DNA from: Hymenobacteraceae bacterium
GTDB lineage: Bacteria; Bacteroidota; Bacteroidia; Cytophagales; Flexibacteraceae
Assembly: GCA_947459175.1 (NCBI GenBank)
Contig: CANHCT010000013.1
Coordinates: forward strand, 1 to 37,100
DNA: 37,100 nt
Direction: 5' to 3'
Positions 1 through 37,100 of this stretch are shown here, in pieces. Position 1 is the stretch's first letter, and each line of letters opens with the position of its first letter. The notes beneath the pieces were generated by a model. It ran no database searches, was not told where the DNA came from, and worked only from the letters and a program-made list of their open reading frames with translations. Position numbers and translations under genes: made by a program.

Positions 1-345
1 GAAGGCATCTACCTTGCGGTCGAGCAGAATTTTGATCAGCTGCGGCTGGGTATGGGCATACAAAAAGGAAATCAGTTTGCTGCCCTCTTTCAGGTCGGGG
101 GCCACCTCGAGCCCGGGCGGATTGACCATCAATACCACATCAGAATTTGAAAAAACAGTCTGATTGTCGGGCATTAAAGTGACACCAGCGGCTTCGAGCG
201 CTTCATTGCTCTGGCCTGCCTTTGCCCCTGCATTTTTTGTAACCAATACCCGGAAGCCGGCCTTGATCATCTGCCTGGCTATCTCCACCGATATGGCCAC
301 CCGGTTTTCTCCTGCCCGGCTTTCTTTTGGTATTCCCAGAATCAT
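1..345 (-). CDS. pntA: NAD(P) transhydrogenase subunit alpha, N-terminal fragment (cut by window edge)
   Basis: The minus-strand frame starts at ATG 343-345 and stays open to base 1, giving 115 residues of an incomplete protein. It begins MILGIPKESRAGENRVAIS and continues with a Rossmann-type alternation. The segments LMVNPPG and LISFLYAHTQPQLIKIL match the N-terminal domain I of the proton-translocating NAD(P) transhydrogenase alpha subunit, which passes hydride between NADH and NADP+ and is coupled to the proton gradient in the inner membrane. Alanine dehydrogenase shares this fold and has a similar start, but the 'VNPP...LISF' stretch fits PntA better. In Bacteroidota the alpha subunit is often split, so the gene may encode only the soluble part. 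The rest lies outside the window. Upstream, 346-594 holds no gene. Confidence 0.85.
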   Translation of the reverse strand, partial: MILGIPKESRAGENRVAISVEIARQMIKAGFRVLVTKNAGAKAGQSNEALEAAGVTLMPDNQTVFSNSDVVLMVNPPGLEVAPDLKEGSKLISFLYAHTQPQLIKILLDRKVDAF

Positions 346-594
346 CTTGGTCCTAAATTATTGGGGCCCTAATTGGGAAAGAAATCCCAAAAAACAAACC
401 GCAGGAATAACTTATTCATTACAGCAAAAGAAAGAAAGACAAATCACCGGAAAAACATCTGAGCTTACCGGATTCCGCTGAAGGAGGAAACCGGTTTACG
501 AACCCGGATCATTTCAGTAAAAATCAGTAACAGGCCCCGGAAATCATCCCCTTGCCGAACCCGGAAGTGCAGGTTAATCTTGTCTTGCGCTTGC

Positions 595-2190
595 TTATTC
601 TGTCTTTATAAATCGTCCCAATTGGTTTTCTGTCTTTAAAATGTAAAGTCCTTTTGGCAGGTTTGAAATGTTGACTTGGGTTTTTGCTAGGTCACCCTGC
701 TTTACCAATTGTCCTGTTGAACTGTAAATTTGAAAGCCACTTTTGCAGTCAGCAAAGATTATTTCACTTGAAGGATTAGGATATATATAAAACCCTGTTT
801 CCCTCTGTCCAGTCAATTGAATGCCAATTGGTTGAATCAATGATATTTTTGAAATGTAACTATCTACATTGCCGGATGCAGTCAGAGAGGTGAGACCATC
901 ACTAAAAGTTCCGGAAAAAGTGCCTACAGTACAAATATCCTCATTAATACTATTTAACCCAATGGCGTAATTTACATCATCTGTGCTACTTCCAGCTGTT
1001 TTTGCCCAAACAACATTACCACTCGTGTCTATTTTTGCAACAAACACATCTCTGAAGCCTTGTGATGAAAATGTGCTACTTCCTAAAGTTATTGTTTGCG
1101 AAAAGCCTCCTGTGATAAACACATCGCCAGCTGGGCTTACTTCAATTTCACATCCTTCTTCAGTCCCCGAATTTCCAAATTGCTTTATCCAAACGAAGTT
1201 ACCTGAAGGAGTTAACTTCAATAAGAAAATATCTGTGTTTCCGCTGGCAAAGAGTGTATTACCGTCAAAATTAACTGAATTTGAAAAAACTCCGGAAAGA
1301 TAGATATTACCTGAAGAATCCGTGCCTACCCCACGAGCATAATCGTCACCCAAATCACCAAAACGCTTTGCCCATATTATTGAACCGCTAACAGAATATT
1401 TGGCTATAAATACATCGTTCAGATTTTGACTTGTTGAATTAAAATTAATGTTGTCAATAGATATTGAACCATTAAAAGAACCTGCAACAATTGTATTCCC
1501 GAATATATCAATATCAACACCCCGTGCACCTGCGCTACCATAACCTGGAATTCCTCTAACCCACAATAGATCACCTAAAGAATTATATGAAGCTATAAAC
1601 AAATCTGTACTATCAGCATGAAACAATGTGTCACTGCCAAAAATCATTTGTCCATTTGTATTACCAACAACGCAGATATTATTGTTGTCACCAACTACGA
1701 TTTCGTTACCATATTCAGAAGCTAGCCCTGTTGCTGTTTTTGCCCATAAACAATCACCATTGGTGTTAAATTTAGCCGTGAATAAATCAAACCCTCCTGT
1801 ACTGGCTATTACTGTGTTTGGAATTAATGTCATTGTTTGTCTGAACCCACCTGTTACAACAAAATTACCCCCTGATTCACAATCAATATCAAATGCGTAA
1901 TCGAGGCTTACTGACCCAAATGATTTAGCCCAAACTAAATTGCCATTGGCGTTTAATTTTGCAATAAAAATATCAGCTGCTCCATTTGATGTTAGTGTTT
2001 GTCCACCAATATTTGTAGTTCCGGAAAAACTACCTGTGATGTAAATATTGCTCATGCTATCCAGGCAAACCCCTCTTGCTACATCATCGTTTAAGCCGCT
2101 CAATGATTGTAGCCATTCATAACCCGGTACTTGGGCCTGTATAATCAGACTGAAAAAACAAACCAAAAAAGTAGTGAATAGTTTTTGCAT
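595..2190 (-). CDS. Secreted beta-propeller (SBBP-type) protein with T9SS type A sorting domain
   Basis: 531 residues from ATG 2188-2190. This start is chosen over an ATG 48 bases further upstream because it leaves 4 bases after the preceding stop and opens directly with a signal peptide (MQKLFTTFLVCFFSLIIQAQ). The body is a set of six to seven repeats of roughly 50-65 residues. Each carries a strand such as DIFIAKLNANGNLVWAK, DLFTAKFNTNGDCLWAK or DVFVAKIDTSGNVVWAK, alternating with 'GN.Y.TG.F' strands, as in SBBP/beta-propeller proteins. The C-terminus (FYIYPNPSSEIIF, then PKGLYILKT and a basic end) is a T9SS type A sorting domain, so the protein should be exported and attached to or released from the cell surface. 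It is cotranscribed with the upstream esterase. No enzymatic motif is visible, and the role may be adhesion or binding. Base composition is AT-richer than the housekeeping genes. Confidence 0.9.
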   Translation of the reverse strand: MQKLFTTFLVCFFSLIIQAQVPGYEWLQSLSGLNDDVARGVCLDSMSNIYITGSFSGTTNIGGQTLTSNGAADIFIAKLNANGNLVWAKSFGSVSLDYAFDIDCESGGNFVVTGGFRQTMTLIPNTVIASTGGFDLFTAKFNTNGDCLWAKTATGLASEYGNEIVVGDNNNICVVGNTNGQMIFGSDTLFHADSTDLFIASYNSLGDLLWVRGIPGYGSAGARGVDIDIFGNTIVAGSFNGSISIDNINFNSTSQNLNDVFIAKYSVSGSIIWAKRFGDLGDDYARGVGTDSSGNIYLSGVFSNSVNFDGNTLFASGNTDIFLLKLTPSGNFVWIKQFGNSGTEEGCEIEVSPAGDVFITGGFSQTITLGSSTFSSQGFRDVFVAKIDTSGNVVWAKTAGSSTDDVNYAIGLNSINEDICTVGTFSGTFSDGLTSLTASGNVDSYISKISLIQPIGIQLTGQRETGFYIYPNPSSEIIFADCKSGFQIYSSTGQLVKQGDLAKTQVNISNLPKGLYILKTENQLGRFIKTE

Positions 2191-2194
2191 GAAA

Positions 2195-3355
2195 CTATTC
2201 CTTAATAAATTTTGAATTGAACCATTGCCCTTTTTCATCCTTCAGTCGAATGAAAAAAATGCCTGATTGCAAAGAGGAAACATCAATAGTATTGTCATTC
2301 TGTCGCTCCTGCAAAATAACCTGCCCCATTGCATTGAAAATGCTGAATTGAAACCAAGAAATATACGCTGTTTTGATGAAAAGCGTTGAATTTGTTGGGT
2401 TTGGGTAAATTTCTAGTTTATTATTATCATGGATATTAGAAATCCCGGATGTAATTACTCCTGAGCATTTGCTATACTTTCTAAGGAATTTCCAAAACTC
2501 ATTTGTGGCTGATGCATGCCATGTATGAGAATTTCCCACTACATTCATAATTATCGTTTCAGTGCTATCTTGACAATTAAGATATCTCTCTCGGATAATT
2601 TGGTCACCATTACTATTGATGGTACCAATAGTAGGTATGGTATCACACCCATTGTGACGAGACCAAAAGTAGATGCCATTTGGGTCTGTAATTGCTCTAT
2701 CAGTAAGATTTACTTCATTTGTTCCTCTGTAATACATGTAAGGAATTCTTCTAGACGGTATGCAGTTCATGGTAGCTTCTTGAGAAGGAGGGTTTGTGCC
2801 TGGGATGGTTGAACCATTACAACCTCCGTGGTCACAAAAGCCATCTTTGCCATATTTCCATGAGCCACTTAGTGGAGCAACTGCAGCAAACCTGTTTGTG
2901 AAGTCGCACATCATTCTCCACGACATCCATGCACCATTTGAAAAACCGGAAATGTAAATTCTGCAAGTATCAACAGCAAAGTTCGTTATCATGCTGTCTA
3001 TAAGTGCATTTAAAAAGCCTACATCATCAGCGGAACTACCCGTTGATAAGTTATAGGCATTCCAACTAAAATTGGTACTTGCTGGTTGATTTGATGTGCC
3101 GTTTGGGTAAACGGAAATGAAGTTTGCTGTATCACCAAACAAATGCCATTTGGCAGCATTCATATGATTATCCGCATTACTAAAACCTGGGTGGAGTGAA
3201 ATAATCATAGGAATTTTTTGTGTCCCGGTGTATGAGGTTGGGAGAAAGAACTTGTAGGTTCTCTGCTTACCATTCCAAAATATGGACTCTGTTATTTGAG
3301 CATTCAGATTGCTGCTCAGGATGGCTACAAAGCAAATTAGTATTACTCTTCTCAT
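2195..3355 (-). CDS. Secreted PHB-depolymerase/feruloyl-esterase-like (CE1) hydrolase with T9SS sorting domain
   Basis: 386 residues. Residues 1-20 are a signal peptide ending NLNAQ. Residues ~25-295 form an alpha/beta hydrolase of the LpqC/PHB-depolymerase type: MIISLHPG (oxyanion region), SADDVGFL, the nucleophile elbow GFSNG with Ser139, and GNSHTWH with His277 as the likely catalytic histidine. Where the family usually has H-G-x-x-D before the acid, this protein reads RGTNE, so the acid may be Glu214 or lie elsewhere. Paired cysteines suggest disulfides. Residues ~305-386 (LEIYPNPTNSTLFIK to NSKFIKE) are a T9SS type A sorting domain. The stop is 4 bases before the propeller gene, so the two are probably translated from one message. 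Substrate is unknown: polyester, feruloylated polysaccharide and acetylated xylan are all possible in this family. Confidence 0.88.
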   Translation of the reverse strand: MRRVILICFVAILSSNLNAQITESIFWNGKQRTYKFFLPTSYTGTQKIPMIISLHPGFSNADNHMNAAKWHLFGDTANFISVYPNGTSNQPASTNFSWNAYNLSTGSSADDVGFLNALIDSMITNFAVDTCRIYISGFSNGAWMSWRMMCDFTNRFAAVAPLSGSWKYGKDGFCDHGGCNGSTIPGTNPPSQEATMNCIPSRRIPYMYYRGTNEVNLTDRAITDPNGIYFWSRHNGCDTIPTIGTINSNGDQIIRERYLNCQDSTETIIMNVVGNSHTWHASATNEFWKFLRKYSKCSGVITSGISNIHDNNKLEIYPNPTNSTLFIKTAYISWFQFSIFNAMGQVILQERQNDNTIDVSSLQSGIFFIRLKDEKGQWFNSKFIKE

Positions 3356-3773
3356 TTGTCATTTTGTTTTAAAACTACACAAGTCTGGACTTATTAAATG
3401 GTCAATGGTTTAATTTTGTATTTTCTGATTCCAAATTTTCTGTTTCCCGGCCCGGGTTCATGTCTCCACCATAGCCGTCAACCCAAATATAACACAGCGC
3501 ACAATAAGGTCACCTGACATGTGGCCAAGTTTTATTTTCCTTATTCATTTTTTTTGATCCTTTTCTGCGGAAGGACCTGCCCCTTCGAAAACAAATATAC
3601 ATGTATAATATTGACTAGTAATTTATTGCATGCAATTTAGTCAATAATTTTCAGTCCCTTTTTTGCATTCCTTCTTATGAAACCGAGCGCTTATTCCTAT
3701 TTTTTTTTCAGCAGCTATTCTTTTAATTCCACCCGGCTTTTGATTTTTTCAATTCTTAGCTGCATGGTTCTGC
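3356..3773. other. AT-rich stretch without a gene
   Basis: About 420 bases between the start of the esterase gene and the DUF4143 remnant. No credible coding frame is present on either strand. A possible weak -7 element for the esterase (TAGTTTTA on the minus strand, 3370-3377) lies just upstream of its start. The main structure is the nested inverted repeat at 3609-3646. The rest is low-complexity, T-rich sequence. Confidence 0.6.
3609..3646. repeat. Nested inverted repeat
   Basis: Outer arms TATTGACTA (3609-3617) and TAGTCAATA (3638-3646) are perfect 9-base reverse complements. Inside them sits a perfect 12-base palindrome, ATTGCATGCAAT (3625-3636). The centres of the two palindromes are offset by about three bases, so they are alternative rather than concentric hairpins. 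No U-tract follows directly, so it is not a classical terminator. It could be an operator, a small element's end or chance in AT-rich DNA. Confidence 0.55.
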
Positions 3774-4236
3774 TTGAAAGGGTCCGGCATAACTTGTGAA
3801 AACTACCCTGCCAATCCCTCTTTGCGAAGTGCCTTGTTTACCCCTTTGCAGGCATCCGACAATTTGATGGGTGCCATGGTGGAAACAGCAATTTATGCCC
3901 AGTGGCTACAGAGGAAATGGTTTGAACCCTGGTATACAAGGTGGACGGAGGGCAGGTTTCAGGGAGAAGCAGATATGGTTATCTCCCCAAAACTTCAAGC
4001 CGCAATGGGCCATGGAAATCAAATGGATCAACAGGTTTTTGGAAAAACCGGAATAAATAAAGTCCCTGCTTACATTTTGCGAAAACAATAAACTGAAATC
4101 GGCACTGGTTACCACGATAGATAAATCGGGTTCAATGGAAAAAAATAAAATCAGGATACACTACCTGCCCGATGCCCTGTATGCCTACACCGTAGGCCGG
4201 AATACCATCTTACAAAAACAAAATAGAAATGGCTGA
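3774..4236 (+). pseudogene. Decayed C-terminus of a DUF4143 AAA-type ATPase
   Basis: Bases ~3774-3995 read NPSLRSALF, then MGAMVETAIYAQWLQRKW, then RFQGEADMVIS. This matches the C-terminal DUF4143 region of bacterial AAA ATPases (often written 'ATP-binding protein'). The homology then jumps one frame (+1) at about 3976-3998 and continues as QNFKPQWAMEIKWINRFLEKPE. It crosses an in-frame TAA (about 4054-4056) and resumes as KSLLTFCENNKLKSALVTT and LPDALYAYTVG until TGA 4234-4236. The E-x-D and E-I-K residues recall the PD-(D/E)XK-like fold of this domain. The N-terminal P-loop ATPase module is absent: upstream DNA is AT-rich and lacks Walker motifs. At least one frameshift, one nonsense codon and a 5' truncation make this a pseudogene. 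Neighbouring AT-rich DNA suggests an old accessory insertion. Confidence 0.75.
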
Positions 4237-4307
4237 CCGGTATTCCAATGACAACGCAAACAGGGCATTGATTCCGCTGCGGAAATACAGGGCTGCAGAC
4301 CGTATGC

Positions 4308-5594
4308 CTATACCGGCTGCCGGATTCCGCTGATTGCGGCTACCGACTTTTCGGGCCACAGGTATTTTGCCGCAATCTCCTGCACCTCTGCGGGCCCGGC
4401 TTCCTGAATTCTACGCAGATTCTCAGTGGATTGCGCCAGAGAAATGCCGTAAATCCACAGACTTTTGTAGCGGTCGGCCAGGCCAAAGCAATGGGGAATG
4501 GAGGAAAGGAACTGCCCGGCCATATAATTTTTTACCAGATCGAGCTCTTCTTCCGATACCGGCTCGTTCCTCAAAATTTCGGCCTCTTTGTTGATTTCGG
4601 CAAGGGCTTCTTTTACCACATCTCCCTTAATATCAGCCCCGATAAGCCAGTAAGGTTTCATCAGATTGCCTACCCGGTGAGAAAACACACCGTAAGTCCA
4701 GCCTTTGTCTTCCCGGATGTTGCTCATGAGACGGGAGCCAAAATATCCTCCGTATATCTCCAGAACGAGATTCCAGACGGGCGAATCGGGATGCGTTTTG
4801 GGAATGCTCCATTGCCCGATGCGCAGAGAGGCCTGCTGGGCATCGGCTTTTTCACTCCATATCGCCTGTCCGGTTATTTCGGGAAAAGCATCAGGCGACC
4901 AAAGGGCTTTGCTGCCAATCCCCGAAAAGCCATGAAGCCATTCTTTCCAAAGGGCAATCGAATCGGAACTGATTTTTCCTGCCATTACCAAAAGGGCGGG
5001 ACCCGTTTTTTTCAAAGCTGAAAAACAGGCTTTAAAGTCATCGGTTGAAAAGGAGTCCAGCAATTCTGTATCAAACGAATAGCCGTAATCTGCCTTCGCT
5101 GTGTAGAGTGTCTCCTTCAGCAGGCTTCCTGCCAGGTAGCTGGTTTTCTGCAGGTTAATGGCGTTTTGCTGCCGGGTCGTTTCCTGAATGGTTTTCCATT
5201 CTTTTTCAGGGAAAATGCTGTTTTCCCAAATCTCTTTCCAGATGGCGAGCACCCCGGGCAGCACCCGGCCAAGGCATGAAATCTGAACCGATTCATAATC
5301 GGGGGTATGCAGAACCTCAACTGTGGCGCCCAAAAAAGAAACGGCATCTGCAAGCTGCTTGGCTGTATGCAAAACGGTTCCCTCCAGCAACATTTTGAAG
5401 GTAAACCGCTCCAATTGCCGCTTTCTTGTTTCCAAACCGGAGAAAGGAAAAATCATCTCTACCGATGCAAGACTCTGGCTATCAGAGGCATAAATGGCAA
5501 GTTCGGTACCGCAGGGCATCATTTCTGTCTGCGGTGCAATCAGGTCCGGAATGGTAAGCGGATAACAAACCGGGGCTATGGTTCTGTCGGGCAT
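4308..5594 (-). CDS. M16-family (insulinase-like) protein lacking the zinc-binding HXXEH motif
   Basis: 428 residues, the usual length of a single-chain M16B peptidase with two homologous halves. Where active members have the inverted zinc motif H-x-x-E-H (followed by x-x-x-x-G-T), this protein reads RFTFKMLLEGT around residues 62-72. Both histidines and the glutamate position are lost. The C-terminal half keeps family features: IYGGYFGSRLMSNIREDKGWTYGV (residues ~281-304) with the conserved Arg and Tyr that bind the substrate backbone, and SEEELDLVKNYMAGQF. This resembles the non-catalytic partner of two-subunit M16 enzymes, but no catalytic partner gene is next to it. No signal peptide is seen. 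The start lies 19 bases after the stop of the GH3-family gene, so the two form an operon. It could be a scaffold, a peptide binder or half of a heterodimer whose mate is encoded elsewhere. Confidence 0.87.
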   Translation of the reverse strand: MPDRTIAPVCYPLTIPDLIAPQTEMMPCGTELAIYASDSQSLASVEMIFPFSGLETRKRQLERFTFKMLLEGTVLHTAKQLADAVSFLGATVEVLHTPDYESVQISCLGRVLPGVLAIWKEIWENSIFPEKEWKTIQETTRQQNAINLQKTSYLAGSLLKETLYTAKADYGYSFDTELLDSFSTDDFKACFSALKKTGPALLVMAGKISSDSIALWKEWLHGFSGIGSKALWSPDAFPEITGQAIWSEKADAQQASLRIGQWSIPKTHPDSPVWNLVLEIYGGYFGSRLMSNIREDKGWTYGVFSHRVGNLMKPYWLIGADIKGDVVKEALAEINKEAEILRNEPVSEEELDLVKNYMAGQFLSSIPHCFGLADRYKSLWIYGISLAQSTENLRRIQEAGPAEVQEIAAKYLWPEKSVAAISGIRQPV

Positions 5595-5613
5595 TTTTTT
5601 GAAATGGCTGTAT

Positions 5614-7173
5614 TTATTGTTTTTCGTTTCGGAGGGAATCGATCAGATGCTCAAACTCTTCTACCTGATGGAGTTTCAGCACCCGGGGAAATTTGTTCTG
5701 GCCTCCTATTTTTCCCTTCATTTCCATGTATTTGTAAAAGTACGACAGCGGCAGAACCGACCCGGAGATTTCCCTCAGGGCATGGGTTCTTTCTACCCGG
5801 TAATCGTCGTTGATGATTTTCAGTTTTTCGTCGATGGCCTTGGTGAGTTCTTTCGGGTCGACTTCCTCATCGCAACTGATGAACCACTTGTGTCCGAATA
5901 AATTTCCCGAGCGGATGCCGGCCACAGCAAATTCGGTGATGGTGACATTGAATTCTTCCTGCACCTGGGCAATGGCAGAATTCATATTTTCTACCGAAAG
6001 ATGCTCGCCGCAGAGGCTGATGTAGTGCTTGGTGCGACCGGTAATGATGATTTCGCCCAGTTTTTTGTCTGAAAAGCGGATGACATCGCCAATGAGGTAG
6101 CGCCAGGCACCTGCGCAGGTGCTGATGAGAATGGCATAATCTTTTCCCTCTTCCACCTCGTCGATGAGGAGGGTTTGGGGATTGTTTACCATGTCGCCGT
6201 CGGAGTTGAAATTTTCCTCATTGAAGGGAACGAACTCAAAAAAAATACCGTTGTCGAGCGAAAGTTTCATTCCCCTCGTTTCGGGCCGTGCCTGATAGGC
6301 GATGAATCCCTCTGAAGCAAGATAGGTTTCGAGATAAATAAGCGGCTTGCCCACCAGTTTGTCGAATGCCTTGCGGTAGGGCTCAAAGGAAACGCCGCCA
6401 TGGGCATACACCGAGAAATTCGGCCATATTTCATGGATGTTTTTCAACTGGTAGCGGGCAATGATTTTTTCCAGCAGAATCTGAATCCAAGCGGGCACAC
6501 CGGCAATGCAACCGATGTCCCAATCCCGGGCTTTCTCCACAATTTCATCCAGCTTTTTACTCCAGTCTTTTTCCTGGGCAATGCGGGTGCCAGGCTTGTA
6601 GAAGGGCTGAAACCAAAGAGGAATCTGGCTGGCCTGGATGCCGCTGAGGTCGCCTTCGTAACTTATTCCATTGAAATTGAGGTTGGTAGAGCCGCCCAGC
6701 ATCAAAATTCCTTTTATAAAAAAGTCGCCGGGCAGGTCTTTGAAATACGACAAGGTCAATATCTGGCGGACGCTGGTTTTCTGATTGGCCTTGATCATCT
6801 CCCTCGTGATGGGAATGTGCTTGGAAGCAGCCTCGGAAGTACCCGAACTGAGTGCAAAAAAACGGGTTACCCCGGGCCAGCAAACATTCGGTTCGCCTTT
6901 CAGGGTATGCTTCCACCAGCCATTGAAAATCTGGTTATAGGAATGGGTGGGCACATTGCGAACAAATTGCTTGTATTTGGCTTTGGGGTCGCCGGCTCTG
7001 CGCAAACCCACCATCATATGAAAATTATAGGTCTTTCCGAAACGGGTCTTTTCAGCCTTAACCAACAGATTTTGAAGCACTTTCAACTGCATTTCGATGG
7101 GAGAACTTTTGTCCTTCCGCCTCATTCCCTTCAGCTGAATACCTGTTTTTACCAGTTTGCCTAAAATGTCCAT
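5614..7173 (-). CDS. GH3 auxin-responsive-promoter family protein (acyl-adenylate/amide synthetase-like)
   Basis: 519 residues, the standard length for bacterial GH3 proteins. Recognisable segments are FALSSGTSEAASKHIPIT (ATP-binding P-loop-like S-S-G-T-S), the hinge-region stretch YLIGDVIRF, and IIITGRTKHYISLCGEHLS, all characteristic of the plant GH3/JAR1-like branch of the adenylating superfamily. These enzymes adenylate a carboxylic acid and transfer it to an amine, often an amino acid. Bacterial substrates are mostly unknown, so no substrate is assigned. No signal peptide; cytoplasmic. It is the first gene of an operon with the M16-like protein. A Bacteroidota-type promoter lies 41-73 bases upstream of the start. 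Confidence 0.9.
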   Translation of the reverse strand: MDILGKLVKTGIQLKGMRRKDKSSPIEMQLKVLQNLLVKAEKTRFGKTYNFHMMVGLRRAGDPKAKYKQFVRNVPTHSYNQIFNGWWKHTLKGEPNVCWPGVTRFFALSSGTSEAASKHIPITREMIKANQKTSVRQILTLSYFKDLPGDFFIKGILMLGGSTNLNFNGISYEGDLSGIQASQIPLWFQPFYKPGTRIAQEKDWSKKLDEIVEKARDWDIGCIAGVPAWIQILLEKIIARYQLKNIHEIWPNFSVYAHGGVSFEPYRKAFDKLVGKPLIYLETYLASEGFIAYQARPETRGMKLSLDNGIFFEFVPFNEENFNSDGDMVNNPQTLLIDEVEEGKDYAILISTCAGAWRYLIGDVIRFSDKKLGEIIITGRTKHYISLCGEHLSVENMNSAIAQVQEEFNVTITEFAVAGIRSGNLFGHKWFISCDEEVDPKELTKAIDEKLKIINDDYRVERTHALREISGSVLPLSYFYKYMEMKGKIGGQNKFPRVLKLHQVEEFEHLIDSLRNEKQ

Positions 7174-7213
7174 GTGGTCTGCTCTGTTTGGTTTGAAACG
7201 ATTTTAGTCAGGT

Positions 7214-7246
7214 CAAAAGTAAACTGAAAAAATACGGCAGGGCAAG
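7214..7246 (-). promoter_or_regulatory. Bacteroidota-type promoter for the GH3 - M16 operon
   Basis: On the minus strand TACTTTTG (7214-7221) matches the -7 consensus TAnnTTTG exactly. CTTG (7243-7246), a 3-of-4 match to the -33 TTTG, lies upstream after a 21-base spacer. Transcription would start near 7207, giving a leader of about 34 bases. Predicted by pattern only. Confidence 0.5.
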
Positions 7247-7412
7247 AAATTTTTGAGCTCCCCCATCTCCCGAAAATGCGTATTCGGGTTGCGGGCCTCA
7301 GATTCAGGGCTTTCGGAGAAGTGAAACTCCGGAAAAGCAAAATGGGGGAATCTGAACTTTATCCGTGTTCCCTGTTCAATTTTGATTTGTTTTGACCCGA
7401 ATTTTGCAGGCC

Positions 7413-7943
7413 ATGTTTACAGGCAAATGTGTACTCCTCGACCGCGACGGTGTTCTCAATGAAGAAAAGGGCGACTATGTGTACCGCGATGAAGACTTTA
7501 TCATTCCGGCCGATGTGCCCGAAGGACTGAAAGCCCTGAAGGCGGCCGGATTTGCGCTGGTGGTGGTGACCAATCAGGGTGGCATCAACAAGGGATTGTA
7601 TACCCGGGAAGCGGTGCTGCAGCTCCATGAAAAAATCCAGCAGGCCTGCGATCATTGCCTTGATTATCTGTTGTTTGCACCCTGGCACCGGGAGTTTTCT
7701 CTGAGCCTTTCGAGCAAGCCGGGCTCGCTGATGATGGAGCGGGGTCTGGCCCTGACCCAATCGCTGCCGGAACAAAGCTGGCTCATCGGAGATGCCGAAA
7801 GGGATATGGCAGGCGGAAAAAAAGCAGGGGTGCGCACCATCCTGATTCCCACCCTGAAGGAAACCGAATCGCCACTGGCCGATTTCGTTTGCCCCGATTT
7901 CAAAACTGCGGCTGAGATTATCCTGTGCCATGGAAATCAGTGA
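7413..7943 (+). CDS. HAD-IIIA phosphatase, GmhB/HisB-N-like
   Basis: 176 residues from ATG 7413. An in-frame TTG 21 bases earlier is less likely, because MFTGKCVLLDRDGVLNEE matches where the family begins. HAD motifs are complete: motif I DRDG (Asp10, Asp12), motif II VVVTNQGGI, the motif III lysine in SSKPG, and motif IV GDAERDMAGGKKAG. It should be a cytoplasmic phosphatase of the D-glycero-D-manno-heptose-1,7-bisphosphate 7-phosphatase (GmhB) or histidinol-phosphatase group. Oddly, the Cys/His zinc loop that normally precedes the K-P-G motif (C-x-C-R-K-P) is replaced by HREFSLSLSSKPG, so the structural zinc site is probably gone and the heptose-phosphate assignment is uncertain. No heptose genes are adjacent. 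Confidence 0.85.
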   Translation: MFTGKCVLLDRDGVLNEEKGDYVYRDEDFIIPADVPEGLKALKAAGFALVVVTNQGGINKGLYTREAVLQLHEKIQQACDHCLDYLLFAPWHREFSLSLSSKPGSLMMERGLALTQSLPEQSWLIGDAERDMAGGKKAGVRTILIPTLKETESPLADFVCPDFKTAAEIILCHGNQ

Positions 7944-7950
7944 AGTATAC

Positions 7951-7980
7951 TTTGTTTTTTGCTGAGATGCATTACTTTTG
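7951..7980 (+). promoter_or_regulatory. Bacteroidota-type promoter for the metal-efflux operon
   Basis: TTTG (7951-7954), an 18-base spacer and TACTTTTG (7973-7980) match the -33/-7 consensus TTTG...TAnnTTTG. The expected transcription start, about 7 bases downstream, falls almost on the proposed GTG start codon at 7987, so the message would have little or no leader. Predicted by pattern only. Confidence 0.5.
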
Positions 7981-7986
7981 CTCCCT

Positions 7987-8370
7987 GTGAAGGCCACCAT
8001 CAGCATATTGATTGCCCTCTGGATTCTATCGGGCAGCCTGATGCCGGGGAATGATATGGAAGAGCTGGTTAAAATTCCGGCCCTTTTGCACCATTACCAG
8101 GAACACAAAGCCGTTCATCCGGGCGAGGTACTCAGTTTTTCGGATTTTATTCTGGAGCACTACAGCCAAAAGCCCTGCGACGACAGCAACCACGAAGACC
8201 TGCCTTTTTTCAAGCACAACCTGCCGTGCCTCATTTTTCTGATTCCGAAAATTGAGGTCTCAGCGGAAAAGCCGCCGTTTTGCTGCCTGCTTCCTGTTAT
8301 CCATTCGCCTGAGCCACCCGCTCTGCTCCTCTCCTACTGCGGACAGGTTTGGCAACCCCCGAAAGTCTGA
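7987..8370 (+). CDS. Small exported His/Cys-containing protein at the head of the metal-efflux operon
   Basis: 127 residues from GTG 7987-7989 (M-KATISILIALWIL). A TTG nine bases upstream overlaps the predicted -7 element and is less likely. Residues 1-20 are hydrophobic and look like a signal peptide or membrane anchor, followed by MPGNDMEEL. The mature part has clustered metal-ligand residues: LLHHYQEH, HYSQKPCDDSNHED and FFKHNLPC. From memory it resembles short conserved proteins that sit beside CzcA/CusA operons in Bacteroidota. A periplasmic metal-binding or sensing role is inferred, not shown. It precedes the pump gene by 102 bases on the same strand and probably opens the operon. Confidence 0.7.
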   Translation: MKATISILIALWILSGSLMPGNDMEELVKIPALLHHYQEHKAVHPGEVLSFSDFILEHYSQKPCDDSNHEDLPFFKHNLPCLIFLIPKIEVSAEKPPFCCLLPVIHSPEPPALLLSYCGQVWQPPKV

Positions 8371-8472
8371 GGAAATGACCTTTTGATTTCCAGCTTTTGC
8401 CACCGGCAGAGGTTGAGAAAATCCGGGCCGCCGGCCATTTCCTGTTTCCTTTTTTCATGACTTTTTTCTTCT

Positions 8473-11400
8473 ATGCTTGACCGCATTATTCATTTTTCTA
8501 TTCATAACAAACTGATTGTAGGCCTGTTAAGTCTTGGCCTGGCCATTTGGGGCATTTGGTCGGGACTGCGCCTGCCCATAGATGCCGTACCCGATATTAC
8601 CAACAATCAGGTGCAAGTCATCACCTATTCCCCCTCGCTTTCGCCTCAGGAAGTGGAGCGGTTCATCACCTTTCCTGTAGAAATGAGCTTGTCAAACATC
8701 CCCCAGCTGGTGGAACTGAGGTCCATTTCCCGCTTTGGCCTTTCGGTGGTGACGGCTGTTTTTACCGACGAAACCGATGTGTATTGGGCCAGGCAGCAGG
8801 TTTCCGAAAGATTGGTTTCGGCAGCAGACCAGATTCCGCCCGGGCTCGGAAAACCCGAATTGGGACCCGTCTCTACGGGGCTGAGTGAAATTTTTCAATA
8901 CACCATCGGAGTAAAAAAAGGCTACGAAAACAAGTATTCCCTCAGCGATTTGCGCACCATTCAGGACTGGCAAATCCGAAGGAGCCTGCTGGGCACACCG
9001 GGCCTCGCCGATGTGAGTAGTTTTGGAGGCTATGTAAAACAATATGAGCTGGTTATGGAGCCCGAAAAACTGATGTCAATGGGCATTTCGCCGGTGGACC
9101 TGCTGGATGCCCTCCAAAAAAACAACCAAAACACCGGCGGAGGTTACATTTCCAAAGGAAGCCAGGCATGGTACATCCGAAGCGAAGGCCTGATCCGGGA
9201 CCTGGACGAAATCGGGGAAATCGTAATCAGCCGCAACAAAGCCGGCCTTCCGGTACTCATCCGCGATGTGGCAAATGCACGGTTTGGGCAAGCCGTCCGC
9301 TACGGAGCCATGACCAAAGACGACAAAGGAGAAACGGTGGGCGGCATCGTGCTGATGCTGAAAGGAGAAAACTCAAGGGAGATAAGCCTGCTGGTAGAAA
9401 AACGCATAAGAGAAATTGAAAAAACCCTTCCCGAAGGCCTGGAAATCAAGGTTTTTCTGGATCGCTCCGAACTGATTGACAGGGCCATCAACACCGTAAA
9501 AAACAACCTGCTCGAGGGTGCTCTTATCGTCATTTTTGTATTGGTGCTGATGCTGGGCAACCTCCGTGCGGGCCTCATCGTGGCTTCTGTCATTCCGCTT
9601 TCCATGTTGTTTGCCCTGGCCATGATGAAGCTTTTCGGGGTTTCGGCCAACCTGATGTCGCTGGGCGCCATCGACTTCGGCCTCATTGTGGACGGGGCTG
9701 TCATCATTGTAGAAGCCGGTCTTCACCATGTGGGCCTCGTCTTCCGAACCCAAAAACCAAGTCAGGCAGAGATGGACGAAGAGATATTCCGCTCAGCAAG
9801 CAAGATTCGGAATTCGGCTGCCTTCGGTGAGATGATCATTTTGATTGTATACCTGCCCATTCTCGCCCTTACGGGAATAGAGGGAAAAATGTTTGCCCCT
9901 ATGGCACAGACGGTTGCATTTGCGATAGCCGGGGCTTTCCTGCTTTCACTAACCTATGTTCCCATGATGTCGGCACTGGTGCTGAGCAAGAAGGTCAGCC
10001 ATAAAATCAGTTTTTCGGACAGGCTGATGGCGGGTCTTTTCCGCTTGTATGAACCTGTGCTGTTGTTTAGCCTGAAATTCAAAAAAACACTGATTATCAG
10101 TATGTTTCTGATATTTTTTGCTTCGATTTGGGTTTTCACCCATCTGGGGGGCGAATTTATCCCGAGTCTGGATGAAGGAGATTTTGCGGTAGAAACCCGC
10201 CTTTTGCCCGGCACCTCAATGGATGAAACCATCCGGCAAAGCTTACAGGCAGGAAAAATTCTGAAATCACGGTTCCCCGAAGTAAAAGAGGTAATCGGAA
10301 AAATCGGGACCAGCGAAATTCCCACTGACCCCATGCCCTTTGAGGCCTGCGACCTGATGATTATCCTGAAAAATAAAGAAGAATGGACTTCGGCAAGCAG
10401 CCGGGATGAACTTGCAGAAAAAATGCAGGCTGCCCTGGAGGAAATTCCCGGTACCCAGTTTGGATTTCAGCAGCCCATTCAAATGCGTTTCAATGAGCTG
10501 ATGACAGGTGCCCGGCAGGATGTGGCCATTAAAATTTATGGGGACGATCTGCCGGAACTTGCCAGACTGGGCAAGTTGACGGCAACCGCCATAGAAAAAA
10601 TTGAAGGACTCAAAGATCTGTATCTGGAAAGGGTTACCGGTCTGCCCGAAATGGTAGTCAAAATAAACAGGGAAAAACTGGCCCGCTACAACCTGGATGT
10701 GGATGCCGTAAACCGGGTGATCAATACGGCATTCGCCGGAACAGCCACGGGAAAAATATATGAAGGCGAAAAGCGATTTGATCTGGTGGTCCGGATGGAT
10801 ACCAGCCGAAGAACCGGCATGGAAGACCTGAAAAATCTTTTCATCCAAAATCCTGAAAAACAGAATATTCCGATTTCGGAGCTGGCCGAATTCAGTTTCG
10901 AAGCCGGGCCAAATCAGATCCAGCGGGACAAAACAAAAAGACGGATAACGGTAGCCTTCAATGTGAGGGGCCGGGATGTGGAAAGCATTGTGGCAGAGGT
11001 AAAAAGAGCGATAGCAAACAAAGTGAGCCTTCCACCCGGCTACCATTACGAAATTGGCGGACAGTTCAAGAATCTGGAAGAGGCCAAAGGAAGGCTTTCG
11101 GTTGCGGTGCCGGTGGCCTTATTTCTGATTTTCGTTTTGCTCTATTTCACCTTCCATTCCATTGCCCGGAGTCTGCTGATTTTCTCTGCCATTCCGCTCT
11201 CGGCCATAGGGGGAATTCTGGCCCTTTGGGCCCGGGGTATGCCCTTCAGCATTTCAGCAGGCATTGGCTTCATTGCCTTATTTGGCGTGGCAGTTTTGAA
11301 CGGCATTGTCCTGATGGCTGAATTCAACAACCTGAAAACGAACCGATTCGGCGATACCCGCTCCGTTATTCTGGAGGGAGTAAAAGTCCGGCTGCGGCCC

Positions 11401-12834
11401 GTATTGATGACCGCTTTGGTAGCATCCCTCGGGTTTCTTCCGATGGCATTTTCGGGAGGTGCGGGCGCCGAAGTACAAAAACCCCTGGCCACTGTGGTCA
11501 TAGGAGGATTGGTTTCGGCCACCCTGCTTACCCTGTTCATTTTGCCTGCTCTCTACCTATGGCTGGAAGAAGGGCTGCTGAAAAAAACCAATTCCAAAAC
11601 TGCCTTTATCCTGATTCTTTTGGCCATTGCGGGCAAAACCGCAGTAGCACAGCCAAGAGTGATTTCCAGGAAAGAAGCCCTGGAAGCGAGCAGGGCCCAT
11701 TATCCCGGATTACAGGCCATAAAGGAAAAATTGGAAAGCCAAAAGACCATGAAAGCGACCGCTTCCGATCTGGGAAAAACCAATTTCGGCATTCAGATCG
11801 GGCAATACAACAGCCGGGACCAGGACCAGTATTTTTCCATGAGCCAAAGTTTTCCGCTGCCCGGTGCCATTTCCAGGCTCCGCGAATGGTATGAACAGCA
11901 GGCCATTAGCGGGCAATGGACCCTGAAAAAAGCCGAAGCAGAACTGGACCTGGAAGTAAAAAATGCCTATCAGGAAATGGTTTTCGGTCAGGAGAAAATA
12001 CGGTTCTTGATGCGGCTCGATTCTTTATTCGGACAAGTAAAAAGGGCATCTGAGCTGCGCCTGAGAGCCGGCGAAACCAACGAACTGGAAGCTGCCCTTG
12101 CCGAAAACCAGGCCATGCAGGTCAAAACCCAAATCATGTCGGCCAGAAGCGATTTGAAAATGGCCATGCTGGGCCTGCAAAGTCTGATGCAGGGCAGCGA
12201 CAGCCTGGTGGCAGCAGAAGAAGAAGAAGCAGGGGACATTGCTCTGCCGGAAGGAAGCAAGGAAATGGAATTATGGATTGAAAATCATCCGTTTACACAG
12301 GTTTATAAGCAAGAAGAAAAGGTAGCCCGAAGCTGGGTTCAATACGAAAAAACCAAAATCTGGCCTGAATTTTCTCTGGGCTATTTCAATCAGTCGCTCC
12401 GGGGAACGCCCCTCGAAAACGGAACACTTGCCACCGGGCAAAATCGTTTTCAGGGGGTTTTGGGCACCATTTCCTATCCCCTCTGGCAAAAGCCGGGAAA
12501 GGATAGGATAAAAGCAGGGCAGCAACTCGAAAAAGCCCTGCAGCTGGAAACCCGTACCCAGAAAAACCGCCTCGAAGTGAGGTTGAAAATGGCCATTCAG
12601 GAATGGCAGAAAATGAAAAGGCAGGTGGCTTTTCTGGAGAAAGAAGGCCTCCCCACTGCCCTCCTCATCCGCCGAAACGCCCTCAAAAGTTTTCAGGCCG
12701 GCGACATCGGTTTTTTGGAATTCAGCCAGGCACTGAAAAGAAGTCTGGATACCGAACTGCTTTGGCTTGAATCCCGTCATCAACTTAATTTAAGCAAAAT
12801 CAACATCGAATTTTTCACCTCTCAAAACCTCTGA
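8473..12834 (+). CDS. CzcA/CusA heavy-metal efflux RND transporter fused to a TolC-family outer-membrane factor
   Basis: 1453 residues. Residues 1-~1035 are a complete HME-type RND pump: N-terminal TM helix, LPIDAVPDITNNQVQV, and the proton-relay signature DFGLIVDGAVIIVE with Asp401, Asp407 and Glu414. This is the DFGxxVDxxxxxVE pattern of CzcA-type (Zn/Co/Cd) pumps. The pump ends with the second block of TM helices (FLIFVLLYFTFH to LFILPALYLWLEEG). Residues ~1043-1060 then form a signal-peptide-like hydrophobic stretch ending AVAQ. Residues ~1061-1453 form long amphipathic helices typical of outer-membrane efflux proteins (DLEVKNAYQEMVFGQEK, RAGETNELEAALAENQA). One gene therefore supplies both the inner-membrane pump and the outer-membrane channel. 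Such fusions of about 1450 residues are known in Bacteroidota. The adaptor gene follows 2 bases later. Confidence 0.95.
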   Translation: MLDRIIHFSIHNKLIVGLLSLGLAIWGIWSGLRLPIDAVPDITNNQVQVITYSPSLSPQEVERFITFPVEMSLSNIPQLVELRSISRFGLSVVTAVFTDETDVYWARQQVSERLVSAADQIPPGLGKPELGPVSTGLSEIFQYTIGVKKGYENKYSLSDLRTIQDWQIRRSLLGTPGLADVSSFGGYVKQYELVMEPEKLMSMGISPVDLLDALQKNNQNTGGGYISKGSQAWYIRSEGLIRDLDEIGEIVISRNKAGLPVLIRDVANARFGQAVRYGAMTKDDKGETVGGIVLMLKGENSREISLLVEKRIREIEKTLPEGLEIKVFLDRSELIDRAINTVKNNLLEGALIVIFVLVLMLGNLRAGLIVASVIPLSMLFALAMMKLFGVSANLMSLGAIDFGLIVDGAVIIVEAGLHHVGLVFRTQKPSQAEMDEEIFRSASKIRNSAAFGEMIILIVYLPILALTGIEGKMFAPMAQTVAFAIAGAFLLSLTYVPMMSALVLSKKVSHKISFSDRLMAGLFRLYEPVLLFSLKFKKTLIISMFLIFFASIWVFTHLGGEFIPSLDEGDFAVETRLLPGTSMDETIRQSLQAGKILKSRFPEVKEVIGKIGTSEIPTDPMPFEACDLMIILKNKEEWTSASSRDELAEKMQAALEEIPGTQFGFQQPIQMRFNELMTGARQDVAIKIYGDDLPELARLGKLTATAIEKIEGLKDLYLERVTGLPEMVVKINREKLARYNLDVDAVNRVINTAFAGTATGKIYEGEKRFDLVVRMDTSRRTGMEDLKNLFIQNPEKQNIPISELAEFSFEAGPNQIQRDKTKRRITVAFNVRGRDVESIVAEVKRAIANKVSLPPGYHYEIGGQFKNLEEAKGRLSVAVPVALFLIFVLLYFTFHSIARSLLIFSAIPLSAIGGILALWARGMPFSISAGIGFIALFGVAVLNGIVLMAEFNNLKTNRFGDTRSVILEGVKVRLRPVLMTALVASLGFLPMAFSGGAGAEVQKPLATVVIGGLVSATLLTLFILPALYLWLEEGLLKKTNSKTAFILILLAIAGKTAVAQPRVISRKEALEASRAHYPGLQAIKEKLESQKTMKATASDLGKTNFGIQIGQYNSRDQDQYFSMSQSFPLPGAISRLREWYEQQAISGQWTLKKAEAELDLEVKNAYQEMVFGQEKIRFLMRLDSLFGQVKRASELRLRAGETNELEAALAENQAMQVKTQIMSARSDLKMAMLGLQSLMQGSDSLVAAEEEEAGDIALPEGSKEMELWIENHPFTQVYKQEEKVARSWVQYEKTKIWPEFSLGYFNQSLRGTPLENGTLATGQNRFQGVLGTISYPLWQKPGKDRIKAGQQLEKALQLETRTQKNRLEVRLKMAIQEWQKMKRQVAFLEKEGLPTALLIRRNALKSFQAGDIGFLEFSQALKRSLDTELLWLESRHQLNLSKINIEFFTSQNL

Positions 12835-12836
12835 AA

Positions 12837-14003
12837 ATGAAAACCAACCACCTTCTTATTCTGATTTTTTCAGTCTTTGCCCTTGGGGCCTGCCACCAAA
12901 AGCCGGAGGAAAAGGAAGAAAAAAAACCGGTTCCAAAATCAGGGAGCAACCATCTGTCGCTCAGTGAAGCACAATGGCAACAGTCTGGATTTCAATTCGG
13001 GAAGCCGGAAGTTTCGGAGCTTCCGGGCATTATACAAGTGCAGGGCATTCTGGATGTGCCACCTCAAAATCTATCCTCTGTATCGGCCATGGCCAGCGGA
13101 TTTGTAAAAAAAACCGACCTGCTTCAGGGAACCCATGTGCACAAAGGCGATGTATTGGTTACCCTGCAAAGTCCTGAATTCATCAGCCTTCAGGAAGAAT
13201 ACCTTTCCAACCGGAGCAAACTGGCTTTTCTGGCGCAGGAAGCCGAAAGACAACAGGGTCTGGCCGAAGAAAAAGTAGCCTCAGCCAAATTGTTTCAGCA
13301 GTCCAAATCGGAATATGAAAGCCTGAAAGCCAGGCAAAACGGACTCAGACAAAAACTGAAAATGCTGGGCTTTTCGATACCGGTTCTGGAGAAAGGCGAG
13401 ATACGGTCTGAACTCGAAATCCGCTCTCCGGCCGATGGATATGTAACGGATGTGTTCATCAACCCGGGGAAGTTTATTCAGCCCCAGGACCTGATTTGTG
13501 AAATTGTGAATCCGGAACACCTTCATTCAGAGCTATATGTTTACGAAAAAGACATTTCGCAGATTAAAAACGGACAAAAAATCCGCTTCCATCCCCTTGG
13601 CAAACCCGGGGAAGAGCAGGAAGCCGAGGTTTATCTGATCAGCCGGAAAATCAATGCCGACCGTACAGTACGGGTTCACGGACACCTGAAAAAAGACAAT
13701 CCTTCTTTGATTCCGAACATGGCCATTCAGGCTGTCATTGAGGTAGGAAACCGGAGGGGACTTACCCTTCCGCTCTCTGCTGTGATCAGCTTCGGGGGCG
13801 AAAAATTCGTTTTTGCCGCCAGAAAAGGACAGGGAAAACGGCCCGTATTTGAGAAAATAGTGGTAAAAACAGGAACCGAAACCCGGGATAAAACAGAAAT
13901 CATTTCCTCCGAACCGCAACTCAGGACCAGGGATGAAATTGTAATTTCAGGGGCACACCTTTTGCTTTCGGTGTTGGAAAACAGCGAAGAGGAAGCAGAC
14001 TGA
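12837..14003 (+). CDS. Efflux RND periplasmic adaptor lipoprotein (CzcB/CusB-like)
   Basis: 388 residues beginning MKTNHLLILIFSVFALGAC. The lipobox LGAC places the lipidated cysteine at residue 19. A Lys/Glu/Pro-rich linker (residues ~22-36) is followed by the lipoyl/hairpin core: GFVKKTDLLQGTHVHKGD, a coiled-coil segment (~115-185), then SPADGYVTDVFINPGKFI, and a C-terminal beta barrel ending around residue 380. This is the membrane-fusion subunit that bridges the pump and channel in the periplasm. The start is 2 bases after the stop of the pump-channel fusion, which implies coupled translation. No His-rich metal-binding N-terminus or C-terminal CzcB-specific domain is obvious, so the metal cannot be read from this subunit. 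Confidence 0.93.
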   Translation: MKTNHLLILIFSVFALGACHQKPEEKEEKKPVPKSGSNHLSLSEAQWQQSGFQFGKPEVSELPGIIQVQGILDVPPQNLSSVSAMASGFVKKTDLLQGTHVHKGDVLVTLQSPEFISLQEEYLSNRSKLAFLAQEAERQQGLAEEKVASAKLFQQSKSEYESLKARQNGLRQKLKMLGFSIPVLEKGEIRSELEIRSPADGYVTDVFINPGKFIQPQDLICEIVNPEHLHSELYVYEKDISQIKNGQKIRFHPLGKPGEEQEAEVYLISRKINADRTVRVHGHLKKDNPSLIPNMAIQAVIEVGNRRGLTLPLSAVISFGGEKFVFAARKGQGKRPVFEKIVVKTGTETRDKTEIISSEPQLRTRDEIVISGAHLLLSVLENSEEEAD

Positions 14004-14115
14004 CAGTCGGAAAATCGAGACCAACCTGAATTGAAATAAATCAGGAAAACCCTGTATCCGATATCTGCTTTTCCGGTACGGGGATATGCCGCTTGCTTGG
14101 AAAAAAATATGGAAA

Positions 14116-15105
14116 TCAGGCCGTTATGACCTCCCGTGATTCTTTTTCTTTGAAGGATTTGCGGGGCTTCAGGTTCAGGGTTTGAAACAATTGCTCATCA
14201 TGATCCACGCCGGGGTTGGGTGTGGTAAGCAGCCTTTCACCGCTGAAAATGGAATTGGCACCTGCCATAAAACAAAGGGCTTGTTCTTCGTCGCTCATCA
14301 TCACCCTTCCTGCCGAGAGCCTCACCATGGCTTTGGGCATCATGATCCGGGCAGTGGCAATCATCCGCACCATGTCCCAAACCGGAACTTTCGGTTGCTT
14401 TTCAAGGGGTGTTCCTTCTACGGGCACAAGCGCATTTACCGGCACCGACTCAGGATGACCGGGCATATTGGCCAAGGTTACAAGCATTTTCACCCGGTCG
14501 AGGTTGGTTTCGCCCATCCCAATGATTCCGCCTGAGCATACTGAAATCCCTGATTTTCTGACATTTTCCAAAGTATGGATTCTGTCGTCGAAGTCCCGGG
14601 TGGTGATGATTTCGTTGTAGAAATCATCGGAGGTATCCAGATTGTGGTTGTAGGCATAGAGTCCTGCATCTTTCAGCTTTTCGGCCTGCGATGCCGTGAT
14701 CATGCCCAGGGTACAGCACACTTCCATATCCATGGCATTTACGCCTTTCACCATGTCGATTACCTTGTCAAAATCGCGGTTGTCGCGGACCTCCCGCCAG
14801 GCTGCGCCCATGCAAAAACGGGTAGAACCTTTGGATTTGGCCTGAGCTGCGGCTTCCAGCACCTCCTCTACCTCCATGAGTTTATGGACCTTTACATCGG
14901 TATGGTAGCGGGCCGCCTGAGGGCAATAAGCGCAATCTTCGGGGCAACCGCCGGTCTTCACCGAAAGAAGGGTACACACCTGAACCTCCTGAGGATCATG
15001 GTTTTGCCGGTGAACGGTAGCAGCCCGGTAAACCAAATCGAGAAAAGGAGCATTGTAAATGGCTTCGGCTTCGGCTATGGTCCAGTTGTGGCGGATGGCA
15101 GTCAT
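14116..15105 (-). CDS. bioB: Biotin synthase
   Basis: 329 residues. The radical-SAM cluster motif C-x3-C-x2-C is present as [12 protein letters not shown] (Cys54, Cys58, Cys61). The ligands of the auxiliary [2Fe-2S] cluster that donates sulfur are also present: Cys98 in [10 protein letters not shown], Cys130/131, Cys190 in [12 protein letters not shown] and Arg262 in [15 protein letters not shown] is another invariant stretch. The enzyme inserts sulfur into dethiobiotin in the cytoplasm. No other bio genes are adjacent, and the metal-efflux operon converges on it with 112 bases between. I saw no BirA operator or riboswitch upstream. The 195 bases before the start are short and T-rich with no clear promoter. 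Confidence 0.97.
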
Positions 15106-15300
15106 TTGGTCAGATGTTTTGCTTGCAAAAAAAGGAAAAAAGGCTTTGAAATGAGAATATTCGGGAAATAAACCTTGGCAGGCCGGTATGGCCTCCTGCT
15201 TCCCGATTTCAATTTGCGAATTATATGAAAAAAGGATGCCCGGATTGGGGGATGCTTCTGAGGCGGGGTGGATGGGAAGGCAGAGGGGAAGCAGAACAAG

Positions 15301-16092
15301 CTAATTGCTCAGAATGTTATGGATTGGTTTTCCAATTCCATTTAAAAGCAACTCCAAATGTCCGCCTGACCTGACGTAACCTATTGTAATTTGGTCAGCA
15401 ATGGTTATCATGATTTGGTTGCGTGTCTGTGCATTTTGACTGCTTACCCGTTTTACCGATTTGTCAAAGGGTGTGATGATGAGCAGTCTGCCTTGTTCCA
15501 ACGGCTCTTCAAATTCGGGTTCTAATTTTCCATTAAGCCCTCTTGCCAATGCCAAAATGATGGGCTGTTTTCCTTTGAGCAAATAATGCAACACATCTTT
15601 TTCTATTTGGCTGTGAAAACCGCTGATAACGCAATTTCCCTTTTCTCTTTGCTCTATTGCCCAATCATAGCATTTCAATATCACCGAAGCAGGCACTTGC
15701 CGGCTGCATAAAAAAGCTGTTTTGGGTAGCCTTAAAAGGTCTGTATTGCCAAGGCTTTCTTTAATAATGGTGTTTTCGGCTCCGCTCAACCACCGCATGG
15801 AATGGTGCGTTTCATTTTTGCATTCTGCCAGGAAGTGTAAATTTTCCGGTTTGTTTTCAATAAGTGCTTCTTTCTTTTTTCTACTCCAGCCTTGTATTTG
15901 TTTTTCTCTGTAAAATGCTTTGTCTATCCTGTTATATTCTTCAAAATATACCAACTGAACGGGAAGTCTTTTTTTTGTGTGATTGGCACCTTTGCCATCT
16001 TGGTGCTCGGCCAGGCGCCGCTCAAGATTTTTGGTACTCCCCACATAATAACTATCATCAGAGCATTTCAATATGTACATATACCCTTTCAT
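15301..16092 (-). CDS. GIY-YIG nuclease fused to a DprA/SLOG-like Rossmann domain
   Basis: 263 residues with two distinct halves. Residues 1-~80 are a GIY-YIG domain: MYIL (5-8), YYVG (15-18), ERRLAEH with Arg25/26 and His30, and YREKQIQGWSR with the metal-binding Glu63. Standalone YhbQ/UPF0213-like proteins end soon after. Here the frame continues through a linker containing Met99. It enters a second domain, residues ~115-262: LPKTAFLCSRQVPASVILK, NCVISGFHSQIEKDVLHYLL, LLIITPFDKSVKRV and a C-terminal Rossmann strand IADQITIGYV. This matches the short DprA-like SLOG proteins of Bacteroidota, normally a separate gene. The join lies near 15796-15830, with no sign of a frameshift. It sits 3 bases after a DUF3293 gene. 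A nuclease guided by a nucleotide- or DNA-binding module is inferred; substrate is unknown. Confidence 0.82.
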   Translation of the reverse strand: MKGYMYILKCSDDSYYVGSTKNLERRLAEHQDGKGANHTKKRLPVQLVYFEEYNRIDKAFYREKQIQGWSRKKKEALIENKPENLHFLAECKNETHHSMRWLSGAENTIIKESLGNTDLLRLPKTAFLCSRQVPASVILKCYDWAIEQREKGNCVISGFHSQIEKDVLHYLLKGKQPIILALARGLNGKLEPEFEEPLEQGRLLIITPFDKSVKRVSSQNAQTRNQIMITIADQITIGYVRSGGHLELLLNGIGKPIHNILSN

Positions 16093-16095
16093 AGC

Positions 16096-16596
16096 TTACT
16101 TTTCTGGAGCCCGGGCTTGAGCGTAGCCGAAACCCGGCTCCACAGAAAGGCCGTTTTCTTTCGGCCAAAATTGTATGGTTGTGTTGCCTTCAAAATCCAG
16201 TGTTTCTATCAGACTGGCTTTCAAGCCCACAGTACCCGCAACGATGGCCCGCTGACCATATTTTCTTCCTAACTCAATTGCCTCTGACAGATTTATTCCC
16301 GGAATAAAAAAGCTCTCTTCAGGCGGCCAAACTCCTTCCGCATCCTGCCCCCTGCCTGAAAAAATTGAATGCGTGCTTAGGTCAGATTTCAACATCTCAT
16401 TCCGGATCTGATTCTCTTTGTCGGAAAGTGGTACAGATAGAGGATTCCATGCTGTGATAAATGCCCAGTTTTGAAAGCCTGAACGAATACAAAACAGATC
16501 GAGTTCAGTATTGATTTGACCAACCTTGATAGGCTTTTCCAATCCATCCACCTGATAATCAGTATTTAAATATGCTTTGATTAAATCCTCTTCCAT
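16096..16596 (-). CDS. DUF3293 domain protein
   Basis: 166 residues. WAFITAWNPLSVPLSDKENQIRNEML and the later IPGINLSEAIELGRKYGQRAIV match the DUF3293 family of small cytoplasmic proteins of unknown function. Family members usually have just this 'AFITA.NP.S.......N...' core. No signal peptide or transmembrane segment. It is the first gene of a two-gene unit: its stop lies 3 bases before the start of the GIY-YIG/SLOG fusion, so the two are likely translated together. The region is AT-richer than bioB and glgB on either side. No function should be assigned. Confidence 0.8.
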   Translation of the reverse strand: MEEDLIKAYLNTDYQVDGLEKPIKVGQINTELDLFCIRSGFQNWAFITAWNPLSVPLSDKENQIRNEMLKSDLSTHSIFSGRGQDAEGVWPPEESFFIPGINLSEAIELGRKYGQRAIVAGTVGLKASLIETLDFEGNTTIQFWPKENGLSVEPGFGYAQARAPEK

Positions 16597-17010
16597 GATT
16601 TATTTTTTTGCTTATCGGTATGTTCTCATGATGATATGGCCAATGTACAGGGTCAGGATTTCAATTTCAAAATTCAATTTGAAAATGCGCCAAAGGCCGG
16701 GAGTTATGCAGTTTTCGCAAAAACCGATTTCCTGTCTTTTTCTGATGCTTCCTGAGGCATCCCAAACATGGCACTAAATTGTCGGGCAGTTTTCAAATTT
16801 TTAAGAATCCAAATAATTGACTCTCAGGGATTTTTTTTCGAAAAAGGGCTCCTGGCAATAGGGAAGGCAAGGCCAAATACCCTTTTACTTTTTTGAATCG
16901 GGAAGGCATATTTCCCAAACTATTGGGCTGGTGTTTGTACTTCGACAGAAAAAAAATTGGGGTTTTGCTGTGAAAGCTCTATTTTTAAATTCAGATTTAA
17001 ACTAAAAATT
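16597..17010. other. AT-rich divergent intergenic region
   Basis: 414 bases between the divergent DUF3293 gene and the small basic protein gene. No credible coding frame was found on either strand. It must hold the promoters for both units, but I found no exact TAnnTTTG -7 element. TATTTTTA at 16980-16987 is the nearest match ahead of the plus-strand pair, 23 bases from its ATG. No hairpin or repeat stands out. Confidence 0.5.
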
Positions 17011-17271
17011 ATGGCAACCAATCAGGGCAATTCCTCAAGAAAGGGCGCAATCCGGTCCAGAAGCCAATTTTTTAATCCTTCAACAGGGCATTACATAAAA
17101 AGAGATTCCAGTAACGGTCACTTTTTAGATGTTAAAGCCGACGGTGAAAAATTCAAAGGGGTAAGGATTGAGAAAGCCCAGGCCAAAGCCAATCCCAATA
17201 TATCAAAGGATCAAGCCATTAAAGCAGAAATGGCAGTGGTATCAGTGCTCAACAAAACAAAGCAAGCATGA
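17011..17271 (+). CDS. Small basic protein paired with a TIR-like gene
   Basis: 86 residues from ATG 17011. A TTG-initiated extension 54 bases upstream is rejected because the homologous-looking core starts later and the extension is AT-driven. The sequence is Lys/Arg-rich with a central block FFNPSTGHYIKRD, then GHFLDVKADGEKFKGVR, and a short C-terminal helix. From memory this block recurs in small hypothetical proteins of many bacteria. I know no function. There is no signal peptide or membrane segment. Its stop overlaps the next start as ATGA (17268-17271), which points to strict coupling with the TIR-like protein, as in toxin-antitoxin or effector-partner pairs. That role is inference. 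Confidence 0.75.
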   Translation: MATNQGNSSRKGAIRSRSQFFNPSTGHYIKRDSSNGHFLDVKADGEKFKGVRIEKAQAKANPNISKDQAIKAEMAVVSVLNKTKQA

Positions 17272-17888
17272 GCAAAAACATTCCCGACTACCACCTGAAT
17301 GTTTTCATTAATTGCCCTTTTGACCCAAAATTTCAACCACTTTTCAGAGCTATGGTTTTTACCATTCAATACTGTGGCTTCATTCCCAGATGTGCTTTGG
17401 AAACAGCAGGTTCAGATGGAATCCGGATTGCCAAAATCATAGGCATAATAAGGGAGTGCGCGTTGGGAATTCATGATTTATCCCGGACCGAGCTCAATCA
17501 AAATCAACTTCCCCGATTCAATATGCCTTTGGAATTAGGCATTTTTATGGGTGCCAAGCATTTAGGCAAAGGTGTTCAAACCCAAAAAAAATACCTGATA
17601 CTGGACAAAGCCCATTTTCGGTTTAAAGAATATGTTTCAGATGTAAGTGGGCAGGATATCGCATCTCACAATGGAAAAATTCAGGGTATAATCAAAGCCT
17701 GCAGAGATTGGTTGAGTCACTGCACAGGTGGAAGAAAGTTGGACGGATACAATTACATTTTTAAAAAATATTCTGATTTCAAAAAATTACTGCCTGATTT
17801 TTGTTCGGAGAACAATTGGAAAGAATCTGATTTACAATTTAATGAGTTTACCTCATTGGCAGCAAACTATATCAACGCTTCAAAATAA
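17268..17888 (+). CDS. TIR/nucleoside-deoxyribosyltransferase-like protein
   Basis: 206 residues. VFINCPFDPKFQPLF (12-26) forms the first Rossmann strand and loop. MVFTIQYCGFIPRCALE (29-45) is the next helix and strand, ECALGIHDLSRTE (63-75) another strand, and RFNMPLELGIFMGAK (83-97) carries Glu89 in the position of the catalytic glutamate of TIR and nucleoside 2-deoxyribosyltransferase folds. A second part, residues ~105-200, contains the LILDKAHFRFKEYVSDVSGQD segment and is not recognised beyond this family. Such proteins may cleave NAD or nucleotides, or bind them. Neither is demonstrated here. The gene overlaps the small basic protein gene and ends before glgB, which it converges on. Together they form a compact two-gene module in AT-rich DNA. 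Confidence 0.75.
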   Translation: MSKNIPDYHLNVFINCPFDPKFQPLFRAMVFTIQYCGFIPRCALETAGSDGIRIAKIIGIIRECALGIHDLSRTELNQNQLPRFNMPLELGIFMGAKHLGKGVQTQKKYLILDKAHFRFKEYVSDVSGQDIASHNGKIQGIIKACRDWLSHCTGGRKLDGYNYIFKKYSDFKKLLPDFCSENNWKESDLQFNEFTSLAANYINASK

Positions 17889-17895
17889 ATATTCT

Positions 17896-17913
17896 GCCAA
17901 TACCATTATTGGC
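17896..17913. terminator. Hairpin between converging genes
   Basis: GCCAATA (17896-17902) and TATTGGC (17907-17913) form a perfect 7-bp stem with a 4-base loop, 8 bases after the TIR-like gene's stop. There is no U-tract, so it may be a weak or factor-assisted terminator, or chance. Confidence 0.35.
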
Positions 17914-17972
17914 CTGAACCGCCTGAAATAATTTAATCTCAAATTCCCTGAGAAAATCAAAGCCCGCTACCC

Positions 17973-19976
17973 TCACACCGGCCCCAAAACCAATGCCGTC
18001 CTGTTGGTAAGGTACAGGCTCATTTTGTTGTCGTCGAAGGTAAAGTGATCCACATGGGGCGTATGGCGTGAAAATCCTCCGAATTCCTCGTCGTCCGAAT
18101 TCAGCAAAACCCGGAACGAACCCGGCCCCGGCAAATGAAAAGCATAATCAGTCAGGCTTTTTTCGGGATGAAAATTGAAAGCAAAAATCAAACCCTTCCG
18201 CATGAAAATCAGGACTTTATTTTGATTGTCGATGTGGATTTCTTTGGCAAATTTATCCTGTAAAACGCCCTTGCTTTGCAGCAGTTCTACCATGGCCCGG
18301 TCGAAATCGAGCAGGTAATGGTATTTCAGATGGCCGGCTTCAGAAAGGCTCCACTGCCGCCGGGCATACTGATAGCTCCAGTCGTTGCCGGCACGGGGAA
18401 AATCAATCCATTCAGGATGACCAAATTCGTTGCCCATGAAGTTGAGGTAGCCATCGCCCCCTGCCGCCGCTGTTATCAGCCGGATCATTTTATGAAGGGC
18501 TATTCCCCTGTCAATGATGAAGTTATCCAACTGCTTGGACATATAGCCGTACATCTCTGCCCCCATCAGCCGGAAGGCAATGGTCTGGTCTCCCACCATC
18601 GCCTGGTCGTGGCTTTCGGCGTAAGCAATGGTTTTTTCGTCGTAGCGGCGGTTGGTGAGCATGCTCCAAAGGTCATACATATTCCAGGCCTCATCTGCCT
18701 GCTCTTTGATGATGCGGATCCAGAAATCAGGAATGCCCATGCCCAGGCGGAAATCGAATCCCACGCCACCGTTTTGTTGACTTTGGCCCAAACCGGGCAG
18801 GCCGCTTACATCTTCGGCAATGGTGATGCAGCCGGGCTTCACCTCATGGGCCACATCGTTGGCCAATTGCAGATACAGGTAGGCATCGGCATCAATCACA
18901 TGGTTGTAATAACTTGCCAAACCATCGAAACTGTAACCCAGGCCATGATGATGGTAAAGCATGGAGGTGACCCCGTCGAAACGAAATCCGTCAAACTGAA
19001 ACTCCTCAAGCCAGTACCGCACATTGCTAAGCAAAAACTGCTGCACTTCCGGCTTTCCATAATCAAAAATTTTGGAATCCCAGGAGGGATGGTTGCCCCT
19101 TTCCCCTTGCCGGAAATATTGATGATCGGTCCCGTCAAACTCATTCAGGCCCTCAAAAATGTTTTTAACTGCATGAGAATGAACAATATCCATAATCACC
19201 GCCATGCCCATGCCGTGGGCAGCATCCACCAGTTCTTTTAGTTCTTCGGGGGTGCCAAAGCGGGAACTGGGTGCATAAAAACCCGATACATGATAGCCGA
19301 ATGACCCGTAATACGGATGCTCCTGTATGGCCATCAACTGCACACAATTGTAGCCGGCTTTTTTGATGCGGGGAAGAATGTGGTCTTTAAACTCCCTGTA
19401 GGAACCGGTGCGGGCTTCTTCCTGTGCCATGCCGGTATGCGATTCGTAAATAAAAAGGGGCTTTTCCGGATCAGGACGGAACTTATTTTTAAATGTATAA
19501 GGCCTGGAAGGCGACCAGATCACACCGGCAAAATCTTTGGTGGCTTCATCCTGAATGGCATAGCGGATGTAGGCCGGTATCCGATCGAGGGTGCCGTTTC
19601 GGGCATGTACAATCACTTTTACCTTCTGTCCATGCTTCAGGGACTGAGGGTCAGAATCCTTTATTTCGATTTCCCAGATGCCATCCTGATTTTTGGCCAT
19701 GGGGTGGCTTTCCTTGTTCCAGTTGTTGAAATCGCCGGAAAGCCAAAGCTGATACGCACCGGGTGCCCACTCCCGGTAAATCCAGCTTTTATTTTTCTTA
19801 TCCCGCTGAAAACCAAAGAATTCATATGCTTTACTAAACCGATCCAAAGACCCGTATGCATCCTGAATGTAGGTTTTCATCCCCAGATAGCGATAATGCA
19901 AATCGGATATTTCCCTTGCAAAGGGCATCAGATCGGGGTTGTCCAACAGGAGGGGAAGGGTGGGTTTTACCATCAT
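17973..19976 (-). CDS. glgB: 1,4-alpha-glucan branching enzyme, eukaryote-like GH13_8 type
   Basis: 667 residues. Residues ~60-165 are a CBM48-like N-terminal domain (YREWAPGAYQLWLSGDFNNW). The GH13 barrel follows, with VIMDIVHSHAV (~259-270), the nucleophile Asp334 in GFRFDGVTSMLY, the acid/base Glu388 in TIAEDVSG and the transition-state Asp457 in AESHDQ. A C-terminal all-beta domain ends the protein. The spelling GFRFDGVTSMLYHHHG and the short N-terminus resemble the eukaryotic and plant GH13_8 branch rather than the classical bacterial GlgB (GH13_9). The enzyme introduces alpha-1,6 branches into glycogen in the cytoplasm. No other glg gene is adjacent. Either of two consecutive ATG codons (19976 or 19973) could start it. 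Confidence 0.95.
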   Translation of the reverse strand: MMVKPTLPLLLDNPDLMPFAREISDLHYRYLGMKTYIQDAYGSLDRFSKAYEFFGFQRDKKNKSWIYREWAPGAYQLWLSGDFNNWNKESHPMAKNQDGIWEIEIKDSDPQSLKHGQKVKVIVHARNGTLDRIPAYIRYAIQDEATKDFAGVIWSPSRPYTFKNKFRPDPEKPLFIYESHTGMAQEEARTGSYREFKDHILPRIKKAGYNCVQLMAIQEHPYYGSFGYHVSGFYAPSSRFGTPEELKELVDAAHGMGMAVIMDIVHSHAVKNIFEGLNEFDGTDHQYFRQGERGNHPSWDSKIFDYGKPEVQQFLLSNVRYWLEEFQFDGFRFDGVTSMLYHHHGLGYSFDGLASYYNHVIDADAYLYLQLANDVAHEVKPGCITIAEDVSGLPGLGQSQQNGGVGFDFRLGMGIPDFWIRIIKEQADEAWNMYDLWSMLTNRRYDEKTIAYAESHDQAMVGDQTIAFRLMGAEMYGYMSKQLDNFIIDRGIALHKMIRLITAAAGGDGYLNFMGNEFGHPEWIDFPRAGNDWSYQYARRQWSLSEAGHLKYHYLLDFDRAMVELLQSKGVLQDKFAKEIHIDNQNKVLIFMRKGLIFAFNFHPEKSLTDYAFHLPGPGSFRVLLNSDDEEFGGFSRHTPHVDHFTFDDNKMSLYLTNRTALVLGPV

Positions 19977-20082
19977 ATCAGAATTGTGAATGTCCTTTGT
20001 GCTTCAACCCCAAAGGAACGACTTGCCGGATGAATTTAAAAGAAAAAAAGGGGCAGTGAAGGTTTCCGGTTCCCGGGTTCCT

Positions 20083-20195
20083 GGCTTCTGATTTTTTAGT
20101 TCAAGGTTCAAGGTTGAAAGTTCAAAGTTGTTTTATTGTCTGTTTTTCAATGAATTACAACTTAAACTGATTTCTGATAACTGAATACTTGAAAA
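20083..20195 (+). repeat. Degenerate intergenic repeat, copy A
   Basis: Lies between glgB and the AsmA gene. It shares with copy B (35723-35825) the ordered blocks 'ttctgattttt', GTTCAAAGTT (20120-20129), 'ttgttttat.gtctg', a stretch around 'attacaacttaaac', and the exact 17-mer AACTGAATACTTGAAAA (20179-20195). Copy A carries an extra GTTCAAGG-type unit, so its 5' half is about 15 bases longer. No coding content. Confidence 0.75.
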
Positions 20196-20232
20196 GCTTT
20201 TAATTTTTTTCTTTTTACTTTTGCGTTTCTCC

Positions 20233-23187
20233 CTAAAACCTGAATCGTTTTTTCAACTTCTCCAACTCCTGTTTTGCCTTGTCTTCGGCTTCCTTTTTCA
20301 GGCGGTCGGCTTCGGCTTTGGCTTTCGCTTCGGCTTCTTTTTTCAGGCGCTCAGCCTCTGACCGGGCCTTGGCTTCGGCTTCGGCTTTCAGTTGATTTAC
20401 TTTTTCATTTACCGCAGATTTTGCCTGGTCTTTGCTGTTGCCTGCATCTACTTTCAGCAATTTGTATTTCGGAGAAGCAGCCGGTCCGGTGGCGGCAATG
20501 TCGAAGCGGATGTCTTTGGGTGCCGTCAGTTGCTTGCCGGTAAACTGGCTTAATACACCTGCCACTGCTGCACCGGCCGCACCGGCAGGAACTGAGGTTT
20601 TTATCAGATAATCAATGCTGCCATCCAGACCATTGCTTCCGCCAATATTCACCACCTGATTGCCCACTTTTACATCGAAGGGTTCAAAATATACCCGGCC
20701 ATTTTTAACCGTGGTTTTGATTTGTACATCCTTCAGGCTGGTTTGGGTAGGCAGGTTGGTTTTGGCCAGTTTGTTGATGCCCTCAATTATTTTCAGGTCC
20801 TTCATCCGCCCTTCGTTGAATTTTATCAATCCGCCGCCGTTGGTGGTTGGCAAATCGGGCTTCATCTCCCCGGTCAGTTTGCCATTCAAGGCGAAGAGGG
20901 TAGAGATTTTTCCGTCTATATTTCCGGCAGCAGGCGCCATTACCCGAATGGTATTGAAGGCAGCATAAGCCTTAGAAACAGAGATGTTTTCCATGTCCAT
21001 TTTAAAATCAAATCCCGGAGAACTGAGCAGGGTCGGGTCGTAGATTCCTTCCATTTTGATGCTTCCGTCCAGGGTTTGGAATTCCAAATCTTTCAGTTTC
21101 AGAATGCCGTTTTTCAGGTTTAAGCCACCCTTCATTTCTCTGAGGTCAAGATTGTCATAAGCAACTTTTGCTACCCTCGCACTGAAGCCGAAGTCCAGAT
21201 TTTTGGGCAGGGCCACGGGTGTCAGGGCTTCTTCTTTTGAGGGAGCGGCTGCTGCCTGCGGATCCCCGCTCAGGGCCATCAGTTCGTTCACATTCAGTTT
21301 GTTGGAGTTCATAATCAGGCTCCCCTGCAGTGTCTCGTCCTTCAGCACATAGCCCAAATGATTTTTTATTGATCCTGAAAAAGCGAAATCGCTTTCGCCT
21401 ATGCGCATCTGCATATTTTCCAATTTCATTTCCTTGCTGTTGAAAGCGGCTTTGGCCTGCCCAATGGCAACCGGCTTTTTCAGGTCTTTGGACTCATACA
21501 CAAACTGAGAAAGCTCCACCATACCGGAGGTAGGCAATTTTTCATACCGCTTCGCAGTGACATCGCTCATCAGTCCCGCTGTTTTGATGTCGGCATTCAT
21601 TTTGCCTTTCAGGGTCATGCCTTCGAGGGGAAAAATCCGGGTCATTTTTTCCAGATCTATTATTCCTATTGCCGCCATATCGTAGCGGATGTCGTTCAAA
21701 TCCTGCACTTTACCTTTCAGGGAAAATGGCTCACCGGCAAGCTTGAAGGACATATTTTCCAGATTCACCAGGGTAGCGGCCATCTGTCCTGTGGGATTTT
21801 CGGCATTCATTTTCAATTGAATGGCTTCAATCGCCTCCGGAAAATCTTTGGATTTTACATAGCCTTCTTTCAACGATACCTGAGCTGAAAAGGCAGGGAA
21901 AAGTTTCTGTTCGGCTGCATACTGTCCTTTTGCCTGAAGATCAAGATTTAGCAATCCCTTCAAATTCATACCCTCCATGGGGTAGATGGCCATAATTTCA
22001 GCCAGATTCAGGCTTCCCCCGGCATTCATGTCCACATTTGGATTGGTCAGTCCCACCACTTTTCCGGAGGCCCGAAAAGGATTGTTTCCCAACTTCATGC
22101 TGAAAATTTTCAGGTCTGCCACCATGTTTTCGAGCGGGCCCTGACTGTGGCCGGCGGTAAAATCAATCTCCAGATCAGAGATGGCCCCCGGCAAGTCCGG
22201 ATAACGGATTTTTCCTTTTTTCACGAAAAGCCGGGTCTCAAACCCGGGTAGGGAAAGACTGTCGTAAGTGCCTTTGGCCCAGCCTTCTGCCTTTATTTCT
22301 CCGTCGGCTTCCAGCTTTTCAAAGTCCTTTTTGTAAAAGGCCGGAATCAAAGAAATGAGCTCCTTCAACCCGGTTTCGCTTGTGGCATATTTCAGATCAA
22401 AGGCGGGTTTTTCGCCCCCCACATCAAACCAACCCGAAAACGAAAATTTGAAGCGGTTGAGCTGAACAAAATTTTCCCCGAATTCGCCTTTCTTTTTTTT
22501 CATGTCCCATTTCAATGCCAACCGGGAGTCGAATTCCTTGTGGCGCAGATACGCAACGGAATCTGCGGTCAGGCTCAGGTCGCGGATGTTGGTTTCGGTT
22601 CTGAGGTCCACCAGGTCCTGAGAAAAATCGCCCGAACCGGAATGATTCAGTCCCAGAAAGGCTGCTGCTGTACCGGCTCCGGCATCAAAATATTGAAAAT
22701 CAATGTTTTCTAAATTCCAATGCTGAATGCTGAGCGAAAATTCGGAAGGGGCTTCTGAAGGCTTTTCCGCTGCCGTATCGGGTTTGGCTTTGGTAATGAG
22801 ATAATTGGCACGGCCATCGGGCAAAACCAGGATGTTGATTTTGGCATTTTCAAGGTCGATATCCGTCATCTGCACCGGACCGCCGCCGATGACGGAAAAC
22901 AGGTCGAGGGCGGCATGAAAACGGCCTGCAAAAAGGAGGGTATCGCCTTCAAAAGGGGCCTTGTTGATGATGCCAAAATCCTGAATCTGAAATGAAAAAT
23001 CGGGAAAGCTGCGGAACATGGACAGGCTCACTTTCGAGGGATCGAAAATGATGCGGGCATCCAGACTTTCATTCAATGCCTTTTCGGCACGGGAGGCAAT
23101 TTTGTCCTTAAACAAAAAGGGCAGAATGAGGAGCAATGCAAATAAGGCCAGCAGCACTGCCCCGGCAATTTTCAGAAACTTTTTCAT
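20233..23187 (-). CDS. AsmA family envelope protein with charged C-terminal helix
   Basis: 984 residues. A single N-terminal membrane anchor (residues 5-27, AGAVLLALFALLLILPFLF) precedes a very long beta-rich periplasmic region typical of AsmA/TamB-like proteins: GRANYLI, repeated 'KG.......DLEKM..IFPLEGMTLKG' units at about residues 380-560, and an AsmA-like C-terminal region (GGGLIKFNEGRMKDLKIIEGIN). These proteins are thought to form grooves for lipid transport between membranes. After residue ~925 comes an unusual Ala/Lys/Glu-rich helix with repeats such as AKARSEAERLKKEAEAKAKA, ending in KKRFRF. It starts 7 bases after the stop of the exonuclease gene, so it is the third gene of the mpl operon. 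Confidence 0.88.
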   Translation of the reverse strand: MKKFLKIAGAVLLALFALLLILPFLFKDKIASRAEKALNESLDARIIFDPSKVSLSMFRSFPDFSFQIQDFGIINKAPFEGDTLLFAGRFHAALDLFSVIGGGPVQMTDIDLENAKINILVLPDGRANYLITKAKPDTAAEKPSEAPSEFSLSIQHWNLENIDFQYFDAGAGTAAAFLGLNHSGSGDFSQDLVDLRTETNIRDLSLTADSVAYLRHKEFDSRLALKWDMKKKKGEFGENFVQLNRFKFSFSGWFDVGGEKPAFDLKYATSETGLKELISLIPAFYKKDFEKLEADGEIKAEGWAKGTYDSLSLPGFETRLFVKKGKIRYPDLPGAISDLEIDFTAGHSQGPLENMVADLKIFSMKLGNNPFRASGKVVGLTNPNVDMNAGGSLNLAEIMAIYPMEGMNLKGLLNLDLQAKGQYAAEQKLFPAFSAQVSLKEGYVKSKDFPEAIEAIQLKMNAENPTGQMAATLVNLENMSFKLAGEPFSLKGKVQDLNDIRYDMAAIGIIDLEKMTRIFPLEGMTLKGKMNADIKTAGLMSDVTAKRYEKLPTSGMVELSQFVYESKDLKKPVAIGQAKAAFNSKEMKLENMQMRIGESDFAFSGSIKNHLGYVLKDETLQGSLIMNSNKLNVNELMALSGDPQAAAAPSKEEALTPVALPKNLDFGFSARVAKVAYDNLDLREMKGGLNLKNGILKLKDLEFQTLDGSIKMEGIYDPTLLSSPGFDFKMDMENISVSKAYAAFNTIRVMAPAAGNIDGKISTLFALNGKLTGEMKPDLPTTNGGGLIKFNEGRMKDLKIIEGINKLAKTNLPTQTSLKDVQIKTTVKNGRVYFEPFDVKVGNQVVNIGGSNGLDGSIDYLIKTSVPAGAAGAAVAGVLSQFTGKQLTAPKDIRFDIAATGPAASPKYKLLKVDAGNSKDQAKSAVNEKVNQLKAEAEAKARSEAERLKKEAEAKAKAEADRLKKEAEDKAKQELEKLKKRFRF

Positions 23188-23194
23188 AGGGTTT

Positions 23195-24022
23195 TTATTT
23201 GGAGAGCATTCCGGACATGCTCAGTTTCAAATCGGTTAGTTTTCTTTTGGTATCTCTTGAAAAATCCCCTTTCATCATCCAATCGTAATAGGCAGGCTCC
23301 TGACGGAATACATCGGTCACCAGCTTGCCGCGGTGCTTGCCGAAATTAAATACCACCTGTCCTTTATCGTTGTAAACCATGCGGTTGGCCAGATCATACT
23401 GATTGCCGCGGCTGATTTTATCCAGCACATCCACATCATTTTGTATGGGCACGGTGGTGTTGCCTTTTTCATCTACCCGCACCTTATTTTCGTAGCGAAC
23501 GACTTGTTCTTTCAATACCTCGAAGGTAACGATGGTATCGAATTCTGCCGAGTGGGCCTTGCCTTCCAGGTGCATTTCCTTGCCGCAATAAAACCGGTAC
23601 GCTGCCGCAAGATTTCTGGGCTCCATGTGGTGAAAAATTTTCTGCACATCCACCATTCTTCTTTTGGAAACATCAAAATCCTGCCCGGTGCGCATAAATT
23701 CCTCTACCAGAAGGGGGAGATCGAATTTTACAGAATTGTATCCCGCCAGATCGGCACCCTCCAGAAAGGCTGCAATTTCACCGCCTACTTTTCTGAAAGC
23801 CGGCTGGTCCTGCACATCTTCATCGCTGATGCCGTGTACTGCAGTGGCCTCATAGGGTATGGGCATTTCGGGATTGATTCTCCAGGTTTTTACCGAGGTG
23901 GTTCCGTCGGGGTGGGCCTTGAGGATGGAAATTTCTATGATTCTGTCGTTTACCGGGTCTATGCCGGTGGTTTCCAGATCAAAAAAAGCAAGCGGCTTTT
24001 TCAGCTTAAGGTTGTGTGTCAT
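23195..24022 (-). CDS. DEDDh 3'-5' exonuclease (DnaQ-like)
   Basis: 275 residues from ATG 24020-24022. This start leaves a single base after the mpl stop (TAA-C-ATG) and is preferred to an ATG 36 bases upstream inside mpl. Exo motifs are clear: FFDLETTG (Asp15, Glu17), the Exo II region LAGYNSVKFDLPLL, and Exo III HSAEFDT with His and Asp five residues apart, the DEDDh pattern. Residues ~225-265 (VFNFGKHRGKLVTDVFRQEPAYYDWMM) form the small C-terminal domain seen in exodeoxyribonuclease-X-like proteins. It is a cytoplasmic DNA or RNA trimming exonuclease or a proofreading subunit; which cannot be told from sequence. It lies in the mpl - exonuclease - AsmA operon. Confidence 0.92.
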   Translation of the reverse strand: MTHNLKLKKPLAFFDLETTGIDPVNDRIIEISILKAHPDGTTSVKTWRINPEMPIPYEATAVHGISDEDVQDQPAFRKVGGEIAAFLEGADLAGYNSVKFDLPLLVEEFMRTGQDFDVSKRRMVDVQKIFHHMEPRNLAAAYRFYCGKEMHLEGKAHSAEFDTIVTFEVLKEQVVRYENKVRVDEKGNTTVPIQNDVDVLDKISRGNQYDLANRMVYNDKGQVVFNFGKHRGKLVTDVFRQEPAYYDWMMKGDFSRDTKRKLTDLKLSMSGMLSK

Positions 24023-24023
24023 G

Positions 24024-25412
24024 TTATCTGTTGGTTTTTTCAATCCAGCGCTTGCCAAATTGTTGAATATCTGTTCCGTTAAAATTTCCTGAGCTCATCA
24101 GCAGCAGGTTGGTGCCGGGGGAAGCTTTGGCCTCCAATGCAGAAAAAAGCGCCTCGGCATTTTCGAATACCTGCAGATCATTTCGCTGAAAGGCATCTTT
24201 CAGTTCCTGAGCCGAAATGGGCTCCAGGTTTTTATGCCGGATTACCTCAGGGTTCAAATAAACAAATGCCTCATCGGCCGAATCCAGCCCGTGGGCGTAG
24301 TGGTGAATAAAGGATTTGCTGAGGCTGCTGAAGGTATGCAATTCCATGACAGCCAGCAATCTGCGGTTTTTGAACTGCTCCTTTACCGATTCAGTGGTGG
24401 CTTTCAGTTTGCTGGGTGCATGGGCAAAATCACGGTATACCGCTGCTGAGTCATTGTGAGCTACAGTTTCCAGCCGCCTCGATGCCGGCTCAAAGGATTG
24501 AATGGCTTCGTAAAACTGTTCGTCATGGATGCCGATTTTTCCCAGAAGGGTTCGGGCGCCGTTGGCATTCTGCACATTGTGCTGCCCGAAAAATTTCACG
24601 GGAACTTCCTTGCCGCGATGGTCAATTATAAAGGTCTGACCATTTCGGATGGTATATTTGGGGGTGCCGTATTCCAGCACGGTCACATCTTCTCTTTCCT
24701 TTTTGCAAATCACCGAAGCCAGCGCATCTTCGTCGTTGTACACGAGAATCCCTGCTTTGGGCGTAGCATCGGCAAAGTGGTCAAACTGCCGCACATAGGC
24801 ATTTTCTGTGGGGAAGACATTGACATGATCCCAGGCTATGCCGCTTACCAAACCAATGTGGTGTTGGTAAACCAAAAATTTTGGAATGCCCTGTTCGGCC
24901 GAAGACAAGTATTCGTCGCCCTCAATCACCATAATGGGGGCTTCTTCCGAGAGGCGCACAGCCGATTCAAAACCGGGAACGGCTGCACCGACCAGATAGT
25001 CAAATTTTCTGCCGAAATACCGAAGGCAATGCATCACCATGGCGGTGATGGTGGTTTTGCCGTGGCTGCCGGCAATCACTATCCTTTGCTTGTTTTTTGA
25101 ATGCTCGAAAATGAGCTGAGGATAGGATAAAATCTTGATTCCCAATGCTCTTGCCCGCTCCAGTTCGGGATTGTCGGCCCGGGCATGCATACCCAGAACC
25201 ACAAGGTCGGTGTCCTTGGTGATTTTTTCGGGAAACCAGCCGGTCTGCTCCGGCAAGAGGCCCGCATTGGTCAGATGGGTCCGCGATGGTTCGTAAATTT
25301 CATCATCGGAACCTGTCACCCGGTTTTGATTGTTTTTCAGGGCAATGGCAATCTGATGCATAACGCCACCCCCTATGGCGGTAAAATGTATGGACTGATT
25401 TCTGATGGACAT
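24024..25412 (-). CDS. mpl: UDP-N-acetylmuramate:L-Ala-gamma-D-Glu-mesoDAP ligase, Mur ligase family
   Basis: 462 residues. FTAIGGGVMHQIAIALK is the N-terminal nucleotide-binding domain. IVIAGSHGKTTITAM holds the ATP P-loop (G-x-x-G-K-T-T), and VIEGDEY, HVNVFPT and PASRRLE are Mur-ligase signatures. The C-terminal domain has YRDFAHAPSKLKAT and MSSGNF. The spacing of these motifs and the lack of a MurC-type substrate loop fit Mpl, which recycles cell-wall tripeptide onto UDP-MurNAc. MurC is the alternative but is usually encoded in the dcw cluster. First gene of an operon with the exonuclease and AsmA genes. A TATTTTTG -7 element lies 30 bases upstream. Confidence 0.9.
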   Translation of the reverse strand: MSIRNQSIHFTAIGGGVMHQIAIALKNNQNRVTGSDDEIYEPSRTHLTNAGLLPEQTGWFPEKITKDTDLVVLGMHARADNPELERARALGIKILSYPQLIFEHSKNKQRIVIAGSHGKTTITAMVMHCLRYFGRKFDYLVGAAVPGFESAVRLSEEAPIMVIEGDEYLSSAEQGIPKFLVYQHHIGLVSGIAWDHVNVFPTENAYVRQFDHFADATPKAGILVYNDEDALASVICKKEREDVTVLEYGTPKYTIRNGQTFIIDHRGKEVPVKFFGQHNVQNANGARTLLGKIGIHDEQFYEAIQSFEPASRRLETVAHNDSAAVYRDFAHAPSKLKATTESVKEQFKNRRLLAVMELHTFSSLSKSFIHHYAHGLDSADEAFVYLNPEVIRHKNLEPISAQELKDAFQRNDLQVFENAEALFSALEAKASPGTNLLLMSSGNFNGTDIQQFGKRWIEKTNR

Positions 25413-25441
25413 TCGGCCTGTGTGTACTGCTGGAAAAAAGG

Positions 25442-25449
25442 CAAAAATA
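25442..25449 (-). promoter_or_regulatory. Candidate -7 element for the mpl operon
   Basis: TATTTTTG on the minus strand matches TAnnTTTG exactly and would give a leader of about 23 bases. No TTTG -33 element lies at the right distance, so it is only half supported. Confidence 0.4.
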
Positions 25450-25617
25450 GACTGATTTTTTTATGTAGCGGGAATAATACGCCCCGTGAAAATCATGCAG
25501 TAAAAGTGTGTACCGGAAATCCGGAATTATTCCTTTTCCGAAATGGCCATCGGGCAGGAAAGCCACACAATATTTTACCGCATTGTGTCATCTTCCCTAC
25601 CGCTGATAAATTGGATT

Positions 25618-27531
25618 TCAGGCTTTTACATTTTCCAACACCCGGAGGACAGCAGCTTTGATGCCCTTGACATCGTAGCCGCAGTCGCGGTACAATTCCA
25701 TTTGCTCTCCATGTTCCACCACCGCATCGGGGATGCCCAGGCGCCTGATTCCGGTCCTGTAGCCGTGGTCTGCCGCAAACTCCAGCACCGCCGAACCAAA
25801 TCCTCCCATCAGGCAGCCGTCTTCAATGGTGATGATCTGGTCGAATTTCTCCATGATTTCATGAAACATGTTGGCATCCAGTGGCTTAACAAAGCGGGCA
25901 TCGTAATGCGCAACGGAGATGCCCTCCGATTCCAGTTCATGGGCTGCCTTCAGGGCCAGATTGCCGATGTGGCCAATGCTGACCAATGCAATTTCAGAGC
26001 CGTCTTTTACCATCCGGCCGGTTCCGATCTGAATTTCTTCAAATGGCTTTTTCCAGTCGGGCATGACGCCTTCGCCTCTGGGATAGCGGATGCAAAAGGG
26101 ACCCGAAGGCCGCAGTTGAGCGGTGTACATCAGGTTGCGGAGTTCCTGCTCGTTCATGGGCGCCGATACCACCATGTTGGGCACGCAGCGCATGTACGCA
26201 ATATCATAGGCACCGTGGTGGGTGGGTCCGTCGGCACCGGCAAAACCGGCCCGGTCCAGACAAAATACCACATCCAGATTCTGAAGGCATACATCGTGAA
26301 TAACCTGATCGTAAGCCCTTTGCATAAAGGAAGAATAAATATTGCAAAAGGGGATTTTTCCCTGTGTAGCCAATCCGGCCGACAGGGTAACAGCATGCTG
26401 CTCGGCAATTCCCACATCAAAAGCACGCTCAGGCATGGCCTTCATCATGATGTTGAGGCTGGAGCCGGATGGCATGGCCGGTGTGATACCGACTATCTTT
26501 TCATTGCTTTCTGCCAGTTCCAGAAGGGTATGCCCGAATACATCCTGATACTTGGGCGGCTGCGGACTGCTGTGTACTTTCTTGTGAATTTCCCCGGTGA
26601 TTTTATCAAATTTTCCGGGTGCATGCCAAAGGGTCTGGTCTTTTTCGGCCAGGGCGTATCCCTTGCCTTTGGTGGTGACACAATGCAAAATCTTGGGCCC
26701 CGGAATGTCTTTGAGGTCCCTCAGCACTTTCACCATGTGGTGTACATCATGGCCGTCTACCGGACCAAAATACCGAAGATTCAGGGATTCAAACAGATTG
26801 GAATGGCCGAGCAGGGAGGCTTTGATACCGCCCTCAATTTTGCTGGCAATTTCCTGAACATTCACCCCGAAGCGGGACAATTTTCCCAACACATTCCATA
26901 CCTCGTCCTTCACCTTGTTGTAGGTATGGCTGGTGGTGATGTCGGTGAGGTAATCTTTCAAAGCGCCCACATTGGGGTCGATGCTCATGCAGTTGTCGTT
27001 CAGGATGATGAGCAAATTGGCATTGGAATCGCCGGCATGGTTCATGGCCTCAAATGCCATGCCGCCCGTCAGGGCACCGTCGCCGATGATGGCCACCATT
27101 TGTTTTTCCTTTTCTCCGTTCAGGGAGGCGGCAATGGCCATACCCAGAGCGGCAGAAATAGAGGTACTGGAGTGTCCCACACCGAAGGCATCGTAGGGGC
27201 TTTCTTTCCTTTTGGGAAAACCGGAAAGACCGCCGTACACCCGGTTGGTGTGAAAGCGCTCTCTTCTGCCGGTCAGAATTTTATGGCCGTATGCCTGATG
27301 CCCCACATCCCAAACCAACTGGTCTTCAGGGGTATTGAATACATAATGAAGGGCTACGGTCAGTTCTACCACGCCCAAACTGGCACCAAAATGACCCCCA
27401 AAAACAGACACCACATCGATGATGTACTGACGCAAATCCTGGCAAACCAGATGAAGGTCAGCTTCCGGAACTTGTTTCAGGTCTGCTGGATATTGAATGG
27501 GGGCAAGATGGGGCCCGGGTGTAATGTGCAT
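25618..27531 (-). CDS. dxs: 1-deoxy-D-xylulose-5-phosphate synthase
   Basis: 637 residues, full length. The thiamine diphosphate motif GDGALTGG...LIILNDN occupies residues ~150-180. FGGHFGASLG (His47) and WDVGHQAYGHKILTGRR are DXS signatures. VGIAEQHAVTLSAGLA carries the catalytic glutamate, and DRAGFAGADGPTHHG the transketolase-type pyrimidine domain. The enzyme condenses pyruvate and glyceraldehyde-3-phosphate, the first step of the non-mevalonate isoprenoid pathway, in the cytoplasm. It stands alone: the mpl operon follows on the same strand after about 170 bases and has its own candidate promoter. The 205 bases between dxs and mpl hold no other gene. Confidence 0.98.
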   Translation of the reverse strand: MHITPGPHLAPIQYPADLKQVPEADLHLVCQDLRQYIIDVVSVFGGHFGASLGVVELTVALHYVFNTPEDQLVWDVGHQAYGHKILTGRRERFHTNRVYGGLSGFPKRKESPYDAFGVGHSSTSISAALGMAIAASLNGEKEKQMVAIIGDGALTGGMAFEAMNHAGDSNANLLIILNDNCMSIDPNVGALKDYLTDITTSHTYNKVKDEVWNVLGKLSRFGVNVQEIASKIEGGIKASLLGHSNLFESLNLRYFGPVDGHDVHHMVKVLRDLKDIPGPKILHCVTTKGKGYALAEKDQTLWHAPGKFDKITGEIHKKVHSSPQPPKYQDVFGHTLLELAESNEKIVGITPAMPSGSSLNIMMKAMPERAFDVGIAEQHAVTLSAGLATQGKIPFCNIYSSFMQRAYDQVIHDVCLQNLDVVFCLDRAGFAGADGPTHHGAYDIAYMRCVPNMVVSAPMNEQELRNLMYTAQLRPSGPFCIRYPRGEGVMPDWKKPFEEIQIGTGRMVKDGSEIALVSIGHIGNLALKAAHELESEGISVAHYDARFVKPLDANMFHEIMEKFDQIITIEDGCLMGGFGSAVLEFAADHGYRTGIRRLGIPDAVVEHGEQMELYRDCGYDVKGIKAAVLRVLENVKA

Positions 27532-27565
27532 GAGGCGGCTTTCAATTAAAAAAGGCAGATGTTTG

Positions 27566-27573
27566 CAAAACTA
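27566..27573 (-). promoter_or_regulatory. Candidate -7 element for dxs
   Basis: TAGTTTTG on the minus strand matches TAnnTTTG exactly, about 35 bases upstream of the ATG. The -33 position reads poorly, so support is partial. Confidence 0.4.
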
Positions 27574-27668
27574 ATCAAAATTGCTTCCCGGCGTTTTGTT
27601 TTGCAAAAATTCATTCGGGTAAACATCTGGTAGGGCGCAAAGTTTAAAAATTTAACAAAAAACGAAAA

Positions 27669-28946
27669 TTGATTTCAGGTATTTATCCGAATTCTTTTCC
27701 GCCGGCGCTGTTCTGCCGGTTTTTGGTTCTGGTATTTCTGCTGGGAATTAGCGGAGAAGCCGAAGCAAAAAAAAGAAAGTCAAAAAGAAAGAAGAGCAAA
27801 AGGAAAGTCCATTACCGGACCCCGACCGTTCCGGCCATTGTGCCCTTGGAAAATGCAGAGTCGGCTGAATTTCAGAATTTTATAAAAAAGTTGCAGGGAC
27901 TCAGAAACGGGAAAAGCGAAAAAGTAAGGATGCTGATTCTGGGCGACAGCCACATGCAATGCGAAGATTTCGGCACCGCCCTCAACGGCTTTCTGGGCGA
28001 TTCGCTGGGCATTCCCCTGGCCGGAAGAGGATTTGCATTTCCATATCCGCTGGCCCGAAGCAACCACCGCAGCGACCTCTCTTTCGGACCCAAAGAAGGC
28101 TGGCACGGATGCCGATTTACCCGGAGCGACAATCGCTGCGAATGGGGACTGGCCGGCTGGACCGCCCACATGGAGCGTGATTCGGCAGATTTTTTTTGGA
28201 AAATGAAGCACCGCAATTTTGAAGCGGGCGATACGGTCTTGCTTTTTTCACCCCCCGGCAGTGCCCGAAGCCACTGCCTGAGAATGGCCGACAGCAGCGG
28301 ACAGGCACAAAATCTGGAATACGACAAAAGCATAAATGCCTTTCGGGCCATCGTGCCGAAGCGGGGGCCGGCAATGAACTTCCGCATCATCCGCCGGGAA
28401 CCGGAGAAGGAATTTGTGCTGCAGGGTTTGCTGAGGAAACCCCAAAGCCCCGGACTGATAACCGGCATTTCGGGCACCAACGGAGCCCGGCTCGATCACT
28501 ATCTGCTCAATCCTGATTTTCAAAAACATATGAGGGAAATCAATCCCGATTTGGTGCTCATTTCCCTGGGAACCAACGATGCCTTTACCCGACCATTCGG
28601 ACCAAAAGAAATTCAGGCATTTCTCAGCCTCTTGCTGGCAAGGGTAAAGGCGGCCGCTCCGTCTGCAGCCATTTTGCTCGCCGGCCCGCCCGATCATTGC
28701 ATCCGAAAAGGAAAGCCCAATCCCGCCACCGAAGAGGTAAACCGGGTTTTTTCGCAAACAGCCGAAGAACTCGATTTCGTTTTCTGGAATCAGCAATCGG
28801 CCATGGGGGGAAGGGGTTCGGTGTTCGATTGGCGCTGCCAAAATCTCAGCACACCCGACCTGATTCATTTCAGTCCGGCAGGCTATCGGAAGCAAGCCTT
28901 ACTTTTGTTCCGCTCCATGGAGAAACATTTTTCTGCAAAACACTGA
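27669..28946 (+). CDS. Exported SGNH/GDSL hydrolase, partner of the MBOAT acyltransferase
   Basis: 425 residues starting at TTG 27669. Upstream in frame there is only a TAA stop (27645-27647) and no ATG or GTG, so TTG is the only start that keeps the signal peptide (residues ~12-34, LFCRFLVLVFLLGISGEAEA). A Lys/Arg tract follows. The SGNH motifs are ILGDSHMQ (Asp93, Ser94), LGTNDAF (Asn303) and DLIHFSPAGY (Asp397, His400), a Ser-Asp-His hydrolase set. Next to an MBOAT gene this suggests the periplasmic half of an O-acetylation system, as in PatA/PatB or AlgI/AlgX-type pairs, acting on peptidoglycan or an exopolysaccharide. The stop is one base before the MBOAT start. Confidence 0.85.
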   Translation: MISGIYPNSFPPALFCRFLVLVFLLGISGEAEAKKRKSKRKKSKRKVHYRTPTVPAIVPLENAESAEFQNFIKKLQGLRNGKSEKVRMLILGDSHMQCEDFGTALNGFLGDSLGIPLAGRGFAFPYPLARSNHRSDLSFGPKEGWHGCRFTRSDNRCEWGLAGWTAHMERDSADFFWKMKHRNFEAGDTVLLFSPPGSARSHCLRMADSSGQAQNLEYDKSINAFRAIVPKRGPAMNFRIIRREPEKEFVLQGLLRKPQSPGLITGISGTNGARLDHYLLNPDFQKHMREINPDLVLISLGTNDAFTRPFGPKEIQAFLSLLLARVKAAAPSAAILLAGPPDHCIRKGKPNPATEEVNRVFSQTAEELDFVFWNQQSAMGGRGSVFDWRCQNLSTPDLIHFSPAGYRKQALLLFRSMEKHFSAKH

Positions 28947-28947
28947 T

Positions 28948-30492
28948 ATGCAAGGAGAAACATCAGAAATACTCTTTGCTCTTTGGTCACGGCTGAAGGA
29001 AGCATTCCTGTACATTCCGGGAAAACCCCTTGTATTTTCGGATCTGGAATTCTGGATTTTCATGCTGGTATTCCTGTTCGTTTTTTCCTTTACCTATCGG
29101 CTGAGGAAACTGAAAAACGCCATAATGCTCCTGTTCAGTCTGTATTTTTATTACAAATCGGGGGGATGGGCCATTTTTATTTTGCTGTTGGTCATCAGTT
29201 CTGATTTTTTTATTGCCAAAGCCATTGATGCCGCTGCCGAAAAAACTGCCAAAAAAGCCTGGGTCGCCCTGAGTGTTGTGTTCAACCTCTTGATTCTGGC
29301 CTATTTCAAATATGCTTTTCTACTTGTGGATGGCCTCAACAGTCTTTTTGGATTGAACATTCAAAAAGAAAACTGGCTGGCCCGTCTCATTCCTGGTACC
29401 GATTTGCTGCAGGCCGACAGCCAAAATATTCTGCTTCCGGTCGGCATTTCCTTTTTCATTTTTCACTCCCTCAGTTACACCATCGATGTGTACCGCGGCC
29501 TGGTAAAGCCCTTGAAAAAATGGGGCGATTATGCCCTGTTTGTGGCCTTTTTTCCCGAACTGGTGGCCGGCCCGATTGTAAGGGCCAGAGATTTTGTGGA
29601 CCAGATATTCCGTGATTATCAGGTCGACAGGGCTACATTCGGCAAAGGCATCTCCCTCATTCTGAGCGGACTGGTAAAAAAAGTAGTGATTTCAGATATC
29701 CTCTCTACCCATCTGGTGGATAAAGTTTTCGATCAGCCGGGCCTGGCCTCGGGACCCGAAGCATGGCTGGCCCTGTATGGCTACGGCATCCAGATTTTTT
29801 GCGATTTTTCGGGCTACACCGATATCGCCATCGGTCTGGCAGCCATTCTTGGATTCGAACTTAAACCCAATTTCGATCAACCCTACAAATCGGTATCCGT
29901 TACCGAATTCTGGAGGCGCTGGCATATTTCACTATCTGTTTGGCTCAGAGATTACCTCTACATTCCTTTGGGTGGCAACCGGAACGGCAAGGCATTTACC
30001 TACATCAATCTATTGATTACCATGTTGTTGGGCGGACTTTGGCATGGAGCCAACTGGAAATTTCTGATTTGGGGCGGTATGCACGGTCTGGCCCTGGCCC
30101 TGCACAAACTCTGGCTGGAACTGGCGGGTAAATTCCGCATCTCTGTACCGGCATTTGCGGCCTGGATCATCACCTTCCATTTTGCGCTGATTTGCTGGCT
30201 GCCCTTCAGGGCCGAAAGCACCGGTGTGGCCCTGGATTTATTCTTCCGACTGGGCCTGCCCTGGAATTTTGATCTCCTCCCGGACCTGCTGCATCATTAC
30301 AAACTGGCGCTTTTCAGTCTCGGTTTCGGTCTGGCAAGCCATTTTCTGCCCGATGCCTGGAAAAAAGGCTATACCGGAATCTTTGAAAAAAGCCCTGTTC
30401 CGGTGCTTTGGGTCATTTGTTTGCTGACCATGCTGGTGGTGTATCAGTTTAAAACTGCCGAGAGTCAGCCTTTTATTTATTTCCAGTTTTAG
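28948..30492 (+). CDS. MBOAT family membrane O-acyltransferase (AlgI-like)
   Basis: 514 residues with about ten membrane segments. Hallmarks are FFPELVAGPIVRARDF, IFCDFSGYTDIAIGLA, EFWRRWHISLSVWLRDYLYIPLGG and the catalytic region LLGGLWHGANWKFLIWGG, with His366 as the invariant MBOAT histidine and His379 nearby. AlgI-type proteins move acyl groups from the cytoplasm across the inner membrane to a periplasmic transferase, here likely the preceding SGNH hydrolase. The acceptor polymer is unknown. The start lies one base after the upstream stop. Its last 20 bases overlap the end of the oppositely oriented FAD oxidoreductase gene, so no terminator separates the two. Confidence 0.95.
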   Translation: MQGETSEILFALWSRLKEAFLYIPGKPLVFSDLEFWIFMLVFLFVFSFTYRLRKLKNAIMLLFSLYFYYKSGGWAIFILLLVISSDFFIAKAIDAAAEKTAKKAWVALSVVFNLLILAYFKYAFLLVDGLNSLFGLNIQKENWLARLIPGTDLLQADSQNILLPVGISFFIFHSLSYTIDVYRGLVKPLKKWGDYALFVAFFPELVAGPIVRARDFVDQIFRDYQVDRATFGKGISLILSGLVKKVVISDILSTHLVDKVFDQPGLASGPEAWLALYGYGIQIFCDFSGYTDIAIGLAAILGFELKPNFDQPYKSVSVTEFWRRWHISLSVWLRDYLYIPLGGNRNGKAFTYINLLITMLLGGLWHGANWKFLIWGGMHGLALALHKLWLELAGKFRISVPAFAAWIITFHFALICWLPFRAESTGVALDLFFRLGLPWNFDLLPDLLHHYKLALFSLGFGLASHFLPDAWKKGYTGIFEKSPVPVLWVICLLTMLVVYQFKTAESQPFIYFQF

Positions 30493-31621
30493 CCGTGCTG
30501 CCTGGCAGCGGAATATTGCTGCCATGGGTTAGCCGGGCTGAGAGCGAAAACAAAGCCGGGAAAAGTCGGAAGCTGCGCAGGGTAAGCCGGGTGAAATTTG
30601 GGTTTTCCATGATGTGCTGAAGGTTGCCGGCCATACGAAGACGGATGGAAAATGCTGATTTCCATTGCTTTTCGTAGTCTTTTGCCCATTGCTTCAGGGT
30701 GATTTGCCCGCTCAGATACAGCCCCGATATTTCGGCCGCCAGCACCGCCGAATGCAGGGCCATACTCATGCCATTGCCGGCAAGAGGCGGAATCATACCC
30801 GCCGAATCGCCCAAAAACAACAAGCCGTCGCGGCTCAGCGGACGGGGCCGAAACATCACGCCTGCTGTAGAAACTCTTCCTGTAAGCGGCTCGAATTCAG
30901 CAAGATAACGGGCCAGCACCGGATTCTGAAACAGATATCGCCTTTCAATTTCCTCCAAATTGCCCTTCTGTTCTTTGGAAATGCCTTCATCCAGCAGATA
31001 GCAAAGGCAATAGGCCCCGTTTTCGATGGCAGAAATTCCGCAATAGCCCCCGGGAAAATGGTGCAGTTCGATGCGGTCGGCGGGAATATCGGCTTTTACA
31101 TGCCGCTTTACTCCGATAAAACCTGAGCGCTGCCGGTCTTCTTCCTGTAAAAATCCGGGCTTATTCCGCCCGAAAGCCCCGAGGGCAAGTCGCACACCGA
31201 ACCGGTCATACTGTGGGTGGTTGGTTCTGATTTCTATGCCCTCCTCAGTTTGGGTGATGCCGGTGGCGCTGGTCCCGTCCAAAACCAAACCACCTTCCTT
31301 TTCAAGGATCTTTTTCAATTCATAATCAAGCAGATACCGGCTGATTCCGATTCCGCCAAGGGGAAGATTGCCTTGAAAACTCAGGCCGGAGGGTTCGGTG
31401 ATTCTGAGCTTGCGGAGAACAGGGAGGTCCATTTGGCGGGTAGGTATGCCGAGCCAGCGGAGGAGCGGCTCCGATTCCAGAGAGAGGTATTCTCCGCAAA
31501 CCTTGTGAAAGGGATACACCTTTTTCTCAACCAAAATGGTTTGGTATCCGGAGCGCTGCAAAATGATGGCAGCGGTCAAGCCGGCCAGGCCGCCCCCCAG
31601 TATGGCTGCATCTGCTTTCAT
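30473..31621 (-). CDS. FAD-dependent oxidoreductase (geranylgeranyl-reductase/flavin-hydroxylase-like)
   Basis: 382 residues. Residues 7-15 (ILGGGLAGL) form the N-terminal FAD-binding Rossmann loop, followed by VEKKVYPFHKVCGEYLS. LFLGDSAGMIPPLAGNGMSMAL (~275-296) is the second FAD motif with its G-D. This places it with the geranylgeranyl reductase and flavin monooxygenase group. Substrate is not predictable. The start overlaps the methyltransferase stop (ATGA, 31618-31621). From memory, Bacteroidota often place this oxidoreductase and methyltransferase behind a type III polyketide synthase; no synthase is present here. The 3' end overlaps the MBOAT gene tail to tail by 20 bases. Confidence 0.9.
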   Translation of the reverse strand: MKADAAILGGGLAGLTAAIILQRSGYQTILVEKKVYPFHKVCGEYLSLESEPLLRWLGIPTRQMDLPVLRKLRITEPSGLSFQGNLPLGGIGISRYLLDYELKKILEKEGGLVLDGTSATGITQTEEGIEIRTNHPQYDRFGVRLALGAFGRNKPGFLQEEDRQRSGFIGVKRHVKADIPADRIELHHFPGGYCGISAIENGAYCLCYLLDEGISKEQKGNLEEIERRYLFQNPVLARYLAEFEPLTGRVSTAGVMFRPRPLSRDGLLFLGDSAGMIPPLAGNGMSMALHSAVLAAEISGLYLSGQITLKQWAKDYEKQWKSAFSIRLRMAGNLQHIMENPNFTRLTLRSFRLFPALFSLSARLTHGSNIPLPGSTAKTGNK

Positions 31622-32319
31622 GCGGATGTTCTTTTACCTGTGAGCAACCACCGGAAGGCCCATTTCCACTCCAGACGGATGTCGTGGCCGGAGTAAGGGG
31701 CAAACAAGGCCCGCAGTTCTTCCCGGCTGAAACCCCGTGCCACGCTGAGGGGCGCATCGTGCCGAAGCAAATAACTCTTTGAAAACCATTGACTCAGCAT
31801 CCGGATCGAGTGGTATGCGAGGGGGTGGCGGTGCAAATCGTTGAGCACAAAACCCAGCTTGCCCCCGGCCAGGACTGAAGCCAGCTTTTCCAGATCGCTG
31901 CCGTAGAAATGGTGGGCAAAAAGTGCGGCATGCACCACATCGGCCTCCACATCCGGCAATTCCTGAAACGGACAATGGATCCATTCGAAAGCAGGGAAAT
32001 CCCGGCAGCGGGATTGCGCATACCGGATGGCATTTTCATTGGCATCCAGGCCCACCATGGTCACTTTGTAATGCCTTCGGGTAAGAAACCGGTACAGGGC
32101 TTTCATGGTATCTCCCCCGCCGCAGCCCACATCCAGCACCCGCAATTCTTTTTTCCGCGGAAGCCCGAGCCGCATTAATCCTGCAAAACTTACAGCATGG
32201 CCGCCTAAAAACCGGTTGATAAATTCAAGTTCGCGGAGGTTGATGTCGAGGTCCCCTGCCGGCACCTCAAAATCGTCCATCAGCTCTTTTTTTGTACTTC
32301 TCTCCGAAAAAAACTGCAT
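31618..32319 (-). CDS. Class I SAM-dependent methyltransferase
   Basis: 233 residues from ATG 32317-32319 (MQFFSERSTKKELMDDFEVP). An ATG 48 bases further upstream would add a basic tail and is less likely. Motif I is LDVGCGGGDT. MVGLDANENAI holds the acidic residue that binds the ribose of SAM, and FVLNDLHRHPLAYHSIRML is a family signature of Bacteroidota methyltransferases next to FAD oxidoreductases. It overlaps the oxidoreductase gene as ATGA, so both are probably made together and act on one small molecule or quinone-like product. The substrate is unknown. The region before it holds a near-consensus CATTTTTG but no perfect promoter. Confidence 0.88.
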   Translation of the reverse strand: MQFFSERSTKKELMDDFEVPAGDLDINLRELEFINRFLGGHAVSFAGLMRLGLPRKKELRVLDVGCGGGDTMKALYRFLTRRHYKVTMVGLDANENAIRYAQSRCRDFPAFEWIHCPFQELPDVEADVVHAALFAHHFYGSDLEKLASVLAGGKLGFVLNDLHRHPLAYHSIRMLSQWFSKSYLLRHDAPLSVARGFSREELRALFAPYSGHDIRLEWKWAFRWLLTGKRTSA

Positions 32320-32557
32320 TAATTTTATTTTTTTCAGGTTTTCCCTGCTTTTGCCCCAAAAATGCACCCGGATTTTGGTTACTTATTTTTTTTACGCAGA
32401 ATCAAAGTTCAGATTCTGAGCAAGAAATCTGCAGGATTTCGGACCCGGATTGAGGTCAGGTTTTTTTCAAACCTTGCAGCGTAACAAATATAGCGCCTCG
32501 CCGGTAATTTTAAAATGGCCTTCATCATTCTTTTACAACCTGAAAATACATACAGCC

Positions 32558-32806
32558 ATGACAAAGTACACCAGCATCAACGAGGCAGTCGACCGGATCA
32601 ACCGGGCCATCAGCGCCCTGGAAGCCGATATACAGGAATGGACCATGGTAAAATCTACGCTGTTCAGCAAAAATCAGAACAGGTCGCAAACCGATCAGGA
32701 AAAAGAACTCCGGTCTGAGTTCGATTCTTTTCTTTCCCGTTCGCAAAAGGTGAAAGAAAACCTGATTTTGTTCCGGCACTTGTTCGATTCAGTTTCCGTA
32801 AATTAA
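32558..32806 (+). CDS. Small coiled-coil hypothetical protein
   Basis: 82 residues from ATG 32558. The reading frame is open further upstream, but the upstream residues are AT-driven and not protein-like. The chain MTKYTSINEAVDRINRAISALEADIQ... to FRHLFDSVSVN is almost entirely helical and charged, with heptad-like Leu/Ile/Val spacing, so a short coiled coil is likely. There is no signal peptide or known motif. It stands alone, with the divergent methyltransferase on its left and the end of the glycosyltransferase on its right. Coding is supported by a clean ATG and codon use like its neighbours. Function unknown. Confidence 0.6.
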   Translation: MTKYTSINEAVDRINRAISALEADIQEWTMVKSTLFSKNQNRSQTDQEKELRSEFDSFLSRSQKVKENLILFRHLFDSVSVN

Positions 32807-32856
32807 TCGCCGTTCCGGCCGGACCTTTTCTGTTCAGCAGCTTGTGACGGGTTGCC

Positions 32857-33882
32857 TTACCAGAATTTCAGGAGTCTGAACTCCCTGATTTTCAATACAA
32901 AATACTGATACACCACACTGCCGGGGTATACAATGCCCGGTACAATCCCGCCCGTTTTATTTTTCCTGTTTTCCCTTCGCCTGGCATACCAGTATCGGAT
33001 GCCGGCATAAAAGCTGAAGTGTGCCCGGATTATGGCCAAACAATTGCCGAAATCGCCCTGCAACAGAAAGCGGCAACCGGCCACCCCGTCGAGGATAAGG
33101 CGCAGGGGCAATTTCCAGTAAATATCTCCTTCCACTTGGTTGATGTACAACAGCGAAAGTCCGTTTCGGAAGTTGAGAAAGGTCTTGCGGGGGCTGGAAG
33201 CCTGTAAAGTACCACCTCCGAGGTGGTAAACCACCGAAGCCGGTTCAGCCCAAACCGATTTTCCCCTGTGATGAAAGCGCCAGCAAAGGTCAATTTCCTC
33301 CATGTGGGCAAAAAAACGGGTTTCCAGCCCGCCGGCATCGAAAAAATCAGAGACCCGCACCATCATACAGGCACCGGTTGCCCAGAAAACCTGCATGGCC
33401 TGCTGGTATTGCCCCTCATCTTTTTCACAAAAATCGAAAAACCGGCCCCGGCAAAAGGGATAGCCCAGAAAATCAATAAATCCCCCGGCCGCACCGGCAT
33501 ATTCGAAATGGTCGCGGTCTTTGAACGACAACACTTTGGGCTGACAGGCAGCCACCTTTTCATCCGATTCCATCCGCTGAAGCAGTGGCTCAATCCAGCC
33601 TTCACTTACCTCTACATCGGAGTTGAGCAATACCGCATAAGGGGTTTTGACGAACTTCAATCCCCGGTTGTATCCGCCCGTAAAGCCATAGTTTTCAGGG
33701 AATATCTGAACCTCGACACCGGCATAGTTTTGCCGGATCCAGGCGATGCTTTCATCGTCAGAGGCATTGTCCAAAACCAAAATATGGGCCCCCGAACTGC
33801 AAGCCACCACCGAAGGCAGAAAGGTTTGCAGATGCCGGAGGCCATTCCAGTTGAGGATGGCCACTGTGACCTTAGAATCCAA
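32857..33882 (-). CDS. Family 2 glycosyltransferase
   Basis: 341 residues from TTG 33880-33882. Upstream in frame a TAA lies only four codons away and there is no ATG, and the family needs the strand that begins VTVAILNWNG, so TTG is the best start. GT-A features are VAILNWNG, VLDNASDDES, ENYGFTGGYNRGLK, LNSDVEV (the D-x-D-like site) and EIDLCWRFHHRG (acceptor side). It probably adds a sugar to a lipid-linked or surface glycan at the cytoplasmic face of the inner membrane. The donor is unknown; related proteins are often called rhamnosyltransferases. The start overlaps the ybaB stop by 11 bases, so the two are coupled. Confidence 0.9.
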   Translation of the reverse strand: MDSKVTVAILNWNGLRHLQTFLPSVVACSSGAHILVLDNASDDESIAWIRQNYAGVEVQIFPENYGFTGGYNRGLKFVKTPYAVLLNSDVEVSEGWIEPLLQRMESDEKVAACQPKVLSFKDRDHFEYAGAAGGFIDFLGYPFCRGRFFDFCEKDEGQYQQAMQVFWATGACMMVRVSDFFDAGGLETRFFAHMEEIDLCWRFHHRGKSVWAEPASVVYHLGGGTLQASSPRKTFLNFRNGLSLLYINQVEGDIYWKLPLRLILDGVAGCRFLLQGDFGNCLAIIRAHFSFYAGIRYWYARRRENRKNKTGGIVPGIVYPGSVVYQYFVLKIREFRLLKFW

Positions 33883-34207
33883 ATGCGCCGGGATTTAGGC
33901 CCGGTATGTTGGGAAGAATACCGGCTGTGTTGTTTTTCAGCTCTTCGGCCGCTGTTTGCTCGGCTTTTGCCTGTGCATCATTGACTGCGGCAACAATCAA
34001 ATCGCGGAGCATAACAGCCTCCTGCGGACTCAGCAAAGAGGGGTCGATTTCCAGACCCATCAGTTTTTTGTTGCCGTTCACGGTTGCCTTTACCATTCCC
34101 GCCCCCGATTCTCCGGTAATGCGCAGCTGTTCCAGTTTTTCGCGGGCCTCGTTCATCTTGTCCTTCAGCTCGCCCAGCTTGCCCATCATTTTCATCATAT
34201 CAAACAT
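33872..34207 (-). CDS. ybaB: YbaB/EbfC family nucleoid-associated protein
   Basis: 111 residues from ATG 34205-34207 (MFDMMKMMGKLGELKDKM), preceded by a GGGAGAG ribosome-binding site. An upstream ATG would add 29 non-conserved residues. The helical N-terminus and ATVNGNKKLMGLEIDPSLLSP followed by LRDLIVAAVNDA are typical of YbaB. It binds DNA as a dimer and is usually found near dnaX and recR. Here it instead precedes a glycosyltransferase gene and overlaps its start. Confidence 0.95.
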   Translation of the reverse strand: MFDMMKMMGKLGELKDKMNEAREKLEQLRITGESGAGMVKATVNGNKKLMGLEIDPSLLSPQEAVMLRDLIVAAVNDAQAKAEQTAAEELKNNTAGILPNIPGLNPGAFGF

Positions 34208-34367
34208 ATCGCTCTCCCTTTTTTTGAAGCCGCGAAGGTAGAAAAAAAGCCCGGTTTCAGGTTCCGGAAGGACCTCGAAAGGTGGCTCTGCCAAAAAAGA
34301 TGAAGGCGGGGCAATTATTTTTTCAAGGCAAATCTTACTTCTTCAAAAATTTCAGCCTACAGGTATG

Positions 34368-34395
34368 TTTGAAATTTCCTCAATTTCTATATTTG
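34368..34395 (+). promoter_or_regulatory. Bacteroidota-type promoter for the conserved unknown gene
   Basis: TTTG (34368-34371) and TATATTTG (34388-34395), an exact TAnnTTTG -7 match, lie 16 bases apart, slightly short of the usual 19-21. Transcription would begin about 5 bases before the ATG at 34407, again giving almost no leader. Confidence 0.4.
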
Positions 34396-34406
34396 TCTAA
34401 AGCGGT

Positions 34407-35174
34407 ATGCAATCAAAACAGCTTGGCAGCAGCCGCAGTGCAAAGCGTATGAAAAGTCTGAGCCCCAATTGGATTACCGAAGGATTGCCGGATGTTGAAT
34501 ACAAAACCTATCTGCTTCTGGCCTATCTGAAAGAAGTGAAAAAGGAATTTTTCGAGCAGAAAATTTATCCCTCTTATTCCGACCTGTACGGTCACTACCG
34601 AAATCTGCTTGAAGTAAAAACGGGCAGGGAACAAATGAAAATGGCTTTCCCAAAAACCCTGACCAGGGCCGATTTCGAAAACCTGCGTCTGGAATACCAA
34701 AGCCTTGCCGAAGACGATGCCTTTTTGCAGGTTATGGATGAAATCATTGAATATTCGATTCCCGAATTTCAGAAACATCTGGAAACCGGCCTGGAATTGT
34801 ACCGGCTGGTAGAAGGCAATCTGCACATCTCGGAAGTGGGCCTGCAGGCTCTGGAAGTCAGCGAGGGTTATTTCTTTCTGCTTGCCCCACCTAAAAAAGA
34901 GGCCGCTGTGTATCAGTACGGGCTTACCCGGGTGCATCTGCCCGACGGACAATACAGGGCCATTCATGTGAGCCACCTCGACAATGTCCGCCTGTCCATT
35001 TCCAATACCTTCGAAAACCTGAAAACCGACCTCATCCGCAGGTCTTCCAACAAAAATGTGATGGCCACCTATCTGATTGAATCGGAGGTGTCGGTACCCT
35101 GGGAAGAAAGCATGCTGCCGGTGGCCAAAAGATGCCTGGTGGAATATTTGGTAAAGCAAAAACAGGGTGAATGA
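34407..35174 (+). CDS. Conserved Bacteroidota protein of unknown function
   Basis: 255 residues. LSPNWITEGLPDVEYKTYLLLAYLKEV, YPSYSDLYGHYRNLLEVK and FPKTLTRADFENLRLEY are segments I recall in conserved hypothetical proteins across Bacteroidota, but no named domain is recognised. The sequence is mostly helical, with a beta-rich second half (EVSEGYFFLLAPPKK, YQYGLTRVHLPDGQYRAIHVSHLD). There is no signal peptide or membrane segment, so it is likely cytoplasmic. It diverges from ybaB. The following 107 bases contain a 12-base palindrome and a small hairpin but no clear terminator. Function unknown. Confidence 0.85.
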   Translation: MQSKQLGSSRSAKRMKSLSPNWITEGLPDVEYKTYLLLAYLKEVKKEFFEQKIYPSYSDLYGHYRNLLEVKTGREQMKMAFPKTLTRADFENLRLEYQSLAEDDAFLQVMDEIIEYSIPEFQKHLETGLELYRLVEGNLHISEVGLQALEVSEGYFFLLAPPKKEAAVYQYGLTRVHLPDGQYRAIHVSHLDNVRLSISNTFENLKTDLIRRSSNKNVMATYLIESEVSVPWEESMLPVAKRCLVEYLVKQKQGE

Positions 35175-35281
35175 GGCCATATTTTTGGGTTTGCGGACTG
35201 CCTGCGGCCGAAATCGGGCATTTCTTTTTTATGCTGCAGCATTTTGCTTTTTGCAAATTGCATCCCGAAACAACCTGATGG

Positions 35282-35728
35282 ATGAAAGAGCCCGAATACA
35301 AAGAAGTAGCCTTTGAATCAGCCGAATACCGGGAAACCCTGTTGCTGCGGGATGAGGTATTGCGCAAGCCCCTGGGCATCCGCTTCTCCGCAGACCAGTT
35401 GCGCACCGAGCATCAGGACTGGCATCTGGCCCTTTTTACGGGAACAGCATGCCTGGCCTGCTGTGTGCTCAGCCGAATCAATGGCGACACTGTAAAACTG
35501 AGACAGATGGCGGTAAGCCCGGCCCTTCAGGGAAAAAAACTGGGTACAAAACTCCTGCAGGAAGCAGAGCGTTTTGCCCGGGAAAAAGGGTTTTCAAAAG
35601 TGATCCTGCATGCCCGGGCCTATGCCCTTCCTTTTTATGAAAAAGCAGGCTACCAAACCCGCGGCGGGGAGTTTGAGGAAGTAGGCATACCCCACTATTT
35701 GATGGAGAAAGGGGTTTCGGATTCCTGA
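35282..35728 (+). CDS. GNAT family N-acetyltransferase
   Basis: 148 residues. LRQMAVSPALQGKKLGTKLLQEAE is the acetyl-CoA-binding motif A (Q-x-x-G-x-G/L), followed by VILHARAYALPFYEKAGYQ, the motif B tail common to GNATs. The beginning, FRETLLLRDEVLRKPLGI-like, suits the YitH/ElaA branch, whose members start with a similar 'R..VLR.P.G' strand. It is a cytoplasmic acetyltransferase whose substrate cannot be assigned. It follows the conserved unknown on the same strand with a gap of 107 bases. Confidence 0.88.
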   Translation: MKEPEYKEVAFESAEYRETLLLRDEVLRKPLGIRFSADQLRTEHQDWHLALFTGTACLACCVLSRINGDTVKLRQMAVSPALQGKKLGTKLLQEAERFAREKGFSKVILHARAYALPFYEKAGYQTRGGEFEEVGIPHYLMEKGVSDS

Positions 35729-35825
35729 TTCCAGATTTTTGGGTTCAAAGTTCAAGGTTGTTTAATGCCTGATTTCCAGTGTATTATAAATTAAAGCCGA
35801 CTGCTAAAAACTGAATACTTGAAAA
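35723..35825 (+). repeat. Degenerate intergenic repeat, copy B
   Basis: Follows the GNAT gene. Same block order as copy A at 20083-20195: 'tcctgattcc.gattttt', GTTCAAAGTT (35743-35752), 'ggttgtttaatgcctgattt', 'tataaattaaag' and the exact 17-mer AACTGAATACTTGAAAA (35809-35825). Same strand as copy A. Confidence 0.75.
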
Positions 35826-35871
35826 AGTTTCCCCTTTCTGTTGCTTTCATTCATCCATTCCAAACGCAGAA

Positions 35872-35908
35872 CACAAAAAAAGCCGTCAACCGGAAGGCCG
35901 ACGGCTTT
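35872..35908 (-). terminator. Intrinsic terminator of the T9SS gene
   Basis: AAAGCCGTC (35879-35887) and GACGGCTTT (35900-35908) form a perfect 9-bp stem with a 12-base loop. Read on the minus strand the stem is followed by a T-run (35872-35878 as A's on plus), giving a classical rho-independent terminator 23 bases after the T9SS gene's stop. Confidence 0.85.
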
Positions 35909-35930
35909 ATTCAATTTAGATTTACTGTAC

Positions 35931-37100
35931 TCAGCGCACCACCCACTTCGCTGTTAACGCTTTGCCCTTTTGAATGAGCCTGATCGTGTAAACCCCGGCA
36001 GGCAAATCAGAGGAAAGCGTGTGCACAAAAGTTCCGGGCTTTTCAGCCTGAATCATTTCAGTTTTGACAACACGGCCCAAAGCATCCACAACCAATAGAT
36101 TCGCATTGGAATGAAGGTCTAAGCCATTGATAACCAAATTAGTTTCCTGCCCTATTGCAGATGGATTCGGCTTAAGGTGAAGTCCCCCTATTCCGATTTC
36201 AGGATTTTTTACCCCCGTAACACCGGAAGGAGAGAACAACAACTCAAAACGGTCAGTCATTATAGCCTGCTGCGGACCTGAAACGAATGAATATTCAGGA
36301 TTCAGTTTTAAGTCAACCAGAACATTCTCAAATTTATCCCGCAGGAAGATCTCATAGCCTTCCAGATTCTCCATTCCCGATACCCGGAATGTGAAGGCTC
36401 CTGTTGTTTGAAAGAACTTCGTAACAATTGGAACCACTTTATCCGATGAGAGGGGAGCAAGGGAGTTCACTACAAATTCACTAATGCCCACAGGGAAGGC
36501 AAAGTAAAATCCTGGACCGCCCAAATTGGGAACATCAAGCATGGCATCTGTATCATCCGAAGCCTCAGACATAAATCTCACCATTCCTCTGAATCCTGTT
36601 CCTTCTGAAATACCGGATGCAAGCAAATCTAATTTTAGAACCGGAAATAGGGTGGAGGCTGTACTGGTTCGGAGAAAAGTGCCGGATGTATTGACTGTTT
36701 TCGCAGCTTCACGGATGGCAAGGTCGGCAGTATAACTTCCTGCTGCTGAAAGGTTTACCAGAAAACCCTGTGAGGCAGGTATGTATCTCGGATTGGCAGG
36801 CGCAGGAAGGGAGCCATACCATGCATCCCCGCCCAGGTAGAATCCATAACCCGGCATTCCGCTGCCTCCGATACCCACAGTATTGTAGCGAAATGCTGCA
36901 TTTAGCATAGAAGCCGGTTTTAGCCAGCCATCGCTGATGTTATTCCCGCTGGAGGCATCCCAATCTATATCACACGGATAGGGGTTGGCTATTAAATTCC
37001 AGCCTCTGTCAGAAATATTACAAACCGTGGGTGAATAGCCGGGGGAACATGTCAATTCAGTCCTTGTCAGTGCGGTGGCCCCTGACCAATTGAATGTTCC
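35931..37100 (-). CDS. Large secreted protein with T9SS type A sorting domain, C-terminal part (cut by window edge)
   Basis: The frame is open from the right edge to the stop at 35931, giving 389 residues with no start in the window. A TTG at 37053-37055 is not a true start, because the frame continues upstream as GTFNWSGATALTRTELTCSP. GWNLIANPYPCDIDW, GFYLGGDAWYG and IPASQGFLVN are seen in long Bacteroidota surface proteins with 'NLIANPY' repeats. The last ~90 residues (HLKPNPSAIGQETNLVINGL, VVDALGRVVK, LPAGVYTIRLIQKGK, ending AKWVVR) are a T9SS type A sorting domain. The protein is exported to the cell surface. A terminator follows the gene. Function of the missing N-terminal part is unknown. 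Confidence 0.88.
   Translation of the reverse strand, partial: GTFNWSGATALTRTELTCSPGYSPTVCNISDRGWNLIANPYPCDIDWDASSGNNISDGWLKPASMLNAAFRYNTVGIGGSGMPGYGFYLGGDAWYGSLPAPANPRYIPASQGFLVNLSAAGSYTADLAIREAAKTVNTSGTFLRTSTASTLFPVLKLDLLASGISEGTGFRGMVRFMSEASDDTDAMLDVPNLGGPGFYFAFPVGISEFVVNSLAPLSSDKVVPIVTKFFQTTGAFTFRVSGMENLEGYEIFLRDKFENVLVDLKLNPEYSFVSGPQQAIMTDRFELLFSPSGVTGVKNPEIGIGGLHLKPNPSAIGQETNLVINGLDLHSNANLLVVDALGRVVKTEMIQAEKPGTFVHTLSSDLPAGVYTIRLIQKGKALTAKWVVR

Follow-up and report, generated by a model that had tools for sequence, protein, structure and literature searches.

A stand-alone TIR-like protein with a small basic upstream partner in a Hymenobacteraceae bacterium suggests an infection-triggered NAD-cleaving module

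The window analyzed here, that is, the whole 37,100-nucleotide stretch of contig CANHCT010000013.1 from a Hymenobacteraceae bacterium (assembly GCA_947459175.1), contains two overlapping genes on the forward strand. The original prediction, made from the sequence alone, described an 86-aa protein followed by a 206-aa TIR/deoxyribosyltransferase-like protein, and both open reading frames (ORFs) were confirmed as real. The features of the pair are as follows.

17011..17271, forward strand: gene of the small basic partner (ORF, 86 aa, pI 10.3)
17011..17175, forward strand: PDC-S38 domain, residues 1-55 of the small partner (PADLOC PDLC05010, E 8.9e-26; modelled as a beta-meander)
17176..17268, forward strand: C-terminal extension, residues 56-86 of the small partner, comprising a linker and a predicted helix at residues 66-84; candidate TIR-docking tail
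17268..17271, forward strand: ATGA overlap joining the small gene stop and the large gene start (sequence)
17268..17888, forward strand: gene of the stand-alone TIR-like protein (ORF, 206 aa; homologues; TIR profile match)
17286..17723, forward strand: TIR core aligned to PF10137, residues 7-152 (hhalign; AlphaFold model)
17532..17534, forward strand: GAA codon of the candidate catalytic Glu89 (E of FNMPLELG), invariant in 24 homologues
17748..17882, forward strand: C-terminal helical part, residues 161-205 (AlphaFold helices 161-181 and 191-205; no known sensor domain)

The small protein is basic, as had been described, and the VFINCPFDP motif noted at the start of the larger protein occupies residues 12-20. 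An alternative upstream start of the small ORF is possible in principle (TTG at 16957); other PDC-S38 proteins align from an M-A-x-N start equivalent to that of the 86-aa protein. Neither protein was matched by any Pfam or NCBIfam model above cutoff, and scans of the surroundings for Rfam families, tRNAs, promoters and repeats returned nothing informative. The fixed stoichiometry once read from the ATGA overlap does not follow from it.

The base composition of the module differs from that of its surroundings. GC content, taken in 600-base windows, is approximately 39-41% over 16.3-18.1 kb, whereas the flanks reach 47-52%. At third codon positions it amounts to 0.38-0.40, compared with 0.50-0.60 in bioB, glgB and the gene of HlyD. 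Both differences would fit DNA acquired by horizontal transfer. The flanks are housekeeping genes, identified by Pfam as biotin synthase (bioB), AsmA, GH3 and HlyD, together with a gene that we take from its sequence to be glgB (glycogen branching enzyme); the TIR pair therefore forms an islet rather than part of a defence island. This low-GC segment between bioB and glgB (15100-18100, 39-44%) is probably a small acquired islet and holds a GIY-YIG/SLOG-like gene, a DUF3293 gene and the TIR pair. The first of these, the reverse-strand ORF at 15301-16092, carries a GIY-YIG nuclease domain at residues 2-74 (PF01541, E 3.7e-18) and a DprA/SLOG-like part at about residues 114-238 (PF02481 below cutoff; PADLOC PsyrA, E 5e-10). 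Among the matches listed from 297 genomes of the phylum these halves are separate proteins, so that the ORF is either a rare fusion or a joined pair. The position of a predicted SLOG-like fold close to the TIR gene is suggestive.

To assign the larger protein, profiles were compared using 18 PF10137 (CAP12/Pycsar TIR) and 9 PF05014 (deoxyribosyltransferase) sequences collected from the same phylum. Alignment to PF10137 by hhalign reached a probability of 95.7% (E 8e-9), was collinear over residues 7-152 and placed RFNMPLELGIFMG on ARQNVVLELGYFM, whereas the PF05014 profile received a probability of 0.3%. Asn85 and Glu89 fall on the Asn and Glu columns that are invariant in 18/18 PF10137 sequences. 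The predicted TIR relationship was thereby upheld, and a deoxyribosyltransferase identity was rejected on the same profile comparison. The 206-aa protein alone matched no Pfam or PADLOC effector model; 10 of 24 homologues matched PF10137 below its gathering cutoff of 24.7 bits (best E 0.003, best score 17.9 bits), and three of the 24 matched the PADLOC 'Effector TIR' model. As no score exceeded the cutoff, the protein is related to PF10137 rather than a member of the curated Pfam family.

The AlphaFold model of the 206-aa protein (pLDDT 79.9, pTM 0.82; below 50 in pLDDT at residues 76-85 and 116-131) displays a TIR-like beta-alpha order followed by two C-terminal helices. In the structural comparison that had been proposed for this protein, the top PDB matches by Foldseek were SPARTA TIR-APAZ chains, together with some deoxyribosyltransferases/N-glycosidases (2a0k, 6qai, 4jel), but none fell below E 1e-3. 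All had E >= 4e-3 and TM 0.40-0.50, so the fold match by itself is moderate. At the level of sequence profiles, the large protein is TIR-like, belonging to a CAP12/Pycsar-related branch and not to the deoxyribosyltransferases, and it represents an unnamed branch within a family of TIR enzymes whose role in the antiviral immunity of bacteria is known. A 2026 preprint describes PF10137 TIRs as one clade, likens them to TIR-STING (NAD+ depletion via a catalytic glutamate) and reports Glu-dependent, NAD-linked toxicity for one member (PMC13142454).

Homologues of the large protein were found in 35 of the 396 genomes of the phylum (9% of those sampled). They also occur on 17 plasmids, each of them from alphaproteobacteria, and on 11 viral contigs, with none in any phage record searched. 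The closest homologue is L032 (73%), and the window genome itself carries a second copy that is 42% identical to the 206-aa protein; this copy (L106:1368-2177, G000:C177) has a DUF2188 partner and offers a natural internal comparison. Across 24 aligned homologues, F13, N15, C16, P17, D19, F31, R53, H69, D70, R83, N85, M86, P87, E89, G91, S124, D125 and F171 are invariant, in line with the earlier proposal of Glu89 as the candidate catalytic residue. Some homologues contain internal stops or are split (L006, L011, L029); the window copy is an intact ORF that retains all conserved residues.

A small gene upstream is a near-constant feature of the family. When a partner was defined as a 45-130-aa ORF ending -20 to +40 nt from the large gene start, with the same definition applied to controls, one was present in 38/44 non-redundant homologues versus 7/79 control genes (Fisher P 2e-18), with a median gap of 1.5 nt. 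All 38 partners have a pI of at least 9.26, a range (9.25 and above) reached by 57% of background small ORFs (P 4e-10), a background that includes non-genes. The six exceptions comprise two FGE-domain fusions, one contig end (L032, with no PDC-S38 in the 94 upstream bases available) and three homologues lacking such an ORF; two of these three, L114 and L117, are preceded by a gene whose product looks like a classical TIR protein. One FGE fusion context deserves description in its own right. The L086 region 3823-13705 is a diversity-generating retroelement, with a template repeat at 7385-7512 and variable repeats at 6801-6928 and 13568-13694 that show 12 and 19 mismatches, all at template adenines; ORF 7439-8752 looks like a reverse transcriptase. 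It targets a pair of large genes that, from the look of their sequences, are DUF4062-like/FGE; a member of the TIR family fused to an FGE domain is located between the two. Action of the retroelement on the TIR family was considered and rejected, the mutagenised copies in L086 being the DUF4062-like/FGE genes.

The type of partner differs between clades. A phylogeny built from 44 proteins contains a 19-member clade (support 99/97) whose partners are all DUF2188 proteins; Pfam confirmed those submitted to it (E 3.7e-12 and 6.7e-25), and the others were recognised by their sequence. The clade of the window protein has varied partners, namely PDC-S38 (only here), DUF2188 (L123, E 9.4e-14), Lys/Ala-rich proteins and other unnamed ones. 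The DUF2188 of the window-genome paralogue pair is the only one found in that genome, and DUF2188 proteins in Klebsiella plasmid records H53-H66 match the whole DUF2188-plus-tail partner of L123 at 35% identity. Among the 396 genomes of the phylum, PDC-S38 was found in 20 and the larger protein in 35, both occurring only in the window genome (G000) and G275, and the two are adjacent only in this window. PDC-S38 as an obligatory partner of this TIR family was accordingly rejected. The expectation that the two genes would co-occur elsewhere thus failed for the exact pair and held for the general plan, in which homologues nearly always carry a small basic partner. A near-universal small basic upstream partner drawn from exchangeable families is the rule of this TIR family.

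The small partner in the window had been described as lacking a known function, which needs amending: residues 1-55 correspond to the PADLOC candidate PDC-S38, found beside defence genes elsewhere. The match is full-length, covering positions 1-57 of the 57-position model, and the AlphaFold strands lie at residues 14-53. Across the loci surveyed (L066-L085, L232-L261), PDC-S38 mostly stands alone, with a length of about 56 aa, and its sequence is highly conserved, strikingly so at R10, G12, R17, Q19, G36, K42 and FKGV; it occurs in prophage-like contigs, on plasmids and beside CBASS/Pycsar genes with capP/RmrA-type regulators. We found no literature on PDC-S38, and no relevant literature linking DUF2188 to a toxin or to defence. 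Searching for the fold of the small protein yielded nothing useful, nor did querying PDB sequences with PDC-S38 or DUF2188, and the small protein, used as a single query sequence, had no match among the viral contigs.

The remainder of the 86-aa protein sets it apart from its relatives. Other PDC-S38 proteins seen stop within about 8 residues of the FKGVRKE motif, and the extension of about 30 aa occurs only in the window protein, where it is modelled with low confidence (pLDDT 57-67). Partner tails within the same clade look alike: RGFSVQRLEKAI, RFSQSEIRQAVV and GLSRDKVAKAID resemble the NISKDQAIKAEM of the window. A first motif test appeared overwhelming (153 vs 102 +/- 5, 12 shuffles), and scores of 142-153 were then compared with nulls of 91 +/- 10 and 99 +/- 9 from more shuffles and natural basic tails. 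After redundancy reduction the significance fell to P ~0.01 against natural basic tails and ~0.03 against shuffles, so that the strong claim of a shared tail was dropped and the likeness is only suggestive. Taken by itself, the tail of the window protein scores within the top 1.2% when set against 167 controls. The resemblance offers a lead, short of proof, toward a TIR-binding tail.

Both halves of the pair keep company with defence genes in other genomes. For PDC-S38, genes within about 3 kb were examined at 20 loci of the phylum, from 19 genomes besides that of the window; among these 129 proteins, PADLOC matched capP (12), RmrA (11), PycC (5), PycTM (5) and CBASS cyclase (4), none of which appeared among 106 proteins from control regions that were comparable in size and for the most part taken from those genomes, where only scattered single matches were seen. 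In L076, the PDC-S38 gene ends 3 nt before a gene that, from its sequence appearance, reads like a TIR protein. The 131 proteins neighbouring the large family match Lamassu, Thoeris, Hma, AbiE, Pycsar and other models, with 143 models matched in total vs 17 in the control set, although defence models overlap and 143 is therefore not a gene count. Viral contig L127 carries a Thoeris-type cluster (2429-7364) made up of two ThsB genes, two ThsA genes with macro domains and one TIR-TM gene. A DUF2188 and TIR-like pair of the family is embedded in it, with ThsB-type and macro-domain ThsA genes on its two sides; upstream there is another ThsA, and downstream the TIR-TM gene. The proposed proximity to defence genes therefore holds for the family and for PDC-S38 elsewhere, but not for the window pair with its housekeeping flanks, and on balance the defence role first suggested for the pair is likely. 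A search of the window genome (assembly 95.65% complete) for PycC or SMODS cyclases found none, which makes a CBASS/Pycsar effector role for the window copy unlikely.

Based on these observations, we propose that the pair is a compact two-gene anti-phage (abortive-infection) module composed of a TIR NADase and a dedicated small regulator, a reading to which we assign slightly less than an even chance. Once active, the 206-aa TIR protein would cleave NAD+ using Glu89. The co-translated small basic protein would regulate it, with the PDC-S38 beta-domain joined to a C-terminal helix that docks on the TIR. In a healthy cell, the partner would most likely prevent TIR assembly, blocking self-association in trans much as terminal extensions of ThsB have been proposed to do in macro-type Thoeris until infection (PMC11204291). 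Upon infection, the partner might be lost or sequestered, or its basic N-terminal domain might bind a phage component, so that the TIR would be freed or clustered, NAD+ would fall and phage growth would stop. What we infer here is that the large protein acts as an NADase, that the two proteins bind each other, that the small one inhibits rather than activates, and that the window copy works against phages; the sign of control and the trigger are the weakest steps. Against the module reading, PDC-S38 is usually found without any TIR and without a tail. Extended to the family as a whole, the proposal would describe a widespread, unnamed group of stand-alone TIR NADases gated by interchangeable small basic proteins, whose N-terminal module (PDC-S38, DUF2188 and others) would be swapped while, in one clade, a shared C-terminal helix would maintain contact with the TIR; we regard this generalization as doubtful.

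The sign of control could be the reverse, with the small protein acting as a sensor and activator whose basic N-terminus binds an infection cue, such as nucleic acid or a protein of the phage, and whose tail nucleates TIR assembly, switching on NAD+ cleavage. The uniformly basic character of the 38 partners is as expected of nucleic-acid binders, the variation of N-terminal modules at a fixed position is as expected of swapped sensors, and PDC-S38, when it accompanies CBASS/Pycsar genes, brings along no toxin. Small-then-large gene order with an overlap is, however, usual for toxin-antitoxin systems, and neither a known ligand nor a fold was found for PDC-S38 or DUF2188; we consider activation unlikely.

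Production of a signal nucleotide from NAD+ by the TIR for a separate effector, in a ThsB-like manner and with the small protein as an accessory, appears quite improbable. The family pair within the macro-ThsA Thoeris cluster of L127 and the SLOG/DprA-like gene within about 1 kb in the window are in its favour. On the other hand, no ThsA was found beside the pair, nor in the window genome with PDLC00413 or PF18185, models that were silent in control genomes too, and other homologues have no constant third gene beside them. We judge it similarly improbable that the pair is a mobile or decayed remnant, acquired and silent, with the PDC-S38-plus-tail protein a chance fusion. Low GC amid housekeeping genes, a PDC-S38 fusion seen only here and stop-containing or split homologues would fit such decay, yet both window ORFs are intact with every conserved residue kept, and the window tail scores among the best 1.2% of controls. 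Least probable is a metabolic nucleoside/nucleotide N-glycosidase or deoxyribosyltransferase with an incidental small gene, an idea that accords with several of the Foldseek matches and with the housekeeping surroundings but is opposed by the profile probabilities, the patchy distribution, the occurrence on plasmids, the defence neighbours and the partner in 38/44 homologues.

Returning to the preferred reading, a regulated NAD-cleaving module, the fold class, the idea of TIR-based immunity and the listing of PDC-S38 as a defence candidate were already known. In the open-access literature, we found no description of the family, its separation from deoxyribosyltransferases, the exchangeable-partner rule or the chimeric partner. 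The analysis places an unannotated family, present in sampled genomes of the phylum, on plasmids and on proviral contigs, in the TIR immune superfamily, and the gene layout of this family suggests a module that would cleave NAD upon infection under the control of a small regulator of its own. The combination of one TIR with one exchangeable small basic upstream partner provides a concrete and cheap test for DUF2188 and PDC-S38. If the proposal is true, TIR control would need no cyclic nucleotide, no ThsA and no Argonaute, the family would amount to a TIR-based toxin/immune switch of modular build that stands apart from CBASS, Pycsar, Thoeris and SPARTA, and PDC-S38 and DUF2188 would gain a function as leader regulators of defence effectors.

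Compared with known systems, the large protein most resembles the CAP12/Pycsar TIRs (PF10137; TIR-STING/Cap12 of CBASS and PycTIR), with which it shares a collinear TIR core, the invariant Asn and Glu (R.N...E.G.F.G) and an SD..G after the last core strand. Unlike these effectors, it consists of only 206 aa without a cyclic-nucleotide-binding domain, no cyclase gene was found near the pair or in the genome, and its family has its own invariant NCPFD and HD motifs. In SPARTA (TIR-APAZ with pAgo), only the TIR part is comparable, the matched chains measuring 371-452 aa, and no pAgo-sized unassigned ORF lies next to the window pair. Thoeris (ThsB TIR and ThsA) also employs a small TIR protein, and one homologue with its DUF2188 partner sits inside a macro-ThsA cluster; in contrast, the window pair lacks ThsA and has a small basic partner instead, and the large protein showed no profile similarity to the two L127 ThsB sequences, a weak test with single sequences.

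On the side of the partner, PDC-S38 elsewhere is a bare protein of about 56 aa, whereas that of the window has a 30-aa extension and heads a TIR gene. In the sister clade, as in the paralogue of the window genome, the place of the partner is taken by DUF2188 (PF09954), which has no sequence match to PDC-S38. Sofic-AS1, an anti-phage FIC toxin with a small antitoxin neighbour (PMC12249575), likewise couples a defence effector to a small neighbouring neutraliser, although its effector is a FIC AMPylase, its antitoxin gene lies downstream and the sequences are unrelated. Finally, as in type II toxin-antitoxin systems, a small gene is adjacent and coupled to a larger one (the ATGA overlap here; a partner in 38/44 homologues). 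The low-confidence model of the small protein shows an N-terminal domain and a C-terminal segment, the similarity of this segment to other tails carrying P ~0.01-0.03. A toxin-antitoxin role of the pair is possible.
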